A stretch of 64,000 bases of DNA from Ceratodon purpureus (lineage: Eukaryota; Streptophyta; Bryopsida; Pseudoditrichales; Ditrichaceae), in NCBI GenBank assembly GCA_014871385.1, contig CM026431.1, positions 13,173,594 to 13,237,593 of the forward strand, written 5' to 3'. Below are positions 1 to 64,000 of the stretch, piece after piece. The notes beneath the pieces are model-generated. The model did no database searches, was not told the origin of the DNA, and saw nothing but the letters and a program-made list of their open reading frames with translations. Both the position numbers and the translations under genes were made by a program. Positions within the stretch are counted from its first letter, which is position 1, and every line of letters starts with the position of its first letter.

Positions 1-268
1 CACTGCTTGAGATTATAAAAATTCAATAGCTCATATCCGAGAATATAGTTTTAAAAATTGCGGATTTAAAAATTTGGACACGAAGGATGATTGACCTGGT
101 GTAGGCTGTGCAGGGGGCTGTAGTTGTCGCATTCCTCTGATAGTCCCGTGGAAAATGCCGTGACACCCTTCATGAACAGACTCTTGTATAGAGTTCGATT
201 TAATCTTCTCTCTGTAGCTTTTGTGCAGTGACGTCTTGACATTATTGGAAATCTAATGCATTCATCAG

Positions 269-2286
269 GTAATGGGCGTATGGGCGTTATACAAAGCAAA
301 TAATGTTGAGGAGTCGGTTGTGATGGCATCTCTGGAAAGACTTAGTCTCAAAGATGAACGGGAAGGAACCGATGTGGAGATGCAGTACATGATTGGGCTC
401 GCTGATGATACGGCATCGAACAATCTGGAGGGTGATTTTTCTCATGCTCAGAGAATGAAGAAAGAAAAGAAGGGAACTGACTCAGATGTTGCATCGGCGA
501 GCTCAATACGTGGATGGGGGTATGATTTGCTACTGTCATCATCTCTGACGTTTGTTGGTTGAAGGGCAACGCCTTTCTCTGAATTGAGGAAAACGTGTTC
601 AAATGGGGGCTTTATCATCACTTGCTAACTTACTAAGTGCTTGCAGATCCGGATTGACAATGCTTGTGGTGGACGCAAAACTTAGTCCAACTCAACAACA
701 GGTTTCTCTTCGCATTCAGCGCCCCCGGGTGGTGGTTGCTTTCGACTTCCTATTAGCAGTCGGCGAATTTTTTGTCCCATCAATGCATGGGATGCTGGCA
801 GACAAGGGGGAGGAAAACCCACTGGATATGAAGAATGGAATGTTTCTGAACGACCATGTATATAAACAAACGGAAAAGGAAATTCGGATTTCGCCAAAGA
901 AGCCTCTTGTTGCTGATAACGAAGGTGTTCAAGAATACATATACAATGGGCAAGGGAACACATTGCGACTTCTGAACCGAAATGACGAAGATCTATCTAT
1001 GTTGTCACCGGAGGCCTTGATTTTTGTTGGAGACGGAAAAAGGCTAATATTCAGGAACGTTATCATTCAGGTGCATATTATCTGAATTTTCCCTGTCGTA
1101 TCATTCCATCGCTGAACCGATTCCAATTATGCTCTTAGCTTACGAAGTATTCGTTCACGTGGACGAGGAAGAAGGTGCATTCTTGAGATGATTTATACAT
1201 TCTAAGCCTTTTACGTGTGCAGAATGGTGACTACCTAGATTCGTCCATTTACCTCGGCAGTAATAGCAGCTATTCAGCATCTCGGGACGATGGGGTATTT
1301 TTGGAGGGACCCCCGGAAGAGTCTGACACGTCGAGCAAGACATCTCGCGAAGAGGATAAGAAAGACCAGAAGAAAGAAGATGGTAACAAACCTCCTGTGG
1401 AGATGGTCTTTGACTTACAGGTACGTGGTATCGAGATATTTATTTTCATCTTGAGTTTCATATGATACATGCTTATTATTCTCGTCCTTGCGATCCTAAG
1501 AATTCACGATCCTGTGTGGAATTTACACTCGTCTGCATGAAGGCGTTTAACTGGGGATGTAGCAGTGGAGTACAGTAACTCTGTTTTTCATTGTTATTGT
1601 TTCTTTTGATATCAGTTATGTTGATTTTTTCATTCATTACGATAACATGAAAATATTTTTAAATACTTCAACTTCACTATTGGGATGCTTTTGTAGCATT
1701 AAGGTCTGTCCGAGATTTGACAAGCTTTGTGATTATTTCAGGCGATTGGTCCCGAGCTCTGCCTTTATGACAGTATTAATCGACCTCATGGTCTTGTCCT
1801 TCCGGAGAGGCATCTTCTTGCTAAGATGAATGCGTTTGCAAGGTACGTCTTCTGAATCCCTTCCTTTCACTCGGTTAAGTGAGCTGGAACAGATCGAAGT
1901 ATTCAAATTTTGACGTGTTACAGGTTTCTCTTCAACGACCCAGAACCTTTTTACGAAGGGTGCATCTGACAATCCTTGTGTACTGCAATGCAGATTCTCA
2001 ATGAAAGGAGAGGATATGGAACTCACAGCGAATTTGAATGGTTTCACTGTGGAATCAACAAGTGGCATGAACGTCTTGGAGCCATTTGATGCCTTCGTAA
2101 ATTATTCGAAAGTGACAGGGAAACAGAGTATTCATGCTCGTGTGACAGAGTTTTATACTAACTTCTCCTTCAGCATTCTGCAACTTATTTTACGTCTTCA
2201 GGATGATGTCATGTCTGTAATGCGTATCACTTCCGAACAAATCACAGTCGAGTGCTCCGAGTTCGAAAAAATCTGGGCAGATGATG
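269..2286 (+). other. VPS13 exon block: extended groove (VPS13 repeat region)
   Basis: Five exons join in phase: 269-519 (ends phase 2 before GTATGA), 647-1070, 1223-1420, 1742-1842 and 1994-2286. Typical family phrases are LSPTQQQ, FDFLLAVGEFFVP, NGDYLDSSIYLGSNSSYS and NFSFSILQLILRLQDD. These belong to the repeating-groove part between the chorein N-terminus and the adaptor region. The segment at 1300-1380 is acidic and lysine-rich (EEDKKDQKKEDGNK) and is probably a disordered loop. Confidence 0.8.
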
Positions 2287-5200
2287 GTAGGCTTGCCGTT
2301 GCAACCTGATTTCACAAGTTCATTTTATACTTGCCTACAATCTGCTTGATTTATGCAGATACATAGTAATAGTATCATGCATCTCTTTAATGTTATAGAT
2401 GTCCCGTCTGAAATGGAAAGCGCGAGTCCGTTTTGCTTACCTCGGTGGGTAATGACGATGTCCATTCGAACCTGGCAGATTCTGAAGTTGCAGCGGGTGG
2501 ATCGCATCTAGCTTTTTGGCGCCCTCGACCACTACCTGGATTTGCAGTGCTTGGTGACTGCGTAACACCGCTGTAAGTCCTTCAGTTGAAATCTCATAGG
2601 TGCAGACTTGCTAACCTTTTCAATCTCTAGTGCGGGTATCGATTCTTTGTGCTCTCTCTGTGCTGTATAATCTATCTTCGTGTGATTTTATTGACTTGAT
2701 GACATTTATCATAGGGATGAGCCCCCAGCGAAGGGCGTATTGACAGTCAATATGGCATTAGTGCGGGGGAAAAGACCAACTGGATATAAACGCGAATGGT
2801 CATCGTTCGAGCTTGGTTCTGCGAAGAAGCTCAATGAAAATGGGAAGGAATTGAGTGAAAGCAGTAGTAAGCAAGAATTGGATAATGCTCTGATTAGCAT
2901 ATCAGATGACGAAGAGGGTGAGCCACGGGGTTGCTGTATTTGGTTACCAATTGCACCAGAGGGTTATGTGGCCCTGGGTTGTGTGGTTTGGAAAGGACAG
3001 GAAGAACCCCCCAAGTCTGCAGCCTTGTGTGTTTTGGCTGCCCTTATATCACCAAGTTCAATGCGAGACTGTATCAACATTCAAGGGTGAGTGCATCTCC
3101 GTCAGCAATCGCGTACCTTTTTATATATCTGGTTACAGCTGAGAGCATAGCGAGGAACTGTTTAGAGCTGAAAAACGGATACATTTGAATACATGCGAAA
3201 CTGGACTTGCGCGTTCAATGTGTGCAACACTGATATTAGAAAAATATTTCTTGCATCCTTTATGTGCTCATCCATGCTTTTCTTTTCATCGAATTGCAGG
3301 ACAACATCAATGGATTCTCAGAAGAAGTGGGCATTTTGGCGGGCAGATAACTCGATTGGAACTTTCTTTCTGCAAACGGATATAAAGGAACATGTTCAAC
3401 CCAAGGCTTATGACCTTCGTCTTGCTATTTCAAATTATGGGATGTTCACTGTTGAAGAGACGGTTCCAGCTGACCCAGCCAGGGAGTCGAGACTGTCTCA
3501 GACATTATCGACCATTCGTAAGTACTTGAAACAGACAGGTCCATTGTGTATTTCAAGTGGTATGCGGTCTTGTTCACCGATTCTAGTTTAATATCCCAAT
3601 TTTCAAAGGGGCCTTCTTAGGGACGCTACGTTTATGTTACGTCTGTGCAGGTGAAGAGGAACCTGATACTGCCGGATTATTGACAGCGGTGGTCTCATCG
3701 GGTAGGATATACGAGAACGTGGGTAGGTTCAAATTGGTATGGTGGGACAAGGGCAGTGGATCTGGAGATGGTATCTCCATATGGCGACCCTTTGTGCCAG
3801 CCGGTTGTGCCATGGTGGGGGACATAGCCGTGAAAGGGTAATTTAATATCCTTAAACGCTTGTCGCATGTCAACATATAGATTACTCATTTTATTCAATC
3901 TGTGTATGCTTGAAATAAAAGAAATCTGTGAGTACTGCCGTTGATATCATGCTGTCGTTTGTGTGCAGATATGAACCTCCTAGTACAGGTCTTGTGCTTC
4001 GTGACACAGAAGAAGGTGGTTTAATTAGCAAGGCAGAACGTTTCCAAGAATTGGGTCACATCTCGAAACAAAGGCATTTGGACGGTGTTTACTTCTGGAT
4101 CCCAGTTGCTCCCCCTGGGTATTCAGTCTTGGGATGCATAGCTGGCAAGAGCTCCAGTCCTGATAAAGATGTCATGGAAAGTATCCGCTGTGTGCGGAAT
4201 GACCTTGTCAGCAGTGCTAACTTTGTAGACTCCTCTCTCTGGAGCACGAAGGCCTTGAAATCTCGGCAGCAACAGCTTAGTATCTGGCCCGTAGAAAACG
4301 AGGTGAGGTATTCCGGTGATTTAATCGTCATAAGTTTATAGCTCGTATATTGAAGTATTTCGATTTATATCGTCCTTTTACTTCTCTGTATGTGTACGCA
4401 TATTGATTCTGGATCTAATTTTTGTACTGTAAGGGCTAGGCGTTGCAACCATTAAGCTTCATAAAATTCACATATTCTTAAAAATCCAGTTCTAGACCAG
4501 ACCATTGACTGGCAGATATTTTTGATGTCGGTGTGCTGCAGGCAAACACCTTCTTCGTTAAACCTGGAAGCTTTGAAAGCCCTTCACCTAATAGCGCCCT
4601 TGGCTTGGCCGACTTGAGAAGGCAATCGCAGCCAGACAACTTGACTGTGGCTGTGGAGGTCAAGAGTGTCTCTGCGACAATCTATGATGATTTTGGCGGT
4701 TTTGTAAGCTCTGTCATTCCATTTCCATTTTCTCGTGATAATATTTGGAGATTGCATATGAGGGGAATTATATTTCGTATTCTTTTGGTACGAAGTCTTG
4801 ATTTCAGATAGCGTAGTTAACTTAAAATGAGTGTGCACACTATTCGTTACAGTGGTGCGAAGTTCTATAGGTGGACAGTATATATAATGTCTCGTTATGC
4901 TATTGTGAAATTATGAAGAATCCCATTGCTCTATTTACACGCTCCGTATCTAAGTCTGGCATAAGCAAACTCATGTTGATTAAAACAAAGATTTTGGATA
5001 ATCTGATCAGGTCACGACATAATCTTATGAGTTCTGGCAGACAAGCTCACAGTGACCGCGTTTTCATCTTTTGATTTCAGATGACACCGCTGCTGGACTT
5101 GTCAATTACTGGTATACAAGCAAGTATGCACGGTCGCATGGAGGCATTTAGCACAGGTGTCAATTTCGCCTTGACTGCTACAACATTCAACAGCAAGTTT

Positions 5201-8200
5201 GATGTCTGGGAGCCCCTTATCGAGCCCTGTGATGCGTTTGTCAGGTGTGCTTGCAATTATCTGCTGATGTATTTTTTCGAACAACATTCTTGCCAGCTTT
5301 TGCTAGTACAAGCATGTACCAGCATGATGTAAAAGCATGAATCGAAGCCAACCGGTGTATCGGCATAAAATTATAGATTCAATTTTATACGATGTGGAAT
5401 AAAAGCCCCAGAATCTAAGTGGCACCTTGTGGCTAATGGCTCAGATACGAATACAATAGTGACCCACAAGACAAAGTTCGACCTACAGTCTCAAGAGTCC
5501 ACGTCAATACGCAGAGTGACTTCAATGTCAACGTTTCTGTCGCCAACGCAAACATGTTGTTGGAAGCTTACTCAAGTTGGATGAATTTGAGCAAGCTTGA
5601 AGCACGCAATAAGAAACAGGTATTTTATAGGCGAAGAACCTCGTGAATTGAGATATTGTTTTGCTCATCGTTTCCATGTTTCGTTTCTGCAGAAGCTTAC
5701 TTTTCTTTGACTTGGGTAATTTCCAGCTTCTAAATTACTGAATCTAATGTGGGGCATGACATTTAATCCATCAATAATCAATTTCTATCCACCAGCAAGT
5801 TGATAGTTTTGGATATTGTGCAGGATGATAGTGGAAGCTCGCAAAATCTCAGTCGAAGACTTTCAAGACTCGGTACAGATATGTCCATGGAGGGGAAAGG
5901 AAACAAAAACTCTATTATATTGGCCCACAACGAGATTGGAGAACAACTTTGGGTGAGAACTGCTGATGGAGGTGGCAGATACCAAGTGTCAGCGTTACCA
6001 CACGACGGAACGGTCACGATTAAGTTGCCAGTCAATCGCAGCATTCAAGATACAACTCACAATGAGATGACACAGGGACGCTCTGGGAAATTTGTGGCCA
6101 TCAGGATTGGTGATGCTGAGGTAAAGTTTTGATCCTTAATGCTCTGCAATGCTGGTTTGATGATATTGAAAGAGTAGTTTCCGATGTTCACCAGTGATAT
6201 ATTTATGTACTCCGTGTAGCAGACGCTCCTCTACCTTGTCAATCCATGGAACTTTGTGGAGAGCGATGGTACGATAGGATTTGTAGTTCCACCGTCCTTC
6301 ACTCTTTTCTAAATTACGTTTTGTTCACAGATACCCCAAGATCAAGGTGTCGGAGGAAGAGAATATATGGCAGCGATTCGTATTGTGCCTGTAAATGCAG
6401 CAACTGATAGCAAGCAACTACAATTCCAAAGTGCTCGTACTCGATGTGTGAATCCCAGCAAAGACACTGGCAAGCAAGTGCTAGTCGTTTGGGATGAAGT
6501 TTTCGTGTTTGAAGTCAAAGCAAGGGTATGTCTACCATCTGTCCATGTTGTTAATCTGAATTATCACCTACGTTGTTTCCTTCCTTTCCTGTTTTGGTTT
6601 CGTAAGGGAAGTTCATATTGGTGAAACATATGTATATTTACCACAACTTTCATATAACCTTGTAATGCAGGAAGTAAATCGTGTCGAAGTTGTCGTCACT
6701 GACCTCGCTAGAGGTAAGTATACTCTGACTATTTTGCCTATTTGCAATTAAAAAATTTAGTATGAGATCCTGGAAAAACAAGATTTTGGATAATAATAAG
6801 TACGAACGTGCCGAACATTTTTTCTTTCTTGTTTTCTGACCAGACTTCTGCTTTTGGCAGGAGCTCCTGTTGGATATTGTACATGCGAGCTTGCTGATGG
6901 AGCGAAGCATGGTTCGGGAACTGACATTGCTGGTTCTTCTTCCCTTGAACTACAATCTCAGAATCTTTTTTCACCCAGGACGGAGGAGGTACGTATATTC
7001 GTTTCAAAGCCTTTGTTGGGTAGATTACAAGTAACTGGGAGGTCGATTTTTGAAATGTTTATTAAGTTGATTACAGTGCGTAATATGTTGTGGCAACTTG
7101 CAGGACGACGGTTATCTGCATGGTGAAGGTGGTGAAATTGGCCAAATTATGCTAGCGGCACATTTTTTCACCGTGTATGGAGAAGGTTCCGATGATGACG
7201 ACTCTGAGGAGTTAGAATCTCAGAAAAACGATGGCTCACAGAACTTGAGCGCAATAGAAGTGTCCGGGTCGAAAAATGGGCCGTGGTCAGTGGTGAGGTT
7301 AAATTATGGACTGGGTCCAGCACCTTGGCACTGTGGAAGAGATCATTTAGCTAGTGAAATGTTTGTAAATGACGGTGTGAAACATCTCTTTATTCGTACG
7401 CTGGTGACGCTTACGAACGAGACGGAACATCAGCTGGAAGCTCGCCTTTGCCCAGATTTTCTTGTGGGTCAAGACACAGAAGGAACCGCATCCGATGCCG
7501 TTAATAATCGGGAGGATCTTGTTGAGGAAGAAATATATGAAAACCAGAGAAATGAGTCTGGGAAAGGATGGCGTGATCCGACATCGCCGAGTGATCCAGG
7601 TCGTTGGTGCTCACGAGATTTGTCTGGGTCCTCGAAGGTATGTTATGATTCGTCTATGACCTTCGCCGTCTGAACTAACCGCGAAATATGTAAAGCTTTA
7701 CATTTGTCAGTAAGCTTCTGTTTTTTCGCAAGAGATGGCTCGTTGATATCTGTGAAGCAATCATGCCTTCACGTAATTCACCTTGAGCATGCTTGCCGAA
7801 CGAAATCTTGTTGGGAGATGTACCATTCACGAATTTTGAACTTTACATTTTGATTTTTGTGTGACCTGTGTGAATTATCTGGGCTTAATGTTAATAACTG
7901 ATGTGTGCAGGAGTTCCCTCAATTTCCGCTCCCTGAGGGTTGGGTGTGGAGGACTGACTGGCGACTCGACAGAAGCGGAGCAGTCGATCCTGATGGATGG
8001 GCTTATGCGCATGACTTTCATATGCTGAAGGGCTGGCCACCAACTACTGGTAGCAATTATGAAAAAGGCTCCATGTTTGTTCGACGCCGTCGGTGGATAC
8101 GCTCGAGGCAACGCAAGGACAGTACGAGGAACTTGCTCATCTCATTGGGAACCTTAGAGCCTCATGTTACAGTAGCCTGCCCGATTGAAAGTCTCCGAAC

Positions 8201-11200
8201 AGGTGGACTTGATTACGTTGTTCAGGTACGGATCTATTAGCAAGCTACATAGTTGAATTTCTCTTCTCGAAATTGGTGAGGGCGTGTGTTTTGAACTCTT
8301 GCATCCATCTGACTGTTCTCTGTGAGTGAGTGATTGCATTCTAGTTTTTGATCGCGGAATTGATTTTCCAGAATGCCTTTGTTGAACTTCATTCCATCGA
8401 GCTTGAATATGAGGTCATTTAGCTGGAAAAATAGTACCCTTTGCTTTAGTTGATTCCCATCTCTTCGGGCTAGCTTAAATATTGTACTGTGATTTGAAGT
8501 TTCACGATGGGCGTCGCATGATACAGGTGAAGCCTCGTGCGGGATCACTAAGCCCAGGTGTGGCACACAGCTGGAGTTCAACATGTAAAGGGAAGCCTGA
8601 GACTAGACAAATTTCAAATGGGCCTTCCAAGGAGCTTCGTATTCGTGGGCTTCAGAACACTGAACAGCTTCTAAGTTGCTCGGTCTTGGCAAGTAGCAGT
8701 GACACAAGTGAGAAAGACGTCTGGCTTTGTCTTCAATCCAAGGCAACGGAGGTGGGGAAAAGTAGTCAGATGAAGCCTATACAAGATTGGCACTTAACTG
8801 TCTCTGCACCATTGGAGCTTACGAACTTCTTACCTGTTCCATGTAAATATACGGTCTCCGAGAAAGCCAATGGAAAAGGTCTTGTAGAACTTCAAAGTGG
8901 GGTAGTTAAGCCTGGGAAATCGAAGGCAGTTTTCCTTGCTGACTTGCGGAAAGCTCTTTACCTGAGGTGGATTCCAGAAGGTGGCTGGCAACATCAAGGG
9001 GTAAGATCTCTTATCAAGTTCTTTTTCTAGTGTGTAGTGCCTAGGACTCTTGGAGAATAAGGCTAATGATTGTGGCGGTTTACATCTAACGCGTCTGTGT
9101 GTGTGTGATGCTTGTGTTTTAAAGGAGGACGCCTTAATCTCGCAGCCGGGTAAGGACCCAGCAAAGGGAGTAGTGGTCACAAATGGAGTGAGGTATGTTG
9201 ATCAGTCTCGGTGACGCACTCAATGTTATGTCAGTTTCTGCTGCAAAGGTGATATACAAGGAAGTCTTGTGAAGAAACTAGAAGCAAACGGAGGTGCTGA
9301 TACATTCTAGCGATCTAGAATACTGTAATGTAGTTGACTTTGCGTCATTGTGGCAATGCTCTGATTACTGCAGGGATTTGGCCATTCACATGCAATATGG
9401 CAATGGGAGCAACGACTTATCAGCCCGAGTTATCCAGTTCTACGTCCCATGCTGGCTAGATAGTGTTGGATGCCCCTCTTTGAAATACAAGTTGGTCGGC
9501 GGGGGGAAGAAGCAGAAGGGTGACCGAAGTTGGTTCAGCAAGAAGTCTTTGGAGGAGGTCGATGAAGAAGATATGCATCAATATCCAACTATGATATCGA
9601 ATTTCGACTGCAAGACGATGAAGCTGGCTGTTGCTTTGTCAGGGTCCGAAAGCACAACCTTCGGTCCGGCTGAGCCTCTGTCCGCTCTCGATGATCCTGT
9701 GAGTACTGATTTGCCACCTTGGAAGAAACTGTTGTAGAAAGCGTAGTTGGAAACAGAGAAAGTGATGTATGACGATGAAGTTCCAAGCTGCCAACCTTGA
9801 CCTAATTATATAAACTAGGTTTTCATTTTTCTTCTTGGAATATTTTCTGGGCAACCAGTTGATTTACATGGTGATGTTATTGTGTGCAGGATGGGAATGT
9901 AGATCTTCGCGTCGTTGATCAAAACAACTCGCACTTCAGATTCCTCATTACTACTACATCACATTCAGATGGATTTGCGCAAACACAGGTACAACCTTTG
10001 TTTTTCACAAGTAAAAATGTGAGGTACGGTCTAGTCGTGTTAATGACTGAGAATTCTATTATTGTTTTCTCTACTTCATTTTTATTTTGGCTTCTGTGGA
10101 CTGGTGGAACAGGTGGTTCGCTTACGTCCATACACTTTATTTACAAATCGACTTGGCCTCCCTCTTGAGTTGAGACAAGCGGGTGTGGATCATTCAAATA
10201 CACTACAGCCTTGGGATTGGCGAACCACATTTGCCTTTCCAGAGGTTCAGGAATTTCTCCAATTGCAGGTTGAGTAAAGGGGGACTATTGTGTGCGCTTG
10301 TACTGTGTATCCAAGTTCTTTAAGTTTCACGTGCTACGCTACTTGCACATTTGTCTGGAATGTTGGTAATTCGTAAGTCGATCCATGATTTTATAACTGA
10401 TGTTGAAGGTGTATTTTATATTGTTTATCCTATCTAAAATTGCTTAGGTTTGGATCATATCTATATTTCTGTATGGAGCTCATCGAACCAATAATGTTTT
10501 ATTTTTTTCATCTGCAGATTCGATTGGAAGGATCAGAATGGTCACTCCCCTTTGCTATTAAAAAAGAAGGAGTTATGGACATTGTAGTGCGCCATGCGAG
10601 TGGACATAGGCAATATGTCCGGCTGGACGTCCGTGGCTATGACGATGGCTCTCGATTTGTAGCTATCTTCCAGTTGGGCTCAGGCCGAGGCCCTTACAGG
10701 TGTGTGGATTTTCAGTTTCTGATACTACGCACGTTTGTGTGAACAATGTAAGATGAATGCACTTTTACATGCCGTCACTACGCTATTTAGCAATAGTTTT
10801 GAATATAACTAAACGGTGAACTGTTCTAGAAGGTAGTCTTCACTGTCCTGATCTATGTTTTCACTCAAATTTATTCCTTGAATCACTAGATTCAGGTTGC
10901 TGCATACTTAAATTCTCAGCCAAATTACACATCAAAGTTGTGATCTCTGTTGTTCGACTTGCAGGGTTGAAAATAGGACGGGTCAGGTTAGAATTAAATT
11001 TCGTCAGGTAGGTTTAGATGAAAGTGCTTGGAGGAGCATAAGACCGCACTCGTCAGCCACATTTGCATGGGAGAATCTTCTTGGCGAAAAGCTTTTGGAG
11101 GTAATGCAAGAGGGAAGGGATGCCTCACAAACCGTCCAGATAGACCCTGACAGAATCGGTGATCACCCGATGATTTCTGGCGACAAGACTTCTGGCTTCA

Positions 11201-14200
11201 ATATCTGCGTTCGGGTATGACAAGCTAAACGTCTTTTTTTGTTCTTAAGAAATTAACACTTGATTTTGCTTGGAAAGTTGTAGGTTGTTCAGAAGTCAGC
11301 CATACTCATTGAAGATGTAGTTTGCTGAATATGTCACAAGGAATTGACTCAGAGTCCTTTTATTTTCTAGGTGTTGGATGCCCCAGCGGCCAAAGTAGTG
11401 AGGTTCTTTGATTCAGAAGTGGAGATTCAACCCAAAGATGATAGTGGAGGTGACGAGATCGAGCAAACTGCTCCAAGTCAAGGGGCGACGCAACCTATGC
11501 ACGATGTACAAGAGAGACGCCCGGAAGCTCCATCTCAAATGGAGATCAGCGTGGGCGTTGGCAGACTTGGTCTATCAGTTATTGACCAGACGCCTCGCGA
11601 GTTGATTTTCTTTGTCACAGAAAAGGTGGACCTTGTTTATGCAACAGGACTAGGCGAGAATGTCAGTAGGTAAGGGCAAGATCTCTCATGCTCATGTTTC
11701 TCTTATACTCTCCTTTTTTGTTTGTATTTCGTCCCCTTTATCTAATGTGCGAGATGGAACAGGTTCACTGCGACGGTGGGTTATTTACAAGTAGACAACA
11801 CACTGCCTCTGACACCCATGCCCGTACTTTTGGCCCCTGAGATACACGAAGTTGAGGGCAATGTTATCAAGGCTACTGCCTCGATGAAGGCAGACACCGG
11901 CGAAGCCGCTCAAGTGTATCCATACATTGGTTTGCAGGTGCGTTTTGCCCTGTCATGATTATATGGTCCCATATGCGAACACATTTTGCTTCTGTTAGGA
12001 ATATTGAGAAGTACGTGGTTCATGAACTAAGCCAGTTGAATGACTGCAGTTAACTAAGGCCGCATTCCGAATCAATGCACACGAGGCGTTGATATGGGCA
12101 TTTTTGGAGATGTACAACAACCTACATCTTGATCGCCTGTCATCAGACTCACCTGTTGTTTCAGTGGACCCAGAGATCACCATTGAGTATGTTAATCTTC
12201 CTTTTATCGCTTTCCTGGTTGTATTTGATTGATAGAATCTGATTGATAAAATTGATAAAATCTTAAGCTAGAATCTTATGATAGCCATGATAGGAGATCT
12301 TATCATCGTATGCTAATTTATATATCAGGAGCATTATAACAATCTTGTTCGAATAAAGACGCTATGTGAATTTCCCTAGGGACCGCATCATGGCATAGGA
12401 TTTTAGAATTATCATTTTATCAATCGAGATCACTCTTAGAATTGAAACAAAATACCGCCAAACTTAATGAAATGGTGGCACTGTCAGGACGTTGGACATG
12501 TCTGAATTGCGCTTCAAGGTCTCCGTGGAAACAAGTCCAGATCAGCGGCCACAAGGAAAACTTGGCATCTGGGGCCCTGCAGTTACCACCCTTGGAAACA
12601 TCACAAAGATGCCGGTTAGTACATTCATCAACATGTTTTAAATTGGGTACCATTGTCGATGCGGTTTAAGTATTTCCATGAATCAACAGATTTCGACATA
12701 CATCAGGATAGCTGCAGGAAGGTTAGTTGTTGATCTCGATCTGGAAGCTTAAAGGCTCAAGTTCTTATTACATTGTAGAGGAGTCACCAGTATATATTAT
12801 CCTTCACACTCTTCATATTGTCTGGGAACCGTTTGTCTTAGTATGATCTAATAGCGAATTGTTGTTGTTTCAGATTAACTTCCGCCCTGTGTTTCGGGAG
12901 AATCGGCGAATGCGGAAGAGTCAAGTGCAAGCTCAAATATTGAATCGAGTGAAACGGGATATCATTCATCAACCTCTTCAGCTTCTTACAGGTGTGAACG
13001 TCATCGGCATGACGAGTTCCACACTTGGGACCATGAGCCGAGGGGCTGCAAGTTTATCAAAGGATGACGATTTTGTACGTGTCAGGACTAATCAGGTATA
13101 GCTTTTTATATCATGTCAAGACTTCAAATCATTTAACTGTCTTTACAGTGGTAACGTTTTTTGCTGTTAAAGTCACAAATTCCAAGGTGCCTGAGAAACG
13201 ATTTAATATTTCCAGGAGACCGCGAGGAAAGTGACGGGCGTGGGAGATGGCGTGGTCCAAGGAACTACATCATTCGCTCGAGGTGTGGGTTATGGAGTCA
13301 AAGGAATCGTAACAAAGCCCATCGATGGTGCTCAAGACGGAGGAGCTGCGGGATGTATTCAAGGGGTGTTCAAGGCATTCGTTGGGGTGGTTGTGGAACC
13401 CCTCAGCGGTTGCCTGGACTTCATGGCTTTAAGTGTCAGTGGTATTGGCACAAGCTGTTCCAACTGTTTCGAAGCTTTTGAACACGACCAGAAATGTGAT
13501 CGGTATCGCCTTCCTCGAGCTATCAAGGGAGACGGCGTTCTCACTCCTTACGATCCTCATGCTGCCCGAGGCCAGGTATGCCCACATCTCTCAGTTTGAA
13601 CATTGACTCGCTCGTGATGTGCGCTGCAAGCTTGAATTGAGTGGTATTGAGTAGAAACAATGTGTCTGGGTCTAGAATTATGTAATTTTTTTCACTACCA
13701 CCGTTGCTTTCTACTAAACTTCATCAATAGAAGAGCTTTGCAATGTCTTTCTTGACCTCATGAGCTGATCCTTTTTTCTTTCTTTGTTGTGGATTTAGGC
13801 TATTCTACAGCTTGCACAAGGCAACGACGATGTGTTCAGAACTTCAGGGGCCTTTGCCTTCTCAGACTTTTACCAAAATCATTTCTATCTACCCGACAAT
13901 CGCATCCTTATGTTAACCAACCAACGAGTTTTGATGCTACTGGTAAGCGACTGTGTTCTTAGCGACCGAGGTCGTCAACTTGGATACATCACGAAACAAC
14001 GACACTTGTTGTTGAGCTTGTTCTCTTTTGCAAATATACTGCTCTTAGCTTGAGGAAAACTACCGTGAGGTTTGTGGAATACGTGTTAACTTGGTTCTAT
14101 CTACTTCTAACAGAGCCCGTCGTCGCATGCCCGAGACAAGAGGAAGGAGCTGAAAGAGCCATGTACCACGGAATGGGAAATGCAATGGACCAATATGCTG

Positions 14201-16171
14201 ACCGTGGAAGAGGCGGATGGCAATACGCAGGTCCTCCTTCACCTCCGACATTCCTCGACGCAGTTCACCCAGGTTGTATCATGCAATCCTCCCAACGGCT
14301 CTGAGACCCCTCAAGCCACTGAAATTTACCGGGCCGTTCAGCAGCAATGGCGGGCAATCTGTCCGACTCCTGAAGACCCATCGAAGCCCAAGGTACTGAT
14401 CCCGGGATCCAAAGACTTGCAAATGCTCTTTTGAACTTAAACATGGTGCTCGGTCTAGCATACTAAACTGTGACTGCATGAATAACAGAAAGCCCGGAGG
14501 TTTCGAAGAAACAAGTCAAGACCAGTACATGAGACTGGAAAGAGCGGCAGGAGTAGTCAAGCGACCGGTTCCAACAGATCGCTCATAGAGGACGCTGCTG
14601 ATATGTCAGGATCTTCTGGACGACGATGGGAAGTACCACCAAACGATGACGATTTCCGGACAACAACCTCTTTAGACATGTTAATCTGGAACGGCGGCAA
14701 AGCGGACGGCTCTTGCATGGTATGAACTCTATTCAAATGGTCAGCATCTCTAGATTCATCGGGGCTACGCATTAGAATACGGTAACTTGATTAAGACTAT
14801 TGAAAAGAAGCCAATCATGTACGCTCTATGCTCGCCTGCTTACGGAGGTGACATTCCTTGTGTTGCAGGGTTCAACAGCAGGTGCTACTATCTCATTTTG
14901 GCGTCCTGTTGCACCACCTGGGTGAGTCTCTTTTGACCTAGTATGAGTGCAAAATTATTGCTTCCAAATTCACTAATACGAATCTGAAGTACATGGAGAC
15001 TAATTGTTATCAAACTCAAGGTTAAAGTATGATGGATTGCTGTTGGTTTTCTAACTTATCGAACATTTGATGTTCAGGTATGTGTCTGTCGGAGATGTGG
15101 CATATGTGGGAAGCGACCCAGAGAGTCAATCGGTCATAGTCTACAGATACGACGAGGACAGATTCGAGAAGCCTGTGGGATATGATCTGGTAAGTACCCT
15201 TCACTTTCTTTAATAGGTTAGAGAGACTAACAAATCAGTATCGACCATACTCGGAACAAGATCAACTTTCGATTGGCCAGGAGAAATCTGGTGACCTCGT
15301 GCAGTTTTTCGATCTCATATAGGAGTTGTGCCAAAAAACCGAGATCCTTTATTATGACCTTTACTTAGTCATACATCAAATGGTGACAAACTTTTGATTA
15401 GCTAACATGAAATAATTTCAATCACTTCAAAGCCACTCTTCTATGGTCCTTCGTGCAAATGTGACCATGGCCGAATTAATGTGACCATGGCCGAATTAAA
15501 CTGATCTTGTTCAGGCTTTCACATGAGACTCTAATGAGTTACTGTAGGATTACGCTCGAATATGAACCGTTCATTAGACCATTTGAGGAGGTTTCATAAA
15601 ATTCTTCATAGTCGATCGATAGCAATCTTGTTACCATAATCATCGATGAAGACTCTAAAACTCTCAAATGTTCTAAATAAACCATGCCTAGAGTTTCAAA
15701 TGAATTATTAAGAGTGTAGCGAAGGAATCAAGTAGATACCATGTTCATCAGCGATGAGCTCTGGAAGTGGATTTTCTAGTTCCAGGTCAGGCATTAGTAT
15801 GAGATGAACGTCTTTGTTCTAGGGAGGCTAATCTTCTTGTGCTGTTACAGGTGTGGAGGAACTGGAAAGATGGGTCTGGCAGTCCCGTGTCCATATGGAT
15901 GCCGAAGGCGCCAGAAGGCTATGAGGCACTGGGGTGCGTGGTATGCGCCGACTACCAAGAGCCAGACCTGGACGTGGCGTGGTGTGTAATCCGTGATTTG
16001 ACAGAAGAGGTGAGCACAGTGGAGGACACGCCCGTTTGGGAGGCCCCAGGTGAATCTCCCTGGCGTTGCTTTGTCTACCCTGTTGCCACTGAGGCCAAGA
16101 GCTTCATTGCTCTGCGAGAGGAGAAGAATGAGCACACTCCCAAGCCCAGGAAAGTCAGAGCTGCTCATTAA
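269..16171 (+). CDS. VPS13: VPS13-like intermembrane lipid-transfer protein, 5' partial, about 30 exons
   Basis: This multi-exon gene encodes the central and C-terminal parts of a plant-type VPS13 protein. VPS13 proteins are long hydrophobic-groove bridges that move lipids between membranes at contact sites. Exons joined in phase include 269-519, 647-1070, 1223-1420, 1742-1842, 1994-2286, 2715-3086 and onward to a terminal exon from about 15850, with stop at 16169-16171. Recognisable parts in order are VPS13 repeat-region exons, Vps62-like (DUF946) modules, a C2-like stretch, a dysferlin-like Trp/Arg-rich segment, an SHR-BD region, VPS13_C, a PH-like segment and a final Vps62-like pair. The first visible exon is preceded by an acceptor, so the chorein N-terminus lies upstream of the window. 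Most introns are GT-AG and about 70-660 bp. The junctions between 2286 and 2500 could not be resolved in one frame. The family call is firm; the choice of paralogue is not. Confidence 0.9.
2500..4301 (+). other. VPS13 exon block: first and second Vps62-like (DUF946) module pairs
   Basis: Four half-modules share the pattern (F/I)W-x-P-x-x-P-x-G: FWRPRPLPGFAVLGD at about 2513, IWLPIAPEGYVALGC at about 2939, IWRPFVPAGCAMVGD at about 3778 and FWIPVAPPGYSVLGC at about 4093. Exons include 2715-3086, about 3300-3517, 3651-3838 and 3969-4301. This is the Vps62-related insertion known from plant VPS13 proteins. The exact exon covering 2400-2500 is uncertain because the frame with the FWRP motif is open only from about 2410. 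Confidence 0.75.
4543..6530 (+). other. VPS13 exon block: middle groove segments
   Basis: Exons at about 4543-4703, 5081-5243, 5444-5620, 5824-6120 and 6331-6525 are each bounded by AG and GT and keep one frame. They carry the family phrases DLSITGIQASMHGRMEAFST, SKFDVWEPLIEPCDAFV and NFNVNVSVANANMLLEAY. The fourth exon contains EQLWVRTADGGGRYQV and the fifth VVWDEVFVFEVKA, which begins a C2-like fold. Confidence 0.75.
6671..8225 (+). other. VPS13 exon block: C2-like and dysferlin-like Trp-rich region
   Basis: Exons at about 6671-6714, 6862-6987, 7105-7637 and 7911-8225. The first two complete a C2-like strand pattern (VEVVVTDLARGAPVGYCTCE). The third contains an acidic loop (DDDDSEELES) and WSVVRLNYGLGPAPWHCGRD. 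The fourth has the dysferlin/peroxin-like signature: PEGWVWRTDW, then DPDGWAYAHDF, then VRRRRWIRSR. This domain order is known for plant VPS13 proteins and not for yeast VPS13. Confidence 0.7.
8528..11218 (+). other. VPS13 exon block: SHR-BD / VPS13 adaptor-binding region
   Basis: Exons at about 8528-9000, 9125-9192, 9374-9699, 9890-9988, 10113-10269, 10519-10700 and 10966-11215. Recognisable phrases are DWHLTVSAPLELTNFLPVPC, YVPCWLDSVGCPSLKYKL, LRPYTLFTNRLGLPLELRQ and YRVENRTGQVRIKFRQ. This is the SHR-BD (VAB, adaptor-binding) region. It ends with TFAWENLLGEKLLEV, the usual hydrophobic pattern of its final repeat. Confidence 0.75.
11371..13096 (+). other. VPS13 exon block: groove C-terminal part into VPS13_C
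   Basis: Exons at about 11371-11669, 11763-11937, 12049-12187, 12490-12614 and 12874-13096. The first contains ISVGVGRLGLSVIDQTPREL, the standard phrase after the adaptor-binding domain. Later parts contain AALIWAFLE-like helices (HEALIWAFLEMYNNLHLDRL) and QPLQLLTGVNVIGMTSSTLG, which leads into the amphipathic VPS13_C helices. Confidence 0.75.
13216..14391 (+). other. VPS13 exon block: VPS13_C helices and PH-like segment
   Basis: Exons at 13216-13575, about 13800-13943 and about 14116-14391. The first has the Gly/Val-rich amphipathic repeats of the ATG2_CAD/VPS13_C region (TGVGDGVVQGTTSFARGVGY, KPIDGAQDGGAAG), which contacts lipid droplets or mitochondria in other VPS13 proteins. The next two have a PH-like pattern (YLPDNRILMLTNQRVLML; TTEWEMQWTNMLTVE). 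The third exon is read as SPSSHARDKRKELKEP and onward. Confidence 0.75.
14489..16171 (+). other. VPS13 C-terminal Vps62-like module pair
   Basis: Exons from 14489, about 14870-14920, 15078-15189 and 15850-16171. They encode a basic/serine-rich linker, then FWRPVAPPGYVSVGDVAYVG and IWMPKAPEGYEALGCVV, a third Vps62-like pair. The protein ends ...KPRKVRAAH. The intron 15190-15849 is the longest seen in this gene (about 660 bp) and contains a duplicated 20-mer. Confidence 0.8.
15461..15499 (+). repeat. Tandem duplication of a 20-mer inside a VPS13 intron
   Basis: The 20-base unit beginning GTGACCATGGCCGAATTAA occurs twice in a row with a single mismatch at the end. It lies in the last large intron of the VPS13-like gene. 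No function can be assigned. Confidence 0.85.
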
Positions 16172-16336
16172 AACAACTTGTTTATCCGGCGTAGATGATT
16201 AGTGGATTGTATTAGTAGAGAGTTTGATTGTGTCGCAATAAGTATCTTGGATCCCGTGCAATTGGGACCCTCGATGAGCCCAATGTATATACGAGTGTTG
16301 TTCAAAAGTGTTTGTAACATTTGTGTATAATAGAGG

Positions 16337-16342
16337 AATAAA
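16337..16342 (+). terminator. Polyadenylation signal AATAAA of the VPS13-like gene
   Basis: A canonical AATAAA lies 166 bases after the stop codon of the VPS13-like gene, in an AT-rich 3' UTR-like stretch. The position suits cleavage near 16360. Confidence 0.5.
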
Positions 16343-16359
16343 AGCATGTCTTCGTTTTT

Positions 16360-17095
16360 ACCAAAAAAATCACATAGAATGGGCTTGGATGATACCATTT
16401 TCTCATTGCAAATAGGTTCTTGATAATAATGTTATGATATCCCTCCTATGCTTTTGTAAGAACAGGTGAAAGTTTGGTTATATATGTATCTAGTTATCAC
16501 CTGATAATTAAGGAGGTCTATCATATGTCTGGGCAAAATTAAAATCAAAGTGATTATACAAATAAGTTCCATGATCAAAACTGGTTAGAAGTCAAAGTTG
16601 CTTCTTTTTTTAACAATGATTAAAAATATTGAATCTATAATTGTTGGTGGGTACTGTACATTCATTCTCATTACATTATATAAAAGTGCTGAGAAAACAA
16701 CAATAAGCTTCCTTACACCAGTCAAATGAATGCATGATTCGCATAAATCTCAAAACACAAAGGAACAAGAGATTCCATCTAAAACTTTGTGGCCAGACGA
16801 TACGGTGAAGACTTGGGGCACGACGTCACCATCTGTTTAATTCATAAGCTTCAAAGCAAACCACAAAGTATCAACCTAAGCTTAAAGAATATACGAGTTT
16901 GACATAACAACATGACCAAGCCAGTGGATGACTCGTAAAGAAAAAGAAATTATTTTCTGTTTCCTCCCAAAAAGCTGAAATGATGAGCTCAAAGGACTGA
17001 TGCGAGATGATTAGCTGATCGATCGTTGTCGGTGTGGACCTAGCTGATTGCCGCTTTTTAATCGTCAATCGAGATCGCAGTTTTAAATGCTTGCT
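16360..17095. other. Intergenic AT-rich DNA, no gene seen
   Basis: No reading frame here has splice sites or recognisable protein content. The sequence is simple AT-rich spacer up to the TTAA that begins the next repeat element. Confidence 0.6.
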
Positions 17096-18018
17096 TTAAC
17101 CCGTAAGTGCCCAGGAAAGCCAAAACGGCTTTTTGCTGTTTCGGTCAGTCTAGATAAAGGGGTTAAAATTGATATTTTTGCCTAAAATTTTTACTCGATG
17201 TTCCTTGTACTGCAAAGTGTATGTGGTAAAATTTGCAAAGTCAAATTCCAATTTTAAGACCTTCATCTAGAAATTTTAGGTTTCAAGTCCAAAATGGGCA
17301 GCTTAAAATTAGGCTTTTTTTTTAAATTCTTGAAATATGTTCATAACCAAACCACCACTCAAATTCCAAAGAGACCCAAGTCAAAAAATATACCAATTTT
17401 ACAAGCAGCCTCTAAAAATTACAAAGACAAGCTTCAATATTTTCAGTAATTTTTGACTTACTTCTTTCTAAATTCGTCAAAATTTGAGATTTTGGAATTT
17501 TTCAAAAATAATTTCGCTCAAAAATAAAAAACTTATAAAGGCACCTAACCACCATTCAGATTTTTCTAAAACCAAATATACGTGACGTCATGCATGTTTT
17601 ACTGTATCAACGTTTTCAGACCTGCTTCTAGAAAATAATTTTTATGAGAGCCAAAAAAAGGAATGAGTCTCTCAAATTTTCCATAGACGTACTCAACTTG
17701 ATTACCTACATGGAAAAAAATATGGGAAAAATTTTTGGGGTAACAATCTTCAACTCCCCCTTTGTACCATTTTGACTATGTCATTCAGCCAATGCCCAAA
17801 AAAAATTTTGCTGCAACTTTGAATATTATAATCTCTAAGATGGTAAACATTCAACACATGAAAATTTTATCAGTACTTCTAAAGAAGGTTTAGTACAAGA
17901 TCTTATGGCTGGATGTCTAAAAAAAGCAAATTTGTTTTGTTCAAATTGTCGTTTCCACGAGGTGGTCAAAAATCACTTCTATGGAGGTTTTGAGACCCAA
18001 AATATGCTTGGGCACTTA

Positions 18019-18729
18019 GGGCCGCTTCCCACTATGGCCAAACTTCGAGAGGAGAAGCATCCCAACCAATGAAAACGCTAGAATGGCCAAAGTTCCTCCT
18101 CTCAGCCTTCACACTAGAAGCTGAAGTCCAAAGGACGTCACCACCAAAGGAGCCTAGGTGGCAGCACTTCTAGCTAGTTTTGGTGCCAAGAGTTTCTCCT
18201 CTCGATCAAAGTTTGGGTCGAGCAAAATGCTCAACCCAGACTTCCATCGAGAGGAGAAACTTTTCTTTCATTAAAATATGCACAAGAAGACAAGGCTCAT
18301 GGGCTAATAAGAGCTGGTCATGCTCCACTAGCCTTGTCATTTACTATTTAATGAAACTTTTGACAATCATTAGGTTTAGACCAATGCTGTCCAAAAATAA
18401 GCTGAACTTCAATCGCTCATAACTTTGTCATAACAATGTAGAATTTGATGAAATTTTTTCCATACATTCTTCATTAGTTTATACACCTTCCTATTTGTTT
18501 TCAGATTTTTTAGATTTTTTTTAGATTTTATATAAATGTCTGAATATTCGGATCATAGCTCTTGGCCTTGCGGCCTTCTCCTTTGGGCCTTCACACTATG
18601 CCCACCCAAAGCCACCAAGTGGATTATTTTAAGATTATTTTTCAGCCCAAAGGCTTCGCCTCTCGACCAAGTTTGGGACAGTGGACAGTCCCTCTTCCTC
18701 TTGACTTTGGCCATAGTGGGAAGCGGCCC
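18019..18729. mobile_element. 711-bp Harbinger/Tourist-type MITE nested in element A
   Basis: The element begins GGGCCGCTTCCCACTATGGC and ends with its reverse complement, GCCATAGTGGGAAGCGGCCC. It is flanked by TTA at 18016-18018 and TTA at 18730-18732. A three-base TWA target duplication and GG(G/C)-starting ends are typical of PIF/Harbinger (Tourist) elements. No coding capacity is evident. The insertion falls inside the right terminal repeat of the TTAA element around it, so it arrived later. Confidence 0.85.
18191..18261. repeat. Internal 71-bp hairpin within the nested MITE
   Basis: AGTTTCTCCTCTCGAT at 18191-18206 is repeated in inverted orientation at 18246-18261. Further imperfect pairing (AAGTTTGGGT with ACCCAGACTT) leaves a loop around GAGCAAAATGCTC. 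The same CGAGAGGAGAAG motif also occurs near the left end at about 18047, so the MITE is built of repeated inverted pieces. Confidence 0.8.
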
Positions 18730-18740
18730 TTAGGGGTTAA

Positions 18741-19036
18741 CCGACATCCAGCAACTTCCATCATAATGTAATCGTAGTAGCTCAAGATTACATGATTATC
18801 GTAGTAATCGTAGTACTAGCTCAAGATTGCATGATTATCGTAGCGTGCATGGGCTTAATTGCCCAAATAATGCATGGCTCAGACCATGCAAAAGTCTATG
18901 AACCCATCCCAAGTCAATCCGCAGTACTGAACCAAAAAAGTCAGCAATTGGACATGCAAAAGCCGCTTTACCAGCAGCGGAGCAATTTAGAGCATGTCGT
19001 CGATCCATCGACTGTGAGCTAGCATTCGATCGATCA
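18741..19036 (+). repeat. Short tandem duplication (about 33-bp unit) in intergenic DNA
   Basis: The phrase CTCAAGATTACATGATTATC with GTAGTAATCGTAGTA occurs at about 18781 and again, slightly diverged, at about 18819. The rest of this stretch has no recognisable gene. Confidence 0.6.
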
Positions 19037-19039
19037 AGC

Positions 19040-19192
19040 ATGAGGGATCATGTGCAAGTAGTGTTGGTCCTGATGGTGATTTTGGGTCATGGAATGGGAG
19101 CGCCGTTTCCGGCTCCGGACATTCCCAACAACTGCAACAGCGAGGAGCGGTGCTTCAGCGTACGAGCTTCAGCGCGCGCTCCCGGAGTCTGA
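19040..19192 (+). CDS. Possible first exon of a small secreted cysteine-containing peptide
   Basis: An ATG at 19040 opens a 50-codon frame starting MRDHVQVVLVLMVILGHGMG. The start has a charged beginning, a hydrophobic core and a small-residue cleavage region, as in a secretory signal peptide. Then come CNSEERC and a possible donor (AGC|GTACGA) at about 19160. Downstream, 19351-19400 reads PCPGFPIQRCPATETQ between an acceptor-like and a donor-like site, and about 19437-19484 reads GCLCNCYGNK before a stop. A spliced Cys-rich peptide is therefore possible, but the phases of the last junction do not fit, so the model is tentative. Confidence 0.3.
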   Translation: MRDHVQVVLVLMVILGHGMGAPFPAPDIPNNCNSEERCFSVRASARAPGV

Positions 19193-19906
19193 TCCGCGCG
19201 AGGATTCTAGTAAGATCAACTTATTCACAATCTGCACAGAAACTTACTTTTCGGAAAGAGGGGACGAAATGCTGCATCGGGAATCCCATTCTAATGCATG
19301 TTACTCCTGTGAACACATGAGTAGCCTCAAATGTACTTAATTTGAACAGCCATGCCCGGGGTTCCCGATACAGAGGTGTCCTGCTACTGAGACACAAGGT
19401 ATACTACCTTATAATTTATGAACAGGAGATTCAGGATGCGTCCTCCAATAGGATGCCTCTGTAACTGTTACGGAAATAAATAGTTTTATGTTTGTTCACT
19501 ACTCTTGTTGTTGTTGGTTACAGGTGAGGCAGCAGGCTATATGTTGGTATTGGGTTCTAACCAACTTTTGAACAAAAATATATATAATAATTCTAATTTT
19601 ACTTAATTAATTTTGAAAAAAAGCTCATTCTTCATGAACCTTATCTTCCTATACACAAAATAACTCCTCCTTGATAACTCAAGCTATACTATGCTGAAAT
19701 GCTTAAGTTATCGGTTATAGTTGTGTATACTTTAGTTCCTTTGTTGAAGGGTACTTTCCAAAACACGATTTCAATAAATTACATTCCGTTGGCAAGAATC
19801 GATCAAAAGGAGACGCCCGCTTTGAATGGGATATCAGTCACGTTTTTGAATATTGTAGGTCGGCGTTATAGAAGAGATAGTGCTCAAGGACAATGTAGGT
19901 AAGGGG

Positions 19907-20480
19907 GGCTAATATGGCTTGGACTGAAGCGATTAGCCATCAAGATCATGATTCATGTTGCACAGTTTCCAGAGTACGTGCTTGTGGACACAAGTCTGAG
20001 GTAATAAAGAATGTATGGGCCTAGTGAAACTCACACTATGAAGTTTGCCCTAGAATCATTGGATTTTCGTCCTTGACCCCCCAATAGCTCAAAACGACAG
20101 TTTAGCAAAGAACACATGCCGTGCTTGTTTTCAAAACTAATTTGAAAGCAAGTGGCGATACAAATTTGTAATAAGCATCTGAATATCCAGACTTCCTACT
20201 AGGAGTTGCGCTACAATGGATCTTAAAAATTTAACGAGTCACTGACGAGCTTGAGCCTTGAAGCGAATTCTTGCTCAACGCTGTATGTATCTTTCGCCGC
20301 TTTTCATATCGGAAATCTTCGTTCTCTCATATTATTCCGTTCATCCTGATGCCTTACTGAAGAAGGTAAATGGGCTTTGGCACTTGGATTAGATTTATGT
20401 AAGTATGCATTGTATATATATCCAGATCAGGTCTTTAATGGATATCAAGACGATACTTCCTCCGAAACTAATCACATTAT
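19907..20480 (+). repeat. Left copy of a diverged direct repeat flanking the Cys-repeat gene
   Basis: The stretch starting GGCTAATATGGCTTGGACTG matches 24053-24600 in the same orientation over several hundred bases. Shared landmarks are AACTCACACTATG, CATCTGAATATCCAGA, CTAGGAGTTGCGCTACAATG and GTATATATATCCAGATCAG. A third partial copy of the last part (GATTTATGTATGTATGCATT...) follows at about 20600-20710. Structure suggests an old dispersed repeat or a local duplication. Confidence 0.8.
20044..20103. repeat. 60-bp segment inverted relative to the other repeat copy
   Basis: Inside the direct repeat, bases 20044-20103 are the reverse complement of 24190-24250 with modest divergence (for example AAACTGTCGTTTTGAGC in the other copy), while flanking sequence on both sides is in direct orientation. 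The segment is bordered by the short inverted pair TTTGC / GCAAA. This is a micro-inversion in one copy. Confidence 0.8.
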
Positions 20481-20710
20481 CCCAACCCCAGACCCAGACC
20501 AAGCATGCCATCCACGATATGATACAACTCCGACCTAGACCCAGCAATCCCCCACAATACAAGAAATTATGCAACTTATGAGCCTATTCGCCTGCGTACA
20601 CTTGGATTAGATTTATGTATGTATGCATTCTATATAAATCTAGATCAAGTCTTCGGTGAAGATCACGACGGCACTTCGTCCTAAACAAATCAAATTCTTC
20701 CAGTCCCAGA

Positions 20711-21848
20711 ATCTACTGTACTGTACAGACTTAGCAACATCCAGTAGCAATTTCAAAGGCTCCAGGTTTTGGAGCCTCAGCCTACTCTCAGATGTGGAAG
20801 TTCACAGCGTGCTCCTGAGAAGATGGACGGGTGGTTCCGTACCGTGAAACCGCCCGTCCAGAGGCCAGGTTGACCTACCGATGCTCGTAAAGACGACTGC
20901 GTTACGCGGGGTTGATCAATGTTCTCAACTGGTGATACCATCGCGATTCCATGAGAAAGGTCATCCTAACTCATGATCACCGGAAAGCTCGAAGCTGCGA
21001 TCGAGGCACATGGTCTCATGGATTGTCCGTGGAAAGCTAAGCTAGTTCGAATACCCTAGCTTCGCTAACCCGCGCCAAACCAGCTACACACTTGCTGGCC
21101 GGAGGCGGTGCTTTTATTCAGTTGAATTCTCCTAGCCGCATGTTCCACGAGATTGTCCAAATATCAGGGTAATTTTTTTGTTTTTTGCTTTTTTTATGGC
21201 ATAAAGCAACGACCGTTCAACTACAAGAGATCCAAATACATACCAAACCAGTGACGGCAAGGCAGGGGGCAGATATCGGGACGTTTCAACCAAATTAAGC
21301 AATTATGTGCAAGTTCCTCTCCTGGTTGGATTCTGGAACATGGTGTTCTACAGTTCCGCGCACCAAGCTTTACTTAATCCGGCATGCTCGTTGACACCTC
21401 ACGTAATACTTCGGACGATCTCATGGAAACGTTTCAAATAGTGGTACTGACGTAGTGCATAATCAGCACAATGTTGCACATGTGCACTTTTCGCAGTGGA
21501 CCGCTGGTGCACGTCAGTGCTACTCTTTTTGATGCACCGCCAAATTTGAAACTTTGAATCCACTGTACTCTACAGTAGCACGAGCGATGTCAATGCTCTT
21601 GGTTTGGCGCCTTGCCCTACTCTTGAAATATGGATTCAGTTCATAGCAAGCAGGTCCTGAGAATATGTAAGGGTGGTACTCGTGCTGTGGAACTGCCCGT
21701 ACAAGGACTAGCTTAGATGTGCCGCTGCTCATAACTGAAATACGAGCCCCAAGGCGATCACATTCCTGTAATCGTTTATCCGAACAAGCAGTGTGTCACT
21801 GCAATTAGTCGGAGCCCGTTTCAAGTGCAGGTGCGAGTGTCTGTCACT
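20711..21848. other. Region upstream of the Cys-repeat gene; no gene recognised
   Basis: Two loosely similar stretches, about 20715-20890 and 21560-21730, share TACTGTACAG/CTACAGTAGCA, then CCTACTCT, TCCTGAGAA and a CCGCCCGTcc/TGCCCGTac phrase. They may be a diverged tandem duplication. No reading frame with support is seen. The promoter of the gene at 21849 should lie at the right end, but no clear TATA box is visible. Confidence 0.4.
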
Positions 21849-23250
21849 ATGGGTGGTCGTCACATGCAGCTGCTGGGAGCCATTTGGGTCACCGTTGTCG
21901 TCGCCATCTGCGCATTCTCTTACAAGACTGGTAAGAGCCAAGTGCCTCCGACTATGCTAATATTTATGCTCTGAATGATACCGCCTAGTGATCATGCCAA
22001 AACGGTAGATGGAGCATTCGTGGTGTGTAGGCACCCTGCAATATGGTTACTGGTACATTGCTGAACGTGCTTGTACTGGATGTGTAACAGATGCACATGA
22101 GTACTGTCGACCCGGATTTGCAACATGCCACAAGGGGCGCTTGTGCAAGACACAGGTGAGTTGCGACCCCCAGAACTGTGGCAAGTGCGGCGTGCGGTGC
22201 CCGGACGCTGCGCACGGCCAAGGGAAGTGCGAAAAAGGCAGGTGCTCGTTAGAATGCCAGTGGCGCCATGGGTGGCGCGATTGCGACTCCAAGAAAGGCA
22301 ACGGCTGCGAGACCAACGTCGACACCAACCCGAAGCACTGCGGGGAGTGCGGGAAGGTGTGCCCGGACCCTCCCGCCCACGCCATTGCGACATGTTCCAG
22401 GAGGGATGGCTGCGGAATTCAATGCGACGCCGGCTTCTCCAAGTGCGGCACTCAATGCCTGAATCTGAAGACCGACGCCGCCAATTGTGGAACGTGCGGG
22501 AAGGTCTGCCCAGCTCCGGCGAACGGCATTGCAAATTGCTCGGGCGGCACCTGTGGCGTACGGTGCGATGATGGATTTAGGCTTTGCGGAGGCGAGTGCC
22601 GGAATGTGGATAGCGACGCGAGTAATTGTGGTTTCTGCAACAACGCCTGCCTGGCGCCTGCAAACGCGACTGTGACATGCTCGGGAGGAACGTGTGGGTT
22701 TCAGTGCGGCACTCTGATGGGAAAATGCAGCGGCGGGCCCTTGGGAGACAGATGCTCAAACTTTAGAGAAGACGTGAACGATTGTGGAGACTGCGACCGA
22801 ACGTGTCCAACAACTGACAATGGCACTGCGAAATGCTCCAGTGAGGTCTGCAGCGTTGAGTGCAACGCCGGGTTCAGGCAATGCAACGGCGAGTGCATGG
22901 ATGCTGTGAACAACTGCGGTGGCTGCGGAATCCAATGCCCTACGCCGACTCAGGCGCATGCGGTTGCACATTGCACGGAGGAAGGCACGTGCGGATTCCA
23001 GTGCGCGCCGGGATTCTTGAATTGCAACGGCGAGTGCGTGGACGTATCAAGTGATGACTTCAACTGTGGAGATTGCGGGATCAATTGCGCATTTCCATTG
23101 ATGCAGGGATGTTTTTGCTTGAATATACCCACTAGATGCCGTAGAGCGTGTATACATGGAGCGTGTTCCACAGGCTGCCCGATTGATGACGGGGATGAGT
23201 TCTCGACGGATCCCATGGCGTGTGCCAATAGGTGTGAAATGAGGAAGTGA
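21849..23250 (+). CDS. Secreted protein with seven tandem NCGxCG-type cysteine repeats
   Basis: Two exons join in phase 1: 21849-21930 (ATG, donor GTAAGA) and 22091-23250 (acceptor AACAG), giving 413 residues. Exon 1 encodes a signal peptide (MGGRHMQLLGAIWVTVVVAICA). The rest is a Cys-rich array. Seven modules contain NCGxCG or a near variant (NCGKCG, HCGECG, NCGTCG, NCGFCN, DCGDCD, NCGGCG, NCGDCG), each followed by CP-rich spacing and a C-x-x-GF-x-x-C-x-G-x-C turn. Such modules resemble Stig1-like and bacterial NCGxCG-repeat extracellular proteins and probably form stacked disulfides in the cell wall or apoplast. Function is not known. GC content is higher than that of the flanks. Starting at 22009 instead would lose the signal peptide. 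Confidence 0.8.
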
Positions 23251-23890
23251 CACGATGGTACGAAGGAAATCTTCCTCTAAGTTACCTGTTCCGATTTGGA
23301 GTATAAGTTAGTACAGCATTGGAGATTTATTTGTTAATTTGTAGACTGCCGTCCACACCGACATTACCTAGACACGGATGAACGGCTGCAACATTTAGTA
23401 TTCGAATTTTGCACATCACAGAGATTTGAGTGGAGGATTTTATGTGTAGACGCCTGAGTGGCACATATTAATTGAAACTCCAGTATTCTTGCAAATTATA
23501 GAGGGTGGGACTGAGAATTGCTTCTCAGTTCATTGCCAAGGGTGACGAGACGAAGCACACTGACATGAGGCTACCAGAGCCATACGTGATTGAAAGCGGA
23601 TAGGAGATTGACGAGAACGACTCCATGTGGATGATGAATTTTCACGGTCTTGACACACGAGGCATGGTTTGCGCAGAGTGCAGGATTGGCATATTCCTGA
23701 ACCTGGAATTCCTTTCCAATTTCATTTTAGGGTTGGTAGTCTCATGAGGTAACAGTGAGTATTTGAACAGTGGGTAGATGTGATTTGTACAATAGTCATT
23801 GCCGGAGGGTTATATTGGAGGATTGAAGTGCTGTGAAGATGAACAGCAATTGACTCTTCAGGAAGACTACAATGGAGAAGAGAGGATTTT
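23251..23890. other. 3' flank of the Cys-repeat gene
   Basis: This is probably 3' UTR followed by spacer. No clear AATAAA is seen close to the stop codon, and no other gene is recognised. Confidence 0.4.
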
Positions 23891-23892
23891 TC

Positions 23893-24640
23893 GTTTGGCG
23901 GTAACCATATTAATTTTCTTGAGCTGTTCCCTCGTCTCTGTATTTCTTTGAATATGAATTTCTTGTTTTTGATGGTGCTTGGCTCGTAGAATTTGTAAAC
24001 AAATTTCATTTGGGAGTGGCACAATGTCTATCTGGGTAGTATCTGGGGCTGGGCTAATATGGCTTGGACTGAAGCGATTAGCCATTGAGATCATGTTGCA
24101 CAGTTTCCACAGCATCCGTGCTTGTGAACACAAGTCTGAAGTAATACCGAATGTATGGGCCTAATGAAACTCACACTATGGAGTCTGCGAAACTGTCGTT
24201 TTGAGCGATTGGGTGGTCAAGGACGAAAATCTATTGTGGGTTAGGGCAAAGTTCACATGCCGTGATCGTTTTCAAAACTATTCTGAAAGAAGTGCTGATA
24301 CAAATTTGTACTAGACATCTGAATATCCAGAACTCTTACTAGGAGTTGCGCTACAATGAATCTTACAAATTAATCGAGTTACTGACAAGGTTGAAGCCAG
24401 TTCTTGCTCAAGGCTGTCGATAGCCGTCTGTACGCTTCACAGCTTATTGTGTCGAAAATATTGGTTCCCTCATATTATTCCAATCATCCTGATTACTTAC
24501 TCAAGGTAAATGGACATTAACATTTGGAATATATTCATGTATGTATGCATTGTATATATATCCAGATCAGATTTTCGGTAGAGATCAAGATGACACAGTT
24601 TCATCCTAGACTAATCAAATTCTCCCAGTCCCAGACTCAG
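23893..24640 (+). repeat. Right copy of the diverged direct repeat
   Basis: 24053-24600 matches 19907-20480 in direct orientation. Bases 24190-24250 are the inverted counterpart of 20044-20103. The left part, 23893-24045 (TTGGCGGTAACCAT..., AGTGGCACAATGT...), also matches pieces at about 26418-26500 and 26917-27000, so it belongs to a dispersed repeat family. Confidence 0.75.
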
Positions 24641-25060
24641 ACGCAGCAAGCCCCTAAAAAAACAAGAAATTATGAAACTTGTGAGGCCGTGTACGTCCAA
24701 AGAGAGGTCACAGACTTTCACGACAGTGGGCATATAGACCATTACGATCCTACATGCCTCTTACCCTCATTCCTCAAACATATTTTCTCAGCGACACTTT
24801 GTCCACACAATTAACCGGTAGTGACAATGTAGTGGTAGAAAACATCATGTGACATGAACTTTACTTCACATGTGTTCATACAACATCCTGCAGCTGCAGG
24901 ATGACAGCCTAGCAACTCACATATACACACAAATTCCCCGCGAACTTTCGACAAATCGATCCTACGACGACATCATATACATAATCTCACAAGAATATCC
25001 CTATCCAGTTCTGCTTTCACCGGATGAAGTTTCATAGCCGAACCTGGAATCTGCTAATCA
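24641..25060. other. Spacer and probable 3' UTR of the lumen-protein gene
   Basis: No reading frame is supported. The right part should hold the 3' UTR of the minus-strand gene ending at 25064. Confidence 0.4.
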
Positions 25061-25063
25061 GAT

Positions 25064-26018
25064 TTAGTTCACTCCACCGGGGAGCTTGTCCTTCACCACT
25101 CCGGCGACGTTGGACGCCGCGTCCTTGGCGCTCGAGGCAGCGCCGGAGACATCAGGTGCACCTCCCATGTTGAATGGGTTCGGCAGGCCCCCGGGCAGGC
25201 CTCCCTTCACGGCGTCCTTGGCATTCTCGGCCACAGCGCCGACATTCGGAACCCCGACGCCGGATCCGCTCAAGTTGCCCTCTCCCAAGGGTGTGCCGGT
25301 GGAGGCTGAACCCCTGGTGGCCGAGTTCTCGCCGACCTTGTTACCTGCGCCCTCGCCCAACGGAGTGCCGACCGAGCCTCTCACGTCGGAGTTGCTGCCG
25401 ACCTTGGTTCCAGTTCCCTCATTGCTAGGGAAGTTCGATGAGGCGCCCCGTTCGACCTTGGCATCACCCCCGAAGAGCCCTGCATTTGCGGGCGAGATGG
25501 GTGTGGCGGCTAAGGCCAATGCTGCTCCTGCTGCCACCAGAGCTACAAGCATCTGTGGCTTGGTTGAGCCTTGCTCCTGTCAAACCACGCAACAAAACAC
25601 ATCAGTTCGGCATAGTAATGGCACATACATCATGAGGTTTCGCATGCTGATATGATACGCTGCTATTATACAAAGACAACAGCTTATCGTCTAGGTGTTC
25701 AATTGCTGATACTTCATCTCAGGTTAATTGCTTGATCAAGGATAGGCAGTGGCTATGCCAAAAACAGAGGCATCAGCATTAAGAGTACTACTGCACATAT
25801 TCGATCTCGGCTATGGCAGTTGCTGCATCCTTCTAATTAATTACCTCATCGTTCAAGCTGGCCCTAGCAGCCACAATCTTGGCAGACTTGGCACTGGGTC
25901 GCACAACGCACAGCTGCTGCACTCCTGATGATCCGAACGCCGCAGTCGAGGAGAGGCGGTGGGCAGGAGCAGCCACAGCCGATCCGGAGAGGGTCATCAT
26001 CGCTGAAGTTGCTGCCAT
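25064..26018 (-). CDS. Predicted thylakoid-lumen protein with bipartite targeting sequence, 228 aa
   Basis: Two exons join in phase 0: 25845-26018 (ATG at 26018, donor GTAATT) and 25064-25576 (acceptor GACAG). The N-terminus (MAATSAMMTLSGSAVAAPAH...) is Ser/Ala-rich and low in acidic residues, like a chloroplast transit peptide. After the junction (NDE|EQGSTKPQ) comes a hydrophobic stretch (MLVALVAAGAALALAATP) ending in SPANAG, a thylakoid processing-peptidase-type A-x-A site. No twin arginine is present, so Sec-type import is inferred. The mature part is about 140 residues, low in complexity and Gly/Asn/Ser-rich, with two TPLGEG phrases (VGTPLGEGAGNKVG, TGTPLGEGNLSG) and alanine-rich helical segments. 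No named family was recognised. Confidence 0.75.
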
Positions 26019-26152
26019 GGTGAAGATAAGAGAGCAGATGAGAAGTGCTAGACACGAAGACGAAGAACGCTTAATAGTCTAGCTCGAGAGTTCTTCTAAT
26101 TGCAAATCGAATGTACATGAATCTGATGATCTCGAGTGCAGGAACAGAGTCG

Positions 26153-26160
26153 ATATATAC
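26153..26160 (-). promoter_or_regulatory. TATA-like box of the lumen-protein gene
   Basis: GTATATAT on the minus strand lies about 135 bases upstream of the start codon at 26018, a usual plant promoter distance. Confidence 0.45.
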
Positions 26161-26163
26161 CGA

Positions 26164-26655
26164 GCTACGCTGTGGCCCCGCCGTTCGATTCTGCCATCTC
26201 GATGTACCGGTGCAGGAGATGTAGTGCATGCATAACGATGCCGAAGTGACGATAAGAGAGGCACATGTGTCGAGTGGCGACGATGATTTGTACAGCCGAA
26301 CTGCCATGATAGGCCTGCCGATTGCTCGCCACAGCCTGACCTGCATGCATCAACGCCAAGTAGAAAGCGCACCTCATGTCGACGTGAATCAGAAATCGTG
26401 CGACACTTGTTCTATGCCGCTTGTGCTTTGGCGGTACCCATGTCAATTCTCTTGAGCTTTGGCGGTCTTCTCTTGAGTTGTTTTCTGGTCTTTGGTTTCT
26501 TTGCATAGGATTTGCTTGTTTCTGTTGGGGTAGGATGTGCTTGGCTAACCCAAAACCAATAGCACCCCCAAAACCAACCTGTAGATGTCCCCAGAACCGC
26601 AACTTGGCTGAACTATCATTGTCAGTTTACTCAATTCAAAGTAACCAATCAAAAC
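26164..26655. other. Upstream spacer with fragments of a dispersed repeat
   Basis: The part at about 26418-26520 (TTTGGCGGTACCCATGTCAA...) resembles 23893-23960. No supported gene is seen. Confidence 0.45.
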
Positions 26656-26659
26656 ACTC

Positions 26660-26915
26660 AAAAAGCTGGTGGTTTTGGGTAAACTCATGAGTGGAAATTA
26701 GTATCAACTAGGTGTGACAATGGAAAAGTCTACCTGATCAGTTTTGGGTCACGAAGTACTTTTGTGTTTAAAAATTTGTATCTATTTCAATATTGGGAAG
26801 AAAATTTTGAAAAAAATTGCATTCTATGAGAAACCTATTTTTCTACACGTGAAAATTACACCTGAAAAATAACCCCAAAAAAAAGGCTTAAAATCCTTAA
26901 GTTGTTGGTTTTCGG
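26660..26915. repeat. About 250-bp dispersed element, copy 1
   Basis: This stretch matches the reverse complement of 50132-50380 over its whole length, including GGTTTGGGTCACGAAGTACT-like and CCTTAAGTTG(G/T)TGGTTTT phrases. Both copies begin and end with TTGGTGGTTTT in the same orientation, a short terminal direct repeat. Element class is unknown. Confidence 0.75.
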
Positions 26916-27182
26916 TGCCTCTACCTCAGTAGAATTTGTGAAGGAATTTTTCTTAGGGAGCGGCACAATGTATGTCAGAGTAGTATTTGGGAATTTCCAA
27001 TGTTTAATGTCACCTAATCTGCTAGTAGGGAATTTTTTTGAGAATTGGCATGGGGAATGTGAGAGGGCATACATCATGATCATTTTCGTAGAGTGGTTAT
27101 GCAGTTCAAAGCCTTATTTAGAGGACATACGATTGAGGGTGTACCGTAGAAGTAAAAGCGGCCCCTAGTTAACTTCAACTAT

Positions 27183-27924
27183 TATCCTAAAGTATCAACT
27201 CAACAAAAAAGGGTTGATTTAGGATTCGGTCAGGCTCTCCAAAATTCAATTTTTATAGGATGAAGATGCAATTTTGGCCTTGGATAGATAATTATCAAAT
27301 CTTTTTTATAGGACAGTTCCTACTTCAAGATTTCTCATACTTTAGGAGATATTTGTGGTTGAAGTTTGAAAACACTTTCTAAGCATATTGAGATCTGCCC
27401 AAAACTGCACTATATGCTCAAAATTTGTCCAAATATAAATTAGATGACAAAAATTTCAAAAATTCACCAAAAATTGTGAATTTTTTTTTTTTTCAAGTTT
27501 TGTTTTTTTGAATTTCTACATTCCTCCATGTAAATATTGAAGCATTTCTTTAGGTTTTATAGGTTGTACGAAGGTAAAAATTGCATAGACATATTCTCAA
27601 TTCACGGTTCACCTAGGAAGAAGAATTTGAAGAGCATAATATCAAATTTACGTTTGAAATTTGTTTTTTTGGCTCACAAAACACTTTAAACCCATTTTGC
27701 AACAATAGAGAAACAACTTCTTTTTCAACTTTGATCATAACAATCTCACAAACGGTAAGGAGTTTGAATCTAAGATTTGGGGTGCATATACATTTTCAAG
27801 TAAGGTACTACATCCTACGGTTATTCTCTTGAAAACACATCAAATATTGAAAACTTACACCTTGTATTGAGAAAGTCTAGTTTTAAGGATTTTTGACATT
27901 TTTGAGGCCTTATAACTTTAGAAG
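27183..27924. mobile_element. TTAA-type element B, diverged
   Basis: The left end CCTAAAGTATCAACTCAAC matches the left end of element C (CCCCTAAAGCATCAACTC). The right end ACTTTAGAAGTTAA matches the reverse complement with mismatches, and TTAA is at 27925-27928. The left TTAA has decayed to TTAT. Internal phrases (AAGTAAGGTACTACATCCTA near 27800) are shared with element C at about 58473. Non-autonomous. Confidence 0.6.
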
Positions 27925-27928
27925 TTAA

Positions 27929-29510
27929 AGTATGATTTCTTTCAGCTTGCAGGTTTTTCCTTGAACAATGCCAACTAAATCAATACTCATTAGAGCATGC
28001 GTAGTGGGCTGCGGGCACGGCATCTGCTCACGCCAACACAACTTGGTGAAACATCTACAAAAAACCATCCCCCAATGGATTCCGAAAAGATCATATCAAA
28101 GTACTTGGCTTCGCCGAAGTGCTCTTGATCTCTGTAAAATTTGACTTTTTTCCCATAGGAGTCGTCCTCCCAGTAAGTCGAGTTATTGGCACGTTCCAGG
28201 TGAAAAGATTAGGTGGGCAGGCTTAAGTCTGTAAATAATCAAACTTTTGCAACAAGCGACCACTCTCGCATCGCAAGGAGGGTAGGTGGGGTCCAATCTA
28301 GGACCCCTTTGCGGGAGTCCATTCCCTCCTTCCTGGTTGATCCTCCATGTATTCAACTAGGATTTCGTCAAGCTTCGTTGCCGGGAGTAGTTGACGGGAT
28401 TGGACTAACAATGCCCTTATATGTGCAAGATACGCAACCTAGATCATTGTTGCAGCAAAGAGGCTCAGCGTTCTCCATAGCTCCTCCCTCTTTGCTCACA
28501 GATGCAATCTTATTGATCCATTCTCACACCTCAATTATAGAACTAGAAGTTCAGGGCCTAAGACCATGCACAACGGAGGTAATCTAGTTGTTGTTGTATT
28601 TGGAGGTCAAAAGAAGCTTGACTAGTCATGTGATTGGAAAAGAGATGTGAGAGAGGTAAAGAACCTTCACATGATTAGGTTACAAATGAACACATGTCCA
28701 TTCTTACTTTATATACCCATATCCTTGATTTAAGAGACTTTGAATCGCTACTGATCACAAAACTTGCATTTCAATCTTCAAAACGTTTAGACCTCCGGAG
28801 GCACTTCTATGACTATCTACTCTGAATCCTTGAGATATTAACCTCCTTCAACTTCTAGAAGCATTTGTAGAATGATCAATTGAGTTGTTCCTTTTGAAGT
28901 GAGCGTTTCTTTTGGAATAGTATGCCAATTGAACCAATGTCATCAAAATCATGTTCTTGTAAATAACCATATTTTCATCAATGGTACTGATCAGCAGCGT
29001 TTTTTCTGGTCCTACATGTTCAAAAGCCTAGGTGGCTCCAATAATATTTCTTACACCAATATTGTGACGATATTTTAAAATAGGGGACAAATTCAGCTAG
29101 CTACAATGTTGGATTTAGAGGCAAATACATGGCTTCAAAGGCTATTCTAAGCATCATAACACATGATTGTAGGCGACAACTTTTCTTTTCAGAAAATTAT
29201 TGCTGGCAATAAAGCCTTCTATTAACAAGAGAATCTGGCAACACTCATGATCTCTCTCTAGAAATAGTTAGGAAAACATTACAATCTATAAACAAAGGAT
29301 TAAGGATACTGGCTACACGGCACTCATCCTAATGACTAGTACACAACGTGTTCTACCAACAGCTCAACAATCAAACATGCTTACAGCTTCTATAATATTG
29401 TTCAAAGTTATCAGAGAGAAGAAATTGTTCAAAATGAGAGCATGACAAAATACAAAGTTTAAGACAGTCTAGTTGTCGTACAGAAATATCAACAACAATA
29501 CTTCCCCAGC
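27929..29510. other. Region without recognisable gene
   Basis: A 124-codon open frame at 28213-28587 (+) has no recognisable domain and no convincing splice sites, and is probably chance. The rest is AT-rich. The 3' end of the decayed hAT element on the right should lie somewhere here, but its terminal repeat was not found. Confidence 0.4.
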
Positions 29511-30160
29511 CTAAACATTATCACAAGCACGCTTCTCACTCTTCCATGTCTGGTAAGGTGCATCATAGGAAAAGTCAAACAGGGTATAGAACGATTGTGC
29601 CTTCATGCCAACCACAAGCTCCAGATGTGTGGTTAAGCGATTTCTTATGCGAGATTTCATGAAGGTAACTCTGCTTAATGTTTCATCATCTGGAATAGAG
29701 CCTAAGACCATGTCAATGGCAATTTCTGCAACCTTCAAGTACTCAAATAGACCATGGCGGAGCATAATAATTGGGTTGGTGTCAATCATCCTCCAACAAC
29801 GAGTCACTGGATTAATGTCAACTTGTCAAGGGTTTTTTGCATACATGCCTTAGCATTTGCTGCCATGGTGACAACAAACAAACTAGCCTGCATGTTGAGA
29901 GTGACAGGAGAGAGCACATGATTGACTTCACGCACTACCTCTGCAGCATTTTTTGTCTTCTTCGCAAATTTCTTGGTGTATCCATATTGTTCTTTCACAA
30001 CTACTAGGTGACGCTTGAAGTTGGCCTCACAGTCTACATCCAACCAATACTGAGGATAGATCATTCCTAGTGCATCCATGAGTGGAGCTGCTAGAAAACG
30101 GTCCGTCCACTCCTCTATCAGCTTAGTTGTAGCAGCTGCACAATCCACAGAAGGCAACAT
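29511..30160 (-). pseudogene. Decayed hAT transposase, C-terminal part only
   Basis: Two minus-strand frames (29804-30160 and 29511-29807) overlap by a few bases and together correspond to the last 200 or so residues of the transposase at 46463-49351. Matching phrases are MDALGMIYPQYWL versus MEALGVVFPQYWL, DINPVT in both, and YLKVAEIAIDMVLGS versus YFKVAEIAVTAILGS. A frameshift just before DINPVT separates the two parts. The dimerisation motif is altered (DDETLSR where the intact copy has DERTFST). The N-terminal two thirds, including the catalytic region, are missing. This is an internally deleted hAT relic. Confidence 0.85.
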
Positions 30161-30935
30161 TTTATGTTCAACTAGAAGCGCAAGAACTCACAGCTCAACT
30201 TTCAAGAAACCCTAACTACAGAACCGTCAATTGTAACAAATGAAACTGTAATTAAGCTCAAGAAACATACAAGTCATAGCATAGACTACAACAATTCAAG
30301 CAAAAAAACCACACAACAATGCAGAACTCATGACTTCAAGGTTGACGATGCTATAGAAAGCATCTCGGTTGAACCGTTCCAAATTGCAAGAATATATTAA
30401 CAGATTCCAGGCACTATAGATGTTGCTTAGATAAGCCACGTGCTCTGAGAATTGAACGAGATGGACGGGCATTCAGGTCTTTCCAAACAAAACACAAAGT
30501 GAAATAGTGCTTGCATAAACGTAATTGCAAGCAATTTATTTTGTAACGCACTTGTAGGGAGCATCGCCATAGCTAAATACAACGATTTGTCATGGTCCTC
30601 ATGGATGAGAAAATATGATTGTTGCATTTCCACTCTCCTCCCCGCTCAATTCTCTCGTTTGAAACTTCATGAATTAGGACCAAGGCACTCGGACAATGAC
30701 CCGGAGAGTTGTTGTAGCCTAAAGTGATTGTGAATCTTTGAAACCCTAAATTAGGATCATAGTTGGATACGCACATTATTGTTTTTGAGTTAAGGCAATC
30801 TCAAAAACATCTTCACACAACGCTTTCTACTCAAGTTTTGGTACAGAAGCTGGCAATGAGATATAGAAAAAGAGTATAATCTATAGGAAACAAAAAGCAA
30901 AGCAATTTATAATACTATCTCAAAGCACAAGTGAC
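30161..30935. other. Body of the hAT relic with no coding content left
   Basis: In the intact relative this interval would hold the transposase N-terminus. Here no similarity is visible and the frames are short. Confidence 0.4.
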
Positions 30936-30939
30936 AACA

Positions 30940-31290
30940 ATCAAGTGGCGACCAAACAACAATATCCAAAGTCCCGCAAGAGAAATTGGCGACTCCTAGA
31001 CCCTCTAACTGTGAAAGCAAACTGGCGAAAGGAGTGGTTCACATGCGGGAAACCCTGGCGACAAGTCATGGAGAGATCGTGGTGGTCCACAAATAGTGGC
31101 ACCAACAATGTAAGTGAAAGGGACAGCTTGCTCCCACCCCTGGCGACGGGAGCCTGATCGTTCACTCCCACCATTGGAGGGTTATCAAATTACTGGCGAT
31201 AAAAATAAAAATTTAAAAATTGTTCGTCTATTTTCCGTTGGTGAGAGAACCCAGTCTTGCCATGTCAAATATTGGCTGTTTTTCGCCAGG
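30940..31290. repeat. Cluster of TGGCGA subterminal motifs of the hAT relic
   Basis: TGGCGA occurs at about 30984, 31022, 31057, 31140 and 31193, with GTGGCGACC at about 30944 and TTCGCCAGG at about 31283. The same hexamer is clustered near both ends of the intact hAT element at 45.8-49.8 kb. hAT transposases bind clustered subterminal motifs, so these are probable transposase sites at the 5' end of the relic. Confidence 0.65.
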
Positions 31291-31329
31291 AAAAAAAATC
31301 GCTACTAATCAGTGCTCTCTCTCTTGTAG

Positions 31330-32089
31330 AATAAATGAATGCAAATTCCGCTGATAATTGATTGGAAGGTAATGCATTTCGCACCTCTAACCTTGATTTT
31401 TATTGTCATGATGAACATGACATAAATTAAAAGGTTTAGTAGGTTACAAAATTACCACAAAATTCTGGCATTTGATTTTTTTATTTTCAATGCATTGTAG
31501 TCAATATTCAGCTAGTTAACCAAAGCAAAAGAAACTTAGGTGGTGTAGTTGGAAAACAAGAAAATAGAAAGTATCATTAATTTTATTGACATATTAAAAA
31601 ATAAATAAAAATCCAATTTATTTTTCTCATATTTATTCTTATTATATTTCTTTCTAATTTAAACCTTTTTTTAAGTAATATTAAGCAATAAAGCCCTTTT
31701 TGAAAGGACAAGTTCAACAAACAAACGAGCAATGTAATTTTACTTTTCATGAAATTTAATAGTCATCATCAATATCTTTAAAATCAAATGTTGTATATTT
31801 TTTTGATAATTATGGAGAAATGTATTTGGAAATGAAATTTAAATGTTGGAATTTTATACAGATAAGAAAGTAATACATTCGAGGTAAAATATCTTATTAA
31901 GCAAGTAACAAGACAAATAAAGGACCGATAGTATATACTATATGATGTCAAAATGTGACTAGAGGTTGGTTATTGATAACCAATGAATTCTATAGAGCTG
32001 ATAACTAAATCCTATAAAGAATGATGTAAAGCTACATCTTCCCGACCATCAGTCAATATCAAACTTCTTAAGATGGATATTAATCCTTA
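31330..32089. other. AT-rich spacer, no gene seen
   Basis: Very AT-rich sequence without a supported open frame, terminal repeats or recognisable motif. Confidence 0.5.
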
Positions 32090-32093
32090 AACG

Positions 32094-32798
32094 GCCATAG
32101 TCCCAACGAGGGCTTTTTGAAAATTTGGGCAGGTTCCTACGATGTCAATTTTTAATATGCTTTTTGAATTTTTTGTAGGTATAGGGGATTACAAGAACTT
32201 CGCGGGAATATAATTGGTTTTTTCATTTGACATTGGAAAAAATATTTATGGTGCATGAAGTGGTTTTTCCTACTTCTAAGGTAGCTCCAAAGTTTTGATA
32301 CACCCTCCAACTACCTTTGAAATATTTTATGCAAGTAACTTACATGATTTTTTTTGAGATTATAAAAAAAAAATAAAAAATAAAAAAATCTTACATTGCA
32401 GAGGATTTTCATTCTTTAAGAAGCCAAAGTTTTATCATCTTTTTTGGTCAAGCTTAAAAATAAATAAATTCTTTATCACATAAAAGATAGAGATTTTGTC
32501 ATTTTCTTTTTTTTTACCTTCAAGAATAGAGATAAATCTTTGTTTTGGCCGCATGGATTTGTATTCTAATAAAAAAATGGTTTGTCAAAAAATTAGAATG
32601 AGTACTAACAATAATATGAATCCATGTTCCTTATAAACCGTTTTTCACAATGCTAAACCTTTTTGTTAAATCTAAAATTTGGTGCCGAAGTAATTAAAAT
32701 TGTGTACATTACATAAGTACAAAACTTCCAGCTTGTATTGTGCAAAACATTTACACAAAGAGAAGCCAATGTCTATTGATCATGTTTGGAGAGAATAG

Positions 32799-32867
<69 letters not shown>

Positions 32868-33070
32868 AATGTTTTTACTTCAAACTCTATAATCTTTCAG
32901 TCGACGCGGTCAAATGTATTAAAAAAAAATTGCATAATCTTCAAGAAGTCTTAAGTTAGACCCTATGGTTAAAGATGCAAAAAAAATTTAGTTTTGGTTT
33001 GTTCACTCATGTTTTAAAAATAGCAGCTTTTTTAGTGTTTTTGGTGAGAAATGGTTATGGCCGATTAGAA
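32094..33070. mobile_element. Candidate TTAA-type element D with a long poly-A tract
   Basis: TTAA at 32090-32093 is followed by TCCTTAAACGGCCATAG. On the right, GGTTATGGCCGATTAGAA precedes TTAA at 33071-33074. The two ends are imperfect inverted repeats centred on CGGCCATA. The interior resembles element A near its right end (AACTTCAAACTCTATAATCT versus AACTTTGAATATTATAATCT). The element contains 66 consecutive A at 32801-32866. Confidence 0.5.
32801..32866 (+). repeat. Poly-A tract of 66 bases
   Basis: An uninterrupted run of A inside candidate element D. It could be a true microsatellite or vary in length between reads. Confidence 0.9.
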
Positions 33071-33074
33071 TTAA

Positions 33075-33640
33075 TAGTCATGATTATTCCTAGTTTTTAA
33101 GATCTGGAGAAAATTCAATATTTAATAATAAAATATTGCCACTTTTTAATTCAACACCTAATGAGTTTTCAAAGGTATAAAAGCAACAATTTTATTAAAA
33201 ATTACTTTGAGGCTATCAAAATCATGTATAATTGAAACAAAAATTGAGATGGAATTTTTTTGATTTGAATATCTTTCATGCTACCATTTATCGATCTATG
33301 CTACTCCTAGTTATTAGTACAGCTAGGCTTAATAGGAATTGATCATTCTTTGCATGCTAATTTTTACAAAGTTTGCATCTGTTTAAGTTACAAAACACAT
33401 ACACAATTTACTTTAAAGCTTTTTAATTTTTACAAGAAGACACAAGACAAGTTTTCATAATGGGTTGAAATAGTTTTATAGTAAAGTCGACAAGTCTTTT
33501 CATAAGTTGGATTGTGAAGAATCAGTGAAAGTCTTCAATTGTTGGTGCTCTTACTTGGAACACCCTATATCATTCCTTCGAGCGTGGCTCAGAGCCCAAA
33601 TTTGGCAAATCTCTAAGCTTATTATTATATTTGAGTAGGG
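33075..33640. other. Spacer left of the giant element, no gene seen
   Basis: AT-rich sequence with no supported frame. The left terminus of the 12.1-kb element begins close to 33646. Confidence 0.5.
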
Positions 33641-33645
33641 CCCTT

Positions 33646-33745
33646 CAGAAGGGTTGTCTATTCGGACGGACATGGGCAAAATTTCCGGACATAGACGGAC
33701 GGACGGACGGACGGACCGGTCGGTCCCCGGACATAATCGGACATT
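33646..33745 (+). repeat. Left terminal repeat and GGAC subterminal repeats
   Basis: AGGGTTGTCTATTCGGACGG begins at 33650. It is followed by several GGACATAG/GGACGG units, a run of GGAC tetramers at about 33695-33716 and ACCGGTCGGTCC. The counterpart lies inverted at 45720-45780. CCCTTCAGAAGGG at the edge is itself palindromic. Confidence 0.65.
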
Positions 33746-33876
33746 GAGGGGAGGAGGAAAATTACTAAGTTAGTTTTTTTTTTTTACAACTTACCTATAG
33801 GGGAAACATATTGATGACATGGACAACGAACGATGACGGGGAATTCCACATATGCAAAAGGGGTGCCAGCATGTGT

Positions 33877-34028
33877 AGGGGGCGAGAGCGGGTACAGGGG
33901 GGGCGCGAGCGGGTTCAGGGGGGGGCGCGAGCGGGTTCAGGGGGGGCGCGAGCGGGTTCAAGGGGGGGCGCGAGCGGGTTCAGGGGGAATGGGCGCGAGC
34001 GGGTTCAGGGGGGGCGCGAGCGGGGTAG
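33877..34028 (+). repeat. G-rich tandem array 1
   Basis: About seven units of GGGCGCGAGCGGGTTCAGGG type, near 20-22 bp each. It lies between the left terminus and the 3' end of the RING gene. Translations of this array (RERVQGG...) are not real proteins. Confidence 0.9.
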
Positions 34029-34277
34029 ATAGTAAATTTTTGACAATGCAAAAAAACCTAACATTTTCATCAGAATAATATATTGGTACTAAGCGCAATG
34101 ACAAAAGTGTAAATTCAGCATAGAAAAAATGAGATACTCGTGAGCCAAAATACATGGACTTTGCAAAGTTGTATACATTTATGAAAGTAAAAGCATTTCA
34201 TTACCAATTCAAACCAAAACATTACAAAAACTGTAGTATATGAAAACTAGTCACTTAGTACTAAGTTGTAACTATTC

Positions 34278-36658
34278 CTATTCATCTGCATCTACTCCCG
34301 CTGTGCCACTTGGTCCCGCTCCATCGTCCAGCGTCAAGCTGCGCCTGGCTCTCGTCCGTGTCCGCCGGAATGGGCCATCACTTTCACTGAGAGAACGCAA
34401 AATTTGCGAGTTCCTCAATTCTCTCAATGTACGCAATGTCTGTGGAGAGTGTTCCTCCAGAAGAAAGTCAACAGCCTCATGTTTGAAAATTAACTTCCAC
34501 TCCGAAAGAGACATTTGGACTGCATCACGGGCGGTCAAAGACATGAATTGACCTTCGAGGTCTGTAACCAATTCCCCGTCCTTGTTCCATATGAGGCCTT
34601 TTGGGTGATTACCAAGTTGGAACTTCCTATGCTTCGGATCCCAGTATCCATTCAAAGTCTGATAGAAGAAATTTCGTTTCCCTTGGTCCTCCTTCTTTGA
34701 TCCAATTATCTTCTTTGCCACCCTCACAATCTGATTGGGGTCATCCTCCCACCCCAACTCGTCACTTACATTGCTCTTGAAGACCGAGTGAGTCTGGGCC
34801 CGCCAACTCCAAATCAAATCTTCCCCCCACATGTTGCGGTACTGTTCACCTGGTGTGTTTTCGGGATTTCTCTCATGGCTTGGTGGCATGTATGGAGTGA
34901 GTCCAAAAACCTCGTACAAGCGTTCATGGAACGGGAATTTGCACACCGGGCAAAATCTCCTTACCAAAAAAATGTTAATTAAACACATTGGATGGAACAT
35001 GTGGGTACATGATCCAACTGCCCATCCACCCTCAGGACCAAATGTATTTATACACACACTACATTCTTTTGAACCATCCATCACCCACGGTTGAGGATTT
35101 GGCCAAAGCTTTCTGCTATTAACTCCTTCCTTCATCTGAAGATCATGGCACGAAGTTGCGTTCTTCACATCGAAATTCAACTGGGCCCAATCTATGAGTT
35201 CAGGATTCGATTCTTGCTTTGGCATGTTATCTGGATACATATCATCTGCGTTAGTCCATGAAGTGAGGCCAAAATTCCTTCGTCTGTTGTGTTGCAAGTA
35301 CGATTCGTCGATCTTCTTGAACTCTAATGCAATTTGGCGACCGCGATCAACGCTGAGAATGGTTGCCACTTTCCACTCGTAGTATGCTTTAGCAAACTTA
35401 GAAACAAGAGCCGCAAATCATTATTGGCTCTCTTCAATGTCTCCACTTCTCCCGTTAGAGCATTGGGTGGAAATGACAAGGAATCTTGACTTAATGGTCC
35501 ATCGATGTCCACATAGGGTCGCGGGTATGGGGCTGGTGGAGGCAATATCACTCCAACTCGTCGTCGTTTTGCTGGAGTGGAAATATTCTCCAACACACCG
35601 GCCGTCGCAACATCAACCGTGTTGTTGATGTAAGATTCATCCACCAACATTGGATCTTGAACTACAGGTATATCATTGGCTTGAGAAGACTGAGGTCTTT
35701 CTCGTTCTTGCAATTGATTGCGCAAATCTGATATTACTGCATCTTTTGCTGCTGATTCCAATCGTAGTTTTCGGATGGTCTCTTGTAACTCTGCAATGAA
35801 GCCATCCTTTTCTATTAGCTGTAATTGTAACTCCCCGACCTCCTCGGTCTGGTTAGACTGGTCATTTCTAACTAGAACCGGCATGCCAAGAACCATCGTA
35901 GGTTCAGTTCCGACCACGTCCAAATTAGCTGCCGTATTTGGATCGTTTTCCACGAAGATGGTGTTCGCATCGTCGTGAGGTTCTATGACGTCCGCTGGAT
36001 GGTTCATTGGAGGCTCTACAGCCATATTTGCTGGTGCTGCAATTCTACGTGGCACTCTTTCTCCACGACGACCATCGGAATCAGAATCTGGTTCAGACTC
36101 TGCTGTATCAGGCTCCCGCACTTGTGTTTTTTCCTTCATTTTTTTCCCCAGGCCACCATCTGCGTATTTCCTTTGTTTGGGAATGTCACGCTCTGTCGGC
36201 GCCCTAACACTCGGCGTGGATTTGATGGTGGACCAATCCACCACTTTGTGAAGCACTACCTCAGCATACACCATTCTGCAAATGAACAATGGTACTTCAT
36301 TGCGTTCAACACATCGTTGCTTGTATAGATGCTGGTAAACTTGTATAGAACGTTCAACAAACTCCGCATTCAAGCAATAATAGAGGTTAGCCTTGTCTGA
36401 GATCCTGTGTTTTCTGTGCCGATCATGTGGAAATATTTTTGTGATGTGGCACCACTCAATGAATTCCTCGCATGTGGAATATTTCCACGGTTCCGGCTCA
36501 TCTTGCCAACCTCTAAATGCCAACTTTGTGGGGTTGTTCAGCACATGAAGCCGCTTCTTCATCTTCTTACCACCACGCTTCCGTTCACGATCTCTGATTT
36601 TTTTCTTTTCGGCCTTGGTGAGTGGCCTTTCCTCCGCCGGATCTAGGTTTCCCTCCAT
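34278..36658 (-). CDS. Coiled-coil and RING-H2 protein carried by the giant element, frame broken once
   Basis: The gene starts at 36658 (MEGNLDPAEERPLTKAEKKK) and ends at 34278. Two frames, 35324-36658 (444 codons) and 34278-35369 (363 codons), overlap near 35370-35400. The first has a basic start, a Trp/Tyr-rich segment (STCEEFIEWCHITKIFPHD), an acidic linker and a coiled coil (ELQLQLIEKDGFIAELQETI...). The second has a RING-H2 finger with ligands at its residues C103, C106, C121, H123, H126, C129, C140 and C143. The RING predicts E3 ubiquitin ligase activity. Coding content of the second frame continues upstream of its first codon (FAKAYYEWK), so one protein is likely. Either one nucleotide is missing or a short intron ends at TTTCTAAG. 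No cellular orthologue was recognised. Confidence 0.7.
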
Positions 36659-36988
36659 CGTGGTGTACTGGTAAAGTTTTGTGTGTTAAAAAACACACCA
36701 ACTCCTCAAAACTTCCCCCAATTGATTTTACAATTTTCCTCCGTGGTTGATTATGGTATTGTAACTATACTTTGTGGCCCACCCAAGTATTCAGCAATAA
36801 GCCACCATGAGGTAGTTTAGGGCCCGAATTCCCGGATGAGCGTACAAAAAACAGTAGAACAAGGTACGTGGCGCTGTCAAAATGCTGTAGACCCCACCCA
36901 AGTACTCAGCAATAAGCCACCGCGAGGTAGTTCAAGGCCTGAGTGCCAAGGTGGAGCTAAAAAAAGTGGGGGGGGGAGGGCGCCCCCT

Positions 36989-36995
36989 TCACTTA
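36989..36995 (-). promoter_or_regulatory. TATA box of the RING gene
   Basis: On the minus strand the sequence reads GACTATATAAGTGAAGG directly after array 2, about 330 bases before the start codon at 36658. The phrase GACTATATAAG recurs in the kinase promoter of the same element at 39193-39202. Confidence 0.6.
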
Positions 36996-36997
36996 TA

Positions 36998-37001
36998 TAG
37001 T

Positions 37002-37039
<38 letters not shown>

Positions 37040-37515
37040 CGCGAGCGGGGTCGGGGGGGCGCGAGCGGGGTCGGGGGGGCGCGAGCGGGGTCGGGGGGCG
37101 CGAGCGGGGGTCGGGGGGGGCGCGAGCGGGGTCGGGGGGGCGCGAGCGGGGTCGAGGGGGCGCGACCGGCTGAGGGGGGGGCGCGAGCGGGATTAAGGGG
37201 GGCGCTCGCGGGTTTAGGGGGGGGCGCGAGCGGGTCTCGGGGGGGGGGGGGGGGGGGGGGGGGGGGCGCGAGCGAGTTAGGGGGCGCGAGCGGGATTAAG
37301 GGGGGGCGCTCGCGGGTTTAGGGGGGGGTGCGAGCGGGTCTCGGGGGGGGGGGGGCGCGAGCGAGTTAGGGGGCGCGAGCGGGTATGGGGGGGGGCGCGA
37401 GCGGGTATGGGGGGGGCGCGAGCGGGTATGGGGGGGGCGCGAGCGGGTTCAGGGGGAGGTGCGCAAGCGGGTATGGGGGGGCGCGAGCGGGATCAAAGGG
37501 GGGCGCGAGAGGGTC
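36998..37515 (+). repeat. G-rich tandem array 2
   Basis: About 25 units built on GGGGGGCGCGAGCGGG, with GTC, ATTAA, TATG or TTCAG as variable spacers and two very long G runs (about 37003-37039 and 37239-37266). It lies upstream of the RING gene. The long homopolymers make the exact length unreliable. Confidence 0.9.
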
Positions 37516-37519
37516 CCCC

Positions 37520-37915
37520 CCTTAAAACAAACTCTCATTTCCTTAGGAGTACCATTGAAGAAGGTTGGAAGACAATAATAAAAGCAAATGCAATGGATTT
37601 TTTCACCATTTCTCTCTAAAATAAAATTAAAAATTAAAAATTAAAAAGGGATATTAAAATAAGGAATACTGATTTGAATAATTTGGGGATGAGAAATCAA
37701 ATTATAGAAAAACAATCATGACTATAATAAGGGACTCGGGATAAAAAGGGATGAATAACATGGGATGAAAGAAGTTATCAAGATGAATAAATCTCATGGT
37801 GGTTAGAAACTGAGTTATCCCATAACGGAATACTGATCTAATGCACCATGAATAATATAATGTTGACTACAAGAAAATTAGTGTATTAATATTAGAAGAG
37901 ATGTGGAAATCCAAA
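37520..37915. other. AT-rich spacer inside the giant element
   Basis: No supported frame. It separates array 2 from the 210-bp tandem repeats. Confidence 0.5.
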
Positions 37916-37917
37916 CA

Positions 37918-38795
37918 AGATAAAACATTGGAAGAGACGAAGGGAATAAAATAAAATCAATATCATGGAGAGGAAGAGATAAAAGGAATAAATTAAAATC
38001 AATAGCATGGTGTGGAAATACCCAGGATTAGAGTTTAAAAAAATAAAAAATATAATGCATTGAACATACGGATCCTACAATGCTCTAACATATAATTAAA
38101 AATATAAAGAATCATAAAGAAGGGCTTGATGCAATTGGTTTGGCAGATAAACGGAATAAAATTAAATCAATAGCATGGAGTGGAAGAGATAAAAGGAATA
38201 AAATAAAAAGAATAGCATGGTGTGGAAGAGAGTTCGATTAAAGTTTAAAAAAATAAAAAATATAATGCATTGTACATACGGATCCTACAATGCTCTAACA
38301 TATAATTAAAAATATAAAGAAAAATCATAAAGAAGGGCTCGATGCAATTGGTTTGGCAGATAAACGGAATAAAATTAAATCAATAGCATGGAGTGGAAGA
38401 GATAAAGGGAATAAAATAAAAAGAATAGCATGGTGTGGAAGAGAGTTCGATTAGAGTTTAAAAAAATAAAAAATATAATGCATTGTACATACGGATCCTA
38501 CAATGCTCTAACATATAAGTAAAAAAAAAAAAGAATCATAAAGAAGGGCTCGATGCAATTGGTTTGGCTGATAAACGGAATAAAATTAAATCAATAGCAT
38601 GGAGTGGAAGAGATAAAAGGAATAAAATAAAAAGAATAGCATGGTGTGGAAATACGTAGGATTACAGTTTAAAAAAATAAAAAATATAATGCATTGTACA
38701 TACGGATCCTACAATGCTCTAACATATTATAAAGAATCATAAAGAAGGGATCGATGCAATTGGTTTGGGAGATAGACGTTTTAAAATTAAATCAA
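37918..38795 (+). repeat. About 210-bp tandem repeat, four copies
   Basis: The landmark CATACGGATCCTACAATGCT recurs at about 38066, 38275, 38488 and 38699, a period of 209-213 bases. Each unit holds ATCAATAGCATGGAGTGGAA and the related AGAATAGCATGGTGTGGAA, so there is an internal sub-duplication. The repeat is AT-rich, unlike the G-rich arrays on both sides, and sits near the middle of the giant element. Confidence 0.9.
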
Positions 38796-38965
38796 CAGCA
38801 TGGAGTGGAAGAGAGCTGCATGAGAGGTTGTGCAAGTATAAAATCCCAATAGTTTGTATTTTTTAATTTGTTTTATTTTATTTTTTTCTCTTAGAAAGTA
38901 GTGTAGAGATTTCACTATTTCCAGAAGAAAAATAGAAAATAAAAAATTAGTTCGAAAACAAATGG

Positions 38966-39187
38966 AAGGGGGGGGCGCGAGCGTGTTCGAGGGGGGCGCG
39001 AACGGGTGGGGGGGGGGGGGGGGGGGGGGGGGCGCGGACGGGTACGGGCGCGAGCGGGTACAGGGGCGCGAGCGGGTGGGGGGGCGCGAGCGGGTACGGG
39101 GGGGGCGCGAACGGGTATAGGGGGGGGGGGCGCGAGCGGGTACAGGGGGGCGCGAGCGGGTTCAGGGGGGGGCGCGAGCGGGTCCGT
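38966..39187 (+). repeat. G-rich tandem array 3
   Basis: Units of GGGGGGCGCGAGCGGGTACAG type, about 20-22 bp, directly before the kinase gene promoter. Orientation is the same as in arrays 1 and 2. Confidence 0.9.
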
Positions 39188-39194
39188 GGGGGAC

Positions 39195-39201
39195 TATATA
39201 A
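39195..39201 (+). promoter_or_regulatory. TATA box of the kinase-like gene
   Basis: GGACTATATAAGGTGGGGAG lies eight bases after array 3 and about 160 bases before the start codon at 39358. Confidence 0.65.
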
Positions 39202-39357
39202 GGTGGGGAGAAGCTCTCGCCCCCCTCACTCCTTCCCACTGCGGCTCCTTGTCCTGACGTGTGAAAACACGCCTTGCTTGGAACTGCTTATGTGGGAAGT
39301 CTTCATTGGGGCGGGGGGGGAAGTTGTTGATTTTTTTTTTCAGGGATTTACTTTGCG

Positions 39358-40938
39358 ATGTCTTCTAGACAAGGCTCCGGCAAGCGGCCTATGTATGTGG
39401 ACTTGGATGCTCCAGATGCGGTGGACCCTATGAGTTGCGTAACACCTCATGGTTCTAGTGGTTCTACTCCTTCATCTAGCTCGAAGGGTAAAAAGAAGAA
39501 GAGTATTCCAGCGCACGAGAAGGATGACGGTTATCCACCATTGGAGTATACGCATTTCATCAGGAAGGTGGCCGTCGAGTACTACAAGGCCCGTACCATA
39601 CCAATGTTGAAGGCAATGTACCTCGATCACGGAGAGAATGGTATCTACAACCTCCAACGTGATTTGGAAAGGGAATTTTGGAGCGCATTGGAAGGATCAG
39701 AGATGTACATGGATTGCATGACGAAGTATTTTCACAGCCCGAAGTGGTTGACACAACAAGTGAGTAGTGCTACGACAAATGTCATTCATGTGTTTGAATC
39801 ACATGTCAAGAAACCACAAGGCGAAGAATGGAGCAACCAAGACAAAGTGTTTATTCAAAAACTGACAACGGTTCAGGAGGCATGTCAGAGATGTTCTAAG
39901 GGGAAAACAAAGATTATGCCTTGGAATGAGCAAGCATTGAACTCAGCATTGGAAGCACACATGTATGGTGCATTGATATGGATTCCGGTTACGGCCAAGG
40001 TTGTGCCATTATCTGGCTTCAATGCCGAGGGGGGGTATGGCAAAGTGCGAAAAGTGCGAATAGCCAATATGAAGAAAATTCCAATTCACATAGAATTTGC
40101 GGGAAAACTTTCCAAGGCTAAAACCGAAGTGAAGAAGCGAGAGGAACGGGCGATTGAGGCCACGGTTAACCCCATAGAGCATCCGGGTGTGATAAAATTT
40201 TGGGCCATTCACGCTAAGACCATGGAAGCTTATACCCTGTGGTGGAATGGAGATTGCCTCCGCAACTTCCTCAAGATAAATGAGAAGGCATCCGAGGCAA
40301 CAGATTACAAAGAAATTTTGAAGTCGAGGGATATGCCCATGGAAGAGTGCCAAAGAATTGTTGCCTACCGAAAGAACCGGGGAATGTTGGCGTGGAGTCT
40401 CATCTACGTTATGGACATAGTCCATAAGGCTGAAATCCTCCACAACGACTTAACGCCATCCAACATTCTACTCCACTTTCCACCTCATGACAAGGATAAA
40501 GTATATATTGGTGTGTGCGATTGGGGTGTGGCAAGCAGAGTCATTGAGAACAAGGCCTCCCCTTATGGTGTGATGGACCCCGATGAACTTGTACAAGTAA
40601 AGGAGAGGAGGGTAGGAGTTGCACCGGAGTTGTTCTTTTTATATGGCAAAAAAGATGATGAGGAACGGAATTTGGAGCGCATGAAGAGGATGCATCCATG
40701 TACGACGCTATCTGATGCATTTTCGGTAGGCCATTTGGCAAAGAAGATATGGAGAGAAGAAGATTGCCCAGAACTCTTCAAGGATTCAATCTCAAAGATT
40801 GTATTCTCATCAAAGTTGGATGGCTTGCTTAACGAAGATCCTACGAAGAGGCTTTCACTTGCAAAAGTTGTGAATGATTTGATGAGCCCCCCTTACAACT
40901 TCCAAGCTCCCAATGGTTGTTTTAGATACACATTGTAG
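39358..40938 (+). CDS. Protein-kinase-like protein carried by the giant element, 526 aa
   Basis: A single uninterrupted frame starts at ATG 39358 and stops at 40938. The N-terminal 210 residues hold a basic low-complexity start and an unrecognised helical domain. From about residue 218 a protein kinase fold is clear. The glycine loop is G225-G-Y-G-K-V230, the ATP lysine is probably K250 (FAGKLSK), and a helix-C glutamate is nearby (E262-E267). The catalytic loop is H362-N-D364-L-T-P-S-N369, the metal motif D388-W-G and the A422-P-E424 motif (VAPELF) follow, and helix F has SDAFSVG. All catalytic residues are present, with HND and DWG replacing HRD and DFG, so the kinase could be active. Its place between two genes of a transposon suggests element cargo. 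Substrate unknown. Confidence 0.85.
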   Translation: MSSRQGSGKRPMYVDLDAPDAVDPMSCVTPHGSSGSTPSSSSKGKKKKSIPAHEKDDGYPPLEYTHFIRKVAVEYYKARTIPMLKAMYLDHGENGIYNLQRDLEREFWSALEGSEMYMDCMTKYFHSPKWLTQQVSSATTNVIHVFESHVKKPQGEEWSNQDKVFIQKLTTVQEACQRCSKGKTKIMPWNEQALNSALEAHMYGALIWIPVTAKVVPLSGFNAEGGYGKVRKVRIANMKKIPIHIEFAGKLSKAKTEVKKREERAIEATVNPIEHPGVIKFWAIHAKTMEAYTLWWNGDCLRNFLKINEKASEATDYKEILKSRDMPMEECQRIVAYRKNRGMLAWSLIYVMDIVHKAEILHNDLTPSNILLHFPPHDKDKVYIGVCDWGVASRVIENKASPYGVMDPDELVQVKERRVGVAPELFFLYGKKDDEERNLERMKRMHPCTTLSDAFSVGHLAKKIWREEDCPELFKDSISKIVFSSKLDGLLNEDPTKRLSLAKVVNDLMSPPYNFQAPNGCFRYTL

Positions 40939-41157
40939 TTCCATAGTGAATTACGTTTGGAACATTTTGATTGCCTATGTGGCCTTGTTTGCACATTTCT
41001 AATATTTTAATAAATCGTTTTTTCGGCGTATACATGCCTTGGTGGAACATGAAATGGTATTGTTGGTTTTGTAATGGAATGAAAAATTGTTTTTAAAAAA
41101 AAAATGAAAAAACTGTATGGCCCATTCACCGGGACTGCCCCTCGTACAAGGGTGCCT

Positions 41158-41447
41158 CCCCCCTGAACCCGCTCGCGCCCCCCCCCTCTGGAAGCTCGCG
41201 CCCCCCCCCCCCTTCCAGAAGCTCGCGCCCCCCCTCTGAGAAGCTCGCGCCCCCCTTTGCAGTAGGTTGCGCCCCCCCCCCCCCCTTGGAGAAGCTCGCG
41301 CCCCCCCTTGGAGAAGCTCGCGCCCCCCCCTGGAAAAGCTCGCGCCCCCCCCCTATGGAGAAGCTCGCGCCCCCCCCCACCTGGAGAAACTCGCGCCCCC
41401 TGCACACGCTCGCGCCCCCCCCGCCTGGAGAAACTCGCGCCCCCCCT
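41158..41447 (-). repeat. G/C-rich tandem array 4, opposite orientation
   Basis: About thirteen units such as GAAGCTCGCGCCCCCCCTTG on the plus strand, which is GGGGGGCGCGAGCTTC on the minus strand. The core GGGGGGCGCGAGC is the same as in arrays 1-3 but inverted. It lies between the kinase and transposase genes. Confidence 0.9.
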
Positions 41448-41451
41448 CACG

Positions 41452-41459
41452 AGTATAAA
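41452..41459 (+). promoter_or_regulatory. TATA box of the transposase gene
   Basis: GAGTATAAATGCC directly follows array 4, about 200 bases before the likely start codon at 41658. An acceptor-like CACTTGCAG at 41612-41620 allows a short 5' UTR intron. Confidence 0.55.
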
Positions 41460-41657
41460 TGCCACCAACTTAGCCCAAGCCCAATATCATTTGAAATCAT
41501 GGCCTCTAGTCCCGGAACTCCTTGTGGGCTCCTTGCTTGAGACTATGTGCATCACATTGGCCTGTGGTTGATGTCTACACATACCATTTTTTTCTCACAT
41601 GTGTCATACTAACACTTGCAGACAGGAGATCATTGTACTTTTTCAGAGACACGGAGA

Positions 41658-44444
41658 ATGGCAGGTCAACAGCGTCAGTCGACGGCTGAGTGGGCTCCGT
41701 GGTGGACGTTCATTGATAAGGACCATGTGAAATGTGTGTGGTGCAATTTCACCTTTCGTTATAAACGACAAAGAGCTTTCAAGCACTATGGATGGGGTGA
41801 AGGTTCAAGCAAGAGTCATTGTACCAAGGCCCCCGCCGCCGTATTTAGGCGCTTTGCCAATTGTGGTAATGTAATACCAAAAAGAATGACACATGCGGAG
41901 ATATACGGCACTGATGGTGGTGATGGCGAGGCACACTTGGCACACTTGGCACCATGTTCTAGCCAGTCTATGCCTGCTGAGCAATCTACGGAAGTGCCTC
42001 AGATAACGGAGGAGGTCCAAGAGGAGAGGATTTCCCAAGTTCAACCGTCTCAGTCAACTCCGCCTATAAGCAGAGGCGATTCATGTACACCAAGATCTAT
42101 GCGGCAACAAAGTTTTACCGAGGCCTATCAGATTGGGATGCGCAATGAATTGGATGAGAAATGGGCGTCCTATTTTTATGAAGCGAATGTGCCTTTCAAT
42201 GTGGTTAGACATCCATCTTTTATCGCTGCTGTGGAGGCAACATCGAAAGCGGGTTTTGTGTACCGTCCACCAGCATACAACGCAATGCGAACCAAGCACA
42301 TCCAGCCAACAAAGCAGCTTCTCAAGTTGAGAATAGAGGAGAAAACGAAGCAGTGTATTAGCTTGTACGGGGCAACTATTTGCTCGGATGGATGGGACAA
42401 CGTTGTTCATCGGCCGTTGATGAATGTCATGCTTGTGTGTCCAGCAGGAGATATATTCCTAGGTTCCATTGATACAACGGGGTACAAGAAATCAAAGGCA
42501 TACATAGCTGGGAAATTGAAAGAGTACATCAAAGAAGTTGGACCGCAGAATGTGGTACAGATTTGCTCCGACAATGCTAGTGCGATGTTGGGAGCCATGG
42601 ACCAGGTGGTTGAAGCTTATCCTCACATTTACAAGCAAGGTTGTGCAGCTCACATCATGGACCTCTTACTAGAAGATTGGGGGAAGGAAGCAACCTTCAA
42701 AGAGCTGATTGCCTTGGCAAAACGCATACCAAATTTTATACGTCGCCGTCATGTCACCATGGCTTTGTTTCGCCAATTCAGCCCGAAGTTGTCTCTGTTG
42801 TTACCAGCGGAGACAAGATTTGGATGCTCGTACTTGATGATTGTTCGATTGCTTGAACTGAGGGAGGCACTAATCCAGGTGGTAGCCAGTCCGAAATGGG
42901 ACGAATATGTGGGTACTTTATTCAATCGGTCAACCGGGTATCGAGCTCACACCTTAGCATGTCAAGTACGGAGTACCATTCTCGATGAGACATTTTGGTT
43001 ACGTTGTGAGAATCTTGTGCATGTTATGAAGCCGGCTGTTGTGACCTTGAAGACATTTGATGGACAAACACCGGCAATGGGGAGGGCATGGTTGGCCATG
43101 AATAATTTGAAGAAGCATGTGTTCCGTCTACGGGGTGATCCTTTTTTCCTAGACCCCGCTATAGCAGATCGCTTTGAGAAACATTTTACGAAGAGATGGA
43201 AGATGATGTTGACAGATCTCCATTACGCAGGCGCCATTTTGAATCCCTACATTTTCCCGGAGAGCCACGAGCTATTGACTAACAGTGCTGCGAAGCGTGC
43301 ACTCCTGCAAGTGCTAATTCATTTGAGTGAGTGCCTTAAACTGGACCACGATACTGTGTTGTTCGAGCTAACACAGTTTGAGGAACGCACCGGTCCATTC
43401 AGCCCTTTGGAGGCCCCAAACAATCGACAGACTAAGATGCTACCTCATCAATGGTGGCAGCGGGTTGGGGGCGATGCGTTACCGTTGATAGCAAAGCGCA
43501 TCCTTTCGTTAACATGCTCGGCATCATCATGTGAGCGAAATTGGAGCATGTATTCCTTTGTTCACAGTAAGGTTCGCAACCGATTGGCCGTGAAGAAGGC
43601 AGAGGACTTGGTGTACATTTACACGAACAGTAAGCTCCTTCGAGAACGACGTGGAGCGGATCCTGTTCTTTGGTACGAGAACCAACCGTTCTCCGAAGAC
43701 TCGGATGAAGAAGTGCCAGCCATGTACGATGAAGACGTATGTGATGATGATGGAGATGAAGGATTCCACGACGGACTTGAAGTTAATGAAGGCGATGGTG
43801 ATGACGGTGGAGTTCATTACACTCCTGCTACTATGGATGATGAGTATCCAGAGTTACCCGTGGACAATGGTGATGGTGACATGCCACGCACTGAACCCGT
43901 TAACCAGCCGAATCGAGTTTTTGACTGGGCAGGATTTGATGAAGAGGCAGCTACTTCGCCTCACCACGTTGTCAATGAAATACAAGCTAGAGGCGAGGTC
44001 GCATACGATCGGGCAGACGATGATATTGACGATGAATTTGAAGTCGAAATGACTCAGCATCAAAGCGACGATGGTGGCGACAATGATGACATTCACCCCG
44101 TTCGTAGCGTTTCGAACAATGACAATGAAGAAGGGGGTAACAACATGGGAGAGCAAATTCCAATTCCAGAAGACGTTGAGGGAGGAGAAGAAGTTGAACA
44201 ACTCCAGGCCACTCTGCCAGTAAATGTTGAGGAAACAATCAGGTCTGGAGGTTTGGATGAAAGCCCTCCAAGAAATGAACAATCAGAGACAGTCAGAAAT
44301 GGACAAGAAGATGAAATTCCTATTGGCCGATTGTTTCGAACACCCCTGCCCCAGAGTACACCTTCAATCGGAGCAGTACTTGCAGGGTTGGGTCGACCCC
44401 CCCCCCACCTCGTTCAAGCACTTCTACTAGGCATGGTTCATTAA
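41658..44444 (+). CDS. hAT-family transposase of the giant element, 928 aa (tail frame-shifted)
   Basis: From ATG 41658 the protein starts MAGQQRQSTAEWAPWWTF and has a BED-type zinc finger (CVWC near residue 30, then H and C ligands in KSHC). A DUF659-like RNase H-fold core follows, with acidic residues D244 (CSDGWDN) and D305 (CSDNASAM). The C-terminal hAT dimerisation motif is at about residue 626 (CERNWSMYSFVHSKVRNRL). A long acidic tail follows. The frame ends at 44444 just after a run of ten C at 44397-44406. With eleven C the tail would run on to 44944. The transposase probably cuts and joins the ends of this element in the nucleus. Its core is complete, but the tail break may matter. 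Confidence 0.85.
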   Translation: MAGQQRQSTAEWAPWWTFIDKDHVKCVWCNFTFRYKRQRAFKHYGWGEGSSKSHCTKAPAAVFRRFANCGNVIPKRMTHAEIYGTDGGDGEAHLAHLAPCSSQSMPAEQSTEVPQITEEVQEERISQVQPSQSTPPISRGDSCTPRSMRQQSFTEAYQIGMRNELDEKWASYFYEANVPFNVVRHPSFIAAVEATSKAGFVYRPPAYNAMRTKHIQPTKQLLKLRIEEKTKQCISLYGATICSDGWDNVVHRPLMNVMLVCPAGDIFLGSIDTTGYKKSKAYIAGKLKEYIKEVGPQNVVQICSDNASAMLGAMDQVVEAYPHIYKQGCAAHIMDLLLEDWGKEATFKELIALAKRIPNFIRRRHVTMALFRQFSPKLSLLLPAETRFGCSYLMIVRLLELREALIQVVASPKWDEYVGTLFNRSTGYRAHTLACQVRSTILDETFWLRCENLVHVMKPAVVTLKTFDGQTPAMGRAWLAMNNLKKHVFRLRGDPFFLDPAIADRFEKHFTKRWKMMLTDLHYAGAILNPYIFPESHELLTNSAAKRALLQVLIHLSECLKLDHDTVLFELTQFEERTGPFSPLEAPNNRQTKMLPHQWWQRVGGDALPLIAKRILSLTCSASSCERNWSMYSFVHSKVRNRLAVKKAEDLVYIYTNSKLLRERRGADPVLWYENQPFSEDSDEEVPAMYDEDVCDDDGDEGFHDGLEVNEGDGDDGGVHYTPATMDDEYPELPVDNGDGDMPRTEPVNQPNRVFDWAGFDEEAATSPHHVVNEIQARGEVAYDRADDDIDDEFEVEMTQHQSDDGGDNDDIHPVRSVSNNDNEEGGNNMGEQIPIPEDVEGGEEVEQLQATLPVNVEETIRSGGLDESPPRNEQSETVRNGQEDEIPIGRLFRTPLPQSTPSIGAVLAGLGRPPPHLVQALLLGMVH

Positions 44445-44944
44445 CTCCAACACCGAATACAAGCATTCCACTCACTTCTTCTGGACGAAGTCTACCAGCT
44501 GGACCTTCTACGACGCGTCATGGAGTGATACGGTCACGGAAAGGTCCAACAAACGTTCGCCCTTTTTTTTCAGGATATACTGTTGGAACTACCCCGTCTT
44601 TACCTGTGGCTGTGGGTAAACGTAGATTACCCGTAATGAATGTGGACGGAATCACCGATAAGACCAAAAGACGGAAGATCAAAAGAATTGTGACCACAGT
44701 GGTGGATGGTACAATTGACCACGAATTGCGCAACATTCATTCCACGGTGGTGGAATATGTGCCTAATCAGGGGGGAGATGGAGATGACGAGGGGTCGAAA
44801 TCCTCAGAAGGATATTACTCATCAGAAGATAGCCGTGAAGAAGCACCTGATGATGAAGACATTGTTGTAAGAGTACCATTGGGTAAGCCCGGTACTCGAA
44901 GGAATCCAGAGCGGCGCACCGCCAAAAAAAACAAAAAAAAGTGA
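44407..44944 (+). pseudogene. Detached C-terminal tail of the hAT transposase
   Basis: In the frame reached by one extra C in the poly-C tract, coding potential continues without a stop from the tract to 44944. It passes through Ser/Thr/Pro-rich sequence (TPTPNTSIPLTSSGRSLPAG), a basic patch (KTKRRKIKR), an acidic stretch and a lysine-rich end (KKNKKK). The basic patches suggest a nuclear-localisation tail. A one-base indel in a homopolymer, real or a sequencing error, is the simplest explanation. Confidence 0.65.
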
Positions 44945-45032
44945 TACATCTATTAGCATATTACATATAGAAGTTATATAGAGAAAGTATAATATATATG
45001 TCTCCAAAATAATTTTAAAAAAACACAAAAAA

Positions 45033-45103
<71 letters not shown>
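45033..45103 (+). repeat. (TA)n microsatellite
   Basis: About 35 TA units at the 3' side of the transposase gene. It could form a cruciform. The rest of 44945-45275 is AT-rich and holds no gene. Confidence 0.95.
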
Positions 45104-45105
<2 letters not shown>

Positions 45106-45278
45106 AAATTTTATACGTAGATACTTATATGTTAACCTTAGTCAATGTCCATAAAACATTAGCTAAGGCTATTGAATGTAATTTTTTTTCGACATGAATT
45201 GAAACTTCTCTCATTTCTGTCACTATTTAAAATTCAGTAGTGTCTTAATTTCCTTCAGTGGTTGATTCTTGTTCCCAG

Positions 45279-45560
45279 CTCGCGCCCCCCCTTCGCAGGC
45301 GCTCGCGCCCCCACCCTAAACCCCTTGCTCGCGCCCCCCTGCAATCGCAGGCGCTCGCGCCCCCCCCCCCCCCCCCCCCCCCCCCGCCATCGCAGGCGCT
45401 CGCCCCCCCCCGCCATCAAAGGCGCTCGCGCCCCCCCCCCCCCCTCGCAGGCGCCCGCGCCCCTCCCAGTCGCTCGCGCCCCCTCGCTCGCGCCCCCCTT
45501 CCCAAGACGCTCGCGCCCCCCCTCTCAGGCGCTCGCGCCCCCGTCACTCAAGGCGTTGGC
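45279..45560 (-). repeat. G/C-rich tandem array 5, opposite orientation
   Basis: Units of GCAGGCGCTCGCGCCCCCC type, with a 28-base C run near 45357-45385. Same inverted core as array 4. It occupies the subterminal position on the right, as array 1 does on the left. Confidence 0.9.
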
Positions 45561-45699
45561 GCCCTTCCTCTTAGCCACGTCAACCCCCGAGTCAACAATA
45601 TATGTGGAATATTTGGTGACATGTCAGACGCGTGGCATCCTAGGTGGCAAAGGTAACTCCCATTTCACCATTTGGGTGGTCAACCGTAAGTCCTGGTCA

Positions 45700-45780
45700 T
45701 ACGGACCTCCCCTGACCCCTAACGGACGGACGAGCGGACCGGACGGACGGACCGGTCCTTTTGTCCCATGAACAACCCTG
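45700..45780 (-). repeat. Right terminal repeat and GGAC subterminal repeats
   Basis: GGACGGACGAGCGGACC, GGACGGACGGACCGGTCC and then TTTTGTCCCATGAACAACCCTG, which is inverted with respect to the left end. GGGTTGT and the ACCGGTC element occur at both termini. Confidence 0.65.
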
Positions 45781-45822
45781 CCCCTCCTTGATCTTAAGAG
45801 GACTTCCATAGAGTGATTCAAG

Positions 45823-45930
45823 CAGTGTTTAAATCTCTGGCGAATTTTCGCCCAAAACCTACCTGCCTTGAGAACTGGCGAATACCCTTTTGATATTTTT
45901 CGGTTGATATCCAAGGTCTTTCGCCCGGAA
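45823..45930 (+). repeat. 5' subterminal motifs of the second hAT element
   Basis: CAGTGTTTAAATCTCTGGCG at 45823 resembles the reverse complement of 49745-49764 (CGGTGTAAAAATGGCGAACT). TGGCGAA occurs at about 45838 and 45883, and TTCGCC at about 45846 and 45919. These are probable transposase-binding sites and a weak terminal inverted repeat. An exact target duplication was not found. Confidence 0.5.
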
Positions 45931-46462
45931 CATACCCGTTCAGGCTGGGATGTGCCACTTCGACGAGACGTCGTGGGGCCATGATGCCACTCCGTCTCCG
46001 TCGCCATCAGTCCATTTCGCCCGCCGCCTCCTTCCCCACTCACACTCAGCGCCACCCCCCCACTCTCAATTGTCATTTCCCAGATTGGGTTTTGGGAAGC
46101 TTTCGCCTGCATTTAGCACCTGCACTCCCGGGAAGTTCGCCATTGTTGCTGTTTACGTTGCTCAGTTGTGGCCAGCGCTCCAGCGCGCAGTGAGAGTTTT
46201 TCTGGTTTTGCCTCGTTTGGGTCCTTGCGCCGGCTTTGTGTAGAATTGAGATTATTTTCGTACTGTTCGTGGAGGATTGTCGACATGAGGGCGCTGGGAT
46301 TTAAGGGAGTGTCTCTAACCTTCCTTCACTCACTGCTTGTCGATCAGCTTCGTCGCATTTGTGTTGAATTGCTCATGATCTGTGCTCGGGTTGATTGCTT
46401 TCATTCTGTCTCTGATTTGTTTCCGGTGGGTTTTTTTGGGTTTTGCTGCGTCTTTGGACACA

Positions 46463-49351
46463 ATGGCATTGGTTGCCATGCGACCCTTTGGACCGAAGGT
46501 TCAAGCACCCTTGCGGAAGTTTCTTTATGAGGGGCGGGTTGATTGCTTGGGTGGGGGTTCCGGTGGCTTGGGCGGGGGTTCTGGTGGCTTGGGCGGGGGT
46601 TCATCGGTGCTTGCGGGACTTGGGGACGAGGTGAAGCTGGAGTTTCCTCCACTCTCCGACTCCCCTCTTGAGTCAGACTGCATTATCGATGAGATCCGAA
46701 GCACCCCTGCAAAGCCTCCGGCTCATGAGGTCACCGTGAGTTCTGAGTCGAGTCCCTCCAGGAAGCGTCGGAAAAATTATGACCACCGCCGTCACTTCCA
46801 AGACTCGTGGGCAGCAAAACTGCCGTGGGCTGAGTCTGTCATTGGGGAGTCGGGGGTGATAACACAAGTCCGTTGCAAAATCTGTAGTGACGTCGAGGGG
46901 AGGGAAAAGCTTCTTGTGCCGAAACTGGACTCCCTGTACAAGCACGCTGGGAGGAGGAGAGCTATAGTTGACATGGGGAAAGTTAGGAGAGGAGAGTACT
47001 ACTATCTGGGGAGCAATCAGCATGTTAAGAATGAGAGAGTGTTTTTTGCGAAGGGGGGCCAGACGGTGATCACGAAGGTGTTGGCCGGGGTCACGAAGGA
47101 AAGGCGCCGAAAGATAATTCAATTCCGCTGCTGTTTGCAGATCCTCCAGCAGGGTCGCCCGATGGCCGATTACACAGCCATGCAAACCCTTCTAACTCAT
47201 CTCCAGGTACATTCAGTTATTTCAATTTTGTTTTTCATTTTGCTCGTGTCCTTGGTCGTTTCATGACATTAACAGCGCTGCATGGATTCTGCAGCGTGGG
47301 TGATGCTGCATGTGGTCATGGTCTTCGTTTACTTCGTTTAGTGTCCCTGTATCGTAGAGGTGCTGGCCGTGTACGTCGTCGTTGAGCTTCAGTCTCTATC
47401 CTGCCCCTGCTCTAAGCAATGAGCTTCTCAGGTTTTTTGTTTTTTTTTTAGTCGCTGCGGTTTTAGTTGCAGTGCTGGTTGATTTCCTTCGTGTTCGTGG
47501 CCGGGTATTAAGGTAGGGGTTGGGGTCGTCTTTGTGTTGTTTGATGTTGCTGTTCATGCTGTTCATCATCCTCTTGCTTTCTGACAGTGTTTGTTGTTGA
47601 TGATTTTGCAGGTCCCAGAGCTTCCGAAGAAGCACTGGAACCAGGTTTCCGGGTGGGATTTCGCCAATTCGATGGCAAAGGTCTGTGCAGACCGGCTGAA
47701 AAGAGACTTAGCCAAGGCCACCTGCATATCTGCAAGTGCAGATGAAGTGACGGCACTTGACAACTCACAGTGGCTTTCCATTCATGTTTATTTTTCTGCT
47801 AACTTCTCTCGGCAGTCCCATATGATCTCAGTTCGTCGTGTCGATGTTGAGGCCAATGCTCAGAATTTGACTGAGCTTATTATCGAGCAAATGTCTTGGC
47901 ACGGTGGGCTCTCTGCCCAAGATTTCGCAGAAAAGCTTATCTGCTTTGGTGCTGATGGAGCAGCGGTGTTCCAAGGGGCCCGCTCAGGTGTGATTGAGCG
48001 GCTTAAATCTGAACATGCCCCTTATGTAATTCCGGTTCATGACTTTGCTCACCGCACTAACTTGGCCGTGGAGGCTATGTCCGATTTGCCATTTGTTCAG
48101 AAACTGGAGGCTTTGTGCAAGAGCCTGCATTCGTATTTTTCAAAGTCACCTAAACGCCACCTGGAGTTCACAAAGCTTGCTGAGGTTGTGGAGACAGAGG
48201 GACTCAAGATCTTGAAACAAGTTCAGACACGGTGGATTTCTCTACTTGAGCCCCTGAAACGGATACAGTCGGAGTATAAAACTTTGATTGTGAAATTTGC
48301 AGAAGATGCCCCAAAGGAAGGTGCGGCAAAAAAAAATCTGACCCTGCTCCTTGATGCTGCGACCTTGCTTGCACTCCCCTGTATCCTACCGATGCTTGAG
48401 TGCATTCAGTCGTTGTGTAAATTTGCCCAAGCCCGGAATGTCTTTATTTCGGATTTCATTGCTGCAGTAAAAATTTGCCAAGGTGAATTATTCATGATGT
48501 ATGTTGATCAGTCAAGTTCTTTTCAGCCACTCCATTTCCAGGCCTTTCACGATGTGATTGACGATCATTCTCATTTGATCACCCATGAATGGGTTACTGA
48601 CCTGAATAATGGAAACGAGACTCTGGGATTTCGTATCCATGGGCATACATACCCTGCCCACATGGTGCATGCGGTTACGGGTGAGCATGTCCCTGTTTCG
48701 AGAGATGACTTCAAGGGGTTAGTCTCGGCTGTGAAGGGGCAGTGTAGTGCTGCAGCCGAAATGCTGATAGGTCAGCTTGATCGCCGATTTCCTAACTGTG
48801 ACATTATGGAAGCACTTGGTGTGGTATTTCCACAGTACTGGTTGCAGGAGGGCTGTGACGACCTTTTTCCTACTCACCTGCAGGTGCTGCGAGAGTGGTT
48901 CAGTCACGAAAAATCAGTTGATGTAACTGATGGGAATAGTCGCCCTGTTAAGGCTCCTCTTGACGGCCATTTGCTGTCCATGCAACAATGCTTGTTCAAG
49001 TTAACTATGAAGTCACATGCTCTTAAGGCTATGGAGAATCCGGATGATATCAACCCTGTCACGAAAATGTGGCAGAAATTGGGCTGCAATGCCTTGCTTT
49101 TAAGCAAGATTTCTGAATATTTCAAGGTTGCCGAAATTGCTGTTACAGCGATTCTTGGATCCGTTGAAGATGAGCGGACATTTTCAACCTTGACATTCCT
49201 CAAAACCAAGGTCAGAAACCGACTCCATGGAAACTTGAATACTTGCATCAAATTATTTTCACAGACATGGTATGATATTGAAACGTTTCCCTACAACCAA
49301 GCATTCGATCACTGGAGGGAATCAAGGGAGAGGTCGGGTGCAAATTTGTGA
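46463..49351 (+). CDS. Intact two-exon hAT-family transposase, 827 aa
   Basis: Exon 1 is 46463-47206 (ATG chosen as the first after the 5' leader, MALVAMRPFGPKVQ) and exon 2 is 47612-49351. They join in phase 0 at LQ|VPELPKK with a GTACAT donor and TTTTGCAG acceptor. Exon 1 has a glycine repeat (LGGGSGG three times) and a BED-like finger region (CKIC ... LYKHAG). Exon 2 carries the catalytic fold with SADEVT, CFGADGAAVFQG and HDFAHRTNL. The C-terminal hAT dimerisation motif is EDERTFSTLTFLKTKVRNRL. Type resembles ZBED/KIAA1586-like hAT transposases. No stop or frameshift is seen, so this copy may be active or domesticated. The relic at 29511-30160 is a close relative. Confidence 0.85.
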
Positions 49352-49599
49352 GATCCTCTGTCTCTTGTGTCTCCATAACGTCAGCAAGTTTTATGATTCT
49401 TCATTCTATGTTATTCTCTTATGAATAATACTAACTAGGTTGGGGGTGGGTGGGATTAAATGCTGCAATGGGCAGATTCCTATGGAATGAGGTTCGATTC
49501 CTCCATTTAATGGGCAATTTCTCAGATTTCAGTTTGTGGTTGATTTACATTATAATTTTTTTTTTTTTTAAATTCTTCATGTATGGTCGCCACATTCTA

Positions 49600-49764
49600 C
49601 TCAGTCTGAACTGCTAGATCGCCAAATCTGAATTCATAAGGATAATGAAGTCGCCAGTATGGTAGCAGCAATTTTTTTTTATTATAGCCAGTTTAGAAAC
49701 ACGGGAAAAACCAGTGGAGCCTGTTCATGCACAAGCTCCAGTTAAGTTCGCCATTTTTACACCG
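49600..49764 (-). repeat. 3' subterminal motifs of the second hAT element
   Basis: TCGCCA occurs at about 49587, 49620, 49650 and 49750, inverted relative to the TGGCGA motifs at the 5' end. The element would span about 45823-49764, almost 4 kb. Confidence 0.5.
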
Positions 49765-50131
49765 TAAAAAAAAACTCAGGAAGCCACAGGGGCACCTTCG
49801 TCGAGGGGAGAGGAGCAGCCCCAGCTCCTCATCGAAATTTCCAATTTAAACGCTGGATTCAAGGCATACAAATCCAACTTTAGTAAAAAAATAAACCAAA
49901 AAAGATCCAAGGAGGCCTAGAAAAATGGGCACAATTGAGCTTGACATAAGAGCCGCGCTTGTTGGAGAGAAATAAAGAGACTTCTTTTATCTTAGTGTCA
50001 TTTGTTAAATTGGAAGTACGGGTATATAATGCGGGGACACACTCAACATCATATGTATCCCTAATCTCTGAGAGCTCTCCACTTCTCTCAAAGCTCTCTC
50101 CAAATTATAAGAGTAAGGTCCGATGTCCTAA
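49765..50131. other. Spacer, no gene seen
   Basis: No supported frame. The stretch 50025-50110 (TCTCTGAGAGCTCTCCACTT...) has short CTCTC repeats. Confidence 0.4.
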
Positions 50132-50380
50132 AACCACCAACTTAAGGATTATGATCTTTTTTTGGCAAGATTATTTTTGGGGTATATTTTTTCCATGTAT
50201 GAAAAATGTTTTCTAAGAGAATGCAATTTCTTTCATAATTTTCTTTCCAAGACTGAAAAAGATACAAATTTCTGAACACAAAAGTACTTCGTGACCCAAA
50301 CCTAATCTGTAGGTTTTTCCATGTCCACACCATGTGATACAAACTTTCATTCATAATAATACCCAAAACCACCAACTAAG
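50132..50380. repeat. About 250-bp dispersed element, copy 2 (inverted)
   Basis: Reverse complement of 26660-26915 with moderate divergence. Both edges read AAAACCACCAACT in the same orientation. Confidence 0.75.
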
Positions 50381-50765
50381 GTGGAACCACCTATTTCCGA
50401 ACACTTAAGGAAATATCCTTGATGCAAAGCTGTGCATGAGCTGAATTTTTTTCCACAGATTAGCAAATACTAGGATATGAGAATGGAAGTGAAATTATAT
50501 TTTTCTCATTCTATATGAATAAGTTATGAATTTTCAGAGATTTGTATGGCTAGACACCTATTTGTGTACATAGACCCCTTCTAAAAGCGTGCACAAAGAC
50601 AACTCACCTTTTGGTGACTTGTGCTAATCAATGAGTGCCTTGTGTTGGATTTGTTTTAGAAATGGAATCTTGCTTGTTCAGAAATAGGTGATGCATTGCT
50701 TGTGCATGCTGCCATTTATAGGGTTCGGTTATGGGATGCTGTTCGCCAATAGGTGGTTCTACCTT
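50377..50765. mobile_element. About 390-bp MITE with 26-bp inverted ends
   Basis: TAAGGTGGAACCACCTATTT at 50377 pairs with AGGTGGTTCTACCTTA at 50750-50765, followed inward by CCGAAC/GTTCGCC. An inner inverted pair (CACCTATTTCCGAAC with GTTCAGAAATAGGTG at about 50680) makes a nested hairpin. No coding content. The target duplication is unclear. Confidence 0.6.
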
Positions 50766-52600
50766 ATTTCTTTGCAATTCTTTGCAATTCTCCGCAATTC
50801 TTGGCAATGTTTGGCGTCCATTGGTCCACTTGATCTACTTGAATAATGAAATTGGTAGTTTGGGGTCTCAACTGTGGTGGCCCCAAGAAAGATCTACATG
50901 TGAGAAATGGGGAAGGTGGTGATTTTAGGACAATCGACTTTAGTCAAGTACTTTTTACCTTTGAATATAGAAACACCAAGGTAACCTCGACATTGAGTGC
51001 GGATAGGCGCCTGAACTACCGGTTTAAGTAGGGCTCTATCCAACTTGGCACCAGAGACAGGTGTTGGAGGGGGGTGCGTTGTTGCTGCGTCGGATGCAAG
51101 TCCCATGCTGCCAGATAAGTCAATCCCTGAAAACACGCCACCTGCACTGCTGAATTTGTGCAGGTGGCTCCGAACATGGCCCAATTCAATGAATTTAGAG
51201 AGACATTCTTGATAGAGCTATAACACAAATTGCTCGTGACTCAACTCAAAGACCATTGCATTTGGTATTACAGAAATCGAAGAATTTTCAAAGTTTTTAA
51301 AGCTCGAAAGATGAAGTAATCACTCTTGCAATTGTGCTGAAGCGCAAATTAAACCAACTCAGCATTAAGATATACTGTAGCAAATGATAAAACATGGGCA
51401 AAAGAATACTTTTTCTTGGTTTGAGCTTGAGCCTGGGTAATGAAGACTATCGTAAAGATGGCCATACCCGTGATATGAGACCGATATCGATTGATCATTG
51501 TGGCCTTTCATGTTTTCTGCAAAAGAAAGATTGCGCAAATTGGTATTAGAAAGTATTTGTATTTCGCTTCGATGATATCAATGTCAGCAATGGAACTCTC
51601 TAGCATAGTGCAGAGGAACCTCGTATTATCTCTCTCGTGGTACAGTACATTAGTGACGTTCCATCTCATTGTCTATATAGGAACTGCTGATAATTCAACT
51701 TGTTGTAAAGGGGTTGAAGAAGAAAGATTTTTCGGAAATCTGGAAAGGAGTCTCCAAATTCACACTGAAAGAAAAAATCGCTCACCAGCAATCTCAACAT
51801 ATACAAAATCATCAAAAGAAGAATCTTGCCCAAATATGGGCACTGATTGCTGAGCTTAGCTTCACCAAGTTTGTCAAGCTTTTCACACTATGAATATTAC
51901 ATAGGACACACGTTGGTGCAGAGGAGATTCAAGCATATCCTCAAAAAAAACCTTCAAAAGCAACCAAACTCAGAAAATTGACTCACGAGCAAATCTTCGA
52001 CCCTACATTCCAAGTAATCACCGAGATTAACCGGAACAGATCAAAATGGGAGCAACTGCGATTAATCACAGCTGTAACAATGTACTCATTCCACAGAACT
52101 TAGTTAAGATTCACGAGTGCACATATCCAGACGCTCTGCACTGAACCGATATACATCAGTTACAGGAATCCATATCCTGCCAGATTGTAGAAAGACACAA
52201 AATTATAGAGTTGGCAGACATGATACCTGAGGTAATTAGAATTTGGAAATGTTATGCAGATTTCAACTTCAAAGTAATTTTGAAGCTCAACTTCGCACAG
52301 CCATTCTCACGTTCTTTCAAACCTTCGCCTCACGATCGGCTGATTAAATCCAATTTCAAAATCTCACATCGAACATAAAATTTCTTGCTCGTGCATAGCA
52401 CCATTAGACATCGGCCTGATAGAAACAATTGCAATTTCATAACTCACAAGTGACGCTTGGAAACATCTCAGAGACTTGATGAATACTCATCATTTCATTG
52501 AAACGCTGTTACCAACTTGATGATACAGAGACATAAGAGAAATTTACACCAATTACAACACCCTTGCACCACCCTTACATCTCTTGAAGGACTGGAAGGC
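50766..52600. other. Gene-poor region before the stress-type gene
   Basis: No gene is recognised. TTTGCAATTC-type decamers repeat at 50771-50810. The last part, from about 52400, should contain the 3' UTR of the minus-strand gene ending at 52621. Confidence 0.45.
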
Positions 52601-52620
52601 AAATTTCACAAATCTACATT

Positions 52621-53507
52621 CTAGAACCAGCTCTTCTTCTCTCCTCCCTCCTCCTCTTCTCCATAGCCGCTCTTCTTCTTTCCATAACCTGATGATTCGT
52701 CATCATCCTGACCATAGCTGGACTTCTTCTGGCCATAGCCTCCGGATTCATCCTCATCCTCTCCGTAGCCGGACTTCTTCCTGTATCCCGACGACTCATC
52801 ATCGTCACCACGGCGGTTAGACCTCCTCTCGTTGTCTTCATCATCATCGTTCTTCTTCTTGCGACCAAAGAAGCCGGTCTTCTCCTCGCCCTCTTCTCCG
52901 GCAGCCTCATCATCGTCCTTGTTGAAGTGCTTGTAGGCAGCGTAACCCGCAACTCCCAGCACTCCAGCTCCGACCACACCTCCAGCCACCTCGGCCATCA
53001 ACACCTTGCGGCGATGCTCCCTCTCGTCATCGTCAATGTCAGTGCGGTTCTTCAAATCCTCAACCTAGACACAAGCCAGATCATCGTTAATTCAGTAAAT
53101 TTCCAGATCAATCAACCAGAATCCACTGCCAGCAAAATGCAACAAACAGAGCATTTAATTTGGAAAAAACTCAACTACGTCCGATACAGCCACTGACATC
53201 ACCAGATCAACTTCAAATGCAACAATGTACAAAAACTCACATCCTCCCTGTTGTACTGGCTCTTCTCAAACTCATCGGGAATGCCATCGCCATCGGAGTC
53301 CTTCTTCCCAGTTCCGTAACCAGACGTCTTCCGCTGTCCGTAACCACTGCTCTCCTCTTCACCATAACCGCTGGACTTCTTCTGGCCATATGCCGAACCC
53401 CCTTCGTTGTCCTCACCGTAGGTGCTAGCCTTGTACCCTCCCTCATTCTCCTCATCGCCGTAGTTGGCCTTCCTGGATCCGTAACCAGACTCATCTCCGT
53501 AAGACAT
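52621..53507 (-). CDS. Gly/Tyr/Asp-rich stress-type protein with one hydrophobic segment, 236 aa
   Basis: Two exons join in phase 0: 53241-53507 (ATG at 53507, donor GTGAGT) and 52621-53064 (acceptor TCTAG). The N-terminal exon is made of YG(D/E)-rich repeats (SGYGEEESSGYGQRKTSGYG) and ends in DSDGDGIPDEFEKSQY, which looks like a calcium-loop DxDGDGxxDE pattern. Exon 2 begins DVEDLKNRTDIDDDEREHRR, then a single hydrophobic Gly/Ala segment (MAEVAGGVVGAGVLGVAGYA), then acidic and SSGYGKKKSGYG repeats, ending KKSWF. Such disordered hydrophilic proteins are often drought- or cold-induced in plants. That role is inferred here. Confidence 0.8.
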
Positions 53508-53642
53508 GGTGATCGAACTGTACTAAACAAAAACTGTCGCAAACTGCAGGACCGTGAATAGAAACTCAACAAGATAATCACAAGTACACTACACAAGATA
53601 TCAGATGCAAATGGATGTGAGAATCGGAAGAACAACTCCCGT

Positions 53643-53649
53643 TTATATA
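53643..53649 (-). promoter_or_regulatory. TATA box of the stress-type gene
   Basis: GAGCTTATATAAACGGG on the minus strand lies about 135 bases upstream of the start codon at 53507. Confidence 0.6.
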
Positions 53650-53665
53650 AGCTCCGGACGCTGCA

Positions 53666-53714
53666 GGAACCTGATCGAACCTGATCGAGGAACCTGATCA
53701 AGGAACCTGATCGA
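53666..53714 (-). promoter_or_regulatory. Tandem AACCTGATC motifs just upstream of the TATA box
   Basis: AACCTGATC occurs four times in 49 bases (GGAACCTGATCGA, GAACCTGATCGA, GGAACCTGATCA, GGAACCTGATCGA). They sit 15-70 bases upstream of the TATA box of the stress-type gene, which is a usual place for activator sites. Confidence 0.5.
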
Positions 53715-53761
53715 CGATCCCTCCCACCGTCGTAACCTTGTCCGCTTCGCCACATATCCAC

Positions 53762-55080
53762 GCCGGTATCACGCCGATATCATCCCAGTATCGCACGACT
53801 ATCAACCACGTTAGGTGTCATAGGAAAAGTGCATGCAGTGATCGCGCCTGGAATCCTTGTCAAGACGAGGGACGTGCGTCGCGTGCAGGAAACTTCGGAA
53901 GACGGTGGAATAAACTGGGCATTGTTCTGCGATCAGATCTAAAAGAGGCCTACAATGATACACTGGATACAGTTTTTTACATGAATTCTTTACTAGCAGC
54001 ATATTCTCGTAGAATCCGCAATAATATCCAATCGGGTACCATTATATTGGTAATTTGGTACCCTGCGTTTCGTCGGCCCTGTGATGGTACCGACCAAGTG
54101 TTCCAGACGTCGGAGGCTTATCTTCTGCCCTCCAGCACCGACCAATCTGATCTCCGGCCTGACTCCTCCGGGCAAGCTTTTGACGAAGTCAAGCTCCCTC
54201 GGTCCCAATTATGATGTTGCTGCAGAAGATTTTTCAGTGTTCGCAGTGAAATGGCTTCCAAACGGGCTTCCGTGAGTGGAGGCTTCAAGAGCCGGGTCAC
54301 GTGGCAGAATTTGGGAGTCACTTTGGGAATTGTTTTTTGGAAAAATATGTTGATAATGGTTGATTATTCGCTAGAATCTGTAGGGAAAAGATTTTGATTG
54401 GCGAGAATATCAGAAGATTAGGCTTGAGTGTGAATTTAGGGAGAAATTGGTAGAATTGGTATCAACCCTTACTTGACATCCTTGTTTTGCACAGATTGGA
54501 GAAAAATGCAACCTCATTGTCTTTTAGCCATATTTTCGCGTTGAAGATAAAAAAAAATGAAAATCGGAAACAATGAATGTCAAGGTAACTTGGTTGTGTA
54601 ACGAGTGCAATAAAAATCAATCAGATCCAGTAAGATCTCCCAAAATGGCATTGTTGACCGTGTGGGACCCCAAAAGCAAAAACAATGACCTTGAGAACTA
54701 GAATGGTCCTCACTGTCAATTAAAGGTTAAGCGATTAAATGTTGCATGCTTTTGAATAGCATGTTTTTATGTATGTGTTTTTTGGTTTGGATTTTTTACA
54801 TATTTTAAACTTTTCTTGTTGTGTTTTTATTTCTTTGTGTTCATGAACATTGGATTTTGAAGTGAGTATGGATGATCTAACTTTGTACTTTGTTTTCATG
54901 TGTTACATTGAATTGTTGAATTTGTAGTTTTATTAAAAAAGTCTTTCACGTTGTCTGTGATAAAGGTTTTGGATTTCAATGTATCATGAGTAAATATTCA
55001 ATTTTAAATTATCTATATATAGATTGAAATTGTGCATTTGTAGCATATATTAAATCATTGTAACATTTAGAAGATCATTG
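53762..55080. other. Intergenic region, no gene seen
   Basis: No open frame with support. AT-rich from about 54340 to 55080. Confidence 0.5.
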
Positions 55081-55098
55081 CCTTAATATTTTTGGAAC

Positions 55099-55240
55099 CA
55101 TGGCTGCATATTTGAATTGGCGTGAATTTGAAGAAGCTCTTTTGCCTGGACAAAGTGGTGCTAATTGGCATGATATTAAAGCACGCCTATTTGAAGTTAT
55201 ATGCAATTCACTCATAGATGATATTAAAAAGATGCATTGA
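55099..55240 (+). pseudogene. Short protein-coding fragment of unknown element
   Basis: ATG at 55099 opens 46 codons (MAAYLNWREFEEALLPGQSG...) ending at a stop near 55240, immediately before the LINE fragment. Composition looks like real protein, but no family was recognised. It may be part of another retroelement or an exon. Confidence 0.3.
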
Positions 55241-58200
55241 TTTTGAAAATCTTTTGCCCAAATCAGCCTTGAACCGCCCACCCAGCCATTTGAGACTGAA
55301 ATTGTTTGGTTATACCAACGATATAAATATCGTGTCCCCAAGAATGACCCCTTCCAATGTGCACAGTATACTCAGACCGCCTCTGATATTGGACTCTCTC
55401 ATTAACACATTTCACATTACCAAATCCTACTTCTCCTCTCCAGTTACCTGCCCTAGTCAACTCACTCAATTCCACTCCCTATTCTCCAGAGATAAACTCT
55501 TTAGCTCCCTTGGGAAAGCCTTCAATCATAAATGGTCTGGCATCGGTTACGCCCACCCTCACACCGCTCTCGACCCACAACAAACCATCCACTGGACCCG
55601 ACTTGCAGCCAAAACCGATCCGACCACCATCACTCTCGTCATCTCTCCGAATCCTATTTGGTATCGAAACTTCAACCCCTATGTTGGCCCCTTCCCCGAT
55701 ACACACATTATCGCCCAATTCGCTGCGGACACCATTACCTATGATGAACCCACCATACCCCCAAAACTCAACCTTGAACGGAAGGAACTCTTGGCGCTCC
55801 AAATCCTGTGCATCCACCACCAAAGTAACCCCATTGGCTCCACGGACCTCCTCCAACAACTTACAACCATAGCAACCATCCTTCAAATATCACAAATTCA
55901 CACCACCATCGCACCCCCTACTCCTCCACATACCCCCGTTTACCTAAACAAACAATGGTCTAAATTTCTTTATCCCTTCATCCCTCCAACTGCCCAAACA
56001 ACCTTCCCCCCGCTCCTCCATTACCACACCAACTTCCCCCTCAAATTCGATCCACAATTTAGCTATTACACTGATGGATCCTTCAAACCCCCCAAAGAAA
56101 TTGCCCCAAACGAATGGCTGCGTGAACGTGCCGGCTATGGTATCTACAGCCCCAAAGGCCTACACATCTCCAAACGACTTCACAGTCACAAAACATAGTT
56201 ACATACTCCGTGCCGAGATGATGGCAATCCACAAAGCCCTTAGAATCCTCAACAGACAATTTCCTAACGAACCGGCATATATATTCACGGACTGTCTCAA
56301 TGTATTATACTTACTCAACACACAAATCAAACATCCCACTCTACACAATAGTCATCCCGATCAACTTACACTTGCTTCCATGGTCGAACTTCTCCAACAA
56401 CGGACACAACCAATCTCACTATACAAAGTTCGTGCCCATATTAACATTGACAACAACCAAGAAGCAGATTTGCTAGCAAAAAAAAGGACTCACAAAGCTC
56501 ATCGTAACGCTCAGCACCCTACGAACATGCCTATGCCACCCCTTACTACTTCCAAAAAGACAATTGGCCCTCGATGATATTTGTTCCAAACAAAGGCCCC
56601 GTTCGAATCCTCGATAAACAAATCACGAAATATGATAGAGAAAAAAACTTATAAATAATGGCCATACAAACCCCAACATCCGCAAATGGACGGGCAACCC
56701 TGACATCAACAATGATCTCTCTAATGATTTCTGGAATAACCCCGCAGTCACCGACAAACAAAAATCCTGCCTAATTATATTTCGCACCGGAACATACATG
56801 GGCCAAGCCCGAAAACAACTATTTTTTGGCAGAGACCGATTCCCGTCTATCACTTGCCCCATTTATTTCTCTCGTGAACCAGATACCTAGTTCCATGTAC
56901 TCCTCACCTGCCAACAACAACACCTCCATTTCCTCCGCGTCCAACGACATAATAGAGCCGTCTAGGAAATTTGAACATTACTTGTTTCTTCTGAGAAATC
57001 TCGTTGTTTTATTCTCATGAATGGTGGCACCTTCAATGACAAACCCCTGGAGAATACTCTCCCCAATTGGCTCCTTCCTTGCACTTGCGGCACACAACGC
57101 TGCCATTGTAACTCTCGATTCTGTGCAGACATTCATTGCGTCAAAGGCTTGCCATACCAAAGCAACGGGGCCTACGGAAATAGACCCCAATCTCACCATC
57201 CAATTCAATCAATTCACCTACTGTAATGACCGATTTTTCCCAGAAAGACTTGTTGCAAAAACTAACAAATACAATCCCTTAACCCCTAAAGCATCAACTC
57301 AACAGTTTTGGTATGATTTTGGGTCTGGTCAGGCTCCTATGAGTCAAATTTTACCGGATTTGGTTGTAACTTTGGCACAGCATGGGAAATTGTCATATCT
57401 TTCTAACAAGACCAAATTTTATTTTCATCAGGCGCGTAGTTAAGAAATAATTCGTGTTTAAAGATCAAAATTCAATTTAGGGCAGCTCGGGCGGGTTTGG
57501 AGTGGTGTACCAAATTTGTGACAGTCTACAGTGACTTCCAAATGATCATGTTTCAAATCGTTTCACAATTTTCTTTAAAAATTGATTTTAAAACCGTAGG
57601 CAGCTATCAGGGAGATTTTGGACTCAACCCAACTAATATCCTCTTTTTTTTTAATTCATTCGGTTAAGGGAGATGATACCTGGATGATAATTTGACAATA
57701 TCTGGGTGATACTTGTCTAATATTCATGTAATACATGGATGATTTTTATTATTTTCAACTGGAAATTTGCCTAAGGAATTCAAGTTCAACCGGCTTAACC
57801 TCAATTCTGGTCGATTGATCTGTAACTAGCTGTCCGTTCTCCCCGTGCATTGACCGTAGGATCTTGATCAGAGCCATCCAATTAGTCTATGTACCAAGTT
57901 TTGTAAATTTTGACCATACGGATCTTGAGATATATTTAGTCAAAGTTCCAAGTTTTATAAAAACTTTCAAACAGCTTCGTCACCCATTTTTCCTTCACCA
58001 TTTTCTCCTCCTAAACCATAGTATATGCTGTAAAATTCATATCTATTTTGGATTTATTTATTTTTTGGATTCTTTTCCTCTAAAATCTCTTTTCCATACA
58101 AATGCATGTATATACCGTTCGGATTTCAAAAAAAATAAAATGATCTTCTTACGCATTTGTAGTGTGGAAAAAGAGCCAGTGTATACAGTATACATTTCAT

Positions 58201-58849
58201 TTGATTCCTGTCACCGGAAATGTGGTTTTCCAATGCTTCTGGGTGTTGTATTGTCTTCAATTTTTTTGAGCATACTCCCAACCCACTCTAGAATCGAAAT
58301 TAGAAGAGTCTCCACCAATGCGATCTTCAAAAATGGATTGTTTTACTCTCTGAAGTGTGGCTGTCCCTGCCAGGCAGGACCAAAAAAAGCTTTTCACCCA
58401 AGTTCAAATCTTATGATCTTCCAAACGGTGAAGAGTTAAAGTCTATAATTATCTGTACACATACATGTACAAGTTAGGTACTAGATCCTACGGATAGATT
58501 CTCCTAAATACGTTTAGATTTGCATAATTCTACCTTGAACTAAAACATGGCAGATTTGAGGCAGATTTTGGGATTTTATGGCCAAATGCTTTAGGGGTTA
58601 ATTGCCAGTATCAGTATTCATGGATGGAAAGTCGACCCCCTTATAGTCATCACAGCTGGCGCCCGAGCCACCACACACATTCCATCAATGAAACTACTTG
58701 AAACCCACTTCAAAATCCCCCTACCTACCATTAAAAACACCTTCAAAACTCTCAACACCATTGCCATCCATTATGCCATGTCCATCCTCCTCCACAAACG
58801 ACGACTCGAAAATCGCCAACCACTTCCCGACCCCTTCGATCTCCCATAG
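55240..58849 (+). pseudogene. LINE retrotransposon ORF2, 3' part, frameshifted and interrupted
   Basis: The coding trace runs from about 55240 to 57278 and again from 58601 to a stop at 58847-58849. It holds an RNase H domain with YTDGS (first Asp), LRAEMMAIHKAL (Glu), FTDCLNVLY (second Asp) and NNQEADLLAK (last Asp). Then come a CPIC...H...C finger-like segment and a conserved tail (NWLLPCTCGTQRCHC, ITAGARATTHIPS, YAMSILLHKRRLEN). A frameshift lies near 56165 and others near 56570-57000. The reverse-transcriptase core is missing, as in typical 5'-truncated LINE copies. Element C splits the tail. Similar tails are, from memory, known in bryophyte and charophyte LINEs. Confidence 0.75.
57283..58597. 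mobile_element. TTAA-type (piggyBac-like) element C inside the LINE
   Basis: TTAA at 57279-57282 is followed by CCCCTAAAGCATC. On the right, ATGCTTTAGGGG precedes TTAA at 58598-58601, an exact 12-base inverted terminal repeat. Length is 1315 bp. If the element and one TTAA are removed, the LINE frame passes from NKYNPL straight to IASISIHGWKVDPL with no stop or shift. This confirms both the insertion and the TTAA duplication. No transposase is encoded. An internal 191-codon frame (57864-58439) has no protein-like features and is probably chance. Confidence 0.9.
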
Positions 58850-59073
58850 ATCTTACCTCGACCTTCTCACACCCCTCAAAATCTGCATACCTTACGTTTT
58901 TTTGCTTCCTTCTTTCTGGTTACTGGTGACTAAAGTGTCTACTCTTGAAAGGGGGAAGTAGATCTTTTCTCCCATACCTTTGTCCTGTGGACAGTGGATT
59001 AGGGGAGGATCAAACAGACACTTCATTCACTTCAGCCGCCTTCGGCGAACATCTTCCCTTCAGAAAAGAGACC

Positions 59074-59257
59074 AAGAGAAAGGAAGGAGAGAGCGAGAGA
59101 GAGAGCGAGAGAGCGAGAGAGACGCATATGAGAAGAGAGAGAGATGAGAGAGACGATAGAGAGAGATACGAGAGAGGAAGGAGACGAGAGAGAGAAGAGA
59201 GAGAGGAGAGAGAGAGAGAGTAGAGAGAGAGGAGGAGAGAGAGAGAGTAGAGAGAGA

Positions 59258-59302
<45 letters not shown>

Positions 59303-59358
59303 GAGAGAGAGAAGCAGAGAGAGAGGAGGAGAGAGAGATAGAGAGAGAGCGAGAGAGG

Positions 59359-59391
<33 letters not shown>

Positions 59392-59524
59392 GAGAGGAAG
59401 AGAGAGCGAGAGAGAGAGAGAGAGAGAGAGAGATGAGAAGAGAGAGAGAGAGAGAGAGAGAAGAGAGAGAGCGAGAGGAGAGAGAGAGGAGAGAGAAGAG
59501 AGAGAGAGAGTCGATCTCTCTCTA

Positions 59525-59612
<88 letters not shown>
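59074..59612 (+). repeat. GA-rich to TC-rich microsatellite, inverted halves
   Basis: From 59074 to about 59512 the top strand is almost pure AG/GAG with a few C or T. From about 59515 to 59612 it is almost pure TC. The switch is at GAGAGTCGATCTCTCT. The two halves can pair into a long hairpin, and purine tracts of this kind can form triplex DNA. Confidence 0.95.
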
Positions 59613-59614
<2 letters not shown>

Positions 59615-60745
59615 ATGATATTTTCAAAAAACTAAAGAATAGTACTGTACAATTAAGATTGAAGAAGATATTAGCTTATAACCTTTAGAAATCCAAGAAA
59701 TCTATATCTTCTTTATATCATGGTTAATTCTTTTTAATGAGGTATGCATCTTTTAGCCCTTGTTCAAATGTTTCCAAAAAGCCTAAAACAATTACCACAC
59801 GAGCACTATTGAGGAAGTCTTGCTTGTGATATATGCATCTTGTAGTGGTCAATGAGATCTTTCCAATGCTAAATTCAAATATTAAATGAGTTATACACAA
59901 ATAAAACTGCTCATTGAGAAATTTAGGTGTTCAAAGGGATACTGTAGAGGATTCAAATGAGTCTGCCTGAAAGACACCTGTAGGTGTCTTAAATATGGAA
60001 GTCCTGGGTTTAACTATAGTGATAAAAAAACAGCCAATTTATATTCAATATGAGTTGGGCGGCTTGGGCCCAGGTATCAAACTGAAGTCGCCCATGTATG
60101 GGCCTGAACAGTCATCACATGGGCCAGCAGGTGACTTCATTATCAAATACAGTATGTTTCGACAAACATTTTGAGTCACAGCAATCCTCTCTCACACAAA
60201 AACTTTGCCTAAGGTAGAGGAACCTAAAGTCGACCATTTAAGCGATTTTTCAGACATTTTTGGGGCGGAATATTATGAGGTTATTTTCCTGTACAGAGAA
60301 ATAGGGTTCTCAACGTATGGTCATTTAAAAATAAATTTTTGAGCAATATTGAAATTTGTACAATTTTTCAAAGTGAAAAGTGCTTCCGACCCAGAAGTCG
60401 ATAATCTGCTTTAATGTACAAATTGAGTACATCTGTACTTTCAGAATCTAGAAATCAGGCCTGATCGACTATGGGTACCTGGTCGACTATAGGTGTCTCT
60501 ACCTTACATCAAATAAGTGAAATGCAACCACATTCCTGAATCCTTCCACCATCATGTTTGTGACATGTCCTCGCAAGCGTGGCAAGGCACCACTGGATAG
60601 CTGAATCCTGCTGAAATGAACAGACCTCTGTCACCTCTCAAACTCACTCTGGATCTGAAATGGAGAATCTAGTAATGCTCCCAAGAATAATGGCACCTCC
60701 AAATGTGTCACAAAAACTATATTAGTACAAGCACGCACTTGGATC
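59613..60745. other. Intergenic region, no gene seen
   Basis: No supported frame, terminal repeat or known motif. Confidence 0.5.
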
Positions 60746-60751
60746 AATCCA

Positions 60752-60985
60752 TACTCAATGGTCATATCCCACAAGCATTGAGGGAGGCTACGGAGCTCCC
60801 ATCTTTACAAGAACCATTGCTGTGCTCGAAGGGTAGATCGAACCGGGTGCGCAGCACAGAGCGAACTATTCTTTCGCCTTTTACTAAAGAATACCGTGCG
60901 CTGGGTACACTCACCGGAATACCACATTTTTTGGATTGCCCCTCACAGGGCCCATCAATCGAAGCTGAACACGGAGATTCATCTT
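60752..60985 (+). repeat. Direct repeat copy 1 (about 230 bp)
   Basis: Matches 61903-62133 in the same orientation. The best block is CAGCACAGAGCGAACTATTC followed by TTTCGCCTTTTACTAAAGAA and, further on, CACAGGGCCCATCAATC. About 0.9 kb of unrelated sequence separates the copies. Confidence 0.8.
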
Positions 60986-61900
60986 AACAAAGTCTAAGAA
61001 AATTGTAAACATCTCGGAGAACCATTCTTGAGAAGTGTAATCGCTGTCATGTAATTGACGTCATTTCTGTCCGTCTGGGTTCAAGTGATGCTTGTTCTGA
61101 ACTGCACTGTACAGCAAGCGACCCGAGTACTACGGAAAAATCTAGGACTTCTCGTATTAGCTTTTCCGAGTTTTGCATGAAGAGGTAGCAAGTGGTTGTT
61201 TGTTTTCGAATTTCTTTTTGTGAGAATGACGTGGATGAGATGTTTGGTTGAATCTGTGTGCATGGCTTTCAGCGCTCTGAGTTTTGTGCAGTGATTGTGC
61301 CTAACAATCTCTAAAAGTGAGTACATTGGCAAGAGAAATCTCCTCCAGCAACGTCGTGGTCATTTTAGCGAGTCCGCCTAATTCATGCCATATGGTGTTT
61401 ATCACGTCCCGTCAATCCTGTATATCCATCGAGTAACACATAAAGGTTGCTAAAGGCTGTAATACTTTCCTTCAATTCACAGAAAAGAAAACGGACAGCA
61501 GGGTCACCTGCTGCATCCGGGACCCCCGGTCATGGCCAACCCTTAAGTGTTCATATCTAGTACATTCATGGTTGAAACATGTGCAAACACTCGATTGACT
61601 CGTTTGATATGAAACCAATATGTGCAAAGACATTTTAGTGACTTTTACGAGCCCTACTTTCAAGACAGATTTCATCTATCCACAGGGAGAGTGCGATAAA
61701 GCCTATACAATGTGAGAAGTCGATGCGTAACTTGAGCTATGTTGTTCAATCATTGGTGGAACCATTGCTCCAGAGGCCGAGAACAACGACGATCGACCTG
61801 GTTTGGAGGCTGTCACCGAAGAAAACATGCAGCCTGCGGAACAGGGGAATTCTCACAGTAGTGCCTTCCTTTTCATAACCAGAATATGATTGCTAAAAGC
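60986..61900. other. Spacer between two direct repeats
   Basis: No gene is recognised. Confidence 0.45.
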
Positions 61901-61902
61901 CT

Positions 61903-62133
61903 CATGAATATCCCACAACGATTGGCGAGTGCATGGCGTTCCATCTGTATAAGTACCGTTGCTGTGACCTTCGTAAATAATCTAACCGGGTGCTCAGCAC
62001 AGAGCGAACTATTCTTTCGCCTTTTACTAAAGAATACTGTGCGCTGGGCACAATCACCGGTATATCATTTTTTTTGGAATGCCCTTCACAGGGCCCATCA
62101 ATCTAAATCTAAACAGGAAATCTTTCCCTGGAC
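61903..62133 (+). repeat. Direct repeat copy 2 (about 230 bp)
   Basis: Second copy of the repeat described at 60752. The central 60 bases are almost identical and the edges more diverged. Confidence 0.8.
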
Positions 62134-62890
62134 TACTATCCAAACCTGTTTAAACGTAATGTAGACCCATGTGAAGTTCAGAAGTGAAGGACCCTAATAG
62201 CGATATAGGATTTACAGAGGTAAGTAATAACTACACAGTCCTTATTGCAAGTTTACGGCTGATGGTGTAATGGTTGCCGGGTTCCAAATCTTCAGCCTAA
62301 ATTTTGAACATTTGCCTCAAAACAAGTGAAGCTGCTTACTGTAAATTCTGAGTCGAATGAAACTTAAAAGCCGGTCTCCCATGTTGGTGCCATAAGCTCT
62401 TCATCACATACCATCCATCGAACCTTTTAATTGAGAGAACACATCAAAATTGTCCGAAGCTAAAAATGTACCGTGCTGCATATTAAAACATTGTCTGACC
62501 AGGATGCTTGCTGAATAAGGTGATCAGCTACAAGGATATGGCGGAGTGCTGAGTGCAATGTGTAGGATCTTTCAGAATTCCTTCTGTTGATCAATCCCTG
62601 AGATATTTCGCAAAATGGCAAAATGGCTCCAGCAAGTAACCAAAGGTGCTTGGACATCCCAGCTGCACCTTCCAGGTTGGCGTACTAGATACATGCTGGA
62701 TTGGAGGATTTGCTTCAATGATCCAATCAGTAAAGCCAATTTGCATTTCGAGCATGAGATGGAAGTTACAAGAAGAATTTGCAAGGCACAAAAGTTATAA
62801 TAAAAACAGGTCCCAATAGGGATACAATACTCCTAAACAGACTGTTTTCAAAGATGCATGTTCAAATGACACACATGCACACCGATCACC
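62134..62890. other. Spacer and probable 3' UTR of the UBX gene
   Basis: No gene is recognised. The right part is downstream of the minus-strand stop codon at 62896. Confidence 0.45.
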
Positions 62891-62895
62891 ATCAG

Positions 62896-63780
62896 TTAAC
62901 CTTTTTGGATAACGACGGCATTCAGAAGGCCTGCCCCCTCAATTGTTTGCTTGAGATTCGTGAGCTTGACAGGAGGAAAGCCCATAGTCTGCAATTGGTA
63001 AGGTCCCGCACCTCCAGGTCGAGCAGCATCTATGAACCCCCGAATGTCAGCAACAGTGTGAGTGGTGTTGAAGCGAGCCACCATGCGAGTCCCATCCGAA
63101 AGTCTCAGCTGCAGTACAAACACCCACATGTCTCGCATATATAAGTATATGTGCCCTTACAATGAACATATCAATGAAAGAAAAGGCGATGATGAGTAGT
63201 CTGTGCCCGAGCTCCAGTTACTTGCTAGGATTCACAACATGTGTGTAATTTGCGATAACAATCCAACATCTCGTACCACAGTCTAAGTAATTGCTTCTGC
63301 CAAAATGATGTACAAGGTGAGTGAATAAGTCGGTGGTTCAATGCCTGAATGGAGGTGGCCGGCCTTGCGTCGTCAATAACCAAAGCCCGTGAAGACGGTG
63401 GTGCATCAGTCGTATCTATCGAGGGGGCAACTTCCTCAGAGCTTGCGGGTTTTGTGCCAAGAGTGTGTCCCAGCCCCTTGAATGGTACATACTTGGGTTC
63501 TGGAGGTGCCTGCAACTCGCAACATCGCCATAAGCAAAAAATAGCCTCCAAGATGCATGAGAATCACCAAGCATGGATGCTTTGTTTTCAAATGCTCCAT
63601 ACAAAACCAGAATCCACAAGACCACGACAACGGTCGGCCAGCAATTGATGGACCTGGGCAAAAATGACCCACGCTAATTACCTGCCAGTCTTCCGTTATT
63701 CTTTTCACAAGGTTCACATTCACTGGAGTATTTCGATCTGCAGGCTCCAATTCTCTTGGACACTCCGACCTATTGATGCT
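62896..63780 (-). CDS. PUX5/p47-like SEP-UBX protein, C-terminal exons (5' partial)
   Basis: Three minus-strand exons are visible: 63682-63780, 63345-63509 and 62896-63108, the last ending in a stop at 62896-62898. They encode the end of a SEP domain ([20 protein letters not shown]), a linker ([17 protein letters not shown]) and a complete UBX domain ([17 protein letters not shown] ... [15 protein letters not shown] ... [12 protein letters not shown]). The UBX domain docks the protein on the AAA ATPase CDC48/p97, so it is a CDC48 cofactor of the p47 type. The FPP turn of the p97-binding loop is present. The intron 63109-63344 would use a GC donor (CAG|GCATTG). Upstream exons with the UBA and most of the SEP domain lie beyond the window or were not found. 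Confidence 0.85.
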
Positions 63781-64000
63781 CTGCATGTGGAACACACAAC
63801 ACATCTCAGATTTCATGGACAAAGTGTTTGTTACAATGAACCGAATTGCGCCAATCGAACATGTCTACCCTGCCTTGAATTACACAATTACCAACCAGTT
63901 ATACATCTTTTCATGTGATGTGTTCTACAGAGTCTCTTATTTTTGCAATACATTGCAGAGGACAATGTGATACCAGACCTCATTTCGCACAGCACTCATC

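What the first reader, a model, noticed from the sequence alone, without database searches (positions are those of the whole stretch)
33646..45780. Candidate undescribed 12.1-kb hAT-like transposon carrying a kinase and a RING-H2 protein
Mirrored termini (GGGTTGT..GGAC plus GGAC repeats and ACCGGTC) bracket a hAT transposase, an apparently catalytic protein kinase-like gene and a coiled-coil/RING-H2 gene. hAT elements usually code for a transposase and little more, so kinase and E3-ligase-like cargo with its own promoters would be a new gene set for this superfamily. The orderly layout (gene, array, gene, array) suggests co-evolved parts, not chance capture. The cargo could modify the host or the transposase.
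Basis: partly seen in the sequence, partly recalled or inferred. Interest (0 to 1): 0.88.

Follow-up and report, generated by a model that had tools for sequence, protein, structure and literature searches.

The report
Three-gene jumping element in moss
This is a real, recently multiplied 12-kb jumping DNA element of a moss that carries, besides the enzyme that moves it, two further genes (a protein kinase and a ubiquitin-ligase-like protein) that look kept by selection, so it may bring its own helpers into the host cell.

Summary
The finding holds up. Window 33649-45780 is one hAT-superfamily DNA transposon, in a genome I infer to be the moss Ceratodon purpureus. That genome gave 676 first-look places for its transposase; the 40 scored print as 100% identical. 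I fetched 20 of the 39 other copies: 20 of 20 have the kinase, 19 their own RING gene in the same order. Of 14 copies with both ends in view, 9 have perfect 8-bp target duplications, 1 has 7/8, and 4 have none but share a flank with another copy. One copy sits inside another; its joined flanks match 14 of 19 other held copies without a break at 93% or more: an empty site. All three genes show fewer amino-acid changes than expected, so the extra genes look maintained, not dead cargo. A CpG-rich motif, GCGCGAGC, fills five arrays, two subterminal and three beside TATA-like boxes of the three genes, facing inward from both halves. What kinase and RING do is inferred; my leading guess is countering host silencing. 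The window copy is damaged. Accessory genes in DNA transposons, fungal hATs included, are known; this gene pair I did not find in ten open-licence paper searches.

The parts
33649..45780 (.). whole hAT element (14 other copies: 11,633-12,985 bp)
   Evidence: breakpoints against genome copies; lengths
33649..33726 (+). left terminal region (AAGGGTTGT here, CAGGGTTGT in the 16 other left ends in view) with GGAC repeats
45720..45780 (-). right terminal region ending ACAACCCTG
33876..34024 (+). left subterminal array of GGGGGCGCGAGCGGG units, about 21-bp period, 6 exact cores
34278..36658 (-). coiled-coil / RING-H2 gene (792-793 aa in intact copies; frameshifted in this copy)
   Evidence: intact in 12 of 20 copies
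36993..36999 (-). TATA-like box of the RING gene, beside its array
   Evidence: anchor found in 19 of 20 copies
37036..37513 (+). array upstream of the RING gene, 16 exact cores
37943..38814 (.). A+T-rich 213-bp tandem repeats, 4.2 copies here; in copy c16 the target of the nested insertion c17
38966..39190 (+). array upstream of the kinase gene, 7 exact cores
39195..39201 (+). TATA-like box of the kinase gene
   Evidence: anchor found in 20 of 20 copies
39358..40938 (+). protein kinase gene, 526 aa; Lys250, Asp364, Asn369, Asp388 present
   Evidence: intact in 18 of 20 copies
41165..41450 (-). array upstream of the transposase gene (motif on the minus strand), 9 exact cores
41454..41460 (+). 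TATA-like box of the transposase gene
41658..44944 (+). hAT transposase gene (1094 aa in intact copies; in this copy the frame ends at 44444 and the tail continues in another frame)
   Evidence: 1094 aa in 5 of 7 other copies checked
45275..45560 (-). right subterminal array (motif on the minus strand), 9 exact cores

Best explanation
It is a self-contained, recently multiplied hAT DNA transposon with three maintained genes. SHOWN (by sequence): defined ends, 8-bp target duplications, one empty site, the same three-gene unit in the copies fetched, fewer amino-acid changes than expected in all three genes, and a shared motif array at both ends and upstream of all three genes. INFERRED: the transposase binds the GCGCGAGC arrays (they are oriented like hAT subterminal repeats) and cuts and pastes the unit; because the same arrays lie beside the TATA-like boxes of the three genes, transposition and expression are coupled. 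CONJECTURED: kinase and RING-H2 protein are trans-acting helpers of the element, a phosphorylation/ubiquitination pair. My leading guess (about 0.4) is that they counter host silencing of the CpG-rich promoters, as VANC does for VANDAL elements; next (about 0.3) that they control amount or activity of the transposase.
For: Own-genome search: 676 first-look places, 40 scored, each printed as 100% identical over 1600 bases. 20 of the 39 other copies fetched: 20 of 20 with kinase, 19 with their own RING in the same order. The 16 left ends found begin CAGGGTTGT and the 18 right ends found finish ACAACCCTG (found by searching for 12 of these bases, so independent only for the outermost two bases and for the BLAST break points). 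TSD 8/8 in 9 of 14, 7/8 in 1. Empty site: flanks of copy c17 joined with one TSD copy match 14 of 19 other held copies continuously at 93-98%, the other 5 at 83-89%. pN/pS 0.27 kinase, 0.39 RING, 0.29 transposase; nonsynonymous share 27/53, 38/68, 14/28 against 0.73-0.74 expected, P 2e-4, 1e-3, 7e-3. Catalytic Lys in 106 of 106 kinase relatives, HxD Asp in 100, DFG-position Asp in 99. RING-H2 ligand pattern in 23 of 26 relatives. Motif: 29 on + in the left half, 18 on - in the right half; no exception in 18 of 20 copies, the other two being the nested pair. Precedents: VANC motif arrays (PMC5735166, passages), Hermes subterminal repeats (PMC10368747, passages).
Against: No expression or biochemical data. 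The 20 copies come from the best-scoring 40, so older and defective copies are under-sampled. Kinase and RING genes outside the element could not be searched for. Pfam recognises no BED zinc finger in the window transposase (1 of 21 aligned members, E 0.07). 4 of 14 copies lack a TSD. RING is intact in 12 of 20 copies (2 more have a 760-aa frame, 5 are broken, 1 lay outside the stretch), so it is less well kept than the kinase (18 of 20). TATA-like matches also occur elsewhere in the element. The arrays are at most five independent units, so the mirror orientation in the window alone has a chance of about 1 in 16 (own arithmetic).
Confidence: 0.85

Rival explanations
1. Kinase and RING protein regulate the transposase itself (activity, import or turnover through phosphorylation and ubiquitination), limiting copy number, and have nothing to do with host silencing.
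For: The same arrays lie upstream of all three genes, which would allow feedback; the transposase has a long acidic low-complexity tail, also present in relatives; a kinase plus an E3 ligase is a common phosphodegron pairing (recalled).
Against: No interaction data. At least 40 near-identical transposase copies and 676 first-look places do not look like tight self-limitation.
Confidence: 0.3
2. The kinase and RING genes are passengers: genes caught by a hAT element and carried along without function, as in many gene-capturing plant transposons.
For: Gene capture by plant transposons is well known (review PMC13317346, passages). RING is broken in several copies.
Against: Uninterrupted coding frames with TATA-like boxes beside the element's own arrays; pN/pS below 0.4; 106 kinase and 26 RING relatives with conserved catalytic or zinc residues down to about 30-40% identity; a distant kinase and a distant transposase share the contig length 15,563, chance about 0.015.
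Confidence: 0.07
3. The copies arose by segmental duplication or unequal exchange of a 12-kb gene cluster, or the window is a chance juxtaposition of separate elements.
For: Some copies share 250-bp flanks: c4/c5, c7/c12, c3/c15 on the left, c3/c4, c7/c11 on the right. The window copy lacks a TSD.
Against: Nine copies with perfect 8-bp duplications, homology stopping at CAGGG/CCCTG, and a nested insertion with an empty site.
Confidence: 0.02

Closest known systems
hAT superfamily (Ac, Tam3, Hermes, Tol2)
   Same: Transposase with the hAT dimerisation domain, short CAGGG-type termini, 8-bp TSD, oriented subterminal repeats (Hermes: PMC10368747, passages).
   Different: Two additional maintained genes; arrays repeated upstream of internal genes; about 12 kb long.
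Fungal hAT7 and IS3EU families with a TET/JBP dioxygenase (TET-bearing IS3EU also with an alpha-kinase gene), PMC12730594
   Same: DNA transposons, hAT among them, that carry accessory enzyme genes; one superfamily carries a kinase gene (passages).
   Different: Other hosts and enzymes, 7-bp TSD in hAT7; no RING gene in the passages read; alpha-kinases are a different kinase class (recalled).
Arabidopsis VANDAL elements with VANC anti-silencing proteins, and KIU/Kaonashi elements with a ULP1 domain
   Same: Three-gene plant DNA transposons; dense same-orientation motif arrays in noncoding regions, including upstream of the transposase gene; an accessory ubiquitin-like-pathway domain in KIU (passages).
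   Different: Mutator-type transposase, other accessory proteins, other motif (YAGTATTAY); anti-silencing is shown there and only conjectured here.

Membership tests
hAT superfamily transposon | hAT transposase with C-terminal dimerisation domain and DDE-type residues | tested here: met
   Dimer_Tnp_hAT in 21 of 21 aligned members, DUF659 in 20 of 21; DGW, DNA and CE.NWS patterns in 35, 34 and 33 of 40 relatives (that these mark the catalytic residues is recalled)
hAT superfamily transposon | 8-bp target-site duplication | tested here: met
   8/8 in 9 of 14 copies, 7/8 in 1, 2-4/8 in 4; not in the window copy itself
hAT superfamily transposon | short terminal inverted repeats | tested here: met
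   CAGGGTTGT / ACAACCCTG in the 16 left and 18 right ends found in 20 copies; 8 of 9 bases in the window
hAT superfamily transposon | N-terminal BED zinc finger | tested here: inconclusive
   zf-BED in 1 of 21 members at E 0.07; a loose CxxC..H..C pattern in 25 of 40 relatives
Active eukaryotic protein kinase | kinase fold with catalytic Lys, HxD Asp, Asn and DFG-position Asp | tested here: met
   Pkinase in 39 of 39 members; AlphaFold pLDDT 82, top Foldseek hits are kinases, with modest TM-scores of 0.5-0.66 to the target; K250 in 106, D364 in 100, N369 in 104, D388 in 99 of 106 relatives. The motif is DWG, not DFG. Activity itself was not tested
RING-type E3 ubiquitin ligase | RING-H2 zinc ligands | tested here: met
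   zf-RING_2 in 17 of 19 members; ligand pattern in 23 of 26 relatives and 12 of 12 intact copies
RING-type E3 ubiquitin ligase | E2-dependent ubiquitin ligase activity | not testable with these tools
   needs biochemistry
VANDAL/VANC anti-silencing system | Mutator-type transposase and a VANC protein | tested here: not met
   Pfam finds hAT, kinase and RING domains and no Mutator-type transposase; no direct comparison with VANC sequences was made. It may work like VANDAL; it is not filed as a member

The most novel reading that the evidence does not exclude
The kinase and the RING protein form an element-encoded phosphorylation/ubiquitination anti-silencing system that acts on the CpG-rich arrays present upstream of every gene and at both ends, evolved independently of VANC and of TET-type transposon helpers, and maintained across many related hAT families.
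Probability: 0.25. Interest if true: 0.9.

Novelty: new variant of a known kind. Interest (0 to 1): 0.74.

Why it matters
hAT elements are usually described as one-gene elements. A hAT that has multiplied recently (at least 40 near-identical transposase copies, 676 first-look places), with two further genes that look maintained by selection and with a motif shared between its ends and its gene promoters, gives a testable system for how a plant transposon may use kinase and ubiquitin signalling. Its inferred host is a moss with a haploid body and U/V sex chromosomes, where gene knock-outs are practical (recalled); near-identical copies also lie on the 110-Mb contig that I take to be the V chromosome.

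Tried and rejected
Viral-collection scans with the kinase, transposase and RING alignments found no relative, and with the array pattern none. A scan of prokaryote genomes with the kinase gave three weak matches in MAGs, not followed. Foldseek on the RING model (pLDDT 60) gave nothing better than E 4.9. Profile comparison found no domain shared between kinase and RING or between RING and transposase. BLAST found no second copy of the element in the window. Terminal repeats of the neighbouring hAT-like gene were sought without a convincing result. Ten paper searches (open-licence PMC papers only) listed no hAT with kinase and RING genes; a C. purpureus genome paper (DOI recalled) is not held, and Repbase was not available, so an existing annotation cannot be excluded. 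Contig-length coincidence: besides 15,563 (kinase P0060, transposase P0138) a kinase and a RING protein share the length 2,719, which is too short for both and is taken as chance.

Errors of mine: the transposase P value was computed one base out of frame; one search replaces it. In one search the window row of the transposase tree was out of frame in the same way, so its distances from the window are not used. One search stopped with an error after the kinase.
Full report
Where it is. The window is C11:13173594-13237593 of a 362-Mb, 151-contig genome. Its contig C6 is 110,524,308 bases long, the same length as the contig that holds the Ceratodon purpureus protein KC19_VG232100, a relative of the transposase (77% over 62% of the query, 90% in the alignment). 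I infer the moss C. purpureus (taxonomy), male strain R40 (strain label recalled).

Is it one element? In the window alone the evidence is suggestive only: terminal repeats of modest significance, no target duplication, but one motif, GCGCGAGC, that occurs 47 times inside the element and never outside it in 64 kb. The genome settles it. A 1.6-kb transposase probe has 676 first-look places; the 40 that were scored, the window among them, all print as 100% identical. I took 20 of the 39 others, with 10 kb on the left and about 3 kb on the right. They are among the best scorers, hence biased to young copies. For the first ten, homology to the window starts at 33650 or 33647 (8 of 8 left ends in view) and stops at 45780-45782 (9 of 10; one runs to 45793). 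Searching the 20 copies for 12 bases of each end found 16 left ends, all CAGGGTTGT, and 18 right ends, all ACAACCCTG; ends that differ in those 12 bases would be missed. Fourteen copies show both ends: nine have identical 8-bp duplications, one has 7 of 8, four have 2-4 of 8. Each of those four shares at least one 250-bp flank with another copy (98-100% identity), as expected if ends were exchanged between copies; assembly error is not excluded. Full lengths are 11,633-12,985 bp (14 copies).

Empty site. Copy c17 lies inside copy c16, in its 213-bp repeats, with a perfect duplication. The only RING match in the c16 stretch (opposite strand) has the same genome coordinates as c17's RING gene, so c16's own RING gene lies outside the stretch. 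Joining c17's two flanks with one copy of the duplication gives 400 bases that match 19 other held copies, the window included, without a break: 14 at 93-98% and 5 at 83-89%. This is a within-genome empty site for exactly this unit. The target lies in tandem repeats of the element itself, so it is not an allelic empty site. Nine other joined flanks found no convincing empty site among the sequences held.

Gene content. 20 of 20 copies have the kinase gene and 19 of 20 their own RING gene in the same order. Intact frames: kinase 526 aa in 18 of 20 (c3 and c16 broken); RING 792-793 aa in 12 of 20, a 760-aa frame in 2, broken in 5, not in view in 1; transposase 1094 aa in 5 of 7 other copies checked. 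The window copy has a damaged RING frame and a damaged transposase tail.

Selection. Among intact frames, pairwise pN/pS is 0.27 for the kinase (19 sequences, window included), 0.39 for RING (12) and 0.29 for the transposase (5); mean pairwise difference is 0.7, 0.8 and 0.4%. With a mutation spectrum from four noncoding stretches of the element, 74% of changes in kinase and RING and 73% in the transposase should be nonsynonymous; observed are 27 of 53, 38 of 68 and 14 of 28 two-state codon changes (P 2e-4, 1e-3 and 7e-3). Only intact frames were used and sites were treated as independent, so this is supportive rather than final. It says that the two accessory genes were constrained much like the transposase during a recent burst.

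Protein families. 106 kinase, 40 transposase and 26 RING relatives were found. Identities fall in parallel (kinase 98, 75, 67, 66 to the window; RING 76, 70, 65 to its 97%-identical copy P0147; transposase 79, 67, 65 to the window, apart from P0112), which fits shared descent but is no proof of linkage. Many come from contigs of 2-4 kb, which look like transcripts (inference). A distant kinase (P0060) and a distant transposase (P0138) share the contig length 15,563; a jittered null gives 0.015 for at least one such coincidence among contigs over 5 kb. The kinase is predicted as a kinase fold (pLDDT 82; Foldseek) with a helical N-terminal region of unknown kind. Catalytic residues are nearly invariant in the 106 relatives. 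The RING protein has a conserved N-terminal part, a coiled coil, a RING-H2 and a conserved C-terminal part; only the RING, with weak coiled-coil-type matches, is known to Pfam, and its model is poor (pLDDT 60).

Arrays and promoters. Five arrays with units of about 18-26 bp carry the core. The three internal ones reach to within about 40 bp of TATA-like boxes at 36999 (-), 39195 (+) and 41454 (+), 163-341 bp upstream of the three start codons; the TATA pattern also matches elsewhere in the element, in the A+T repeats above all. The RING and kinase TATA anchors are found in 19 and 20 of 20 copies. The motif faces inward from both halves of the element regardless of gene direction, in the window and in 18 of 20 copies; the two exceptions are the nested pair. 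That resembles hAT subterminal repeats: in Hermes left-end repeats STR2-STR7 are antisense and right-end STR1-STR5 sense (PMC10368747, passages). Dense same-orientation arrays in noncoding regions are also the targets of VANC (PMC5735166, passages; PMC10398659, passages). CpG is not depleted in four of the five arrays (observed/expected 1.07-1.36; 0.79 at the transposase) against 0.66-0.83 in the three genes and the window flanks and 0.88 in the 213-bp repeats, which would fit little methylation or rapid turnover.

Mechanism. Shown: a mobile three-gene unit with common arrays and constrained accessory genes. Inferred: transposase binding to the arrays and coupling of expression with transposition. 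Conjectured: helper roles of kinase and RING, anti-silencing first, control of the transposase second.

Known relatives. Fungal hAT7 elements carry a TET/JBP gene, and TET-bearing IS3EU elements also carry an alpha-kinase gene (PMC12730594, passages); VANDAL elements carry VANC, and KIU elements a ULP1 domain (PMC13317346, passages). Accessory enzymes in DNA transposons are therefore a known kind. A hAT transposase with a protein kinase and a RING-H2 protein did not appear in ten searches of open-licence papers (listings, plus passages of the five papers named).

Open. Kinase and RING copies elsewhere in the genome, the number of full-length copies, other strains, and all biochemistry.

Noticed in passing
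46382-49351 +: A second hAT-like transposase-type gene directly right of the element: two open frames without Pfam match, 31% identity to the element's transposase C-terminal region over 86 aa. No convincing terminal repeats found for it.
   Followed up: partly
L042, L044, L045 (C7:7544496-7561612): One copy (c17) inserted in inverted orientation inside the 213-bp repeats of another (c16): self-insertion with a perfect 8-bp duplication.
   Followed up: yes
L016-L021, L024, L025, L032-L035, L040: Copies that share one flank but not the other, some on different contigs, suggesting exchange between copies or chimeric assembly.
   Followed up: partly
60841-60953 and 61984-62096 +: Two U5 spliceosomal RNA genes in the same direction, 1.1 kb apart.
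   Followed up: no
8482-13599 +: Exons of a VPS13-type lipid-transfer protein (VPS13_VAB at 8482-9030; VPS13_C at 13231-13599, just under its cut-off).
   Followed up: no
55218-56577 +: Retroelement-like frames with an RNase H domain at 56074-56577.
   Followed up: no
22009-23250 +: Cysteine-rich open frame (413 aa) with a STIG1-like Pfam match, in a G+C-rich stretch.
   Followed up: no
59087-59610: Long GA and TC dinucleotide repeats back to back.
   Followed up: no
P0099: A distant kinase relative (28-29% identity) is labelled as a Bacilli MAG protein; probably eukaryotic contamination of that MAG (inference).
   Followed up: no
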